Of a stretch of DNA of 64,000 nucleotides, positions 1 through 64,000 are shown in pieces. How positions within the stretch are numbered: the stretch's first letter is position 1; each line of letters opens with the position of its first letter. The position numbers were made by a program, and so were the translations under genes. The DNA comes from Acanthopleura granulata. Its lineage: Eukaryota > Mollusca > Polyplacophora > Chitonida > Chitonidae. The stretch spans positions 18,448,572 through 18,512,571 of the forward strand of contig JABBOT010000080.1 in assembly GCA_016165875.1 (NCBI GenBank). Reading direction: 5' to 3'. A model generated the notes under the pieces. That model was given only the letters and a program-made list of their open reading frames with translations. It did no database searches and was not told where the DNA came from.

Positions 1-239
1 ATCACCTGACCTCTAAATATGGGGGAACAACAAAACAAACTGAACAAGTAAAATTGATTGGAAACATTTTTCATGTAAAAATGGTAGAGACTTTATTTGA
101 ACCTCGGAGTGCTAGGATTAGCCTGTCGTGCCTAATAATTTCATGATACTTGAAACAAAAAAAACAAAAAAAAAAAACAAAAGCGAGAGAACAGACAAGC
201 AGGATTTAACTGGTTTTGAACCTATGAAGATTAATACAG

Positions 240-375
240 GTAGTTACAATGCAAGTCTGCACTGAAAACACCCCTCTGCCGACAGTGGTATGTCCCAAGA
301 GATCTTTGTCCAGCATTTATAACATGGACAACATGGTCATACCATTTCATCCAAAGTGGTGTTTTGATAAATGTA
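240..375. repeat. Dispersed repeat, copy 1 (partner at about 39.1 kb)
   Basis: This stretch shares most bases, in the same orientation, with about 39115-39260. Both contain a GAAAACA(T/C)CCCT block, then TTTGTCCA, then TCCAAAG(T/G)GGTG. Gaps and substitutions put identity at roughly 65-70% by eye. No coding capacity is convincing in either copy. It is probably an old interspersed repeat of unknown class. Confidence 0.5.
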
Positions 376-429
376 ATGGTGAGAGTAAGTGAAAAGAAAA
401 AAAAAAAAAAAAAAACAGATACCAGGACT

Positions 430-1230
430 GAGCCACATATAGTGGGGGGTTGTGCCTTTGACGTACTGCTCTGGCAAAGACACTGTCTGACCAGATAAAC
501 CACAGTAAAGGCTTTCACCAAGTGTTGCAAAAAGCTCCCAAGTTATTTCAATGTGAGAAGTTTGGCAAATTTTTGTTGTTTTCTTGGTAAAAACTTGAAA
601 ACTATACAATGCATGAAAATAATTCTTGCAGATTTGTAATCCTGACATCATGTAGCACCAGATGGTGTGTTTGTTTAATCATTTTAAGCAGTATTTAGAC
701 ATGAGATAATTTTTACCTAACCTAGAAGGTAAATTACGGACAATCAATCATCGAAATAGAAAATCAAGACTACTAATTATGTATCTTGCTGTAGTCTAAA
801 CTTAACCAAGTTTTGCTGAAATCACACAAAAACTGTAAGATTAGCTGCATTTTAAAGGAAATGTTAACACAAACAGACACACAGAAAAATGTTCATCGAA
901 ATGGAAAATCGATACTACGAATAATGTATCTTGATGCAATCTAGGCTACATTTCATTGAAATCAGACAAAAACTGTAGGAGAAGTAGCGTTTTAAAAATG
1001 TTAACATATTCTGGATAAACAGACAGACAAATGGACAACTAAGAATTCAAATGGAAAATTGATACTACGAATTATGTTTCCTGATGCTGTATAACTTGAG
1101 TCAAATTTCGCTCGAATTGGACAAAAACTGTAGGAGGAGCAGCGTTTTGAAGCAAAAATTAACAGACGCCAGACAGAAAGACAAACAGATGGACGGACGC
1201 CAGACAACTTGCTAATACATAACCTCTTCT
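430..1230 (+). repeat. Composite dispersed repeat, copy 1: unique leader plus ~170-bp tandem units
   Basis: Positions 430-730 are a leader that recurs at about 60600-60900, including the shared string AAAACTTGAAAACTATACAA. After it come about three degenerate units of roughly 170 bp. Each unit has GAAATGGAAAATCGATACTA, ATTATGTATCTTGATG, GACAAAAACTGTAGGAG and a CAGACAGACGGAC tail. The same leader-plus-array order at 58.6-61.3 kb shows this is one repeat family. I see no coding sequence; open frames here are the cytosine-rich complement of the CAGACAGA tails. Confidence 0.75.
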
Positions 1231-3509
1231 GGTCTTCTACCAGTAGAGCCAAGATTTACAGCCTGTATGTATATTTGATGATAAAAAAAAGTCATGAATA
1301 TGACTGTTCTTCCAGAATGAAGTAATTCATGACAATCAAATTATGGTAATGTTTGCGGAGAATACTGTTCACACTACTGCCGAGATCTGCAATTAAACTT
1401 TCAATCAGACTCATCATTATCTACATCACACAGAACATCAGCTAAGCTTCATGCCTGGTGTGTTATTCACCACTGACATGTGCTCGGTTAATACAGTCAT
1501 TCCAACAGAACCTAATATGACACTATCTCTAAACAACATCCATTGGTCTACACATAACCCTTCTGACACTCTCTCACTTTGCCTTGTATCAGACAGGACT
1601 TACACGGGGAGTCTGTCATTAAACTGATGCTGACACGAGACAAATTTGTCAAAGGTTGGTGGTTCATATTTCAAGCATCCTGAGCACTCTGGTTTCTGCC
1701 ACACACTGGCATCACACAGACCATTGTCATGTCCTTCTCGCTATACCAGAGGTCATTCAAACTGGATGACCCTGGTATCCTCGGTGAGTAATTCAGTTCA
1801 AAGTCCAGTTCAAATACATGTAACCCCTTTTCCATCAATACAGTGCCTGAGCGACGAGTTCGTCTCTAGGCAGAACTGAGGTCACATAATCACGTAACAC
1901 CGATTTAAAAACGAAGTACATGTATCTCTCTTCTGAGAGATCTGATTGAAACACCCTATTTAGATTAGCCTATGACATGGTCGAACTGGCTGTAGCATTG
2001 GAGGAGTCAAAGGGATCTTCTATAGTGAAGCAAAAAAGAATCCTACACAGGACCATTTGAGTAACGGAAATATTCTTCAGTGCTTTAACACCAACAAATC
2101 AATGCAACGCATAATAAAATATACTCAATTCACTACATGACACCTCATTCAGCCATTCACGTTTAATGTTCCTGACTTCTGATGTTGCTTTCATGTTTGC
2201 GGATAAGTGGGGGAAGTTTTTGAAATGAAAATATATTCAACCTTTCTAGAGTAAAACAATTACAACGACAATGGTTAGGAAATTAATACATCCCACCGCC
2301 ACATCTTAACTACATGTATACATCTGTAGAGCTCTTATCTCCTGACAATAATGTACCCTAATTCCTCTAATTTTTGGGACACCTGATCTGGCCTTGTTTG
2401 TTAACAAACCTAACAGGGATACAAAGATTCTTTTTGTCTCCCATAGTTAGACCATTGTGTGATCAACATATCCATATCTGTATTTTTTTCTAAAAAAAAA
2501 CTAGGAGAGAAATGTTATATTTTGCTTTCAGTAGGACTAACATCTGTCCCAATAATTAGAAGAATTTGGGTACAAATCAGTATCCCACATATGGTTCAAT
2601 CATACCAGTGTCCCAAGTTCTTTTCCATATTTATACATCTTAATTGGCTTTTAGCACTGCTGGGTGATTATTATACCTACTCTACAGGCCTAAGAAATAA
2701 TTGCCCTGCAGGTAAAAAAAAAAAAAAGACAGGTATGTCACGGAAATGTGTGGTATCTGATTCTCAGTCAGCTGGAATTGATTGCTGACCTGTGCAAGAA
2801 GTAGTATGTTGGTGATGCTGGAGTATCTGTGTCATTACGTCAACTCAGTCCTCCGAGGTTACCGGTAACTACCGAGGTTAAAATGTCTATCACCCACAGG
2901 AAAAACGCACCAACATTATCGCAATATAAGGAACCTTAATGGCGCCTTACTGGGGACTGATTACTGATAAACTGCATCATAAAAATACATGTAGGCCTGA
3001 TGGGTACATTTATATCCAGCACACACATTAGGGGACATGCCAGAGAGTCCAGCAGAAAAGCTTCACAGACTGGTTTTCAAGCTTAGCTAAGTGACTGCAA
3101 TGAACACTGGACAAGAGACGCAGGACATTTCCGCTTCCCTTGCTATATGTGAGGGATAGGGTTAAAAGTTGGATATTTATATAAAAATAATTTAGTTTTC
3201 AATACACACAGCTCAACATTATGTGAGCTAATTTCACCAAATGTTCACTAGAAGGGCACAAGCAAAACAATACTGTATCTCCTAAACAATACTGTATCTC
3301 CTAAAACTGACTGAGAATTAAAAACTAGCCTATAAACTATATAATATTTCACTGAGTTTTAATGTGCACACAAGAATATTTCACTTCATTATGTGGCAGC
3401 AGTCAGTTTCAGGGGTGAACGGAACCTTAGTTCCTGGTGCAAAGGGTACATGACAAACTTTCCTTGTCATGCGACATGCAGAAATATCATCCACCTATGT
3501 ATTCATATA
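1231..3509. other. No supported gene
   Basis: AT-rich unique-looking DNA. A GTGAGTAA donor-like site sits near 1783 on the plus strand, but I see no convincing acceptor or domain pattern upstream of it. A 20-bp direct duplication (CTCCTAAACAATACTGTAT) lies near 3280-3300. Confidence 0.5.
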
Positions 3510-5016
3510 ATGCAAGGGAAGTGATCTGCAACTAGCTTCACATATGTATTTATAATATCCAAGGAAAGTGATCTGCAACCAGCTCCATGTTTCTATTTAT
3601 ATAGTGCAATGGAAGTGATCTGCAACCAGCTTCATGTTTGTATTTATATAGTGCAAGGGAAGTGATCTGCAACCAGTTTCATGTATGTATTTATATAATG
3701 CAAGGAAAGTGATCTGCAACCAGCTCCATGTTTCTATTTATATAGTGCAATGGAAGTGATCTGCAACCAGCTTCATGTTTGTATTTATATAGTGCAAGGG
3801 AAGTGATCTGCAACCAGTTTCATGTATGTATTTATATAGTGCAAGGAAAGTGATCTGCAACCAACTTCATGTTTGTATTTATATAGTGCAAGGGAAGTGA
3901 TCTGCAACCAGCTCCATGTATGTATTTATATAGTGCAAGGAAAGTGATCTGCAACCAGCTCCATGTTTGTATTTATATAGTGCAAAGGAGGTGACCTGCA
4001 ACCAGCTTCATGTTTGTATTTATATAGTGCAAGGGAGGTGACCTGCAACCAGCTTCATGTTTTTATTTATATAGTGCAAGGGAAGTGATAAGCAACCAGT
4101 TTCATGTATGTATTTATATAGCGCAAGGAAAGTGATCTGCAACCAGCTCCATGTTTGTATTTATATAGTGCAAGGAAAGTGATCTGCAACCAGCTTCATG
4201 TTTGTATTTATATAGTGCAAGGAAAGTGATCTGCAACCAGCTCCATGTTTGTATTTATATAGTGCAAGGGAAGTGATCTGCAACCAGCTTCATGTTTGTA
4301 TTTAAACAGTGCAATGGAAGTGATCTGCAACCAGCTTCATGTTTGTATTTATATAGTGCAAGGGAGGTGATATTTATATAATGCAAGGGAAGTGATCTGC
4401 AACCAGCTCCATGTATGTATTTATAATATGCAAGGAAAGTGATCTACAACCAGCTCCATGTTTGTATTTATATAGTGCAAGGGAAGTGATCTGCAACCAG
4501 CTTCATGTTTGTATTTATATAGTGCAAGGGAGGTGATATTTATATAGTGCAAGGGAGGTGATCTGCAACCAGCTTCATGTTTGTATTTATATAGTGCAAG
4601 GGAGGTGATCTGCAACCAGTTTCATGTATGTATTTATATAGTGCAAGAAAAGTGATCTGCAACCAGCTTCATGTTTCTATTTATATAGTGCAAGGGAAGT
4701 GATCTGCTACCAGCTCCGTGTTTGTATTTATATAGTGCAAGGGAAGTGATCTGCAACCAGCTTCATGTTTGTATTTATATAGTGCAAGGAAAGTGATCTG
4801 CAACCAGCTCCATGTATGTATTTATAATATGCAAGGAAAGTGATCTGCAACCAGCTCCATGTTTGTATTTATATAGTGCAAGGGAAGTGATCTGCAACAA
4901 GCTCCATGTTTGTATTTATATAGTGCAAGGGAGGTGATATTTATATAGTGCAAGGGAAGTGATCTGCAACCAGCTTCAAGTATTTATTTATATAGTACAA
5001 TGAAAGTGATCTGAAC
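3510..5016. repeat. 47-bp minisatellite, about 30 copies
   Basis: A head-to-tail array of a 47-bp unit with the core AAGTGATCTGCAACCAGCT followed by TTTGTATTTATATAGTGCAA. Units differ by a few substitutions and some are shortened to a GGAGGTGATATTTATATAGT form. Higher-order order is visible: blocks with CTTCATGTTTG alternate with blocks with CTCCATGTATG. Minus-strand open frames here are repeat translations, not genes. Confidence 0.95.
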
Positions 5017-5461
5017 CTGCACAGTTTAAGATCCCCCAAATGCTTACATTCTATGTCTGCTTACGGTTCCCAGAAGAGTGAGAGTATTTATGGTCCACTG
5101 TACAAGGACAGGTTGATTGGTTTTGTACCTGTATTTATATACGTACAGTACATAATATTGTATTGCCTGCATACAATGACAGGTTAATGTGTACATATAT
5201 GTATACCTCAAAGAACAGGTGATGGACACTTGTCGTAATAAGTAGTTTAATTTCTTTTTTTTTCCCACATTTAATTTTCATACCATAAAATGACATAAAA
5301 GCAATTACTTTCTAAGGTCAGTTTTTGAGACCATATTTTCCACATACTTTTCACAATGTTTTAAAAGCCCAAATACACACTAAAACTTAAAGAGAATAAT
5401 TCCAAAGTATTTCACAAAAGATTATTCCACAAAATATAACTACCCTACCCTAAATGAAGTT

Positions 5462-5580
5462 GTACATTTTTCCTGAGAGTTCTATTGATATTAGGAAGGA
5501 ATTTTATGATCTGTTTGCTAAGTAGGATAATATTCTACCAGAGAATGTAGATTCCATACCAAAAATAATACTTTATGACA
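5462..5580. repeat. Dispersed repeat pair member (partner at 23.4 kb)
   Basis: The block GAGAGTTCTATTGATATTAG and the following 100 bases (a GGAA..TTTATG..TGTTTG segment, then TATTCTACCAGAGAATGTAG) align by eye, same orientation, with 23388-23510. It is an old interspersed repeat of unknown class with no coding evidence. Confidence 0.55.
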
Positions 5581-5816
5581 CTGATTTGCAATAAAAGGAA
5601 AAATGAAATAGGTGATGTTACATATAACACCATTTAAATGAGATCTGTAAACGCCATAATGTTTAGTTGCTCTTTATGCTGCAGAAAAAATTCTAAAGAA
5701 AATAAATGAAGGTCTTCGAGACACATCATCCCAGCACTCTGAGTGGCACTGACTCTCTCATCGTTTAAGTTCACTTTAACATTTCACAGATAAAACATAA
5801 AACAGATCAAACGTAC

Positions 5817-5945
5817 CTGCTTCTTGAGTGATGTGGCCATGAAACATGCAGTGTGCAGGAAGCAGGTGATGACAGGCCTATTTCAAAAGTACTCCAACGG
5901 CCTTCATGCTCTAGGGTCTGCTTATCAGTGTGATCATGGATCAAT
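5817..5945 (-). CDS. Candidate internal exon, unknown protein
   Basis: On the minus strand a polypyrimidine tract and CAG acceptor at 5946 are followed by 129 bases with one open frame, ending at an AAGCAG/GTACGT donor. The phase is 2 in and 2 out, and the exon encodes 42 residues, including GRWSTFEIGLSSPASCTLHV. The other two frames are closed. Both splice sites are strong, which is why I keep it. A candidate 5' exon at 10461-10600 ends in phase 2 and would join in frame. I recognise no domain. Downstream exons (lower coordinates) were not found; the 47-bp array lies there. Confidence 0.4.
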
Positions 5946-8590
5946 CTGTTATAGTAAAGAAAAATAAGTTAGCAATTATTTATACAATAACACTACAAGT
6001 AGGCCTATAAACCAGTCCGATCATTTGGTCGTGCCCAATTTAATCTGATTACATCTACGCATGCTTTTGAGAAGCCTAGAATTTTGACTGTAAAACTCTG
6101 ACTCCCTATGCCCTAAAAAGTTCTTAAATTTGACATGTCGACTGTACATCCACGATTCCTGTGAAAATTATTATCCGCCATGTTTGGAGACTCTTAAAAT
6201 GAATTAAATCCACCACATATTGATATACTTTGGTGTATAAACTAAAGTTACCTAATATTCAAGGGCTTGTGAAATCTGATGAGGGCTGGCAATATCTAAA
6301 CACCACAGTGAGTTGAAACTGGCCTAAAATTTGAGACCTGTGATATGTTTCCACCAATGAGATGGTCATCCCATAGATATCTCTGTTGCCTGTCGTACAT
6401 CAGGTAAAGGGTTTTTAGAAATTGAGAATAACAGCTGGGTTTATTGTAGGGACATGGAAACGGTTGAAATATTGCATAGAAAATGTGAACTAAACAAATA
6501 TATATTACATATAATATTATAATAATTATAATATTATACTAAACAAACGTACACCTTCAATCAATCTGTATAAAGGTCAACCACAAATGTGCATGGGCAA
6601 GAAGCAACAACCCGGTTTATTACAAGAGGGGGTCGACAATGCATGTGAGCATCACAAATGTGAATTATCTTGGATTTACTTGTCGTAACGGCTACAGAAT
6701 GTTAATAAATATGGCACAGCAATAAATAATGCCTTGGTGAGCTTAATTTATCAGAGTTTTGCACGCTTCATACAAGTATTGGTTCATTTCGCATGGATTT
6801 TCTCTGCAATTCTATACAGGATATAGTGTAAATATTTAAGACCTCATTATGGCACTAGTTCAGAACAGCTGGATCTGAAAAATACTAAAAAAAAAAAAAA
6901 AATCTTGAAAAAATTCAAAAAATTTTTGATAGGGTAGTTACCATTTTGAGGTCTATAAACCCATGACACTCTTAAAATGAATTACATCAACCTGGAATAA
7001 TTATGCCATATTACTTATGAGCACGGTCACAACCATTAAACTGCCACTAAATTATCATTAAATGCTGTATCACCAATATCATTCAATATTCACCCAAATA
7101 TCTTTGCTGATATTTGTTTGGGAGCATATGGCATCTGTAACTGCAGTTTTATTTAAGAACAACTATTCAAACCAAAGAAACTCCAGTGTATAATTACAAA
7201 TTATGTACTTTGGTCCCCAATGGATAAATGATACAAAAAAAATTCTTTGTAACTAGAAATAAATGAGAAAACCATGAAGTCATTTTTGCTGCAGTGGTGC
7301 AAACGGTTCAATGAATGTAACTGCTTTCCAGCATAGCCTACTTAAGATTAGGGTTGGGGACACATCTAGAATAGTTGAAGTGTAACTTTATACACATGTA
7401 TGTACAAATACACATGTATGTACAAATTTTGGCAGTTGTAAACAGATGAAGAATGTTCAGGTTAATGCTTTTGCCATAGACTGAATTTTCTGATGTTTAT
7501 GTGTGAAATGCAGATTCGTCAATGAATAAGCCGAATCGGCATTGGAGCCGTTGTGCCTCCTTCTAATTTACCTCCAGTCGGCAACTGGATTCCAATTTCA
7601 ATGTGATTACACAAGCTGACAAGAGAGAAAATACAAGCCATGCAGGCCTTGTTTCACAAGAGTATGAAAATTCACATGAAATCCAAGACCCTTGCAGGGA
7701 CGAAGACACAGCAGTCGAAGGCAAAATTTTGTAACTTTGTGCTAAGTTATACGTTGCAATGTTGCTTATTTGTAATGTTATTTGTATTTCCTGCTGTTTG
7801 AAGCGTTACCAGTAGTAAGATTAAAAGGAATGTTGGAGCAGCGTACACTACAACTTCTGCCAACCTCCCATCCCTGATGCTGTTGTTGTAATCACGTGGC
7901 CGACAGCGCCAAAATGATAGCAAGTACCCGGATGTCGCTTGGAATCGGTCAAAGGGAAGTAAATCATGATAGGAATTTAAGGTGTTATTTTCTTCTTTTC
8001 TTTCTCGCTTTTCTTCTTCTTTTTTTTAATTTTTTTTTATGAGATGTGTTTTGGGCTGTTGTTCCAAGCAAAATGTTTTTCTGTTGTATTCATCATAACA
8101 CATTGAAAGGCCTAGAAAAGGGACTAGAATAAAATTACCAAACTTGACAACTTCGGCTTTTTGTTGACCTTGCTGTGTTTTGTCCTGTATCTTCCAATTT
8201 ACCAAAACGCATATCTACGATATCTTATTTCCTTTCCTTTGATGTCATAGAGGTTAAAACTTGTAAAACCTGATGCCGAAATGGGCCATTGGTATGCATT
8301 AGGCCTGCAGATGAGCACGTGGTCATGTGACCTATGCCAGGGGCTATTTTTAGAATGTGTATACCAAAGTACGTGGCTGTCAAAGAACATGCGATGTGTG
8401 GTCAGTTCATATTTTGACAATTTATGCAATGGTTGTAAATAGATCGGATGGCTGTAGTGAAGAATCGGAGTAGTGCCAGACGATAAAGTCAAGAAAACGT
8501 CTTGTCAAAGGGTTCCGTGCTACCGAAAGTGTTACATGTACACTAGCAGATACCAGAAGTGTTGTACTTTGTTGTACTACTGGATCATCA
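5946..8590. other. No supported gene
   Basis: AT-rich sequence with homopolymer runs and a duplicated 20-bp ACACATGTATGTACAAAT unit near 7390-7425. Around 7860-7960 the DNA becomes locally richer in CpG (CACGTGGCCGACAGCG), possibly the promoter side of a gene. I cannot place a transcript start. Confidence 0.45.
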
Positions 8591-8632
8591 AAATCAAAAA
8601 AAAAAAAAAAAGAAGAAGAAAAAAAAAAAATT

Positions 8633-8816
8633 GGACGGTTCATCGCTACACGAAGAAAAAAATGCAAACTCCCAGGCAGATTCTAATCCTCCCGACCCAG
8701 AGAAGCTGGCAGCTTCATGTACTGAGCTCAACAGTTTCACATTTGTGGACAAACGTGACGAAGATTCTGGGCGATCGGACACTGAACCCCAGACAACAGC
8801 CCAGGGCACTGGGTGA
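8633..8816 (+). CDS. Candidate exon, polar low-complexity protein segment
   Basis: After an A/GAA-rich tract (8597-8630), one plus-strand frame stays open for about 60 codons and reads as an acidic, polar linker (for example DKRDEDSGRSDTEP). It ends at a possible ACTGG/GTGACG donor near 8815, leaving phase 2. The composition is more protein-like than the surrounding DNA. The phase does not join directly to the exon at 9639 (which enters at phase 0), so an exon is missing or the two are unrelated. No acceptor is clear. Confidence 0.25.
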
Positions 8817-9638
8817 CGAAATTTAAGGTTCATGACAAAATCGCGGAGACACTGAAAATACACCTAAAGAGGTCTTTGTTTACTGTGAACTTGCCCAGTG
8901 TATGGTGCAAGCACAATTTTAGTATATTTAAATAATTTTGCAAAACAGAATCGATGCAGTACGTTATGAGTCTCCATAGTTCCTGGGTAGTGTTTTTTTT
9001 TTATGATGATAATGGTTTTGTATGCTACAGTTCACTGTATGTCCTCTTCCTGGTATACTGGTGGGATCATATTTAACACGTTAGTGTCTTCATTGTTAGA
9101 GATGGATCAGCAATTATTGTGCATGTGTTATAAGACTTCTACAATACAGATTCAGCTTATTGTATTAATGGAAATCCAAACAAAAAACGTTATGGTGAGT
9201 GAAAAGGCCATTAAAAACTATATGTGAAATATCTTCACTAAATTTTTTAGAATTTTTCTGACCAAAATAAACACAGTAAAATAATTTTATTGTATGGTGG
9301 GCTTTATGGACCATATTGATGATGTGGTTCACCAGAGACATCACACCGACTTTTCTCTGGCCCTAAAGCAGAAATTTAATGTCATATTAGCGTTTCCATA
9401 CACAGGCAAACATTACAGGAGTGCTCTTCACAAGAACTTTATTAAGAGCTGAACATAAAAGGTCCATAAAACCCACCATACAGTCAAAATATTTGACTGC
9501 GTCTAATTTAATGAAAAAAAAAATCCAAAAAAATTCAGTGATGATATTTTCAGACACAGTTTTTCATGGTCTTTTCACTGACCATAACTTCCTTTCTGTG
9601 TGGTCTTTGCCTTTAAACTATATTTTTTTCATTTACAG

Positions 9639-9749
9639 AAAAGTGTTGATGAGCTGTGTGCAGGTTTACGGATTGATCGGAATGGTCAGTTAAGAGACGC
9701 TTTCAAACACTACAAGAATGGGCTGGCACACCTGTTATTCTGTCAAAAG
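9639..9749 (+). CDS. Candidate exon with MIT-like helical hairpin
   Basis: A TTTTTTTCATTTACAG acceptor precedes 111 bases open in one frame (phase 0 to 0), ending in CAAAAG/GTGAAT. The 37 residues end in GQLRDAFKHYKNGLAHLLF, with the A-x3-Y-x-x-G-x4-LL spacing of helices 1-2 of MIT domains (VPS4, MITD1, RPS6K-like proteins). An MIT domain has about 75 residues, so the third helix would be in another exon that I did not find. The MIT assignment is from family memory only; the exon itself is better supported than its name. Confidence 0.4.
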
Positions 9750-10460
9750 GTGAATGTTGAATCACATTAATAAGTTAATTATTTCACATAAAACTTGGGA
9801 TACATTATCCACACTATTACTGTACTATATCCAAGGTTAAATGCTCTGTGCTGTTACTGTATGTGGGACATATTGAACATTTTATGTCCCGACAATGACG
9901 TCATTTTTTCAGGGAGCAAAATATTTACCATTGGAAACTCGAACACAACGCTTCTGAATCATAAGACGTTATATAACAGAACTCACTAGAGCGCTACACA
10001 GAAATAACACCTTAAGGCAACTTGTTGGGGTCGACAGGAAGCTTTCTTTATTTACTGACCATGAATGCCCTAACCCTAAACCATAAGTAAGACCACAAAT
10101 ACACATACAAGAAAAATGTGCTGCACAACTTACAATGTTACAATTTTGTGATGACAAAATTCATCTTGTACTTTTGTAACACATAGATCTAAAGTAATAA
10201 ATCAGACAACTGGTACAACACACGCTAATCATAAGACGTTTATTTAATACTTGTAACAACGTACAATTTACTGAAAAGTAAACCTATACTACACTCAGTC
10301 AGTTTGACCAGAGCAGCCAGAGATCCTGATGGACAATTGACTGTGGTCACCTGCAGATAATGAATTTCATTGTTTAATACCCAGTAGGTAAAGGAATTTC
10401 AGCGAATACCCCGAAGTTAATAACATTTACAAAAGAAGAATTTCATTCGCAACAACTAAC
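9750..10460. other. No supported gene
   Basis: AT-rich sequence with no open frame that pairs with credible splice sites. I see nothing to annotate. Confidence 0.4.
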
Positions 10461-10600
10461 CTGTACCAGATTTTCATTCCTGTCCGAATAAGCTTCACAC
10501 GAGCCAACACACAACAAGCGAAAAGGTAAAAGCCAAAGGGAGCTTAATCCATGCAAATTTTCAAAGCGTGATCTCAAAATCGGTCGCGAACCAACATTGT
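10461..10600 (-). other. Candidate 5' exon with start codon (minus strand)
   Basis: On the minus strand a relatively CpG-rich stretch ends at a GTACAG/GTTAGT donor (exon end 10461). An ATG at 10477 opens the frame M-K-I-W-Y and leaves phase 2, which matches the phase-2 exon at 5817-5945. The local CpG content (GGTCGCGAACC, GCCGAGCACCGC at 10580-10610) fits a promoter-proximal exon. Its upstream boundary and link to the 5.8-kb exon are inference, and the 4.5-kb intron would span the plus-strand candidate exon at 9.6 kb. Confidence 0.25.
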
Positions 10601-11605
10601 AGCCGAGCACCGCAAGACCCGCCCAAATGCGGATAACCGGTCAAACCACCCACAACACTCAATATGTGGACTGTTAATACAATGATTTAATGTGTCCTTA
10701 AGGGAATGACAATTTAATCTTTTGCTGTGGAAGCTTGTTTATACTTGTTGCTGGTTCTACAGCACCCAAAATTTTTGCTGCAAGCCTGGAAAAGCCAGTG
10801 AAAATCACATGAGAACATGAATTACCCATGAAGGTTTTGAACTGCGAATAGAAGATGGTTGAGCTGTACAGAAGTTTAGTCCTCGGAGTTATGAATGAAA
10901 CAAAAAATTATGGGTGTAGGAAGATCAACATGTATTTGCGACAGGCAATGTTATGACATTGCAAGCATATGCCAGGGTGTCAACAAATACAACAGCCAAG
11001 CAAGGCAGGTAATTTTTGACAGGAAGCCTGAGTATTTGCCAGAAATGATGAGGTTGTCTGTCAGATGCATATAGTGTACCCCAGCGTACATAAGTATATG
11101 GAAAAGAAATAGAAAGATATAATAATGAGGTAAACCTGTTTGAAGTGAAATGTACCGTAGATATGCCCTCATGACTTGATGACGATATTAAGAGAATTTA
11201 AAGTTAATGCATATACCTGTAGTGTATTCCACACAGTTGTAATGACGGCAATGTGTTCATACACCTGCCATTTTTTGTTTGACAGGATCTCCTTCTAGCC
11301 GTTCCACGTTACATTGTTTGCTGATGGGCTCTGTGGTTGTGAGCTGCAGCAGCGTGTTGCCATGATGGAGATTATGAAGGACTTGCTCAGTATGCTCACA
11401 TCGAAAGAAGGAATTTTTAATAGGATATCAGTTGGGTTAGAAGTGTTGGGTACCACGGCCAGGAGAGATTGCATTGCCGCATAATGTGGACCCTCGTGAG
11501 TGGAAGAACGAATAATGTGCATGTTAGTGTGTTGACTTGTGAACTTGTCACATGATTGACTAAAAAAAATCTGTGATATTTTTGAGACAAATCTCCCATC
11601 CCAGA
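10601..11605. other. No supported gene
   Basis: No clear exon. A short plus-strand frame beginning after a CTCCTTCTAG acceptor-like site at 11298 is discussed among the rejected items. Confidence 0.35.
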
Positions 11606-11674
11606 TCAGTTGGCATCAGCAGGCTTGCAACATAAAAGTTTGGCCTGCTCAGGCTGATTTGTTATGTCCTCTTC
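11606..11674 (-). CDS. Candidate terminal exon, unknown protein
   Basis: The acceptor CCTTTTTCCATTTTCAG is followed by 22 codons and TGA (starting EEDITNQPEQ, ending ADAN-stop). It enters at phase 0, matching the phase-0 end of the exon at 11729-11862. The 54-base intron between them has no in-frame stop, so it could also be retained. It is probably the 3' end of a minus-strand gene whose other exons lie between 11.7 and 13.7 kb. Confidence 0.4.
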   Translation of the reverse strand, partial: EEDITNQPEQAKLLCCKPADAN

Positions 11675-11728
11675 CTGAAAATGGAAAAAGGTCAATACAT
11701 AATGAGCACAAACTAAACAACAATTTAC

Positions 11729-11862
11729 CATCTGGCACAGGTGGTCATCCTGTGGCATATGAACAACATCATGAGGCTGTGCATGGTGTCGCTGGTCATG
11801 GTAGCCGAGGATAATTTTTGCACCTTGGCAGCGCAAACGGTGCGGCTGTTGTGCCGTGAAGT
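11729..11862 (-). CDS. Candidate exon, His/Gln-rich unknown protein
   Basis: The acceptor CTTCCATTTAAG leads into 134 bases ending ATG/GTAAAT. In the frame that joins the next exon (phase 1 in, 0 out) it encodes 44 residues rich in His, Gln and Asp, including YHDQRHHAQPHDVVHMPQDD. A second frame is also open, so the reading frame is a choice made on phase agreement. No domain recognised. Confidence 0.4.
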
Positions 11863-12748
11863 CTTAAATGGAAGACATATAAGTAAAATAAAGATGTTTG
11901 AAAGCTTAATTTGAGCTATCCATATTTTTAACCTCAGAAGATAAGAAAAAGAAAGCTTGTAGAAATATTTGTGAAATAGTTTCAGTAAGTTCACTAGTAT
12001 TACTGTTATGCTGAGCAGGAGTGAACTTTGGATGTATGTTATGAATTCTGAATTTAAAAGGTGCATGTTGAGTACTTTCAGCGGAAGACTGGAGCTTTAG
12101 GTGAAGGCTAGATGAACATTGAAACTTGTGTATGTGTTTGCGCATATAGCAGCCACGTTTTGAATGAAGATATGATTACATGTGCTGTTTTATATGTATA
12201 TGTGCAGTAAATTGCCTGGGTCATGTCACTTTGTTTGGCTGATACAACAATTTCATGTGACAACTGCCAAGCATGGTGTCTTTGAATAAAACGTTAATTA
12301 AAATAAAGTACAAATTTGTCAATATGTGAAATTGAGGAAATCAAAAACTTGGCATGTGTTTTTAATGAAAACAAAAGTTATTATATTGTTTATATTGTGT
12401 TGGGGATTGTTGATTAAATTTGAGCAAGGAAAGGAACAAATTCTTGGAGAAAACATGCATGTAGATAATGATTTTTTTTAGTTGTATTTGGATGAATTTG
12501 AGTGTTTAACTGATGCAACAGTGATGAGGGTTATGAGAGAAGATAAAAACTGCAGCCAGTAACCAGGCATAGAACCTAACTTCACATGTGAGCAGAACCA
12601 ATAGGAGCTATGTTTACATGTACATTGGAACGTGCTACTGCATTGGTTAATGGGCAATGGACTTTTGTGGAGCCCAGTTAATTTTTACAAAATGTATGAA
12701 TTGTGTGAATGATAATGAATGACTTCGTAACCTGACCTGAAGGTTCTC

Positions 12749-12861
12749 TCAGTTAGGGCAGAAATCAGAAAGCAATATGACTTGACCAAAGCCTCCAAAT
12801 ATTTGTACCGCATTTTCCGCCTTGAGCTTATGGATGTACAGTTCCTGTAAAATGGTAAGTT
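12749..12861 (-). CDS. Candidate exon, ending in a stop
   Basis: A very good acceptor (CTTTCCCTTTTTCAG) at 12862 precedes an open frame that runs to TGA at 12749 and encodes about 36 residues (ELYIHKLKAENAVQIFGGFG). Entered at phase 1 it would follow the exon at 13023-13190. A second frame (RRKMRYKYLEALVKSY) is also open over this stretch and could instead be used with a donor further on. The exon is supported by the splice site; its frame and function are unknown. Confidence 0.35.
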
Positions 12862-13022
12862 CTGAAAAAGGGAAAGTGAAGACAGGTAAGAGCATTTGGT
12901 TTTGAAGCATAATTACATAAACAAGTTCATTGCAATCCACTTTGTGATAATTTAAACATACCATTAATGATAGTTAGGCAAGATACATTCATGGATAACA
13001 GGGAATGAAAACATGGCCACAC

Positions 13023-13190
13023 CCCCGCCCCCTTGCCACAACCAAGTGCATTCTGAGAACTCCTCAGTGAGAAGATCCCCCATGAGTGTTGCTGCTGTTA
13101 TTTCCAATGTTGCTATCGAAACAACTAAAAGTGCTGTTGGATGATGGGTGGATGTCACGGTATGTGTTCCATTGGAAGTAGTTGTTTGCT
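13023..13190 (-). CDS. Candidate exon, Ser/Thr-rich segment then hydrophobic stretch
   Basis: The acceptor CCATCTGCAG at 13191 opens a frame (phase 1) encoding a Thr/Ser/His-rich stretch followed by PTALLVVSIATLEITAATL, moderately hydrophobic but too polar to call a membrane helix. The proposed donor (GGGG/GTGTGG at 13022) is weak, so the 3' edge is uncertain; the frame stays open to 12964. It joins in phase to the preceding exon at 13549-13676 and would join to 12749-12861. Confidence 0.35.
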
Positions 13191-13548
13191 CTGCAGATGG
13201 CGAAGAGGCAGGCATTGTATGTAGTAAATAGCTGAATTTGATCGCATGGTTTGTATTTTATGCTGTACTGAAGAATATTTGTATTACACATAAGCCTACA
13301 TGATGGTGTGGGCTTGTGAGTGTGGGACACGAGGCGGTGTTGAGGAAACCACACGATTAACTCTGATGATACACGGCAAACCACCTGACACAATGCTCAC
13401 AGAAGAAATCTGATGTTAGCTTTTTCCTACGGGTATAGGTAGTCACAAGATATTTAATAAGAATGTGACATTGTTGGTTGTAGGAACAATGTCACAGGAA
13501 GCGAACGTACACCTAATGAAAATACCATGTTAATTTGTTTTTTCATAC

Positions 13549-13676
13549 CAGATGCTAGTTTACCGTTTGGTGATAGCGGTACTTGCGGGATGGTGTATTT
13601 GTACTGATGTCGCTTGACACATTTGTGGAATGGCTCCAAGTTTCTTTTCTTGACAGAAATGTCTTTGAAGAATTTT
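13549..13676 (-). CDS. Candidate exon, basic unknown protein segment
   Basis: The acceptor TTTCTCAATTTCAG and donor ATCTG/GTATGA bound 128 bases (phase 2 in, 1 out) with one open frame of 42 residues, rich in Lys, His and aromatic residues (FFKDISVKKRNLEPFHKCV). The outgoing phase matches the exon at 13023-13190. This is the best of the minus-strand exons in this cluster, but I do not recognise the family. No start-codon exon was found upstream. Confidence 0.45.
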
Positions 13677-14647
13677 CTGAAATTGAGAAACAAACATTAT
13701 GATGGGTTATGCAAAGACGGTTAGTACGGTTAGTATTTGTGTTTTTATTGAGGAATAGAAAGCCGCATGTTATTTATATTTGATTTACTTTTTTCAGGTA
13801 TAAGTGACAGCTGAAAGACGGTTCACCAGTATTGCATAGCAGACTCAAACTGCTCAGATACACGATGAAATAGCTTTGCATAAACTGCGTCCTTGAGCAA
13901 TCTTGGCGCCTTATGGTGGCTTGGGGTAAGATTAATTGATTCTCTCCTCATGTTCGCACTGTTGTATTTTTGTAGATTTTCTCTTGAAACATTCTACGTA
14001 TGGTCGGATCATGCAGAAGGATATATGTAGCGAGGGTGCCTTATACAGTCACAGCAACCAGGCCAGGCACGGCACGCCGCCCAACTGCCTCGACGAGTCA
14101 CCATGCTGCCTCGCATGTGGTCTCTGACACGGCTCCTTCTTTGGTTCACATAATGGTTCCCGCCCAAAACCTCCATGTGATGGATAAAACTCCAGCGATC
14201 GTAATCTCTGTGAATATAACATCTTCAGCGTTTGCTTCACCTGATACGCCTAATCCACTGAGTGTCTGCGATTCCGATGTGACTGCGCAAAAGGATTTGT
14301 GAGAACATTGAGCTTCGTTTGTTGCTAAAAGGTGGCCAGTAACTCATGTTAGGGACAGCATCCGTCCATGTTAATAAAAATGAATTCCTCGAAATAAAAC
14401 CTCGCCAATCCAAGTCAAAACTTGATACTATTGAGACTTGGACCTCTGTCATTTAAGTATTTTGCAAGAGTTTGATTGCACCTCGAACTAAGGTTTTGCC
14501 TTTGGCTACTTCAGTCTCAGAGCCAGCCTAGGGCTGGTAGAAATGCCAGGTTGTCTCTGACTGGCATTTGTTGTGACTTCAATGGCAAGGGTTGTTCTTT
14601 TCTGCTTTGCAAATTTGTGATTGTGGTTTGAACCACCCACACTCTGA

Positions 14648-14938
14648 GTGCCTTGCTTTTCGGCACAAAACAAGCTACCCATTGAATTATCTGAGTTGGC
14701 AAAAAGTTCAATTAAAGTAAACATACTGCAGGCAAGATTGAAGAACTACACATTTATGGCCATAAAACAAGAACTACTCCTTGACCTCGTTCAGAAGGAC
14801 GAACCTGGTAAGTTTAGGATAATAGAGGGTGATTCTATGAATGGTTTTATAGATGCGAAACTCTGCTCTGGGGAGTACACAAAATTTGTTCACGTTGAGG
14901 ATATTATAAAAAACCTGGGAGTTGACTGTGTCGGCTAG
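14648..14938 (+). CDS. Unidentified open frame, 96 codons
   Basis: A plus-strand frame whose second half looks protein-like (KNYTFMAIKQELLLDLVQKD, then a Gly/Asp/Ile-rich end). A diverged SINE tail follows directly at 14985-15185. It could be an exon, a domesticated or dying transposon fragment, or chance. No family recognised. Confidence 0.25.
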   Translation: MPCFSAQNKLPIELSELAKSSIKVNILQARLKNYTFMAIKQELLLDLVQKDEPGKFRIIEGDSMNGFIDAKLCSGEYTKFVHVEDIIKNLGVDCVG

Positions 14939-14984
14939 GACAGATATTGAGCCAGCCTTTCATCAGTTACCCGCGTACCCAGGA

Positions 14985-15185
14985 GATTTTCATGACCTTG
15001 GTTTTGACCTTGACCAAGTCGAAAAATCCGTGCAAATGGGATGTTCTACTTCTTGCTCATTCTTTGAAATGTTTGGGCTATGCCCGGTTTCTTCACATCA
15101 TAGATCTGGTCGCCATCGTATGATTGAAATATTCTTGAATACGATGTAAAACATCAATGAAATAAATAAATAAATAAATAAAAAA
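14985..15185 (+). mobile_element. Diverged tRNA-type SINE, 3' part
   Basis: The stretch ends in GTATGATTGAAATATTCTTG, ATACGATGTAAAACATCAAT and (AAATA)n, a mutated version of the body and tail seen intact at 20838-21102. The tRNA-like head is absent or unrecognisable. Confidence 0.7.
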
Positions 15186-15354
15186 ATAATCATCCGCCTT
15201 ACAATTGGTTTAACCTCGTCGAATCACTTTGTACGGGTTAACAGTGGGGTGAAGGAAGAATTTCTAAATGTGGCTAGATTTTTTCAGGAATTTTAATGAT
15301 AGGTATACATTGAGTGACAGATAGTACAAAGGGGCCATCAGGGGGCTGGCGTAC

Positions 15355-15479
15355 TTATTTTGATGGCAGCTGGTATGAAACGTGTTGGCCCTCTGATTGG
15401 TTAGAATTGGGTGTGGGCTGGGACATGACGTTTCTAAAGTCTTTCGGTTGTTTTATCCATAGTTGTTTGGGGTGACAAG
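15355..15479 (-). CDS. Candidate terminal exon, polar C-terminal tail
   Basis: A strong acceptor (TTTTTTTTTCTCTCGCAG at 15480) is followed, at phase 1, by about 40 codons to TAA at 15355. The residues look like a hydrophilic C-terminal tail (QPTPNSNQSEGQHVSYQLP). Only this frame is open. Its upstream partner is unknown, and its relation to the exons at 11.6-13.7 kb is undecided because each cluster has its own stop. Confidence 0.35.
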
Positions 15480-16445
15480 CTGCGAGAGAAAAAAAAATGG
15501 TTGTAAGATGTGACAGTACTGCAGAGGTAGTCCTTTTCAAATCGCATGCATATTTTTGGGAGGAATCAGCAGATTGCCAATGCTTTATGCCGTTCAGAGT
15601 TGTCTCATATCCACATCCTGGCACCAGAGGCGGATGAAGGGTGTATTTCAGTATTTGGTTTTCTCCGAGTAGGCCAACTATCATGCGTAACTGCTGTAAA
15701 ATCAAGTCTCAAATTAAAACAGGGTGACATTCAAGTTTTAACTGAATGACAAAGCAATGATGTGAAAGTCGTTAATATGCGTTTGTCTGAAAGAAAACAG
15801 TCCGGGAAATCCGTAGTTCTACATTCAAACCAAACTGACATTTACGCCCGCTAATAGTAATTGAGAATTACTTTGAGCAGTGAGAATTTTTTTATCATTT
15901 GAATGGTGCTCCTTTTACAGCATACCAGTTTTCTGTCATACTGGAAAGGCCTTGAGGTGTTTAGGCATACCTTCAACTCAGTTCAAATCCCATTCTTTTC
16001 AGATTGGGGCGTGTACAATAGTTTGTATGAGTGGAGTATCGCATAATGTCCTACAGACATGGGGTAGATGCAGATCAGAGGCATACAAGAGCTACATCAG
16101 GATGACGGCAATCGAACTTTGTTTGCTTAATTAAATGCTGATTTCATGATGTGTCCTTTTCATCATACTTATATAGCTGATATATAAATGGTTTCAGAAA
16201 TTTGCACTTATGGCGACTCATTGATGCACTAAGTCAATAAAGAGACCTTAAGAGAGCACCAGGCACTCCTGAGCCGTGAGAGGCATGGGATACACGTTAC
16301 CTGGCACAGTGTGCGGGGAATGAGATGGGAGGTTTCACAACATAGTGTGAAACCTCCCAAAATAAAATATCTTTTCCTTGAATAAATTGAGCCCATGATC
16401 TTGTACAATAAAAATCTGTTGCTGGAAACCTTTATTTGATGTATT

Positions 16446-16565
16446 TCAATAAATAATGAGGTCTTTGGGGGTCTTTGGGGGTATACAAGGTCTTTGGGGG
16501 GTGTCTCTGTGGACTGGACAATAGCTGTCCACGCTAAAAGACATCTGGTAGCCGGGAAACTCATC
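16446..16565 (-). CDS. Candidate terminal exon, Pro/Asp-rich tail
   Basis: The acceptor GTGTCTTTCATTTCAG at 16566 precedes 39 codons and TGA. The encoded tail (DEFPGYQMSFSVDSYCPVHR, then a Pro-rich end) reads like protein. The proline part comes from short GGGGGTCTTTG repeats on the plus strand, which weakens the case. No family recognised. Confidence 0.3.
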   Translation of the reverse strand, partial: DEFPGYQMSFSVDSYCPVHRDTPQRPCIPPKTPKDLIIY

Positions 16566-16569
16566 CTGA

Positions 16570-18061
16570 AATGAAAGACACGTTGAATATTTACATCTGC
16601 ACGAATCATTCCAAGGTCATGGACAGAAGCGTCTTAATTGTTAAATTTCCAAAATCCCATAAGAGCTACATAGAAATGTGTTAATTTTGACACATCTAGA
16701 AGGCCCTTGTAGTAGCAGAAAGACTATAACTGTGGCCTAATCTTAGCTGTATGAATGGTGTAATTCCTGCCAGCAAGGGTACATAGATATTGTCAGACTT
16801 ACCTTGTACAGAATGAGCCAAACAGTACTTAGTCATTGTATTCTCTTGTCAACAACACATAACAAGCACAGCTCAGTAGTAATAACATTCTGTTCACAAG
16901 AATTAGTGTGTAAAACAAAAATACGGCATGCATGTATAAACGATACTGTATTTTATGTTTCTGTGTCTTTATTTGATCGATGTTATACGACATCGGGCAA
17001 CATTGTGATGGAAGGAAACCCTGGATAGTTGAATTAAACAAGTAAGCAATTTAATCTCCAGCACGTATCAAAACAAGGTAACATAATTACTTGATGTATG
17101 GATGAAAAACGCAATGCACACACGCCATCAGTTTCACAGGTTTATTAAACTCTCGAGGAATTCACAGTGGCATGTAGTGTGGTTGACTGAAACAAATTTA
17201 GGCAATATGTAAGCCGATATTCCACAAGAAAGTACAACCTAGCAATTTACTTCAATAACATTCAAACATTTACTTCACCAATAAATCCACGCTAACACCT
17301 ATGCGGAACAAAACATGTCCATTTACGCCATCTTTACACTATGTTGTGCTACATTTTTGAACACTCAAAAGGCGAATGCAAGCCATCAAACTGTCACTCC
17401 TATAAAATGGCATGCCTGAACTCAACCGTTACTCTATACCAAGGGAGATCACTCCTACCGACAAAAATCCGTCGTGCCCCATGTGTTGTGACAGTGAACC
17501 ATGAAGTTACTATAGAGACTTGGTTTCAAATCGATTTACATCTAAACTGAGCCATGATTTTACTGTTACATTGCACCGTTTATGCATCATGGCTATAATC
17601 TACATAACGAAAAGACATTCATAGGTATTAAAGCATAAAACATACTGTTTTGTAGACATTTCAGTGGAGAAATCTCAAACATTTTCGACGGAGCGCCATT
17701 TGCATTGATCACGTGATAGCAAGGGAATTGCTACCTAAATTTAGCCGCAAATGACGTCACATGTAACCTCTCTGAAACAGGTATACATATCAAAACAAGA
17801 CGTAGAGTAAATAACGAAAGGGGATATTGAACCTACAACTAATATATCATATCCGAGCACTAAAAATAAATAAACTGACATGTACAAAATGCTCTGTGTC
17901 CAACCGTTACACTTGAGATTATCAAATGAAAGGTTTGCGAAAATAATGTTAACGTACCTGATTCAGCCAGCTGCTTTCGGTTCTCTGTTCAGAAATAATG
18001 ACATCTTTGGTCATCAGCCAAGGCTTTGTGCATCCGCTATCCGGAATGTTCGTTCTAATTT
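16570..18061. other. No supported gene
   Basis: AT-rich DNA without credible exons on either strand. Confidence 0.45.
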
Positions 18062-18440
18062 GTGAGTGAGTGAGTGAGTGCTTGAGGTTTAACGTCGTAC
18101 TTTACGATATTTCTGTCACATGGTAACGAGTAGTCCTTCTGGTGTTTGCGTTTAGTGTGTCTTCTTGTGGCAGGGCGAGTCCATGCCGCCAAAGTGCTGC
18201 CGCCAGTGGAACATCATGCAGAAGACATCAGACATGACACCCCAACCAGTCACATTATGCTGACATCGATTCCACCAATCCTTTTTCCTTGCTCTAACCT
18301 CTCAGTGCTGAGCGCCAAGAGAAGCAACAAGTACCATTTTTAAAGTGTTTGGTATGACCTGAACCCCGGGCTTGGACCTGGATCTTCCGACCTCGAGGTG
18401 GGCACTCTAATCACTAGACCACTGAGGAGGTCCATTTGTC
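18062..18440 (-). mobile_element. Second SINE family, tRNA-like head and (CACT)n tail
   Basis: Read on the minus strand, it starts near 18436 with a tRNA-like head (GTGGTCTAGTGATTAGAGTG as an A-box region, a B-box-like GATCCAGGTCCAAG further on). It continues through a CCGGGG...CATGATGTTCCACTGGCGGC body and ends in a (CACT)n tail at 18062-18078. The body shows no similarity to the commoner (ATAAA)n-tailed SINE here, so it is a separate family. Confidence 0.65.
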
Positions 18441-20524
18441 ACTGTGCATGGAATTTACACGGGCTTACATTTTATTTTTTCAAACAGGTAAATTCTCGAT
18501 ACTAAAAACAGTACTACTTGCCTCAAATAACAGTTCCATGTCCTGGCCATTTATATACATTCACCAGGAGGATGCTCGCTTCTGATTGGTCAGCGTCAGA
18601 GAAATTAAAGCTTTGCATGCAGTCAGTGGGTAAAATTTGGGTCAACGTAACAACTAGTACATAACAATCAGTATCGTTAGATCAGTCTGAAGATACACAA
18701 CTGTCCGTGTAAACATAGGCGTCGGAAGCGGTCGTGACCTGGGACGGGGGGGGGATATCTCTTTGTGTTAAGTGCTATCATTAGACCATAATCAGAAATA
18801 ATGTATGTGCATGGGAGAAGAAATATTCTTCTACTTTATTCACAGACATGGACTCTGAGTGAAGAGAAAAAACGCCATGGTAATCGGATGTGATGCTTGG
18901 GGTTTAACTTCAGCAACTTTTCACTCCTATGACGGCGAAGAGTCATGTGTCTGTGTATATATATTACACCGCTCTTTTGTTTCATGTTCCCTCCAATAGA
19001 GAAATAGGGGAGTTTCGAGTTGGAAAGACACGCAGTCCATAATACTGATACCGGGGTGAGCAGTAAGTGCTATTTCGCATAATACTGAGCGAGGAAGCAG
19101 CGACTTGCTCTTTTTTCGCTCTTGTAGGTGCGACCTAGCTCAGGACTGAACCTCGATCGAGTCTTTAGATTTGTGCTTGGCACGTACACGTATGAATACA
19201 GCAATATCACTCACACACCTAGAAGGACTGGTGACATTGTGTTCACTTTAATTTTGCTGTTCTTTGTTATATTTGTTTTAGACTTTAATAACCTTTGTAT
19301 TCTGAAACAGATGAAAATGTATTTGAATCTTTTCAGGGGGAATAACTCCAACAAACTAATGAATCAAAATGTATCCTTCATTCTAATGTGTAACACAGCA
19401 AATGTAGGAAGAAGCATTTAATCATGGGTACTTATCTCCTACATGTCACATAGCTTAAAAAAAATCAGGACACGGAATTCCCATGAGTTTTACAGAACAT
19501 CAAGATCGATTTTTCTTTTCACAGCAATCTGATTGGATGCTTTCATAACCATGTTTCAATTTATTTCCTAATTGTTCATTGTTGACATCAGTTAGACCTC
19601 TCTAGACTGAATGATAGACTTGAAGAAAACGACCCAAATACTACTACATTCTCAAGAAGAAATGTACAACCAGTGCTTCTCATTTATTAATATCTGAGGT
19701 GGGAAATTAAAATTGAAAAACAATGGCTAACTTTTGGCGTCCTTCTGAATACTCCATTCGCATACTTTCGGTAGAAACGTGTCATAAACATAAAATCATA
19801 CACTTACATGTTCCAGAAGAAAATATGAAGGTAACTGTTGAAATGTAATACCAGTTAATCTGGGTCCTTCGGTGACCGAGTACTTTGGGGCTCGCCTACG
19901 GATCACTGTATAGCAGAGGCCTGTAGCCGTAATATAGTGTACATATAGCAAAGTATGACTATCTTTTAATTCGTCGAAGCTTTTCTGAACATATAGTCTA
20001 CTCTCTTTCATATATGTCTTATCCTACAAAACCATTAGCTTATGCACTAGGCCTAGATTGTTGATGTCATATAATGGATATCATAATTATAGATTTTACG
20101 TCAGATATATGGGGCCGTGCAGGGGCAATTTTCATCCCTTGTTTGTCACTATCAAAAGCAATTCGTAACATTTACCTTGACTTGAAAAATTTCACCAAGG
20201 GCAATCCTGGGGTGGCGAAAATATCCCCCGGGGTAGGGGGGAACTGCCTCTCTGCCCCTTCCCCCCGCTCCGACGCTCTTAAATCTAATCTACACGTCAG
20301 ACATTCGTTGGCCAAGAAGGAGCATGAATGACTGAGCCATTCTCAAAGTCTCTTCGTTCTTAAAGTTTTCGCGGTGTTTTCGCTGATCTGTTTTAATTAA
20401 GAAATAAAACGTGGCTTGCCATATTCAACTCACCCAAGATAACGCGCAGCTGACGGGAGTCGTCCTCTGTTTGAGAACGAGGGCTCAATTTCTCGTAACT
20501 TTCCTCATCGGAATGTTTTGATTA
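18441..20524. other. No supported gene
   Basis: A plus-strand frame at 19128-19421 includes a hydrophobic run (FTLILLFFVIFVLDF), but AT-rich DNA produces such runs by chance and no splice context or homologue is visible. A guanine run lies near 18745. Confidence 0.4.
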
Positions 20525-21200
20525 GGTATACTTGATGACGAATGGGGGAATTCAACTGACAGTATGTCAGGATATTTGCCAGTTAGGCCTACTTGATGAG
20601 GAATGGGGGAATTCCCTCGGCAATATGTCAAGATGTTTGTCAATTAAGTATAGTTAATGAGGAATGGAAGATTCTTCCGACTCCATGGCAGGATGTTTGT
20701 CAGTTTAGTATATTTGAGGATGTATGGAGGATTCCTCAACTCTGTCAGAATATTTGTCAATTATAAATATACTTGATAAGGAATCGAGAATTCCCCGGAG
20801 TCTGCATCAGAAAGTTTGTCAGCTTTGTATACTTATGGGGGCCTCCGTGGCTCGGTCGGTTAGCGCGATAACGCAGTGCAATGACCGATGCCTTCCACCA
20901 ATGCGATCGCTGTGAGTTCAAGTCCAGCTCATGCTGGCTTCCTCTCCTGCCGTACGTGGGAAGGTCTGCCAGCAACCTGCGGATGGTCGTGGGTTTCCCC
21001 CGGGCTCTGCCCAATTTCCTCCCACCTTAATACTGGCCGCCGTCGTATAACTGAAATATTCTTCAGTACAACGTAAAAGACCAATAAAATAATAAATAAA
21101 TGTGTATACTTATGAGGAATGGAGGACACCACTGGGTCTATGTCAGGATGTTTGTCAATTAAGTATACATTCCCCCAACTATCTGTCAGGATGATTATGA
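20525..21200. repeat. ~60-bp tandem repeat, split by a SINE
   Basis: About seven degenerate units with the pattern TATACTTGATGAGGAATGG, then GGAATTCC, then TGTCAGGATGTTTGTCAATT. The last two units lie after 21103, separated by the SINE at 20838-21102, so the array is older than the SINE. Confidence 0.8.
20838..21102 (+). mobile_element. Full-length tRNA-derived SINE with 12-bp target duplication
   Basis: The head GGGGCCTCCGTGGCTCGGTC contains a pol III A-box (TGGCTCGGTCGG), and GAGTTCAAGTCC is a B-box. The body (CGTACGTGGGAAGGTCTGCC, TTTCCCCCGGGCTCTGCCC, CGTCGTATAACTGAAATATT) and an (AATAAA)n tail follow. The direct repeat TGTATACTTATG flanks it at 20826-20837 and 21103-21114. I recall the conserved body as like that of SINEs widespread in molluscs (possibly the MetaSINE group), not verified. 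Confidence 0.92.
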
Positions 21201-21384
21201 AAATATTGCTAAAAATGATTTAATTTTGTGATTAAAGACGCGAGCTTCATAACACCGAGAAAATTACTTCTCTACACCCCACAATTCTGTCAGAACGTTT
21301 CAAAAAATTGGTTGCAGAGGTGGCTGAAAAGATTGGAGAATTAGGGTAAGTATACTTGATAAGGACTGTGCCGGGTTTGTAGTT

Positions 21385-21572
21385 ACCTCCCACCAATGCG
21401 GTGAGATCAAGTCAAGTTCACGCTGGCTCCCTCGCCGGCCGTACGTGGGAAGGTCTCCCGGCAACCTGCGTATGTTGGTGGGTTTCCTCCCACCATAATG
21501 CCGGCTGCCGTCGTATAAGTGAAATATTCTTGAGTACGGCGTAAAACACCAATCAAATAAATAACTAAATTT
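21385..21572 (+). mobile_element. 5'-truncated SINE, same family
   Basis: Starts inside the body (CACCAATGCGGTGAG), keeps GGCCGTACGTGGGAAGGTCT and GAAATATTCTTGAGTACGGC, and ends in (AAATA)n. Confidence 0.85.
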
Positions 21573-22196
21573 AATCGCACAGCGTTGTACAATGTATGGC
21601 ATGTTTGCCTTAAGTTGTAAGGGATTGTTTGTATAAAACAATAAACACAATAACATCTGCGGATATACTGTATATGGTATATTTGCCATAAATTCTATTT
21701 CAAATGTTCTGCCACAAACACACTGACATCTGTCAAGATGGTATGCGGGATTTAGAGAAATGAATGAATGATTGAGACTTAATGCCATCAGACAAATGAT
21801 GATAATTGCGTGTACGATGATGCCTGGCGATGATTGACCAGAAATATGATCAGGCATGGCTTGGCCGGTACATAACGAAGAAATACAACACTCATAATTC
21901 AGGGAATTCTAGGCCTTTGATTGATTGTTTTACCTGCTTTAAATACAACACACTCTAAAAACTACAGCGTAGCATTTTAATGACAAAATGGCTACTTTGA
22001 ACAATGTCGTAAAACTTGATGATTAATCTTGCAAAAGTCCTATTCCTTTCACTGTCTAAGAATTTTTGCCGTATTTAAAACAAAGCTAAGTGAGTTACTG
22101 GCAGAACAAAACGTCAGCAGTCTGAAGATGACATTTTCGTCAACTCTGTGATGCATGCAGCGGAAGCCTTGTTCTCATTCCAATACATCAGTTCCT

Positions 22197-22668
22197 GATG
22201 TATATGGTGCGTCAAATTCAGCCACGTTAAATATATTCTCATATAAACTATATGGTGTGTCAAATTTAACTATATTCTCATGTTAGCGATATGGTGTGTC
22301 AAATTTAACAACGTTACATGTGTTATTTAAAACAATGAGCGAGGTAAATCCATGTCTTAGTAAATAGCAGTGTACCTTGATGTACATTACTCACTTCAAA
22401 GAAATGAAGAAATAAAATATAAAGGAATATAACCAGTACATACGAATGTATGAGTTAACAATTTCAATATAAACAGTCCGCTAAAATATTATTTACAAAG
22501 CAACATTAACAAGAATAACAGGATAAAATATCCATTTAGGCACAGTTTAGAAAAAAAAATGTCTTAAGCATTGTACGATATCAAAAATATATAACTATTG
22601 AAGTACACTGGGTGTGTATACAATATCAAAAATATATAACTATTGAAGTATACTGGGTGTGCATAAGG
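22197..22668. repeat. Two short tandem repeats
   Basis: At 22197-22320 the phrase TATATGGTG(C/T)GTCAAATT recurs three times at roughly 50-bp spacing. At 22578-22668 a 46-bp unit (TATCAAAAATATATAACTAT ... ACTGGGTGTG) is directly duplicated with few differences. Confidence 0.75.
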
Positions 22669-23387
22669 TCTCAAGTGCCAGTCACGTATTCATAGAAATA
22701 AACAAACAAAATGATATCCATTTTTTTTTCATAACTGAGGCATTACACCGCGGATATATGCTTCTCCATGCAGTAGACTGGAGTATGTCCAGTTATATAT
22801 TATTCTATCCAGCTGGGATGGTCAATCGTTAAGTTATGCAGTCATTGTCCGTCGCGTCGTCACAAGGGAACAACAGAAGCACTCTAAGCCTCGTTGAGTC
22901 AACAACGGTCGATTCAATATAACTGTCATGATTAACTTGGGGAGTGGGGGGAGGACTCAGAGGTTCTTACTGGTCAACTCTCCAGCCCAATCCTAACTGT
23001 CTGTCTAGCAGAGAGCACTCTTTATGTGTAATACCTAATAATACAAATTTTACTTTTTAAATTTTTTTTTTTGAAATCAAAAGCACTAGACTTTTATACA
23101 CAATCTCAGACCATGTGATTAGGTTCTGTAGTTGGTCCTTTCATTATGGATTACATTCAGTGTTACATAATGATTTCACTATAAACTAAATAATGTACTG
23201 CAGAAGCATAGGTACATGTACATGTACAGCACTTCTTAGACTTGGTCATATCATACCTCCATGTGAAAATATAATTGTCAATGTTATGGTATATAATAGA
23301 GATTCAATAACAACATTCACTCATTCCAAGATACTCGCCTCCTACATTACACCTATTATCCTAAATGACCTAAAATTTTGTCCATGA

Positions 23388-23510
23388 CTTACTTTTCCTG
23401 ACTCTGAAAGTTCTATTGATTTTAGGATGTCATTTTAAGGTTTGTGCGGAATGTTTGATGATACTCTACTGGGAAATGTGGGTTGCATCACCAAAAGTAA
23501 TATTTTACAG
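23388..23510. repeat. Dispersed repeat pair member (partner at 5.46 kb)
   Basis: TTTTCCTGA..GAAAGTTCTATTGATTTTAG and the following 90 bases align with 5462-5580 in the same orientation. Confidence 0.55.
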
Positions 23511-24299
23511 CATTTTTTTTTTTACCCTTGAAGATGCGCTTTTTTAGGAGGAAATTTTAGGTCATTTCCAGCGGTTAATATCGCTGTCTGACCCATCGCC
23601 GCTGCCAATCAACACAGAACAAAAAGAAAAAAAAGAGAAAACAAAGAAAGACAATCTGACCAACCGCAAGTGCCGGTAAAAACACATATACTCCCTCCAC
23701 CAATGAGGATTATGATATTTTATATCTGGTGCTTGATATTTTCTCCACGTCTTCATTTTATCCAAGTTAACCGATCAAGCAAATGAACGGAAACTCGCGT
23801 GTGGTGAGCGACGTTATCGTTTAGGGTAGCTCTGTCAATTATCACGTTGTGCTACTGGCCGTTACAAATATTATCTGCCTTTATACTGGCGGTTAGACCT
23901 TGCTGCACTGTTTTGAATGCTGTTAGAAAACCTCAAGGTTCTCACATCATTTGCGGTAACTTTAAATTAACGTCTTGATCTGTGTTTAAGTCATTATAGT
24001 TATAAGGCGGAAATTGCCTCTGTATTCGTCCGATTACTAGTGATATTATAATTGGTATCCGGAATTACATTCCCGATGGAAGATGGTTATGTATTCATAC
24101 CTTTCACAGCGAGAGTATATATTTGACATCGGTTTTGCATTCCCATTCATGGCGAGGTTATATTTCGCATTTGGATGTATATTTGTACCGTTTGTGGTGC
24201 GACTAAATTTGACATCACTGTATTCTGGGCGACTTTTACCAACAATAGCGATTTTTAAATTTAACATCATCAAACCTTGCGCCCTTGTTTCTCCAACCT
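23511..24299. other. Receptor 3' flank
   Basis: Presumed 3' UTR and intergenic DNA on the minus strand. I could not place a clear AATAAA polyadenylation signal close to the stop. Confidence 0.4.
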
Positions 24300-25555
24300 T
24301 TATGTATGGGTGGGTAGACGTGGGTGGGTTTTCTTGGAATTTACATCAGTTATTTCATCAGTGGTCATATAATCATAACCATTATCGCCAGCAATTGCTT
24401 TAATATAATTCCCTTCCTTGATTCCATTATCAGATGTCAAATTTTCTGAATTATCAAACTCAACCCTAATATATTCTTTTCTCGAATGCCATTATCAGAT
24501 GGCGAATTTCCGGTATTATCAAAACTTCCCCTAACATATTCTTCTCTGAAAGTGTTATTTGAGGCTGTGCATTCTGTCATTGGGAAATCGGCTCCCACGT
24601 TTATGTTGGTGCCAAAATGATCAGCTGCTGTGTTGTCAGAATTTGAAGTGCGTCCTTTGCTCATTCCATCATCAGTTGTCGAATTTTCCGATTTACCAAA
24701 ATTAGCTCTTACACGTTCTTCTCCAGCATTATTGTCTGTTGAGGTACATGTACTTTTTGACGTGCAATTGGCTCCTGCATTCATGTTCTGGTAATGATTT
24801 ACTCTGTTGTCAGTATCAGCTTTGACATACCCGCAGCTTTCGTCTGCGGTTGCAGTGATTAAATTTGTCATGCAAGTTTTCTCACACCCTTCAGTGTTTT
24901 CACATGCCATACAAGTTCCTAATGGAGTATTCACATGTCCTGCAGTGTTTTCACCTGTCACACAAGTTTTCACATATCCTTCCTTGTTTTCATTTGTCAT
25001 ACAAGTTTTCTCACACCCTTCAGTGTTTTCATATGCCATACAAGTTCCTAATGGAGTATTCACATGTCCTGCAGTGTTTTCACCTGTCGTACCAGTTACC
25101 ACACATCCTTCAGTGTTTTCACCTGCCATGCAAGCTTTCACATATCCTCCAGTGTTTTCACCTGTCATGCAAGTTTTCACACTGACATATTCCCCATTGT
25201 TTTCTCCTATCACACAAATTTTCACACATCCTTCATTGTTTTCACCTGCCATGCAAGTTTTCACATATCCTTCAGTGTTTTCACCTGCCATACAAGTTTT
25301 CACATATCCTTCAGTGTTTTCACCTAGTACATTGCTGGGATTTACAATCAACCCACAGGCCAAGGGTCCTGATTTAATTGGGACGTAACCGCCAACAGTC
25401 TCCGAACCTGATGGCGAAATGATGTGGTTGGCGTTTTGAAGGCCTGTGGTTTTATCGCCACGTCCTCCATCAAGCTGCAAGACAAGGTCTGTGGGCCGTA
25501 CACCACCCACCACGGCTCTGGTGCCTGGTTGCTCGGTCCTTTTCAAGTCTCCGCC
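24300..25555 (-). CDS. Receptor exon 15: repeat-built Tyr-rich cytoplasmic tail
   Basis: The exon begins after TTGTCATTTCTCACAAG at phase 0 (GGDLKRTEQPG). A GGYVPI motif follows, then eleven 13-17 residue repeats at 25324-24866 (GENTEGYVKTCMA type). After these come two copies of a ~55-residue unit (EERVRANFG... and EEYVRGSFD...) and a partial third. Read strictly, the frame ends in TGA at 24437. At about 24475-24483 the third unit shifts by one base. In the neighbouring frame the repeat continues (EYIRVEFDNSENL) and runs through GDNGYDYMTTDEITDV to TAA at 24300. With the three in exon 14, about 17 tyrosines lie in the tail. Motifs seen: repeated Y-V-K-T/A, Y-V-S-V (SHP2-like), Y-D-Y-M (YxxM, PI3K-like). 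A canonical STAT3 YxxQ is not obvious. Confidence 0.8.
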
Positions 25556-28500
25556 CTTGTGAGAAATGACAAATCATATATTATTAACATGTCCTGCGAT
25601 GAATAAAAGTGAACCTTCTTTTCTTTTAAGATAATCGAAAAAAGTGTTCTAGTAAATTACCGTCATTCCTCAACCTTTTCGCATACGAAAGAGCAATCTG
25701 TGCAATTTATGCATATTTTAAATTTTATTTTGGAGACAAAAACTACATTGGTTGAATTGCTCAATTTCAGAGTTGCACAAATAGTATAATTTTATCAGTT
25801 AACAAAGAGAAACGCCTTCAGGATATGCTTGAATAAACATCATACAATCATGTGAAAAGGTTGATGAATTACACTATTCACACTGCACAATACTAACTCT
25901 TGCTTAGAAAAAGAAAGGTTTTTTGGAAAATTAATTTGTGAGCAATTATGCAACAGTTAGCTAGCAAAAGCTGCTTCTAAGTCCTGATACTCTACTTTTA
26001 TACTGGTTTCAATCGTGGTCAAACTACTGCAATTATATAACCTGACGCTTTCGTCAAAAGGCTATTATGACAGTCCCACTGCCAGATTCAGACTCTCATC
26101 CAGCTCTCTCTTTAAGTTCCGAAGTTTGTCTGGTAACTGGCGATAGGCGTGTTTTACTCCAGGCAATTCACCAACCATAAAACTTCACCTCGACAGTACA
26201 TTTATAAGTGAAATTTCTTTTTAGAATTCTGATGTTAAATACAAATCACTTCATTTATTTCTATATCTTACTTAAGAATATTTATTTCAAAGAGGACAGT
26301 TTTATGGTTGAAGAGGGAACCGCGACGGGTCGCGCGGATTACACTATCGACCTTTGACAGGTAATTGACACACTAGCCTAAATGCAACAGAGAGATTTTC
26401 ATCCACAGACTGAGTTTAGTATTTCAGAGTCGACGATTCCTTCTTATTCTGTTTTTCTTATTCCATCTCTGTAAAAGTTGTCAAAACTGACCAGAAGTGG
26501 CCGTCATAAAATGGAGGGTACCAGACAAGATTCCATCCCCTTGGCATCACTGAACCGCGCTGCTTCGCTATTGAGCGCAGCTGTTAATGGCAGGAACGTA
26601 GCCTGTTTATCCACTCCAGGAGCGCGAATATTTTCCCCTGCCGACACTCTCCCCCGAACATTTTCCCTTACGAACAATTTCTCCTGTGGACATCCCCCTA
26701 CACCATGGACACTCCACCCTGTGGACACCCCCCTCCTCCCCATGGACATTGCCCGCTGTTGAAACTCCCCCCCCTCCTGTGAATATTTCCCCCCTTGGAC
26801 ATTTCCTCTATTAAACACAAAGCTGGAAGTGTCAACAATATTTTTGGTTCCAGTGAAATGTAGTTCATCGTAGTTTATCACTCCATACCATGCGTGACAT
26901 TGTAGTTTATCACTCCATACCATGCATATCATTGTAGTTTATCACTCCATACCATGCGTGACATTGCAGTTTATCACTCCATACCATGCGTGACATTGTA
27001 GTTTATCACTCCATACCATGCACGACATTTTTGCACAAAAACATAAAAATTAAGGCAGTTAGGCAGAAAACCTTATGTTTACATGTCATAAATATCGCAA
27101 TTGGCATATACCATCTAATCCAGTGGCTGGCAAAAATGATAAGATAATTGGCAATGTTCTATAATGCCCAAAAAGGAAATCATAATTTCGAAGATTAATT
27201 AGATAAAATGTGAGATAGATCCCAACAGTTTAAAGATACATTTACATATTCTATATGGTACAACAAAAATAAATATATAATATACAATTTAACTTTATCT
27301 TTTATCAAATAACCTGTTTTCATATACCTTAGGAGGGGAAATGTCCATAGGGGTAAACGTCCACTGGGTATATGTAACTGTCCACAGCGGGGAAATGTCT
27401 GCCCAGGGGTAGTTATCTGTAGGGGGAATGTCCAAAGGGGGAAGCTTCCATAGGGGTAATTGTCCACTGGGTAATTGCCCATAGGGCGGAAATGCCTGCC
27501 TAGGGGAAGTTATCTGTAGGGGAATGTCCATAGGGGAAGATCTCCACAAGGGTAACTGTGCACTGGGGAAAATAGCGGAGAAATGCCTGCCTAGGGGGAG
27601 TTATCTGTTATCTGCAAATCCTAAATATACAAGCCTGATATAGAAATTCTTTAAACAACAGCCAAATACATAAATAACATGGTGCTACCGTATCAAATAG
27701 GGGTGCATCCTTTGGGGCCACCAGGTCAGATTTTGGTGCAGCTATGTCTACTGGCTTGCCATTTGCATCTGGATTTCCAGGCAATGCAGTCGAATAGGAA
27801 TAGAGATACTGTATTGAAAGAAAAACAGAGTACATAGACACATGACGACGCAGCCAAGAGGAAATATAAAATTGGTTACATGTAAACGAATAAATAAACT
27901 AAATAAATCAAGTGTATGTACCAGCATAAATTAGAATATTAATACAGATTATGTGATGCGGTAAGGCGCCAGTGTGTTAATTTGTTCAGATTACGTGGTC
28001 CATTACATATCAATGTTTAGTAATGTGGGTTAGAGGATATTTCACTGAATATGTTAACAACTCCAGTGTATTTTTCTGAGATGCATAATACTATTTTTTA
28101 TTTTTCCATGCGTACACTTTGTTTTTTCGATGTTCCCATGGGTAGCAACATTTGAACACTATTTTAAGGTGTAGGAAGTTTTCGCTACAGGTACAGGCCC
28201 GGTTTGGGTACGAGGGTCTTCATGACATGGCAGCTTCCTCAGCAAACGCGCTCGGGTTTGAGTTAAGCCGTCGCTTATTTGCCTGTCATCGCTCTGTGCT
28301 TGTATCTGTTACCCTAAAGGTTGTCACAAACCCCAGTCGAAATGGAAAAGATAATTAAGCCAGAAGCAAGCCAGTGAATGTGTTGTTTCCTTTGTGTAAT
28401 GGCGGGTAAACCCCGCTTCCGAAACAATTACATGAGGATCTACCCTGAAACCAAATGGAGTTTCATAACCTCAAGACACCATTTCACGAAACCGCAAAAA

Positions 28501-31500
28501 TATGGTTCAGGTGTTGGTCGCATTAACGTAGTCTTCACTTTCGGTGCTCCAGTATGAGCTTGAATCACATGCACATATGGCCATTTGAAACTACTGGTCA
28601 AATTTGGTACCATATGCAATGAAAACATAGGTTTCAGTTTTAGGGAAGGAAGCGTCCACTGATGTAGTGAACTCCTGGATGAGAAATAAAGTTAACTGGT
28701 GGATTGAAGGACAGATTAGACCGCATAGACACGATTTCATGGCCTCGATTTTGTTGCATTTCACCGATTGCAACACACCACGACAGGAATTTAAAGGGGT
28801 GGGATTTCTTGACATAGCCTATCACCCCGATAGCTGGTGAGGTCGGCCTAATCGTTTTTAGATTCAGTCCTGTGACATACTGCGTTGACACCAGTCAAGG
28901 CTAAGGAAAGAGACCGTGTCTGTAGCAGAGTGTGGGCAAAGTATGTACCCATGCCACCCTTTTGGAGAGTGTTCAAAGGTGCGAGAACAAAGTAGTGCCC
29001 CTTCTTTGGCCATGCGTTTTTAAAGTGAAAGACCGCTCACGACTGAGGCACTGACCATTAAAAAGATTACAAAATTGTCTCTTGAATGCAAAAAAGTTTT
29101 TGAATTTGTATGAATTCGTTGCTGAATTATCTTCGTTTGAAGTGTGGAGTATTGTGCTGCCGACTGGGGATCTGAAGGCGCCCATGCTTTTAAGCTTATG
29201 AGAGATTGACCAGTCATAGAGCTTGGAGTTAGCAGCTGTTTATAAGCTGTGATGTAAATGTTCTGAGTTGACTGTCAATGTAACATGTAATAGCATAGGG
29301 ACAGTACACTATTAACGTTATATATTTTAATTATAACAAGTACATGAGTGAACAACAAACTATTTCCAGGCGATTGTGTTATGGCGTTAGTAAGCTTCTT
29401 GATCATTCCATGTTATAAATTTACATATATGCATAAGTTTCAACCGCAACCCTGGCAGTTTACTACAGTATCAGGTGACAAGAGTGTCCCTCGATTGGAA
29501 CATTTACGTCACAGTTCACAAAGAATGGCCGCATTTCATGCTAGTCGACGGAGCGCGGTTCAATGCCAATATCCACTGTTGTTGTAGCTGTAAGAAAAAA
29601 TGCTTTACTGAAATTAACATAATATTGTCCAACCTGTTTGGCAAATTTAACTGTGAACTTGCATTGTCTTTCACTTTAAGTTCGCAAAGCTCGAGGTTAT
29701 ATAGTAGAGTTGTGATGTCATGGGGCCAACCGAGCTCGCCCTGGTCCCTTTTCGAAAGGTTAAATATGGTACATATGAGTACCAAGTTTCCTGTGTCGCT
29801 TGTTAAATGTCTTGTGTTACGTGAGTACCTTGCTCTTTGTCTTGTCTTACACACGCATGGTCAGGCTCGTTACATGTCTTGTGTTACATGTGGTTAGCCG
29901 TGCCATTTATCTTGTTACAATGATTAGCCTTGTCCTCTTGTCATGCATCTTTAGCATGATTTCGTTAGCCAACTGTTTGATTACATACATCCATTATTGG
30001 GCTTGCCAACTGTTTTCTGTTACATACGATTAGGCGACCAAGAGTCTCACGTCCCATATTACTGGCCCTGCCAGTTTTCTTTTGTAACATATGATTAGAC
30101 TCGCTAGAAGACTTGTGCTACGTATGATTAGTCTTGCCATATGTCTTGTGTTATACATTTTCATTTATTTATTTGATTGGTATTTAACGCCATACTCCAG
30201 AATATTTCACTAATACGACGGTGGATAGCATTGTGGTGAGAAGAAACCGTGCTTTGTGTTATATATGATTGAGTTTGCTACGTGTCTTATCCACACGTAC
30301 AGTTAGGAACGTCTTGTCATGTTACATAAGACTAACTAGGCTTGGTATGTCTTGTATAACATTTGTACGTCTTACCAAATCCGTCACTTCCTCAGGAATC
30401 TGACAAGCGAAGTCGTCTCTTGTCTTCTGCTTTATTAGTCTGAAATTTAATTTTTTAAGGTGTTAGTATCAGAAAAAACAAAAGAATCGCTCATGATGCG
30501 ATAGAAAGAGAAAACTTGCGAAATCTTAACAACTCTCACCGTTTGCCCATACTGAACACACTTGTCTACGCATACATGTTACTTCCATTTCGGGACAATA
30601 AGAAATGTTTCACCCCGAAAACTAAAACCTCATCGGTTCTGAAGGTTTTCGCAATCAAATGTTCCAGCAGCCACACAGACTTGATATATTTACCCTAATT
30701 CATCAACCTTTTCAACCACCGCTGAAAGCAATATTTCAGTATTTTCTTGGGGATCTGTAGGGTTTAGAGAAATAGATCGTACAGCTTTAAGAATCTCATA
30801 CCTATGGCAACACAAATCATTTTCGGTTATATTTTTTAAAATACCTCTATATGCGTAAAGTACCCTTTAAAAATTCCTTCAGTGATTGGCAAGATTGAAG
30901 GTATACAGATGTTGCTCAGTCTTTGAAGACACCATATTTATTTCTTCATTCATTTGGTCAGTGCTTAACGCCATTAGCAAGCTATCAGCCAGAGAACCAC
31001 TGGCGTCGCTTTGAGGACATCCACCAATAAACCCACATACGACGTTTCATTGCATTTAACTCAGTATTTTTGAAGATATAATGAGAACAAATCCAAAATG
31101 ACCTGTGACCTACAGTATGCAGAACAAATATGTCAGTCCCACTGAGCACAATGTACTTGGAAAATCTGCAACTGATACCACGAAGTTCCATTTAATATAG
31201 TTCAGTTTTGGACCTTTCCGCTGAACTGCGACATGACATGTAGGCAAAAGGTTATACAGGTACACACATGCGCGGACTGTTCTATAATTCACAATTCATT
31301 CAACAGCAGGGTGCCAAACACAGCTGCAGTTGTGTACAATTGCATGTGCATACCTGCAACATATGACCAGGCCGTACGATGAGAAACACAACAAAAAAAT
31401 GCCCGCTATGACAATACCGACAATGTCTCCTGCTGTCAAAGTACCTGAAATGAAAGATCGAAACTATTGTAATACAGCAAACGGAAGAGAAATATATCCT

Positions 31501-34500
31501 AAAACACAATTAAGCGCATACTGCCTTTGTTGAGACGGTCTCTCTCACATTTTACACGAACACACCCATCTCATTTCTCTTTATAAGGAATTCCGGTCAA
31601 AAGTCAGATTATATGCTCACTTAAATTTGTTTTGATATCTCAGATTATCACAGTTGATAGTTAAACGCTGAGGTGAGGTACATATAAGAACGCTAGATAA
31701 ATCACATCTCAGGTTAAAACACATCAAGACATAAACCACACCTGAGATTGAAACACATCAAGATATAAACCACAAATACAAAAACAACACAAGTTATAAA
31801 CACATCAGACAAAACCAACATCACAGGACATGACACGCATCACAAGATAAAACATGCCACAAGAAAGAACACAAGATGGGATAAAACACACCGCCAGTTG
31901 AAACACACCATAAATTCCTGCCAAATCCCAATGGTGGTTTTACTTAGTAAGTACATTTTAATCAGGCCTAATGCAAGTAAAATGCACAAAATACGTGTGC
32001 ACCAGTCCTCAGGTAGTTAATTCATACGTACGGCTGACAGTTATTGTCTCCCAGTGTGTCAATGGGCCTGTTCTGTTATCATCAAGAACAGCTTGCACTG
32101 CGACAGCATACTGCTTACCAGCCTCTACATTTTTCAGCTCGACACTGGAACCGTTAGAATCGACTGTTCTCGAACCTGCAATTTCATTCCATCAAAAGCA
32201 TATTACTCTGACTAGCAGAGTTAAATGAGGTAACAATAACTTGACTACACCTGTCTAAGCATAGGTCCACCAGCCTACCACTCCAGCTGTACGTGGCAAG
32301 GTCTGCCATCAATCTGCAGATGGTCATGGCCATCCCCCGAGCTCTGCCAGGTTTCCTCATACCATAATGCTGGCCACCGTTATATACGTGAAATATTCTT
32401 GAGTACAGCGTAAAAAACCAATCAAATAAATAAAATAAATAAATACTTGCCTACCCATATGAGCAAATCAACTGCATCTACTAGTTAGATGTAACATCTA
32501 CACATCTACTAAACAATCCACCACATATCCGCATATTCTGTCAGTCAACCCATCACCACATATTATCTGACAAGCCATCCATGCCTTTACACATATCTAT
32601 TCATACACCTAAATAGCTATCTGACAACTCATTCGTACATCTGCACATCTATTTGACCAATCTCATCCCATCCATCCACTTCACTACCTATCCGTTTTAA
32701 ACCTGTCATTCTATCCACTCACAAAAATACCACTCATTCTATTCACTCATTTGACTTGTACAAGTCTGCCAGTCATCCTATCCACCCACACGGCTATACC
32801 CATCCGCACAAATCCACCACGTCCCATCCTTCCATTTAGCTACCCATCCGAATAAAATCTGTCACATACTTTCATTTGAGTACTCATCCGTACAAATCTA
32901 CCACTGATTGACCCACATGAAAAAAATCTCACACCCATCCTATTCACCCATTCAACTATTCATCTGACTCCACAAGCATGACAAATGCCACTGTTCATCC
33001 ATCCATCAACCCTTCTTCTTAAACGCCCAGGTATGTGGAACCACTCTGCAACATAAAAGACTAGAGCAAAGAGAGCAAAGCCAGAGCAGCGACGACAGTG
33101 TGATAGTTGGGTAATGGTCACTTGCGCTGAAGGCAAAACCCGGCCTCTTGTCAATTTAGCTCAGTTAGAATCTTACTCTAACTGTTCATTTAAGTGTTTA
33201 GAAGTAACAAAAAACACACACCATAGCACCATGGTTTAAGTAGAATTAGATAAAAAAAAACTAGAGCCTGTAGGCACTGAAATGTATTCTGATGATTGCT
33301 CAGGCTTCTGGCATGTAGATAATTCTGTTTCCTGGCCTTTGTTTATGATCAAGACACTATTGTAAGTAAATATCATGTAATACACTATGCTAAGCTTGAT
33401 AAACTTTTTCTTGACATTCCCAACATAATGTTGAAGTAACTTCGACTATGAAATGTGATACAGTGTCCATTTTTCGTCTTCTGGCTTCTGACGCGTTTAA
33501 AACAAGTTTAAACCTAAACTTACATTTAGATCTGTATTGTTTATGGCGGGTACACATGGGTATGGATCTGTATTATTCCAGAATATGACATCTTCGTTCT
33601 AATTCCTTGAAAAATGATTTAAGTCGTTTGACATAACCGCTTGGTACTGGTAGTGCTCGTCAAGTAAAAGCCAGTCTTAGCTCCGGTCTGTCGATCTGAA
33701 ATCGGGTCTGGGTGTTGGTGAAAAACGGCAATAATAAGTATTAATCCAAATCCACTACTTCTAAACTGCTACTGATCTTCTATATTCAGCGAGTGAAGCA
33801 ATGTTTATTGAGTATGGTATCTCTGAGATAGAGAGATGCACAAGCGGGCTTCGATGATGCTTTTCCAAGGTGGCGGCCTATTATCAAGCAGGCGTGCGGC
33901 TCGTGAAGACCGAAAGCAGCACAAAAACGAAACGAAAACGATCACACCTGTAATACTGTGTTATTAGCGTGAAGATGACGATAAGACACTTAACATTTTA
34001 TTTTATAGATATATACGGATAAAGATTTGTCCTGTTTTTGGTTATTCTTTGGTCAGCGCCTTTCGGTTTGAGTGTTGGAAATTGTGATGACTATATAACG
34101 CATTACTATGCATTCGCAAAGAATACATAAAAAAATTGCACTGATGTTAAATGTGCTGGTCTAGAATTACTGAAAATACTGTACACAATAACATATTCAT
34201 TCACACATCTAGTGTGGTATTCTTCTCAATCAAACAAACCTTTGCAGAGTTGTTGTTGTGAAGGTTGCTGGACGGAGGTTTCGCAGTACAACACACGGTA
34301 TTTCCTGACAATAGGATGTGGCTCTTCACATCCCCTGGGGGTCCACTCCACCATCAAAGTCTGTTCCTCTGTCTTCTTCAACCTGAGCCCCCGTGGTGCT
34401 TTTAAGTCTGTTGGATAAACAGCCTAGTAAGAACTCGAGCACTAATTCCGTTGAAAGGCAATAATGAAGAATAGCACCCTTATGCATATGTGTGCCTAAA

Positions 34501-37500
34501 ATTAGATTCTACAGAAACTGACAAACCTTAGTTTCCTCATATCAAGGTTGGGATGCTTAAAACAGTATTTTTTTGCTTGTCTCAAGTAGCCTGGTCTCCT
34601 CTGTGGCCACAAGGTTAGAGTACTAGCACAGAACAAAGAATCCGGAGCCCCGTACCAGTGCTGTCATTCTAACTGTCTCCGGCTGAACTTCAATCAAATA
34701 AATGAATAAATCGAAACAGCCAAGCGCTAGTCGTAGTATTTAAGTGCACGTGTATGTCTGGTACTAGTAGTCAACACTACTCTGGCCTCTGGATGATAGA
34801 ATGATCTTGCGACGATCGTAGAATTTAGACTCCGCCATCTTGCTCGGGCTACATGTGTAACAGCAACTAGAACTTCATTGCTGACATGTAAACATTTTGG
34901 AAAAGGTCATACAGTGCCTCCAGCTTTTCCCAGAATAATATACATGTATGCTGCCCTTGTTTTGACGTGGACACAACTTACAAAAACTCTCTCTAAAATT
35001 TCTCTGGATTACAAAAAAGTCATCAAACAGGGCATATTCAACATAAAAGGCATATCGTTGAGGAAGTTGGGCTTTCCTAATTAATCTAAAAAGATAAAGT
35101 AGGTGGTGGCCATCCGGAGCCTGTATAAACGTATGAGAAGGGGGTCATGCGTGTAGTGATTTGCATTAAACATCGTAGGCTACGTGACCCTCGAGGCATT
35201 AGCGTGTGGAAACCCTTTTTCCGTATTTTGATGTTTCCCACCAGTCCATAAAACCATTTAAAGGTCATTAAGGTCACTAGCTCTTGCTCTTGGTGTGCCA
35301 GTTTCTACAAAACCGTATAAACATGTGGTAGGTACCCAAGTCTACATAAATCAAGGTAAGTATACCTGCACGTTTGGTGAACACACAGGGACTCCGTAGA
35401 ATGCCAGAGGAATATTGTGAGAAATCCGCGGATAATCCAACCATCAAGTCGTTGGCCAACCTCCAGAATTCCTCTTCTGTAAATCTGAAAGTGTGCGAGT
35501 AGGCCGAAGGAGGTAAACGTTCCCACTTAATTTGGTCCTACCAACAAAAACAGACACCAGAACTCTTAGTACCATTGGCTAAATTGATAAACACGGAAAG
35601 GGCTTGACTGGCTCAGTCGTTTAAATAAGCTCTTCCTAGTCTGTCACAGATTTTAAGTCAACAATGGTTGGCCATTAAGCCTACTCAACCGACCACATAA
35701 GGGAAAACATCTTGAAGGCAGTGTGACATACGAGCGGCTGTTTATTTTTTTATGTGTATATTAATGTTGTTTAACAATTCTCAAGAATTTTTATAACGGT
35801 GGAATGTATTTAGGGTGCTAAAATATGTAAGCATTAATGCCTGTATTATAAAGAAAAAGCACTTGTATGCTGCAAGCCCATCCGACAAATAGGTATTTAA
35901 CATGTTTAAGATTAAGTAAAAGATCAGGGTAAAACTACAACAAGTAGTTAGTCCAGGCCTGTAGCCAAATTGTTTTCACTTCCAGTCTAAGTGCAGCGGC
36001 CGCTACATGTGGCGGGGTTATCGTAGACGGGTCCAAGCTCTTGTTAATGCCCCAGTTTAAATGAAAGAAATTCTGCCCAACAGGGTACTACGCATTTCCC
36101 TGGCAATGGCGACTAAGGTCCAAGTATAAGAGATCAAGCATATTGCTCCCAACTCGCCATTGCAAAAACAGGAATGGACAACAGACTGCACATGTTTGAC
36201 TCGTCCGACAAGGCTACATTTACCGGAGACACTGCACGCACAGATGCATGGTGGTCAGCGCGGCTATGGGCCTACACGTAGGATAAACAGACACAAAACA
36301 ACTTTCCTCATTATTAATGATCTTGCCGAAAGATACAATTCAATCAATACACAATTTTACCTAAAAGTCATAGATCAGCAGTCCATCCCTGTTGAATCAT
36401 TGAAGCGTATTTACCTTACATAGGAATACAGATCTGCTTTTATCCCCAGATTGGCAGTAATAAACCGTGAAGTTTTCAACATCCTGGTTATCTCGGGCAA
36501 ATTTTGGCCACTCCATAGTTACGACAAACAAATCGTTATCCATTTCAGCGACCAGGTCAAAAGTTCCGTAAGTACCTAAATTAAAATAAGCATTTTCAGA
36601 TAATTTCACATTTTCAAATATCTCTGCAATCAAATCCTTAAATATAATATAATATACTGACTCGGTTGGTTGTATTCCTTATCAGTGATTAAATATCATA
36701 CGGTCGTACCTACCATGCCTACAGTGTTTCTGTATCATTGCAGAGCTTGAACCATATTCAACACAGTCATTATTGCCAGAAAAGTATAATGTAAGAAACA
36801 TTACATTTCACCCAAAAGGTGTAGCATTGTTATTTTCCAATTTTGTTTGATGTTTAATTATTTTTTTTATTATTTGAATGCGAATTTTTGCTTCATTGGA
36901 GGCAACCATATATAGGGGGATTTCGCGAGCTGCCTAATGTCAATTGGGCATTTTACTACACTCTAGTAATGTGTGTCGAGTCGAATTTACATCAGTATAA
37001 GTGTTATTTCCATATAAGGTCGGCCTAATGACTTCTGTGGAAAGAGACATGACCACTTGATAGAGCTCGCATGAAATGGCCTATTAAGAAATGAGGTTAA
37101 TGAGGAATTTGTCGCAAAAATATTTTAATACATATTTCAAGAGAGTTATGTCACAGATTTCTGCTGGTATGTTTTTTGGTTGCACTATTAAGCTATACTT
37201 TACTTATATGTTTAAGTAGTAAGGTTGCAAATTTGAGAGAAACTCAGCAGGGCCTGGGGAAAATCGTTCTACCATGCAGGTACCAGGGCCCATGCACTCG
37301 AACAAAGCTCTCGTAACTTTACAAGCACGTGGCTTACATGGCGACGCAATGCCTACAGCATGGCCGTCATGGTAGTTACGTGCTCGTAACGTTAAGAGGG
37401 CTTCGTTCAAATGGGCCCAGGTGAGTATTCCTGCACTTAGCTCTAATCCCAATTAAAGGCCCATTGGCAACCTCTTGGCTCTTGGCATGATTGGTTTGCA

Positions 37501-40500
37501 CAGACGAAGGACAACCCAATTGGCATTGGCCTGCGTATATAGTGAAAAAAGGAAGCAACTTAATTTGACATGAGGGGATGGTCAGAAAAGATTGCATGGG
37601 CTAGCATATACAGTCACAAAGAATTACAGTCCCTTCACTACGGGCGGACGCACTTACATTATGCTATAATGCAATAAAACATATCATTAGGCAGGAGTTA
37701 TATGCATGAAGCCAGAAAGGCAGGTAACCAAATTGGACATGAGCTAGTACATACTTCACTTAGTCCTAATAACTGGACAAGAATTGACCTAAAACTTCAC
37801 TCAAAAATGTACATTTTAACAGACAAATACATGTCACTAAATATTATTTATGGTGTTCGAACTTACATATTCCAAGTATAGGATATCACCCTACCTTCCA
37901 AGCAAACCTCAAAACACCCTTCTACAATGCATAAAACTCTCAGAATCAGGAAAAATGAGCCACTTAGTCATGAACAAAGTTTTAGGTCTTTTAAGGTATA
38001 TAGCATTAAACATAAATGATTGCAAAGTTGACCAGAACTATACAGACCAGAATATCGTCACGCACACTTCCAACCTTGGTAGACGTGGGCTGGTATTTTT
38101 ACACGCGTCACAAAGAAATACCCAATCATTGAACAATTCAATTACAATCGGAAATTGAGGGATCGTTGGAATCAACTTAGGTCCACTTACCTTCAGAAGT
38201 GGAGGGGCCAATTGTCAAATTGGCATGAGAGCGAGAGAATCCAATTTCTGATTGACCACACAATGTCAGGTTGTACTCCACTCCGCAGTCCAGACGTAAT
38301 ATTAAAGAGGTGTCATTCCATTCTGGTTGTTCTACCTCGAAATCCTTGTCTGGGGGACAAACACGATACCGAATATTGCGCGCATTTCTCAGAGCCTTAT
38401 CAATTGGCTGCAAAACATGAAACAAGACAAAACTAATATCTAAAGGTGGGAATGTTTCGATTATTGTTCATAGAAATTTCCAAACATCTGATTTCTCACC
38501 AAGCTAACAGGTGATGGCCGCCGCCTAAAGCTGCGGTTTTAAGTAAGAATTGTTAGGCGCTTTGGTTTCCTCTGTCCATAAACCTGACCACGTAAGTGAG
38601 AAATTCTTCAGTGTGGCGTTGTCATCAAATGAATCTATCAGGTAAATAAACAAAATTACTTGCATCAGTTACATTTGAGTGCGTAGTCATTTTTAATGAT
38701 GGTTATTATCTCCCTTGGATCTGAAACGCTTATCCTCTTTTGTTTCTTACTCTTAACCAAAATGCCTCCAGAAATTCTTTTGAATGAAAATTAATTCTCG
38801 ACCCCCATCTCAACAGCTGCACATCAAGGCAACAGACTTCCAGAGCATTGTAAGGCAGTTCATTACGAAAAGGCCTACATGTGTCTAAAATGTTAGAAGG
38901 ATGAATGGATCGAATTTGAAATAATAAAAAGTGTTTTGCACCTGAAAATACACAATGACATCACGGGCATTGTTGTCAGAACATGATTCCTGCCAGAACC
39001 CTCCTAGAGTGACACCTGGGGGACCGGCTGGGACTTCGAGGAGAAAAAATTAACATATTATGAGTAGATAATTAAACCGGCTTTCTTAAGGAGTGGATTT
39101 ACATTAGGACAAGCCCACAGTAACAGGTGCCTGAAAACATCCCTTTGTTGGAAGTGGAATGACCCAAGTGAACTTTGTCCACTACTATATGACATGGAAA
39201 AAAATTGTCATACAGTTTTGTCCAAAGGGGTGCTTTCAAAAATGTCAGGTACCTATCTGCAGGCTTGACAGGGCAATGGGGACTTGGGTTCAAGCTGAAC
39301 TGACCGCTTGCCATGAATAAGTAGACGTATTTCGTTACCCCACAGAACGCCATAGCAAAGGCAAGTCTAGAATGAACAACATTCGCCAAAGGCTTCCCAC
39401 TAGAAAGGCGGATTTATCTTATCATCGTTTTGTTTCACGGAAAAATGAATGCCCAGTACCATTCTCGGGATACTTACCATCCGGAAGTGTGGTCTGCTGG
39501 AGGGAAATAGCATTACTGACGTACTGATGTTTTCCATACGGCATACAAGTTATCGACATAGTGTATGTTGTGTATGGAGTGAGGTTCGTAAAAGTCTGGT
39601 CCAGCGACGTAGAATTTCGGATCTTAATGCGGACAAATAGAAACAAAGCACTGATGAAAGACACCCGCCGACAAGAAGAAAAAATAATGCAACTATCGCG
39701 TTGAAATCACGAAACAACCAGCACATGTTAGCTGTAGCCACGACATTCGCAGGAAGTGAATGTCACCTTTAAAATGAACGGTCCATCTTAAAAGATTAAA
39801 TTAAGATTGGACCGATAGACAGCCACACAAAATAATTTACCGACTTATAGAGTTGACGCTAACAGCTTTGAGGGCCACAGAGTCGATGCTGATTGGCTGA
39901 CAGTGGAGACACGGTTTGCTGGGTTAAGCCTTGCAGCTTTGTTCACGTTGAATAAATTTGCTCCACCTGAAATTTAGCTTATGTTAGGCATATCCTGGAC
40001 TTGCACATCTTTCACACCAGCCAATTAGAATCGATTCTTTATCCCTTTAAACCCTCTTCCCACAAACTACTACATGTATATCAAGTCAAAATCAGATCAG
40101 TGAATATGTTAACACAGACCAAAACCCCTGTTAAAAGGGATAATTGAAAAGATGACCTCATGGAGAGTAATACCAGAGCAGCGACAATAATGCAATAGTT
40201 GGCATATGGTCACAGGTTACCGGTGAAGTCAGACCTCTTGTCGTTTACATTTACAAAAGTCAGGGTCGTCCTCTAACAGTTCATGCAAATGCTTAAATAG
40301 TAGCAAATAATGAACCCCTCCCCCACCCACCAACAGCTTGGATTTAAACAAAATTAAGTACAACAAAAATAGTCGTTAACAACGTTATGTTTTAGTATAT
40401 TGTTTTCTTTGTTGATATCGGATAAAATTATTCATTCCTCAAATAAGACACACTGCCATCTCCGTAGGCCTTATCCTTCACATCGGCAGTTTTGGTAGAA

Positions 40501-43500
40501 ATCTAGAAATGTACAGGCGTTACTTTACTTGCGGCCCTCCGAATTCGGTTACGAAAAAACCTGACCACGGTCGCAACAGAGAAAATGAGATATGAAACAC
40601 CCACTAATAATTAATAAATCAAATTTAAACAGAAAGTATAAATTATAGGCGATCAATCACAAGTTGAGGAAGAGAACGATGAATTAAATCACAAACAGAG
40701 TGATAGCATGTTCAGGCATATAAAGAAACCAAAGGGCTATTACCTCGTGGGTCGAACCTCCTTCTAGTTGAAATATATACAACAACTTGTAATCAGTTTC
40801 AGCGCTATTATTCTCTGAGATCTTCAGTGTTCTGCTAGAGGGACTTTTCAACACTAGGCCTTCCTTTCGGACAGGAGCTGGCTTAACTATAAGATAAAAC
40901 ATCATCACAGTAAGCGTGTAGTGCAGACAGTATGAGAGTAGGTGTGTGTTACTGACTGTAAGGCAGACAACATCCGAGTACTTGTGTAGTACTGACTATA
41001 CTATAAGGCAGACGATATCAGAGTAAGTGTGCAGTACTGACTACAAGGCAGACAATATAAGAGTAAGTGTGTAGTACTTACTATAAGGCAGACAACATCA
41101 GAGTAAGTGTGTAGTACTGGTTATACTATTAAGCACACAATATCAGAGTAAGTGTGTAGTACTGACTATAAGGTAGACAATATCAGAGTGTGTGTAGTAT
41201 TGACTATAAGTTGTGTAGTATTGACTATAAGGCAGACAATATCAGAGTGTGTGTAGTATTGACTATAAATCAGACAATATCAGAGTGTGTGTTGTACTGA
41301 CTATAAGGTGTGTAGTACTGACTATAAGGCAGGCAATATCAGAGTGTGTGTAATATAATGATATCATTGTTTGACTCGCACCTTGTGAAATTGCTGACGT
41401 CAACACATGTAATGCTTTGTGTTTGTGTGGTTAAACAAATAGATAGAAAATCTTAAATAGATTAGTAAACAGTTGGTTCATGTTACACCGTCTGTTTGAT
41501 TCTGTTAAATATTCGAATATTACATGTAGAAGAGGCTGTGTGGAAAACACATCAGAGTAAGTGTGCAGTGCAGTCTGTCAGGCAAACGCAACATCGAAGT
41601 TACGTGTTAGAATCCAGCTCCCGTTGCTTCGACTTGGGCTTCAGTTCAGGAGATTTGTCAGCTAGCTTAATTGTATCCCACCGTATACATACTCTTTACA
41701 GTGCATGGGTATGTGTAGGGTGGAAAGAAAAACTTTCCATACCACCCGGACAGAAGGGGATTGTTGGGTAGTATATACATGTCGAAGTAACATATGCTAT
41801 AGCTACTCTGGCTGCTCTCAACGTAATACATCTTGCTATATGTAATACCAACGACAGTTATACGGTTATAACATTGCAGATATTCTTGAGCACGGCGTAA
41901 AACACCAATCAAATAAATAAATAAATAATACTGCAGAGAAGTGAAGAATATACGCCTTTCCTATATACCCTTAGAAGCACGTATGTCCTTCACAGTCTTT
42001 CATTACCTATTTCAGAGGTGTGAAAACGTTCCGTGTAATAAACTTGCTTTTCCGTTCCAACAAGCCAAAGTCTGTATTGTGCATTGACTTTGAACGTATT
42101 TCCTGTATTTCCATCGTTGTGTCTCCATTCGCAGGAAGTGGCAGTGCTGTGTGGACAACGGTAAAGGTTCGGGCTATAACGGAGAGAAAAAAAGCACAAC
42201 AAATATATGGACTAACTTGAATGATCTCTAGGCTTTACTGATCTTGAGGAAATTGATTATAGGCATGGTTTTTCAGGATGCTTATTATTTATTGATTAAT
42301 TCATTTGTAACGCCACGCTCAAGAAATTTTCACTCACACAAGTGAACTATAGTTCACTATAGTTCTCGGAGTGAATTATCTACCTGTAACGAATTACTGG
42401 CGGCCTCTTCCACGTATGACATATGTCACAGTGTTTGATGAGGCATTACCACTCTGCATTTGACTTCATGCGAGACCATACTACTGAATTAGTTGAGGAA
42501 TTTGACGTAGTGATGTTGAGCACCGACTATCTTGTCCTTATAGCTCGTTAGCTGAGAGGTGAGAAACATTGGAGAGTTGGAGGAAGGTGAGGGCACCGAT
42601 AAATCTCTGTATGAAGTTTCAGTAACATTAGTTCAGTAGTTTTGGAGACAAATCTTTACAAGACTTAATCACATATAAGCTCTGACCTGAGAAGGCGGGC
42701 AAAGGTCATTTGCACTGACCATGATGACTACATACTGATATTTTCCGGGAGGGCTACATTCAATTCATGTCTGAAGATTCATTGGATTTATCATGGTAGT
42801 TTTTTAAATACGTGTCTTCAAAAATCACTGATGGGGTACTACGTGGTTCAGTTGTTTAGCGCGCTAAATGACCCAGGAGCCTCTTACCAATGCTGTCGCT
42901 GTGAGTTCAAGTCCACCTCATGGTAGCTTCCTCTCCAACTGTGTGTAGAAAGGTCTGCCACTAACTTGCGGATGTTCGTGGATTTCCCCCAGGCTCTGCC
43001 CGGTTTCCTCCCACAATAATGCTGGCCACCGTCGTATAAGTGAAGTATACTTTAGTACGTTGTAAAACACCAATCAAATAAATAAAAAAATCGAAGAAAG
43101 TGGGCAAAAAGTCATTTGCGCAATACACACGCTCTAATGGAGTCGCCATGCAGTGAACCCTGTATAAATACTAAGCTTTATTAAATTTGGCTCAGTAATT
43201 TTCGAGATACATGTGAAGCTTCACAAGTCAGACATGAATTATAAAGATCGCAAAGATTACAAAGGTCATTTGTATTGACCTCACTCTATACACATATCGT
43301 TATGTCAAGTTTCACTGAACTTGATCCTGGACTGTTGCGAGATATAATGCTCATCCAACCAGATATGAATTCTGACCGCAAGAAAGTATGTCCAATGCAC
43401 ATGTAGATAAAATATGGCGAGACGGCTACGTTGTTCATTTTCCATAGGATTTCTACTGCATTCAAGGTATAAATTTCAGTGAAGTCAATGAAGTTAACTG

Positions 43501-46500
43501 CTCAAACCTGCTTAAGTTGCGACAAAGTTTTGTGGTAAAGTAGTAAAGTATATTGCTCCGGCTATGTAAGAGAACAATGGCTTTCGATTCAACTTCCAAT
43601 TGAGTAGTAACTGCGTGGGAAATCATAATCTAGGCATTCCGTGACGATTAAACCCATGAACCTGGGACGTGGACACATGCCTGACTACTGAACACCTTTT
43701 CGGGACGGACCTTAAACCGGAAGTACGTGCCTCTGATTCTTTATCAACATTTACAACAATAGCAGAGAATGGATAATGCACTGCATTTATGCACAATAAA
43801 TATATCTCCAGCACAAAGTACCAAATACTACTGTGGCCTTGGATAACTCCATTACTTCATTAAGAAATTTAAATAATGGAATAAACTATAGGCTACGTAT
43901 CATACATTACAGATTTGAGTTCCCGCAGAACGTACATGTTGAATCAAACACCCTACTGGCGTACCTCTGCTTTATGCGTTACACTTGTAGGTCCATTCAG
44001 ACATTAACAATTAAGCTATATAGGTTTAATCACTTACCCAGTTATTCTCCAGACTACAGATATATTGGCATTTTCTGGCAGATTTACCAGGTTCCAGTCA
44101 CAGCGCATCCTTTCCCAGTTATAAACTGTACAGTTCAGTGGCTCTGCAAGCAGGAAATTTTCAACGCTCAAAACATTTTCCATCTTATTCCGAGCTATTA
44201 CGATTCCATTATGTCTGAGCTTTAGACAAAGAAAGTTGTACTTATATCTTTTTTTTGTTTTCAGGACGACTACTAGTGTAACGAGGAGAAAAAGAAAATG
44301 CTCATTCTAAAAGTAAGTTTTTCAACTCTGAGTAGACTTTTAGCGGATACGTTGAAGTTTTAGACCGATTATCGGTTAAAATTGATTATTTTTCTGTTGT
44401 TAATTCACATCAGTGTGTACTTGGTACATCCAAATAATGTGTAGGCCTATAGGCCTAGTACACCACAATGTTATCCATTACATCACCATGGTGAGTGCCC
44501 ACAATAATGTGTACTATGTTGTTACATCCCAACGTAGTGAAATGTGCTTTACTACAACCATGTATACCCGTTACATCACAGCTTAGTGTACCTGATCATG
44601 TTACATCCCAAGGATGTTTACCTGCTTAACCACAGGCTGACATGTATCTTGTTAACCGCACTGAAAGGATACCTATGGAGAAATATATCTGACAAGCTCG
44701 TTACATGTCTAGCTTTCAAGGTTATATTACACTCACTTGGGTCGACACGGACAGTTACGCTGCCAATGAGGCTGTCTCCGGGCAGAAGTCGACAACTGTA
44801 CACACCTTTATCCTTCTGTGTCACCTTGTCCTTAAACAAAGTAGAGCTTCTCTGTGCCTCCGCTTCCACGTGTTTGGCAACATCCTGCTCACCACGTCTG
44901 AACACGAAAGTATTATTTTTTGTGAGGTTTTCTTTATCTCTCACCGAACATGTCAGATTAAGCTTTTCTCCTTCGTATAACTGAAGTGTGCTGTTCTCGA
45001 TCTGCCTGTTATTATATGAAAGCTCACCATTTTTCAGTTCTGTAATGTAAGAAATTGAACAACATGAATAGTTAAACTTACAGTACAGAAATCAAGACGC
45101 AAACACATGTACAAATCTGTGAATTTTTAAGGCAAAATTCAAAATGGCCACCAATCCACATGACCTGTAAAAAATCGCAATGTGACGTAAAGTAATTTAC
45201 ACAAATGCTCACAATTATTGCTGCCAAGTTGGCCTTTTTCTGCACACGGCATTTTCAGATATATTTGAAGTAAAAAAGTGATAATAATTATAATTACTAC
45301 TACTACTAAGAATAATTGTAGCTGTTATCCCACAGCCTTGGCTGGGTCCACGCTATTACCCATGTATCATTTCTGGTATTCTCATGTTGACTTCTTAGTA
45401 ATAAAAAAGAGAAAACAAAGGGATAAAACTGAACAGGGGTATTTTGGATTTGAACTCATGATTGTCATATATCACATACAATGGGCCTGGGACTAAAAAC
45501 CAGTTTAGAGACAATTCAGCTCTGATCTATTGCCTACAGCCCATAAACAAAGACAGAAATAAGGAATACATTTCTGCAAGGTTTATTCCCGTGGTAAACT
45601 GCTATAATTGGTTTCATGTTGTCTTTCTTTCACATTATAAGAACTTATTGATAAACCTTCAAAAGCCCCTCTACTTTGAATGATCGTATTAATGTTACAT
45701 TAACTGACAAACTAATTGCTGTGAATGTTCCAAATGTAACCATCAGTGATCATTTTCCGGTGTGCATTAGTTGGAAATCAGCTCATTTAAGTTGATTTCA
45801 GACTTAATTAATACACCTTTGTGTAATTCTGAACAAATGGAAGATCCAAATGTTGCAGTGGAAGGATGGCTAGAAAATTTTCAGACTATTCTCAGTTTAC
45901 ACGCCCTTTTAAAAGATAGCATCTATTATGCATCAACGAGATTTCGGTAAACAACAAAAGAATAAGGAAAGCTGCAAATACTGGAAAAATAAGGTTAATA
46001 GAAAAATTATTACAGCAAAAAAAAAAGGACGTACTAAATTCTGAAATAAACAAAGAAGAGTAAATAAAGAAGTCCTCATGATATTTGGAAAATCTTACAG
46101 GTTATAAATCTGAAGAGATCAGTCTCTTTTAAAATCAAATTATAACTGAAGATAAAGTAACCGATGATCCAGAACAGAGTATCAACTTATTTAAGGACTT
46201 CTTGGAAAATTATACCTGGAGTATTCCTCTATCTAGACGTTCCACAGCCATGACAGTAAAACCACACCTTACCAAACCAAAATGTATTATATTTATTTAT
46301 TTATTTGATTGGTGTTATACGCCGTACTCAAGAATATTTCACACTTACGACGGCGGCCAGTATTATGGTGGGAGGAAACCGGGCAGAACCCGGGGGATAC
46401 CCACGACCATACGCAGGTTACTGGCAGACCTTTCTCCCTGGAGAGGAAGCCAGCATGAACTGGACTTGAACTCACAGCGACCGCATTGGTGGGAGGCTTG

Positions 46501-49116
46501 GGGTCATTGTGCTGCGATAGATCGCTCACCGACTGAGCCACGGAGGCCCCCAAAATGTATTACAAGTGAAAAGTACCACAGGAATTATACTCTCTCTACT
46601 TCTAACATCCCTCAAAAGCATGTGGTCTTGACTGTATAAACAGTATAGGGTTCTTCCTCATGCCAAACTGTTAGTGTGGTGTAAGTTTGGTGAACTTGGA
46701 ATAAACCATTCTACAGATAAAGCGTTTGCAAGGATATTGACGGATGGACGAACGGACGCTGCCTACTACAACAATACGCCTTGGTCAATATTGGCTGAGG
46801 GGAAAAAACAGCAACGGTCATTCCTATTCACAAAGGACAAAATAACACATAAGAAAATAATTATAGACCCAGACGAATACTTCCAGTAATATCTAAAATA
46901 ATTGAAAGACATGTACAAAACTCTCTATAACTACCTGTAAACATTTCAGATCTCAAACAACAATCAGTCGGGGTTTCGTTAGTCTCTGCTTTATTAAAAT
47001 TGCTGAAACCTAGCGTAAATCAATTGACCGGGAAATATAGTTGGATCAATTAAGCTTGATTGTATAAAAGAGTTCGATATGGTGAACCAGTCAATTTTAC
47101 AAGATAAATTAAAAGCTTACAAGTTTCATAGCACAGCTTAAACATTCTTTAACATGTTTAAGTCCAATTTGCAAAACAAAAAGTGTATAGTCAACAAAGC
47201 AGGAAAGGTTTCAGGCGAGATGGCAGTAGAAACTAGTGTTCCACAAAGGTTAATACCGGGGTAACTACTTTTTCTTATGTACATCAAAGACCTTCCACAA
47301 CATTCATGTATTAGGAATTCTTAAGTTGAAATCTTGCTGATGACACAACTATTCATCGTAGTATCGGAACTGTTAAGGGAATTGAGACAGTTTTGAATGA
47401 AAACTTAAAATTATGAAATTATGCTTAAAAATATGAAATATTAAAGTTATGAAAATGAAATGAATTTAAACACAGGTAAAACCAGATTTATGTTGATAAA
47501 TTCTTGACAACGCCTCAGAAGTGTTCAAACAATGCATTAAACATCAGAATTGCTGCTTTTTCAGCATTAAACAAATGTCATCAACAAAATTACTTGGTCT
47601 TTTCATAAATGAAACTCTTACACGACAAAAATTTGGAAAAAAAATTCAATAGTCAATGACATTTTAAGAAAGAACAAAATTTATCTGGATTTGAAGACAA
47701 GAAAAAAATTTTGCACAACTACATTTTAACACGTTTTGATTACTGTAGTTCAGTATGGCCAACTGGTCCCCAGACACTTGCAGTATTAGCAGATTATTTA
47801 AGCTTCAAAAAAGAGCCGCTAAATATTTTTAGACTGCAAAGCACTTACTCCTACAGCTCCAGTTCTCTTAGAATTACACTGGATGCCAATGCGGATCGCA
47901 TTATATATCACATCATTTGTTTTGATTTTCTGTCACTGCGTGATAAACCACCTGATATCTAAAAGAATTATTTGTTAAAAACAAAGACGTACACAAGAAA
48001 TTTCTTAGATCTGCTGTTAACAACCTTCATACTGAAAAGTACAATTTCACAGTGCTGTGCTGTCATGCTGGCAACAGTTTAAAATGCATTACATCATAAC
48101 AGGATCATCACTGACGATATTTGTTAAATTATTTCGGTTAGTAACTTGTATAGCATGTCTATTTATGTTTTCGGCTGATGTTCGTATCTGTAACAATGCA
48201 TTATTGACTGTTTTGGTGTTTAAATATGCCAATATACATATGTTGTTTCTACCTGTTTAGGTATTGTTTATACAGACGGTCTCTGGGAAAAGCAGATCGA
48301 TGGTAAATTTTGACAGAATTACTCTCTTTAAATAAAAGCCCCCATGATAAATACAGGAGAAACTTTTAACAATTTCTGAAGGGCTTTATCACCAAAATGT
48401 AAAAAACACACATCATAAGAAAGTATTACATCTCAAATTCATCACCCAGATATGAAGAAGGTTTAGAAAATGTTTTTGTTCGATCAATTTAGGCAGATTT
48501 TAGAGCTGGATTAGTTTCGCACTATTCATTGGTCAGGCAGATCTTAATTTGCATACGAAATTAATTTTTTTTTCATTGGGAATAGGCCTTCTTATGTAGT
48601 AACAGTATGTAAAATCGGCTGTTCTTGACAAGATTTGTAACGGCTTTTGTGAAACATTCAAAATGTATGCCAAACCACGTGACCAGTCAAAAATCGAATA
48701 GCGTTAAAAGTTTTCTAACCACTGAATGTCAAGTTTGGGCTTCTTTATCCACGGCAGTTTTTGAGATAGTGGACTTCAAAGATTGCCAACAATAATAAAA
48801 TGCGAACGATTTCAACAGGTGTCCCACCAGGATGGCGCGGATCCCTAATAACAGATGTGCCGGCACGACTGAGTATACCCCTAATAATAGGTGTGCCTTC
48901 ACGATTGAATGGACCCCTAATAACAGGTGTCCCGGCAGGACTGAGTGGACCCAAGATAATAAGTGTACTACCAGGACTGAGTGGAGCTCTCATAAAGAAA
49001 TTAAATATGGTTAGCAACTCACCTCCTATTCCTAAGCCGTTACTCACTAGAGTTTCTCCAGGAATCCCGGCCAAGACAAGGCGGTATCCGAGGAGAAGTA
49101 CCAAGAAGGCTTTCAT
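24300..49116 (-). CDS. gp130/Domeless-like class I cytokine receptor (15 exons, whole gene)
   Basis: Single-pass receptor predicted to bind a helical cytokine outside the cell and signal through JAK-STAT. Exons: 49116-49023, 45039-44733, 42173-42007, 40886-40744, 39622-39478, 39033-38942, 38407-38191, 36575-36415, 35537-35366, 34407-34240, 32175-32032, 31444-31354, 30439-30376, 27808-27689, 25555-24300. All junctions agree in phase. The lengths sum to 3341 bases, one short of 1114 codons, because of a one-base discrepancy near 24480. Order: signal peptide, Ig, cytokine-receptor D1 and D2, three further FN3, one membrane helix, long tail. This is the gp130/Domeless plan. The third additional FN3 pair and the CxxW signature are the strongest family evidence. 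Oddities: D1 looks half-length, WSXWS is not recognisable, the Box 1 region is weak, and the tail is made of repeats. The domain type is firm; 'Domeless orthologue' is inference. Confidence 0.85.
24866..25324 (-). repeat. 39-bp coding minisatellite, eleven units
   Basis: Unit base of 39 bp encoding GENTEGYVKTCMA. Three units carry insertions of 2 or 4 codons (GENNGEYVSVKTCMT once, GENTAGHVNTPLGTCMA twice). Units 7-8 and 10-11 repeat as a pair, so the array has expanded by blocks. All length changes are multiples of three. Confidence 0.95.
26630..26810. repeat. CCTGTGGACA(TTTC)CCCC-type repeats, opposite orientation
   Basis: Recurring CCCCTG(T/C)(G/C)GACA, CATGGACA(C/T)T and (G)AA(C/T)ATTT(C/T)CCC units in cytosine-rich DNA. 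It is roughly the reverse complement of the array at 27335-27605, with about 520 bp between them. Confidence 0.75.
26869..27030. repeat. 32-bp tandem repeat, five copies
   Basis: Unit TAGTTTATCACTCCATACCA followed by TGCGTGACATTG; copies are nearly identical, with CATATC and CACGAC variants in the second and last. Lies between the two GGGG/CCCC arrays in intron 14. Confidence 0.95.
27335..27605. repeat. GGGGAAATGTCCATAGGGG-type repeats in receptor intron 14
   Basis: About a dozen short degenerate units combining GGGGAAATG(T/C)C, (T/C)CATAGGGG, GTCCACTGGG and AGTTATCTGTAGGGG. Larger blocks of about 110 bp containing these are repeated twice. The reverse complement of the core occurs at 26630-26810. 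Confidence 0.8.
27689..27808 (-). CDS. Receptor exon 14: cytoplasmic Tyr-rich and Ala/Pro segment
   Basis: Acceptor TTTTTCTTTCAATACAG, donor GATACG/GTAGCA, 40 codons, phase 0 to 0. It begins YLYSYSTALPGNPDANGK, three tyrosines in six residues, then a Pro/Ala/Asp-rich linker. The donor is less ideal than the others. Confidence 0.75.
27809..29814. other. Receptor intron 13, part without other features
   Basis: Several open frames of 60-110 codons occur here on both strands, but none combines splice sites with a domain pattern. I see no further receptor exon; phases on either side (0 and 0) do not require one. Confidence 0.5.
29815..30340. repeat. Degenerate ~45-bp repeats in receptor intron, cut by SINE fragment
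   Basis: Recurring TTACATGTCTTGTGTTACAT and TACGTATGATTAG(T/G)CTTGCCA phrases. A minus-strand SINE 3' fragment sits inside at about 30150-30245. Confidence 0.7.
30150..30245 (-). mobile_element. SINE 3' fragment
   Basis: ATTTATTTATTTGATTGGTA, TTTAACGCCATACTCCAGAA, ATTTCACTAATACGACGGTG match the reverse complement of the common SINE 3' end. Confidence 0.8.
30376..30439 (-). CDS. Receptor exon 13: membrane-proximal cytoplasmic segment
   Basis: A 64-base exon (acceptor AAAAAATTAAATTTCAG, donor GATTTG/GTAAGA, phase 2 to 0) encoding LIKQKTRDDFACQIPEEVTD. It is where the JAK-binding Box 1 should be. The only proline-containing hydrophobic patch is CQIPEEV, which does not match a classical P-x-P Box 1. 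JAK binding is therefore expected from the family but not shown by the sequence. Confidence 0.75.
31354..31444 (-). CDS. Receptor exon 12: transmembrane helix
   Basis: Between a TTTCATTTCAG acceptor and a TGCAG/GTATGC donor (phase 1 to 2) the exon encodes TLTAGDIVGIVIAGIFLLCF and then a hydrophobic end ICC. This is about 22 uncharged residues, one membrane span, followed by Arg and Lys in exon 13, giving the cytoplasm-facing positive charge expected of a type I protein. Confidence 0.88.
32032..34407 (-). CDS. Receptor exons 10 and 11: FN3 domain D5
   Basis: Exon 10 (34407-34240, phase 1 to 1) has APRGLRLKKTEEQTLMVEW and then IVRKYRVLYCE, the FN3 B/C strands with Trp and Y-R-V. Exon 11 (32175-32032, phase 1 to 1) has ELKNVEAGKQYAVAVQAVL, the loop Leu and Y-x-V-x-V-x-A of FN3 F-strands, and ends ETITVS. 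The fold is split at phase 1 here, not phase 0 as in D2-D4. The 2-kb intron contains a SINE and degenerate repeats. Confidence 0.85.
32268..32442 (+). mobile_element. 5'-truncated SINE in receptor intron 10
   Basis: Body (CTGTACGTGGCAAGGTCTGC, AATGCTGGCCACCGTTATAT, GAAATATTCTTGAGTACAGC) and (AAATA)n tail of the common family. Confidence 0.85.
32470..32960. repeat. Degenerate ~45-bp repeats in receptor intron 10
   Basis: C/A-rich strand with recurring ACCCATCC, CATCCGTACAAATC(T/C)ACCAC and (T/C)ATCCACTCA phrases at irregular spacing. Probably an old decayed minisatellite. Confidence 0.6.
33060..33250. repeat. Dispersed repeat in a receptor intron (partner at 40.17 kb)
   Basis: CCAGAGCAGCGACGACAGTG, ATAGTTGGGTAATGGTCAC and CTAACTGTTCATTTAAGTG match the 40170-40370 copy in order and orientation. 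Confidence 0.55.
34590..34710 (+). mobile_element. Probable SINE remnant
   Basis: Ends CTTCAATCAAATAAATGAAT like the common SINE, preceded by CTCCTCTGTGGCC and a short diverged body. Upstream of exon 10 in intron 9. Confidence 0.45.
35366..36575 (-). CDS. Receptor exons 8 and 9: FN3 domain D4
   Basis: Exon 8 (36575-36415, phase 1 to 0) has VTMEWPKFARDNQDVENFTV, then YYCQSGDKSRSVFLCK. Exon 9 (35537-35366, phase 0 to 1, acceptor GTTTTTGTTGGTAG) opens DQIKWERLPPS and continues to NDLMVGLSADFSQYSSGI before a SPC end. The pattern Y-Y-C, then C-K, I-x-W, L-P-P, F/V-G-L-S-A and S-S-G-I is one I recall for membrane-proximal FN3 domains of gp130-like and Domeless-like receptors, and is the best subfamily clue in the extracellular part. 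Confidence 0.85.
38191..39033 (-). CDS. Receptor exons 6 and 7: FN3 domain D3
   Basis: Exon 6 (39033-38942, phase 1 to 0) starts VPAGPPGVTLGGFWQ, a typical FN3 A-strand with prolines. Exon 7 (38407-38191, phase 0 to 1) continues through NARNIRYRVCP, VEYNLTLCGQSEIGFS and a G-strand, with the Y-x-L/V-x-x-C pattern of an FN3 F-strand and N-glycosylation sites (N-D-T, N-L-T). All four splice sites are canonical (for example TTCATGTTTTGCAG and GAAG/GTAAGT). Confidence 0.82.
39115..39260. repeat. Dispersed repeat, copy 2 (partner at 240-375)
   Basis: Same order of shared blocks as at the window's left end. Here it sits in receptor intron 5. Confidence 0.5.
39478..40886 (-). CDS. Receptor exons 4 and 5: FN3 domain D2
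   Basis: Exon 4 (40886-40744, phase 1 to 0) begins KPAPVRKEGLVLKSPSSRTL, matching the V-K-P-x-P start of the second domain of gp130-type modules. Exon 5 (39622-39478, phase 0 to 1) holds LTPYTTYTMSITCMPYG and ends TTLPD/G. The split at phase 0 inside the fold is the same in the next two FN3 domains. Where the WSXWS motif should be, the sequence reads YVSNAIS, so both tryptophans are replaced. The intron between the two exons has a possible dispersed repeat at 40170-40370. Confidence 0.82.
40170..40370. repeat. Dispersed repeat in a receptor intron (partner at 33.06 kb)
   Basis: CCAGAGCAGCGAC, ATAGTTGG.ATATGGTCAC and CTAACAGTTCATGCAAATG recur in the same order at 33075-33250, at about 65-70% identity by eye. 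Confidence 0.55.
40917..41352. repeat. ~40-bp minisatellite in receptor intron 3
   Basis: About ten degenerate units of AAGTGTGTAGTACTGACTAT followed by AAGGCAGACAATATCAGAG. Later units are shortened by about 10 bp. It lies where a second D1 exon would be expected. Confidence 0.9.
41868..41932 (+). mobile_element. SINE 3' tail fragment
   Basis: Keeps GATATTCTTGAGCACGGCGT, AAAACACCAATCAAATAAAT and the tail of the common SINE family; the rest is lost. Confidence 0.75.
42007..42173 (-). CDS. Receptor exon 3: cytokine-receptor domain D1 (C-x7-C-x-W)
   Basis: A polypyrimidine acceptor (TTTTTTTCTCTCCGTTATAG) precedes the residues PNLYRCPHSTATSCEW, carrying the C-x7-C-x-W signature of class I receptor D1. 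A beta-strand pattern follows, ending in YRLWLVG and HTSEI before an ATAG/GTAATG donor (phase 1). The first residues parallel the P-x-N-L-x-C start of gp130 D1. Only about 55 residues are encoded where about 95 are expected; the second disulfide half of D1 is absent, so a 1-to-1 phase exon between 42.0 and 40.9 kb may be missing. Confidence 0.85.
42283..42350 (-). mobile_element. SINE 3' fragment
   Basis: TTATTTATTGATTAATTCAT, GTAACGCCACGCTCAAGAAA and TTTTCACTC match the reverse complement of the SINE end. Confidence 0.6.
42834..43090 (+). mobile_element. Near full-length SINE, common family
   Basis: Degenerate head (GTGGTTCAGTTGTTTAGCGC), B-box GAGTTCAAGTCC, body and (AATAAA) tail are all present. 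It is more diverged than the copy at 20838. It lies upstream of exon 3 in intron 2 of the receptor. Confidence 0.85.
43091..44732. other. Receptor intron 2, remaining part
   Basis: No additional exon was found. Degenerate repeats with TTACATCCCAA and TTACATCAC recur about every 45-60 bp at 44410-44660. Confidence 0.5.
44733..45039 (-). CDS. Receptor exon 2: Ig-like domain
   Basis: The acceptor TTTCTTACATTACAG leads into a complete Ig fold of about 100 residues. It has LYEGEKLNLTCSV with the B-strand Cys, and DKGVYSCRLLPG with the D-x-G-x-Y-x-C motif and second Cys, then a G-strand ending SVTVRVDP. Several N-glycosylation sites (N-S-T, N-L-T, N-N-T) fit an extracellular domain. Two overlapping donors lie 4 bases apart, GTGAGT after 44737 (phase 1) and GTGTAA after 44733 (phase 2). 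Only the second keeps frame with exon 3. In gp130 an Ig domain occupies the same N-terminal position. Confidence 0.85.
45600..48290 (+). mobile_element. Decayed LINE (non-LTR retrotransposon) in receptor intron 1
   Basis: Plus-strand remnants in the order of a LINE ORF2. The endonuclease end reads NVTISDHFPVCISW (45740-45780). A reverse transcriptase start resembles L-D-x-x-K-x-F-D-x-V-N-x-x-I-L (47050-47100). The A-D-D-T catalytic-loop match lies at 47337-47355, and a C-terminal RT region has RFDYCSSVWP (47740-47770). Stops and frameshifts interrupt every segment, so it is dead. It lies antisense to the receptor gene. The boundaries are estimates. The layout suggests a Jockey/CR1-like clade, not verified. 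Confidence 0.75.
46290..46550 (-). mobile_element. Full-length SINE nested in the LINE, 12-bp target duplication
   Basis: Read on the minus strand: head GGCCTCCGTGGCTCAGTCGG, B-box GAGTTCAAGTCC, body, and (AAATA)n tail. Flanked by CAAAATGTATTA at 46278-46289 and 46551-46562. Being inserted in the dead LINE, it is the younger element. Confidence 0.92.
48745..48985. repeat. 45-bp tandem repeat just inside receptor intron 1
   Basis: About four units (CCCTAATAACAGGTGTGCCG type) at 48819-48985. The period is a multiple of three, and the minus-strand frame continuing from exon 1 stays open through it, giving Pro/Gly/Ile-rich units such as GPLSPAGTPVIRG. The frame closes at 48745. Splicing at 49023 would remove it. 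Confidence 0.8.
49023..49116 (-). CDS. Receptor exon 1: signal peptide
   Basis: The ATG at 49116 opens MKAFLVLLLGYRLVLAGIPG, a basic N-region and hydrophobic core typical of a secretory signal, with cleavage likely after the Ala/Gly segment. The exon ends in GGAG/GTGAGT (phase 1), the usual phase for extracellular domain exons. A non-coding 5' exon may exist upstream; no promoter was identified. Confidence 0.8.
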
Positions 49117-49162
49117 TTTACATCCTCACGACTCATCGGGGGTGCTGCATGGTTTACCGTGA

Positions 49163-50957
49163 CGAAAATAAAAACAATGTGGTGAATAAGCAGAAAATTA
49201 TGTTCTGAGTAAACACAGAATAGATTATGTTACTGTTACTAAATATTACGTAACTCATGAAAATGTTCTGTTATCACAACAGAATACTCTTGTTGGAGGA
49301 TCTTTTGTCGGTGTATTCATTACACACATTCTGCAGTATCAATCTATCGCAGCATCACCCACAAAACATAATGTGATGTGAAATTGGACAGATCAATTTT
49401 TAGAATGTACGCCACATGTTTTCTGGTTCGATTCATGTTGGAAGCCAACAAGTTAAAAAGCCTTCTTATTTGTTACATCCTAAGAAATTGTATATCCCTG
49501 AACCTTTGTGATATCCGAGTTCATACGTTTGGGGTACAGAACCCGGGTGGCCTGTTGCAATGCCGAGAAAATATCTGTCCCAAACAGGATGGCCAAACTG
49601 ACGACACATGTCTGTAGGCATGTATATGTAAGTAAAATCCTGAACACGTGCAACACACCATGTGCTCTATGACTCCATAGATGGTCATCCATCCATATGA
49701 CATGCCTGTGACAAGTTTCCCACAGCTATAGACCTTCTTTGCATATATTTCCGTTTACACGGAAATCCAACCCGTTGTTTTCTAGCCCCGCACAATTCTG
49801 ATTTCATGTGAAAAGCCACTTGTATAGAACATAGCAACTCCCTGACTGGAGGGAACGGGGCGTTATCTGACTGCCACAACTGTATTATTTTTCCTGTTAT
49901 TGCTAAAATTTTAAACTACAGCCCAAATGTCTGTACAAAGACATCTCTGTTTACTTAAAGGTCGGGTAAAAAAAATTTAAAATGACGAAAGCATCGAGCA
50001 AACGAAGCATGAAACAATGTATTTGAAAATATCTAAAGTTATTTTTTTAGATTTTTTTCCCTGTATGCATTAAAAGCAGTTATGTGTTTGGATTGGGGGT
50101 AGTGTGGAGGTGGGGGTGGGGTGTTTACGAACCACACTATTAATACGCCTCGTACTTATTCAGATCAAAATAAATTTGTTTTGAACTTTGGTCATTCCAT
50201 GCGTGGACGTGCAAGGCAAAGCGAACCTGACATCACTGTTTCAAGGAATAGTGTAAAGACCGTGTGAATTCATAATCAGCACAGTCCATGAACCACAACA
50301 TACAGTACAAACACCTGACTGCAGTTAATTCAGTGGAAAGAAAAAAAATGAAAGTATATTTTCAGGTACATTTGCACAGGCCTTTCTATGGGTGTTCACT
50401 TGAGTTTTTTCAATGTCCATTTGTCTTTAAAATTCCTACAACCTTATTCGAATTCTCTTAAACCGCTATTACTCATTGTGACTATAACTTTATCGCATCT
50501 ACTGCCAGAATTGGTCCAAAACTAGTCGAATGGAAATAGTCACGAAGGTACAAGCCACACTTCATATGCCGCGCTCAGCACGTTGCGGTTTGCCGAATTT
50601 TATAAATCGTATGAAACAACATTTCAAGGCCTTTCTCATTTGACCCATGAAGTTCGGCGAGTTGATGCGATAAATCATATCTTATGAGCGCGGCTTTAGA
50701 TGCCAGTTTTCATCTCCATGTTTGCCTAAACTGGTCAGATGTGTCAAGTGAAACTCATCATGCAAATCTGAACTCCCTGATGCACTGAACACAATGTCTC
50801 CCAGGTGATACCAACTCGAATCAGTTACCAATGGTCCCATAAGTAAGCGTGACACCTAATTTTATCCAATTCGGTCAAGTAGTGATAGTGTGTTTCTTGC
50901 AGACAAGCTTAACTGGACTGCACATCTAATGTTGGGGGAGAAAAGAGTAACCCATAT
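49163..50957. other. Upstream flank of the receptor gene, no supported gene
   Basis: No TATA box or CpG island is evident near 49.2 kb. A guanine/thymine-rich run (GGGGGTAGTGTGGAGGTGGGGG) lies near 50100. Confidence 0.4.
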
Positions 50958-51068
50958 TTGACATGCATATACATAAAGTTAGAGAAGGAAGTACATATAA
51001 AAATCTCCATATTTCAACAAAATTGTGACTTTCAGCTCACGTATTGTTACCACACAGACACACACACA

Positions 51069-51078
51069 GATATATATA

Positions 51079-51147
<69 letters not shown>
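51069..51147. repeat. (AT)n microsatellite
   Basis: About 35 uninterrupted TA dinucleotides after a short CA run (51050-51068); near-certain length polymorphism. Confidence 0.97.
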
Positions 51148-51148
<1 letters not shown>

Positions 51149-51460
51149 CCCACTGGCTACAAGCCTAAATCTATGTATTCTGGGAAAACAAGTATATATT
51201 AATCTTACAGGAAGCACATTTAATGTGGTCTTTGTGCATACTTATCATTAGGATAAGGCCACCACTCACTTATCCCAGAATACTGTTCTCTTTGACTCCT
51301 GTCGAAAACCAGGCATGAAGTTTACTTCATGCACAACCTGTAATGGTGTCACAATCGTTTGTTTGTCAGTATAAATACACGTATATTATGACTGTACAAC
51401 TGTGTCCAGTGTATTCACAAGAAAGAATTGTATCCAGGCATACATGCCATATACCTTTAC

Positions 51461-51670
51461 TGCAATTGGTGCAGCACAGCTGCAACTTTTTCAGTCAAAC
51501 TCTCAGTAAACAATCACCCAGTGTCTGTAAACATTTACATACCTGGTAATAAATCTTGACTGTAATTATGGTAATTGGTGCAGCCCAGTTGCAACTTTTC
51601 AGTCAAACTCTCAGTAAACAATCACCTAATGTCTGTAAACATTTACATACCTGGTAATAAATCTGGACTT
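51461..51670. repeat. Direct duplication, ~109-bp unit
   Basis: AATTGGTGCAGC(A/C)CAG(C/T)TGCAAC through ATTTACATACCTGGTAATAA occurs twice with about six differences. Confidence 0.92.
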
Positions 51671-53159
51671 CCTGCCTTTAACAAAGGGGTCCACAGCTAT
51701 GAACTCCTTTGATCTTTCGTGTAGCTCGTCACACTTCTGTCTCTAATATGTCCTCATAAAACAGAGAGGTAACCTTAGTTCTAGCGAGATTACCCATAGA
51801 TTATTATCCATAGAGGCTAAGCCCCAGGCCCTTCCTACTGCCCACAGCCGTATTTTATCAACATATATCGTGCTGTCCCTCTCAGTTTGATGTTGGCACT
51901 AATAAAACTTTTATTTCCGTACACCCACATGTCTAAGCTGCTCGTTGTCCCGTGTTGTCCGGTCGAGCAGAATCTAGTAAATGCACACGGGTACAAAACT
52001 CCTCGACGGTAGATCCATTTCTATAGTCATTCGCATCAGTTCCATCACATGTAGCATTCAAGTGAAAAGCTGCCTTTCAACCTGTGCCAGCACAGATTCA
52101 AAGATTAACGTGTAAAATTCCACCATCACTATACTGTTTCTGGAACATCAGCTTTATTACTTATCATATCTACTTGTATATTTATTGACTTTCGGTTTAA
52201 AACTTAACCAATGGGGATTCCAGTTTATTCATAACAAATCAAAATCCAATACTGAACAAATGTCGCATACAAAATATTTTTGATTTTTGTTTCGTTTCAT
52301 ACTGGGTTTTTTTACTTATTTCCCTCTTCACAAAGCTTGTGTGTTGTTCTATAATATCAATATCTTCTTCGCAGCCTGGAGATACCAGCAAATCACCTGT
52401 TGCTGCCATTTTGGCCATGCAGCCATGCATTTGCACCAGTCGATGGAACTGATTTGCATTTCCTGTCCACATGTTGGATCTCTGTCCCTCACTACTTTCA
52501 TAAAATTATCAAATCTGATTACCCAACCACAATAGCCATTCCCAAGCCTCTCTTTCTGTTGTGGGTAATAGTTTGGTAACATCTGTGCTTATAATGCCTA
52601 TATACTTATACACGGGGACTGCTGGCCCATTTAGCCCAAGATACATCTATATGCATATCACTTCAGCCCACCAATATTAAAACAATTTTAGCATTTATGG
52701 GCAATCATGTGTTGTATTGTATTTGTGTATGTATTTGTGATCCCCTACTAAATAAATTGTGAGGGAATAAAATTATAGAGATCCTCACATACACTCCACT
52801 TTAATAGCGAACCTAGCTCACGTTCGCTGAGCCAAGCGAAGGGAACGAAATGAATGAATGCTTATTGTTTAACGCCCTACTCAAGAATATTTCACTTATA
52901 CGAAGGCGGTGTGAGCCCTAAAGACAACACATCTGTACACGCGTGTATATGTCATTTGTAAGAGTTTCAATGTGAAACTCATGGACTTCAAAAAGCATGA
53001 CTTACCTCTGAGATCAGCACATGCGTAGAGGCAGCCTTTGCCGAGATCAAGTGGTGATGGATAGGTTGCTTGGAAGTTTTGTGTAAAGTTTTTAATGTAA
53101 AGTTGTAAACGCGTGAAACAAGCTAAATATGTATCAAGGATGGTCATTTCAACACCCAA
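51671..53159. other. No supported gene; SINE fragment inside
   Basis: A minus-strand frame at 52239-52472 looks loosely protein-like but has no splice support. At 52850-52912 a minus-strand SINE 3' fragment remains (TTTAACGCCCTACTCAAGAA, ATTTCACTTATACGAAGGCG). Confidence 0.45.
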
Positions 53160-56100
53160 GAACTGTATATATTATATAATATTCTATGTATTTGGTACAG
53201 TGTTTACAATATAGTATGACGTCACTGTACACGCCATTGTATACGACATATATTATATGACATAGCGTGTGTAGCGGGAATGCCATGCATACAGCTGGAC
53301 GATTACTGTAACAATACATGTTTGGGAAACTAATATATACGGCTGCATTGAGTCATTCTTCTACAATGTGCCATAACCTGGCGACGAGGATGCCCGATTA
53401 CCTTGTGGGATAGTTTTTCATGATGGATGGCTAACAATTCGTCTGTTATATCATCGATTGCATCTCCGGAAATTGCTTTGCAGACTCCTGCACCAGCACC
53501 ATTTTCTCCTACACCGGGCCAGCCTTGCTTACCATAGTCTCAATGGAGGAGACATTTTGAGATCTACTTACTTGCTGCTAACACTTATCAGACGTCAGTT
53601 GCTCGGAAGTGAGCAATACTTTTGCCTTCTGTGGGAGCGGAAGCTCAACGCATTTTCTTCAATCTGCCGGAGATTGGTAATGACCATGACGACGTGTACA
53701 ATTAAAGCTATGAAAACGTTGGATGGTTATTTCAAGCCTACTGTCAGCATACCAGCCCAGCGACACCGATTCCGTGATCGCACCAGTTACCAGGTGAGAC
53801 TGTAGACATGAATATTACTGTGCTACGTGATTTGGCCGCTACATCGGTGAATCTCATAATGAAATCCTGCGTGATCAGCTGATGGAGAAAACCAATTCAA
53901 CTGGTAGTTGAGAGCGGTTATTGCTGGAAATTGATTTAAGACTTCCTAAGGCTATTGAAATTGCCCGTCATTTATTCAGTGCTGTGAAGGAAACCAAATC
54001 CATCACCCTACAGAACCAATCAACGAACAGTAGAAAGCAATGTGTGAAGGTTAATTTCAAATCTAAACGACAGTTCAACCAGAAACAGTCCACAATCGAT
54101 GCCAAATCTATGGACTCCGAAATCCCATCTTTCGGACAGAATATGGCTCACATAAACACCTGACCAATTTCTTCAAATGCCCAGCTCTTTATAAGAAATG
54201 CACAGCTTGCGGACGTAAAGGCCATTTTGCTGTGATCTGCCAGCATCCTAAAAAGGAAGTCCATTAAGTGCGTTATGTTTCAAAGTCCGATGACTCCAGT
54301 GATGCTGAGGTACTTTGTACACAGTCTGCTGTGGAGAAAAAATAAAGTTGCACAATGTGTAGTAAAAGTAACCTCTGCAGACTTGAAGTTAGTGGTTGAT
54401 GCAGCCTCTATTGTTTCTTTGTTTAATCTTAAAGCACTTGATAACATTTGAAGCACCATGCAATTCCAAGGCACCAAGCATCACCAGTCACCCTACCTAA
54501 ACCATGGAAGAATTCGGCTGTTTGAATACTACTCTGTCTTATGCAGGTAAATCTGTCAATGCAACATTGTATGTAGTACCTAAATGTACCAGTCTTATCG
54601 GTAAAGATGTAATTCAAGGTTTTGGGATAAATATACAAGGCAGTATCTTACATGTAACACAGCTGAGGTGATTGCTAGCTGTTCCAAGGGAAGTGTGAAT
54701 TGCAGAACACCTGACAAGGCGTCTAACCTGTTGACTTCAGATTTATCAGATCAAAGGGTTCAACCACATGGTAAGGGTTAAACCTGAAAACATCTTGAGG
54801 AGGCCGATATTATTGAGAAAATTGACCCATCGGAGTGCGTTTCACCAATTGTAGTGTGACAAAAAGACTGCGGTGTGCGCATATGCGATTTGAGACAGCC
54901 AAACGAATTAATTGTTACGGATAAGTAGCCTCTGCTTAACACAGACAAAATGCACGATTTCAAATCCGCCTGTCATCAGCTTGAGTTCGCCCTAGGAGGT
55001 CGCCATTTGGCAGCCTTTATCACTGATGACGGCCACTTTCGTTTTAAAAGAGTTTGTTTCGGTCTTTCATCTACGACGTCATGCTTTTGCAGTCTGTGAG
55101 AAGGTTTGCCGGGAGTGAAGGTGTTCAGGAACGACATCATGGTATACGGTAAAACACAAGAATGCGAATATTATACATTGAATGAAACATGCCAGTTCAA
55201 TACTGATCGACTTGGTGGTCTGGGGTATGTGGTTGATTCACAGGATATTCGCCCTAACCCTAAACCAGTATTAAGTGAAATTTATGCCGAATTTTTCGTC
55301 CCAGGTACACCAGTTTCGCGATTTACTGCAACATGACCGGTTTGTCTGTTCAAATTCCGCCGATTCTGCATTCCGCTCAGTTAAGAAAGGTATAGTGGAC
55401 AGTCATCTTCTGTCTCTCTTCGACCCGAATTGCGAGGCCATGGTCACGACTGACGTTAGTACCGAAATCAAGAACGGTTCTGAACATCTGATTATATGTG
55501 TATCGCGTACGTTGACTGCACAGGAAAGACAGTATTCCTCAGGTGAACTTGAAGCACTGGCTTTTGTGTGTCGTGGATAAGTGGCATAATGTTCCTTCGG
55601 GTCGTAAGTTCGAAATGCGGACAGACCACCATGCTCTGACTACGCTATTGTCGACAACAGGTCAAAGTCACAGACCTATGTGTTTTGACAGACGGAATGT
55701 CCGCTTGACGCATTACAATTATTCAGTATCGTGTAAGATGGGTAGGCAGCTTACAACAATGTAATTTTCCCAGGTAGTTGAATTGTCGTTCGAGCCAAAC
55801 TACAGTCAGAGGTGCTGCAATTGGCACATGCAAATCACCAAGGCATTGTGAAAACTAAACAGAGACTACATGAGTTTCATTGGTGACCGAAAATGGGTAC
55901 TCATGTTGAAGAAGCTGTAAAGCGCTGTGTAACCTGTCAAATGAATGACAAAATCCGCATCTCTGCGAGTTGCTCCAGTGCAACCTGTTCCTTTACCGGA
56001 GCAAACATGGCATAAGCTTGGCCTTGATTTTATCGGTCCTGTCAACTCTGCGCCTGCTCATGAGCGATTCATGATTCTTTCAATATATTACAGAAGCAAG

Positions 56101-56740
56101 TGGCCTGAAGTGACTTTCGCTCGTGATACAACTACCGCGACTGTGAAAGACAATTCGATTAAAGTGCAAGAGAGCGAGAGATATGAAACATAGACTTTCA
56201 TCTATATATCACCCGGAAAGAAATAGCGAAGTTGTGCATTTCAACGGTATTTCGAAAGAGGTTATTCAGTCCACTCGATTTCAGAAACTGAGCGTTAAAT
56301 TTGCCGTCACCGAGTTTTTAGGTTCATACAGAGCTACTCGCCATACTATCATCGGATTGGCTCCATCAGATATGTAACACGATCGATACATGCGCACGGC
56401 GCTCGACATAAGAAACATTACTACACCACCAACTCCACATTCCGCAGAAGTGATCAACACGCGTGCGAAATCGTGTCACTCTAAGTGTTAGAAGTACTAT
56501 GTTGCGAGAAAAGGAGTGTCTACTCGCGAGTTTCGCACAGGTGATCTTGTCCGAGTTGAAACTCGGAGTTGGGAGAATACCAAAAGGTCAGAGCAAGTTT
56601 TCTGATCCAATACGTACAACCAAACGAATAGGTCAGAATACAACTATTCTTGGCAACGGACAGAAGTGGAATGTGAAATACTTATCACCCTTTCATGCGA
56701 GTTACAACTTCAAAGTGTCAAAGTGTACCTGGTAGACTGG
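53160..56740 (+). mobile_element. Decayed Ty3/Gypsy LTR retrotransposon
   Basis: A TGGCGACGAGGATG site at about 53379-53395 is typical of the primer-binding region of many Gypsy elements. Order downstream: Gag-like frame (53460-54160); a zinc knuckle C-x2-C-x4-H-x4-C (CTACGRKGHFAVIC) at about 54199-54240; reverse transcriptase remnants including FKRVCFGLSS at 55040-55070; RNase H (RTDHHALTTLL, with SRTLTAQERQYSSGELEALA before it) at 55380-55660; integrase pieces (HANHQG, KWPEVTFARDTTT) at 55830-56140. Each domain is in a different frame with stops between, so the element is inactive. A 3' LTR matching 53160-53378 was not recognised, so it may be truncated. Confidence 0.85.
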
Positions 56741-57800
56741 AGATCAATAGTTTTAGTCGGAAGTCAGGTGTGAATGTAAACACTGAGAAAAGAGCTTCAT
56801 ATATACATTAGTCTTGATATAACGCGCATGCTAAGCGTTGTAGGGTATCCCAGCTTCCAGTATGAAGCAAGGGCTATGTTATGTACTTGTCAGTCACTGA
56901 TTTTCTGTTACCTTGAAAGTTTGTCATGCGTATTGCTTTACTAAACAACTCCATGCTTAAGAGACAACCGTGAAAGCCTACATACATACACAGAGGTATA
57001 TCGTCATAATCATTGTTTGTTAGTTCATAACAACAGCTCCATGTGTAAGAAGGAACCTTAACAACAACAACTCCATGTGTAAAAAAGAACCATACACACA
57101 TACACAGTCGTATAATATCATCAATACAACTTGATTTCAACTGTATGCATTTAGGGAAAACGGGTCAAGTATAAAAGAGAGCATGCCTTATAGCCTGGTC
57201 AGAATAATGTGTGTGTCAACACATAACGACTCCATGTGTAAGAGAGAGCCTTATGCATGTATGCTATGTACATGGTCATATCTTGGCATAGACCTAGATA
57301 ACATTCCTGTACGTATCCCGTTTGGTTGGCTCAGGTTAAGGCCGTTTCCTGTATACATGAGTAAATATGTGGCATTTCCCGAAACACAATCTGGCTAGCA
57401 GGCGATAAGTCCTAACGTATACTTAGACCTGTTGTCCTCACTTCATAAAACAATAGACTTTTATGGGATTAGCCTTTGCTACAGATACACACACTTTGTT
57501 CGGACTGTAAAGACAATTTTTGTGGTGGCCTACAATGTACTGTTGTTTGAAGATGTATGTTTTAGCGTTTTTGAACCAGACTGTTTCAACAACTTGTTTG
57601 GCTTCATCCCGGGTACCCACGTGCGGAGAGTGAATGCATGATGTAGCTAAAAAGGGCCCACGGGTACGTGTAGGCCTACAAATGGCGTTTTCTATAGCGC
57701 GACATGTACTCAGACCTATACATCATATATGGTCTATTATGTTACGCTTGTGTTAAGGCCAGATCTGGTGACATACGCAATAGTATACGGAAGATTGATG
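56741..57800. other. No supported gene; short CCATGTGTAA repeats
   Basis: ACAACTCCATG(T/C)(G/T)TAAGAG(A/G) recurs at 56945, 57030, 57066 and 57226 within larger ~80-bp repeats that also contain TACATACATACACAG. Frames at 57183-57641 are open but unsupported. Confidence 0.5.
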
Positions 57801-57806
57801 CTGTCG

Positions 57807-58135
57807 CTCGCGTTCTCCAGCCGTGCCTTAAAAAAAACACCAGACATGAGAACGCGAGAATGCGAGATTAGGATAAGCCGCGCGAAATTGAGGCGCTAAT
57901 CTCGCGTTCTCGGGCCACTTGTTTTTTAAATTTTTTCAACGTGCGGCTCGAGAACGTGAGATTAGCCCTAATCTCGCGCGGTTTGGTAAAATCTTGGGAG
58001 ATAAGCACTGACCTCGCTCGAGTTTCTCTTAGCTTTGCTGTTTAAAAAATAAAGACACGCGGTACGAGAGCGACAGATTAGTGCTGAACTCGCACGGTTT
58101 CGGCTGTTGGACATATACGCAAGCCTACTCTCACG
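57807..58135. repeat. CpG-rich cluster of nested inverted repeats
   Basis: CTCGCGTTCTC (57807-57817) pairs with GAGAACGCGAG (57848-57858). GCGAGATTAG (57862-57871) pairs with CTAATCTCGC (57896-57905). GAGATTAG (57958-57965) pairs with CTAATCTC (57968-57975) with a two-base loop. Further imperfect copies of GAGCGACAGATTAG and CTCGCACGG run to 58135. CpG density is far above the surroundings. Confidence 0.85.
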
Positions 58136-58654
58136 TTTTTCTTGAGAACATTTAGCCATAGCGGGCCCCACGCAATTTGCCCCTACTCGAGTTATAGATA
58201 CACGGGTATACATGTGCATCTGGCCTCTGTGCCATGGATATATTACTACGTGTATATATAATATTCGTGACAAATCCCTGATATATTGGTGAAGTTGAAC
58301 CCAGTTTGCAAAATGAATCCAGTGAAACGTCAGGGGCAAAACTCTTTGAGGCGAGATCGAGAAGCAGATGAACAACACCTTAATATACGAAACATATATA
58401 TGAAATTTGTGTAGTCACTCTCGCTAACATGTCACACCAACAGGGATATAGGTGTGTATATAGTCGTCAAGCTATATACTAGAACCCTTGGTAGGCAAAA
58501 TTTCACATTTCTGAAAGCTAAACGACCGCTGATTTAAGAAAAAGCTTTCAAATTTGCCTAATTAATATTAGCTACCAGAATCTCTGATGAGACAGTAGCT
58601 CTGCTGGTTGGGACAAAACTATTACGGAGTCGATTACAAAATTATATACGTATA

Positions 58655-61262
58655 AAGGACAATGGGCAATGAAAATCAGTACTACGAAATATATGTCTTG
58701 ATTCACCAAGTTTTGCTGAAATGGACAAAAACTCTCACAGTACTTAGTAGCATTTTCATGGAAATGCTAAAATAAAAGACAACATAAGGTCAAATATATA
58801 TATATGTATCGTTAAAGAAGCCCATTGAAAGTTCAAAAAACGTAACTTTTCATTTTTCTGTTGTAAGATAACCCGGATATTGCAGTTCAAAGGAAACAAA
58901 TATGCCCACGCAGACAAAATCTGACAACCTGAAAAGATATCTGTTTCCTCGTTGACGTCAGCAGAACATAGTTCACCAATTTGCCATGTAGAAGTAGTGT
59001 TAAATCAGCTATTTTCCTTCTGATAATTCTGATATACATTGAAACCATTTTCAACGAGAAAGTGGTAGTGCAATACCTCTGGGGCTATTCCCCAAGGTCT
59101 CAACCATGCAGGAGGCCACAGTTTGTTGCCTTCGATTGTAATAATAAAGGGGATCGTACTTGACACACAATGGAGTGTTTCGACTCTAATACTGAAGAGC
59201 CTAGGGTAAGGATGACGCGACATCATGTTTCCGGTTTCTCTATAATGGTGTATCCCATGGTCTTGTAAGAATTCCACATAACAAGTTGATTTATAGAGTT
59301 ACCATGCACGTCATAAAAATGTCTATGACTGTTTAGGTTCCTATGGGCCCGTCGTCTGAAACTACTTTGGTTATACCTTTTTGTTGTCTTTTCTTTTAAC
59401 ATGTGCTGTGCTCATATCATTGAAAGGGAAAATTGATAATACCTTTTATGCATCTTGATATAGTCTACACTTCAGCCAGTTTTCATTGAAATTAGACAAC
59501 ACCTGTAGGAGGAGTAGTACTTTGAAAGATATGTTAATATACACTGACTGAACAGGCAGACAGACGGACAGATCATCGAACTTTAAAATCTATACTAGAA
59601 ATTATGTATCTTGATGGAGTCTACATTTCAACCCAGTTTCGTTGGAATCGGACAAAAAAAAAAAAAAAAAGAACGTAGAAGTAGGGTTTTGAAGGAAATG
59701 CTATGGCGGATAAATGAACGGACAGACTAATCATCGAAATGGAAATTCGACACTACGAATTATGCATGGTGCAGTAATCTACGCTTGAACCAAGTTTCAC
59801 TGAAATCATACCAAAACTGTAACAGGAGTAGCGTTTTGAAAGAAATTTAGCATGTTGGGCGAACGGACAGACAGACGGACTACGAATCATCGAATTGGAA
59901 AATCGATAGCACGAATTATGTATCTTGCAGTAGTCTACACTTGAACCAAGTTTCCTACAATCCGACATAAACTGTAAGAATATTAGCGTTTTTAAAAAAA
60001 CGTTAATACGGACAAACAATCATCGATATGGAAAATCGACACTGATGTAGTCTACACTTAAACTAAGTTTCATTGAAATCGGGCAAAAAGTGTAGAAGTA
60101 GACTTCTGAAAATGTTCACATATTCCAGATAAAGAGAGAGACATACAGACAACCGATCATCGAAATGGAAAATCGATATTACGAATTATGTATCTAAATG
60201 TAGTTTACACTTGAATTTCTTGGGAATCGGACAAAAATTGTAGGTAGACTAGCATTTTGAAGGGAAATTTCTGTTTTTCACACTCCGCAATTTCCAGCAT
60301 AATTGCTGTAACGGTGTTTTGTCATGTCACCTCGAAATAAGCGGAAAACTGCACTTTTTCGAACTTTGATGGTAATTTTCGTCAAAAGTAAACATCGCGG
60401 GAAATAAATGAGATCAAATTTGTGACAAGGACACGAAACTACATCAGGTAGCATAGTTAAAATATTTAAATTGAAAAACTTTTGGTCACGTAACAGTTTC
60501 GGTAATCAGTGCATTTCCAGTCTTCCAGATATGAAAACAATTTTTGTACACTTAATTTTCCCCAAGATTTTCTATCCATATTATAAATTTCCGAATCAGC
60601 TCAATCGCATACACATGCAAGGAGAGACCTTGCCTTTGATCTACTGCTCCCAGCACCGACACTGTCTGGCCAGCCAAACCATATTAAAGGCTTTGATGAA
60701 GTGTTGCAGAAAGCTGTGTATGTTATTTAAATGGGAGAATTTCAACACGTTTTTGTTGATTTCTCAGTAAAAACTTGAAAACTATACAATGCACGAAAAT
60801 AATTCTTGCAGATTTCTAATCCTGACATTATGGAGCACCAGATGTGTGTTTTTAAAAATCCCTTTAAGCACTATTTAGACGTGACTTGATTTTTACCTAA
60901 CTTGAAAGGTTAATTACGGACAAACGATCACTGCAATGTAAAATCGATACCACGAATTATGTATCTTGATGTGGTCTACACTTGAACTACGTTTCGTTGA
61001 AATCAGACAAAAACTGTAGCGGAATTAGCGTTTTGAAAATGTTCACATATTCTGGATAAACAGACAGACAGGCGGATAACCGATACTTGAAATGGAAAAT
61101 CGATACTTCGAGTTATGTATCTTGATGTCGCTTAAGCTTGACTCAAGTTTCGTTGAAATTGGTCAAAAATTGTAGAAGTAGCGCTTTAAAACAAAAGTTA
61201 ACAGACGCCGGATAGACAGACAGACAGACGGACTCTGGACAACTTATTTGTTAATACATGCT
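58655..61262 (+). repeat. Composite dispersed repeat, copy 2 (partner at 430-1230)
   Basis: Units of the ~170-bp repeat (GAAATGGAAAATCGA.. to CAGACAGACGGAC) occur at 58655-58790, 59416-60260 and 60890-61262. The leader from copy 1 is present at about 60600-60890, in the same orientation and directly before the last array block, as at the left end. Unit divergence is substantial. Confidence 0.8.
59160..59280 (-). repeat. Inverted copy of the repeat at 63.6 kb
   Basis: On the minus strand GGAATTCTTACAAGACCATG through AACCGGAAACATGATGTCGC and GTCATCCTTACCCTAGGCTC matches 63610-63735 on the plus strand at roughly 80%. Confidence 0.75.
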
Positions 61263-61299
61263 CTTCGAACACTAGTGCTAAAAACGGTCATAGGGATTT

Positions 61300-63600
61300 T
61301 CAATATTCGTCTTAGATCGTTCTGAGTGATCATTTAAAGTTATAACATTAAAAAATTTTAAAAGGTTTTGAAACTTTGAAATTCTTTTACTAATATCTTT
61401 AAAACTAGAAAAGATATCAAAAATTTGTGGGACCGTTTTTAGCTTAAGTATCTAGCTACATGTGTACCAAGTATCATAGGATTATATTGAAAAACATAAC
61501 AGTCTCAAAAATAAAATGTGAGAAAAAGACCAAGATGACTGGAGGAGCAGTACGTGTGGCAAAATTCGTCATTTAGTCGCTTGCCAATTAATTTTAATCA
61601 AGAATTGCTCCACTCATGTAGCTACTCATGTTAAATTTTGAAACTCATTATGCTCCATGAGACCCTAAATTGGTGATTTATCGCGACAGTTCTCAGTAAA
61701 ACCTGCTAGGATGTGTTTATAAACCACTTCCGTAATGGAAGCCCGGCGGGGTGATTAAGGCTGTTATTTTAGTTAATAGGTCTACTTGGGTAGTCTGCGC
61801 AAGCAGCTATACACAGTTTATAGCAGGAAACAATACACATTTACAAGAGGAATGCCATTTACCAGCAGGTAACCCCCTTCAGTGAGCTAATCTCCCCAAT
61901 CAGGGGGAACTACATGTAAGAAAGCACAATTGCCTTAGCTCACAACATGTTATACTTCTTTCTATATTTAAGGTATTTACAATTCATATTTGGGTTTCAT
62001 CTTTAAGTCAGTTGAAAGACAAAGAGAATGGAGAACAGGAGTGTGAAATAAAAGAGTATGACCCAATTTCATGCCTGAGGGGTTCTAGTATCCTTACGAT
62101 AATTGCCGTATCATCATCAGGTCTATAACAGATCATATACCGCGGCCATTCTTTTACATGTACCTTTACATTTATTTATTTATTTGCTTTACATTAAATG
62201 GTTTATTTGACGCTGTAATGTATCATTTTATGGGTGATGGAAACCGTATGCATTGTTCACTGATGGCGAGAAACATTTGGCTCTGGACTATAAGCCTACA
62301 GCATAACACACCCGACCTAAAGCCGCAACCGCACAACACATAGGGCACCTGAGTTCGATCGCGCGACGTCACTGATTTTAGAACGGTGCGTGTGACATGC
62401 TCCCAGCCATGCCGTAGGACACAGCAAAAATCAAAGCTTACAAAATGACACTATACATTATTAGAAAACCGAGGTTGCTTTACACTAGCCTACCTGTCTC
62501 TTTGGGACACGAACACACGGTGAAGATTAAACTCTTGGCTAGATGCTCTCCAGCTGAATCGGGCGTCTCCTTAGTACGTTTTATTTTTACCCGCGGCATA
62601 GTGCACATCCGTGACACGTCATCTTTCAAAGAAGACCGCTTAAGGCACCTCTGTTCTTGAAACAGACGTGGCTCTTTCTCGGAATGCTTGTATACGATCA
62701 GTAAGATTATAATACATAGACCTACATGTACATGGATACTGGGCTTCTCGCCCAAGGCCGCGATCTGAGTTACTGATACACGGAGGCCGCCTAATGCCAT
62801 ATTAAATGATGACAGCCAAGATTCTTGGCTATGCTAGACTACACATTACACACTGACCCTTTGTAAGATCTAGCGTAGGTTATACATGTAGCTACGGTAT
62901 AAGCATAGGCGATCTATGATACAAGAGCATGTGGCATTTCACTTCACGGTTAGGTAACATATATGTGTTTAGCAAATATGTTGGCCAACCAGTAAGCCTA
63001 CCCGTGACCTAGTTTGAACGACAGCATAACAGCAGATATTATTTCACCGCTAATTAATATATCTAATTTTTTTTTCATATTTACAATAAATTTAAGCTGA
63101 CACAATTTAGTTTTTATTTTCACGCGGAATAACACTTTATAATGAATATAATGAACACTGAAAACCCTGGGTTAATGTATGTCCATTCTTTTCTTCGTAG
63201 ACTTTCCCCCCTTGTAGGCCCACGTATGTGTGATGGTCTCTCCCAAGTCGGCCTCGTTTCATGACTTAGAAATATGGTCTTCAGCCCTTAACTTGTCAGC
63301 TTTTAACGGACAATACATTTAAGCTTACTGCTCTCCTAGCCTTGTCGACCGCGATCGTATTGTCACCGAGCCCCATGCAGTAACCATCTAAAAATTTACA
63401 CTAGTGCAGGCGATGTGCGCAAAAATTGAAGTGGAATTGTTCATAAAAGTACATAGCACTTTTCAATAAGGATTGTTATCTCTCTTGATAAGAGGCTTAA
63501 AAGGAAAGAATACAAAAAATATAGCCAAAGTGATTTCAGAAGAGGAGTCCATACAGACCTAAACGTGCATAGGTATTTTTTATGTCCTGCTTGGTAAATG
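61300..63600. other. No supported gene
   Basis: AT-rich DNA. A possible SINE remnant with ATTTATTTATTTGCTTTACA near 62165 is too diverged to assign. Short open frames at 62.4-62.8 kb have no support. Confidence 0.45.
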
Positions 63601-63609
63601 AGTAAATCG

Positions 63610-63735
63610 TCTTTAAATCTGGAATTCTCACGAGGCCATGGTATATGCCATTTTAGAGAAACCAGAAACACGACGTCGCGTCATCCGTACCCTACGCTAT
63701 TCACTGTTAGAGATGAGACGTTCCTTTGTTGTTGC
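63610..63735 (+). repeat. Plus-strand copy of the repeat at 59.2 kb
   Basis: GGAATTCTCACGAGGCCATG, AGAGAAACCAGAAACACGAC and GTCGCGTCATCCGTACCCTA align with the minus strand of 59160-59280. Both have an open frame over about 40 codons, so a transposon-coding or exon origin cannot be excluded. Confidence 0.75.
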
Positions 63736-63987
63736 CAAGGACGGTCGCCCATATTAAGACAACCAGGTCCTGGTTGCGACTTTCGGGATTAGTCTCAGAT
63801 GTATTCCAGTGCCACTAAATGGCTTTAAAGTATCTCTGAATTGCCTCGTAATCAGAAGCAAACAGCTGATTTAACACTACTCTTACATGGCAAAATTTGG
63901 AACTAGGTACGAGTGAAGCCATACAGGAAACGGATGTCTCCTCCGGTGGTAGAAATATCTCGCCCATGACTGGTTAAAAGTGAGATC

Positions 63988-64000
63988 ATGGCGGCCCGTT
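63988..64000 (+). CDS. Possible start codon of a gene leaving the window
   Basis: GAGATCATGGCGGCCCGT at the very end has a good start context (A at -3, G at +4) and the M-A-A-R beginning common in animal proteins. Only four codons are visible. Confidence 0.2.

Follow-up and report, generated by a model that had tools for sequence, protein, structure and literature searches.

The analysed window, a 64-kb stretch of the Acanthopleura granulata genome (contig C83, positions 18448572-18512571), carries on its minus strand a receptor gene, referred to here as the C83 receptor. Our model of this gene has 16 exons and 15 joins and forms a single open frame of 1101 codons from a methionine to the only stop, at the end; the exons encode, in order, a signal peptide, an Ig domain, five FN3-type domains (ten exons), a transmembrane segment, two juxtamembrane or tail portions, and the last part of the tail. 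The model was built by splice-site and frame analysis, with no gene finder, and with several exon boundaries chosen by eye. A search of the genome with the ectodomain identified a second receptor on contig C58 and, on contig C7, a single exon of a third receptor, and tblastn on C58 and C7 DNA recovered most exons of both; no Ig or signal exon of the C58 receptor was found in the 60 kb examined.

Exon 1 (49023..49116), which contains the ATG and the signal peptide (MKAFLVLLLGYRLVLAGIPG...) and ends in a phase 1 donor, was obtained by scanning 45060-64000 on the minus strand for a methionine with a hydrophobic start and a phase-1 donor; two candidates were found, and the one selected has the better donor of the two and an in-frame join. 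The Ig-domain exon (44737..45039; all exons listed here are on the minus strand) is supported by a Pfam ig match (E 4.4e-6) as well as by splice sites and frame. The first cytokine-receptor domain is encoded by exons at 44038..44143, which includes a C-x9-C-x-W pattern, and 42007..42173 (ends picked by eye), both supported by splice sites, frame, and their C58 and C7 relatives; the exons of the second domain, at 40744..40886 (ends by eye) and 39478..39622 (without a canonical WSXWS), and those of FN3-type domain 1, at 38942..39033 (ends by eye) and 38191..38407, were placed by splice sites, frame, and relatives. FN3-type domain 2 comprises exons at 36415..36575, the start of which is kept in the C58 receptor, and 35366..35537 (ends by eye), both ends of which are kept there. 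With regard to FN3 domain 3, which is spanned by the best Pfam fn3 stretch, the acceptor of the first exon (34240..34407) was altered to fit the frame, the first join with another acceptor not being open; the second exon lies at 32032..32175. The transmembrane exon (TLTAGDIVGIVIAGIFLLCFSSYGLVICCR; 31354..31444) has 19 of 31 residues identical to its C58 paralogue and is followed by a juxtamembrane exon (30376..30439) with a possible JAK box 1 (FACQIPEEVTDL; FSVQLPPVVEEL in C58); these two exons, along with the second exon of FN3-type domain 2, share both splice positions with C58. A 120-nt tail exon (27689..27808) with phase 0-0 and a weak donor could be skipped without a change of frame. The last tail exon as assembled (24437..25555) is open for 372 codons plus the stop, in phase with the transmembrane exon, and its part upstream of the repeat array described below (25325..25555) contains Tyr786 in the context ETVGGYVPIK, which corresponds to ETVGGYSRFK in C58.

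Membrane topology as drawn here follows from the predicted signal peptide and transmembrane segment. Pfam searches with the whole protein identified fn3 in two stretches (9.8e-15) and ig (4.4e-6), with cytokine-receptor models below cutoff (IL6Ra-bind, E 0.073); FN3-type domains without a Pfam stretch of their own were assigned by position, signature residues, and relatives. Among 31 PDB matches at E up to 1, the best was to fibronectin (1fnf, 7.5e-5), and a weak match to gp130 (1bqu, E 0.033) covered residues 99-275. Class I receptors have been defined by C-X(9-10)-C-X-W and W-X(26-32)-C-X(10-15)-C patterns (PMC1963337). The first cytokine-receptor domain of the C83 receptor contains the former, as C-x9-C-x-W, the second cysteine pair is out of range of the latter, with spacings of 24 and 7, and WSXWS is absent from the second cytokine-receptor domain. 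WSXWS has been traced to the vertebrate-urochordate ancestor (PMC1963337), and its absence from a protostome receptor may thus be expected. Downstream of the transmembrane segment, the putative box 1 region was read by eye as IPEEV in the C83 receptor and LPPVV in the C58 receptor. Like gp130 and Domeless, the C83 receptor combines an Ig domain, a two-domain cytokine module, three further FN3-type domains, a single transmembrane segment, and a long tyrosine-bearing tail with the C-x9-C-x-W pattern; unlike them, it has no canonical WSXWS, a shorter second cysteine spacing, no YXXQ in the tail, and a tandem coding array in that tail. The Ig, cytokine-module, FN3, and transmembrane order of the gene model thus places this receptor near gp130/Domeless, with two sequence hallmarks of the class missing. 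YXXQ, described as the type of STAT site found in Domeless (PMC2914635), occurs neither in the array, nor in the C83 tail outside it, nor in the C7 tail exon. Searches with the C83 tail sequence gave no match to a solved structure (E up to 1) or to a Pfam family above the cutoff.

The last tail exon contains a coding minisatellite of 11 units (24866..25324, minus strand; TRF and unit alignment), which corresponds to residues 807-959 and is built on a 13-amino-acid unit; in the one haploid assembly covered, eight units are 39 nt long, one is 45 nt, and two are 51 nt. A sequence-only reading of this DNA had proposed an array of 11 in-frame units at this position, which proved exact to the base, with all unit lengths multiples of three (11/11) and a core that varies among Tyr, Cys, and His; we found Tyr in five units (four GYV and one EYV), Cys in four, and His in two. 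Its placement of the array in the cytoplasmic tail of a gp130/Domeless-like receptor is likewise supported by the gene model, in which the array falls in the tail exon. With tandem units in an exon that is coding by the gene model and an intact frame, the array fits the definition of a coding minisatellite; in the remaining two frames of the coding strand, the units contain 14 and 18 stops. TRF reported periods of 39 and 129 bp, the highest score being 559; when the exon was randomised 300 times under a first-order Markov model, a single array with a period of at least 20 arose, and it scored 58. The stop-to-stop frame of the exon is 378 aa long, as compared to a longest ORF of 221 aa across 30 Markov randomisations of the window, even if this frame is kept open partly by the repeat itself; a random ORF was rejected on this comparison. 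We also rejected the occurrence of the array elsewhere in the genome, as its DNA was placed only once in 606 Mb (606,523,666 bases in 87 contigs) by a search that passes over simple repeats and very common words. Seven splice-donor-like AGGTGAAA sites are present at unit starts between 24956 and 25325.

Downstream of the array, the tail (24437..24865, minus strand; TRF) contains older, diverged repeats with motifs such as CGYVKAD, EERVRAN, and EEYVRGS. An older 65-bp repeat located just past the array (24424-24547) is not a multiple of three in length and breaks the frame: two copies are in frame, a third is in another frame, and the protein as assembled ends at 24437. The third copy together with the open stretch that follows it (24300..24482, same strand, read in the other frame) includes KEYIRVE, GNYIKAI, and GYDYMTT. 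The distribution of the older repeat over two frames (24300-24547) could represent either a real truncation of the tail or an assembly error. Strong protein constraint on the 65-bp copies was considered and dropped; three pairs of copies gave ratios of 0.58, 0.41, and 1.49, which overlap the range obtained in wrong frames (0.31-1.26) and therefore support no conclusion on constraint.

The tail upstream of the array can be compared with the C58 receptor. pN/pS between the C83 and C58 receptors was 0.49 in six gap-free segments chosen by hand and 0.55 in a 38-residue stretch of the tail upstream of the array; 20 of these 38 residues, including ETVGGY, are identical, and the similarity reaches the first unit. 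Direct comparison of the tail DNAs showed 68% identity over 116 nt (E 1e-10); when the tail was searched against the genome with E up to 1, C58 (E 0.48) was among 17 matches, which also included the tail's own exon and its own downstream repeat. As the conserved stretch ends at the first unit, the tyrosine kept by both receptors is Tyr786, which lies outside the array. Its C58 counterpart, GGYSRFK, does not fit the motif discussed below. No 39-bp array is present at the homologous place in C58, which reads CERTDGDRF there. The C58 and C7 tail exons lie approximately 15 kb and 8 kb, respectively, downstream of the last receptor exon recognised by tblastn, on the same strand, and were assigned by position, with joins unphased. 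The C58 tail frame stops early (L025 6039), and beyond this stop a 0.8-kb repeat element, 86% identical to 17090-17916 of the window, has been inserted, followed by a 45-bp array (DANSYRTTDGLTTDP; L025 4233-4869 of G000:C58, minus strand). In this second array, Tyr is present in 10 of 13 comparable units and is the lowest-entropy codon of the 15; pN/pS is 1.17 (0.95 and 0.65 in wrong frames), and the array is free of stops and changes register once, between units 2 and 3, with the repeat remaining stop-free in 6-24% of neutral simulation runs. A stretch of the C83 window (24143..24216, minus strand) matches the C58 45-bp array weakly (63.5% identity over 74 aligned nt, E 0.007, under generous scoring). 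Sequences of the second exon of FN3 domain 3 and, in part, of the transmembrane exon occur twice in the C58 receptor (L027 5607-7083), perhaps reflecting an internal duplication.

The third receptor contributes a tail exon that is free of tandem repeats (C7:8632823-8631525, L034, minus strand; assigned by position); TRF on 1.8 kb around it reported just a short AT-rich repeat outside the exon. Its sites GYIKF, GYIPH, GYMPI, and GYLRR share a recurrent GY[IML][KPR] pattern. Six of its 11 tyrosines fit Y[VIML][KPR] (0.40 expected; 0 of 20000 shuffles) and five fit [GN]Y[VIML][KPR] (0.06 expected; 0 of 20000 shuffles), both of these patterns having been widened after the C7 tail was known. The pattern fixed beforehand, [GEN]Y[VI][KRP], occurs twice in this exon as compared to 0.03 expected (p 0.0006), and the shortened form Y[VI][KRP] occurs three times as compared to 0.18 expected (p 0.0011). 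In the C83 tail outside the array, three of seven tyrosines fit Y[VIML][KPR] (0.19 expected, p 5.5e-4), a test that is not independent because the pattern was drawn from the C83 tail. The G-Y-V-K of the array unit is thus a tyrosine context common to the sister receptor on C7, an observation in favour of docking as the role of the motif from which the array was seeded. At least three gp130/Domeless-like receptors are represented in this genome; two of these carry a recurrent tyrosine context other than YXXQ, which is open to tests of STAT binding.

The units themselves have changed in a pattern that looks close to neutral. Between-unit pN/pS is 1.04, a noisy ratio given that the five wrong frames range from 0.40 to 1.47, and the 26 distinct between-unit changes comprise 6 synonymous and 20 other changes, where 22-26% synonymous would be expected without selection. 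The Tyr codon is off consensus in six of the 11 units, which ties it with codon 13 as the most often changed of the 13 codons, and it ranks third in variability by per-codon entropy; codons 2 and 3 (Glu-Asn) are unchanged across units. The full motif is intact in units 1, 2, 5, and 9 (4/11). Recent copying has involved both kinds of unit, as a single position out of 39 separates Tyr units 1 and 2, and the Tyr-less pairs 7-8 and 10-11 differ at 2 of 90; the idea that the newest copies are all Tyr-less was dropped, since units 1-2 are equally recent. Unit counts are small and copying homogenises units; selection on the tyrosine is neither demonstrated nor excluded by these data. The unit length and two indel types are all multiples of three, which would occur by chance about once in 27 times if these were independent and is weak evidence, and the array stayed stop-free in 7-25% of neutral simulation runs, so that absence of stops is weak evidence for translation. 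The sequence-only reading had further suggested a tunable array in which, if Tyr is phosphorylated, the number of docking sites would follow copy number. This is not supported: Tyr is present in 5/11 units and the full motif in 4/11, the changes look neutral, the Tyr codon is among the least conserved, and the C58 tail has no such array. With Tyr gone from 6/11 units, a signalling dial is a possibility.

We consider it moderately probable that a coding minisatellite multiplied a docking-like motif in this tail and that the array is now drifting, chiefly as a disordered spacer that carries four to five candidate sites. Under this hypothesis, the array would have grown by tandem duplication, through slippage or unequal exchange, from a single [GN]-Y-[VIML]-[KPR] motif, in a tail that tolerates changes in length because it is presumably disordered; given its absence from the C58 paralogue, the array was either gained in the C83 receptor or lost in C58. 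The units would then drift near-neutrally, with an open frame as the one main constraint, and the array would act as a spacer of variable length in which the four to five surviving candidate SH2-docking tyrosines are redundant with those outside the array. As in related receptors, a JAK bound near the membrane would phosphorylate tail tyrosines, on which STAT or another SH2 protein would dock. Transcription, JAK binding, phosphorylation, SH2 binding, and disorder are predicted; an AlphaFold prediction for the tail alone from a single sequence gave a mean pLDDT of 29.8, which fits disorder and is not evidence for it. As a counterpoint to drift, the four units with the full motif, along with similar sites outside the array, may indicate that the tyrosine matters more than these small tests show.

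A selected array, in which each Tyr unit is phosphorylated and bound by a STAT or another SH2 protein, so that signal strength or avidity depends on copy number, would account for several of the same observations, including the match of the unit GYVK to the context that is enriched among the C7 tail-exon tyrosines, the persistence of units 1, 2, 5, and 9 with units 1 and 2 as a recent copy, and the intact frame in 11/11 units; copy number is known to alter SH2 avidity in CagA (PMC4623810), and the different 45-bp repeat beside the C58 receptor has Tyr as its best-conserved codon (10/13 units). However, Tyr has been lost from 6/11 units by what we read as at least four separate changes, pN/pS is neutral and the Tyr codon is off consensus as often as any other, a further recent duplication has copied a His unit together with a Cys unit, and the C58 repeat, with its pN/pS of 1.17, sits beyond a stop and a repeat-element insert. 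We see selection for docking-site number as a possible but unlikely explanation. A somewhat more doubtful proposal is that receptor tails of this animal repeatedly breed tandem tyrosine repeats (the 39-bp GYVK repeat in the C83 receptor, the different 45-bp SYRTT repeat beside the C58 receptor), each of which would enlarge the stock of docking tyrosines, and that signalling output evolves by copy number; if so, the drift to Cys and His would represent turnover of a fast-evolving docking array rather than decay.

Decay itself could take the form of a protein that terminates sooner, or of splicing that bypasses the array, such that the repeat drifts effectively untranslated. The frame break downstream in the C83 gene, the weak donor before the last exon, the early stop in the C58 tail with the 0.8-kb repeat element beyond it, the neutral between-unit changes, and the 7-25% of neutral runs that leave the array stop-free are all compatible with this. 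By contrast, the part of the tail before the array shows pN/pS of 0.55 against C58, the exon stays open over 372 codons in the phase of the transmembrane exon whereas the other unit frames contain 14 and 18 stops, and the tyrosine context is found both in and outside the array, which makes loss of translation improbable in our assessment. An erroneous copy number or downstream frame break introduced by assembly seems very improbable; the A. granulata assembly combines Nanopore R9.4 and Illumina reads in MaSuRCA (PMC7850002), and the frame break does fall between similar repeats, but an array of 459 nt with many point differences among units is not something an assembler would invent, and this explanation suits the frame break better than the array. 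Hardly any weight is given to the array acting in splicing, as a set of alternative donors, instead of in the protein. While the seven AGGTGAAA sites resemble donors, the donor-like motif follows from the coding repeat itself, and no downstream acceptor or exon was identified, albeit without a systematic search.

Among known systems, p130Cas resembles the array in that its YxxP substrate domain is a disordered region with numerous tyrosine sites of similar sequence, and differs in that it is not a cytokine receptor and is not known to have a near-identical DNA minisatellite. The EPIYA-C segment of Helicobacter pylori CagA, the copy number of which changes SHP2 binding, is likewise a repeated disordered segment with a tyrosine motif (PMC4623810); unlike the chiton receptor, CagA is a bacterial effector for which phosphorylation has been demonstrated, and 6/11 of the chiton units have no Tyr. 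A CagA-like docking array would have the motif in most units, as compared to Tyr in 5/11 and the full motif in 4/11 here. Approximately 1 in 20 human proteins has been estimated to contain copy-number polymorphic coding repeats, with an excess of unit lengths divisible by three (PMC1273636); the chiton unit differs from these in holding a tyrosine context that a sister receptor also has. Molluscan IL6R-like receptors have also been reported, with no chiton named in the part of that report drawn on here (PMC13203501). Among the papers listed by literature searches, no title or abstract opening described a tandem tyrosine array in a cytokine-receptor tail. If minisatellite turnover makes and loses tail tyrosines, repeat number could be a route by which the strength of receptor signalling evolves and varies from one individual to another, as is known for one bacterial effector; even on a neutral reading, the C83 receptor provides an example of a docking-like motif copied in bulk within a receptor tail.

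Tandem repeats are abundant across the C83 receptor locus. At least five minisatellites lie in introns of the gene (48843-48952, 40923-41356, 31697-31823, 27386-27608, and 26866-27029), and a large 47-bp minisatellite of about 30 copies is located outside it, at 3498-4938. Broken open frames at 55100-56735 resemble, by eye, a Ty3/gypsy-type retroelement, with RNase H and integrase words.
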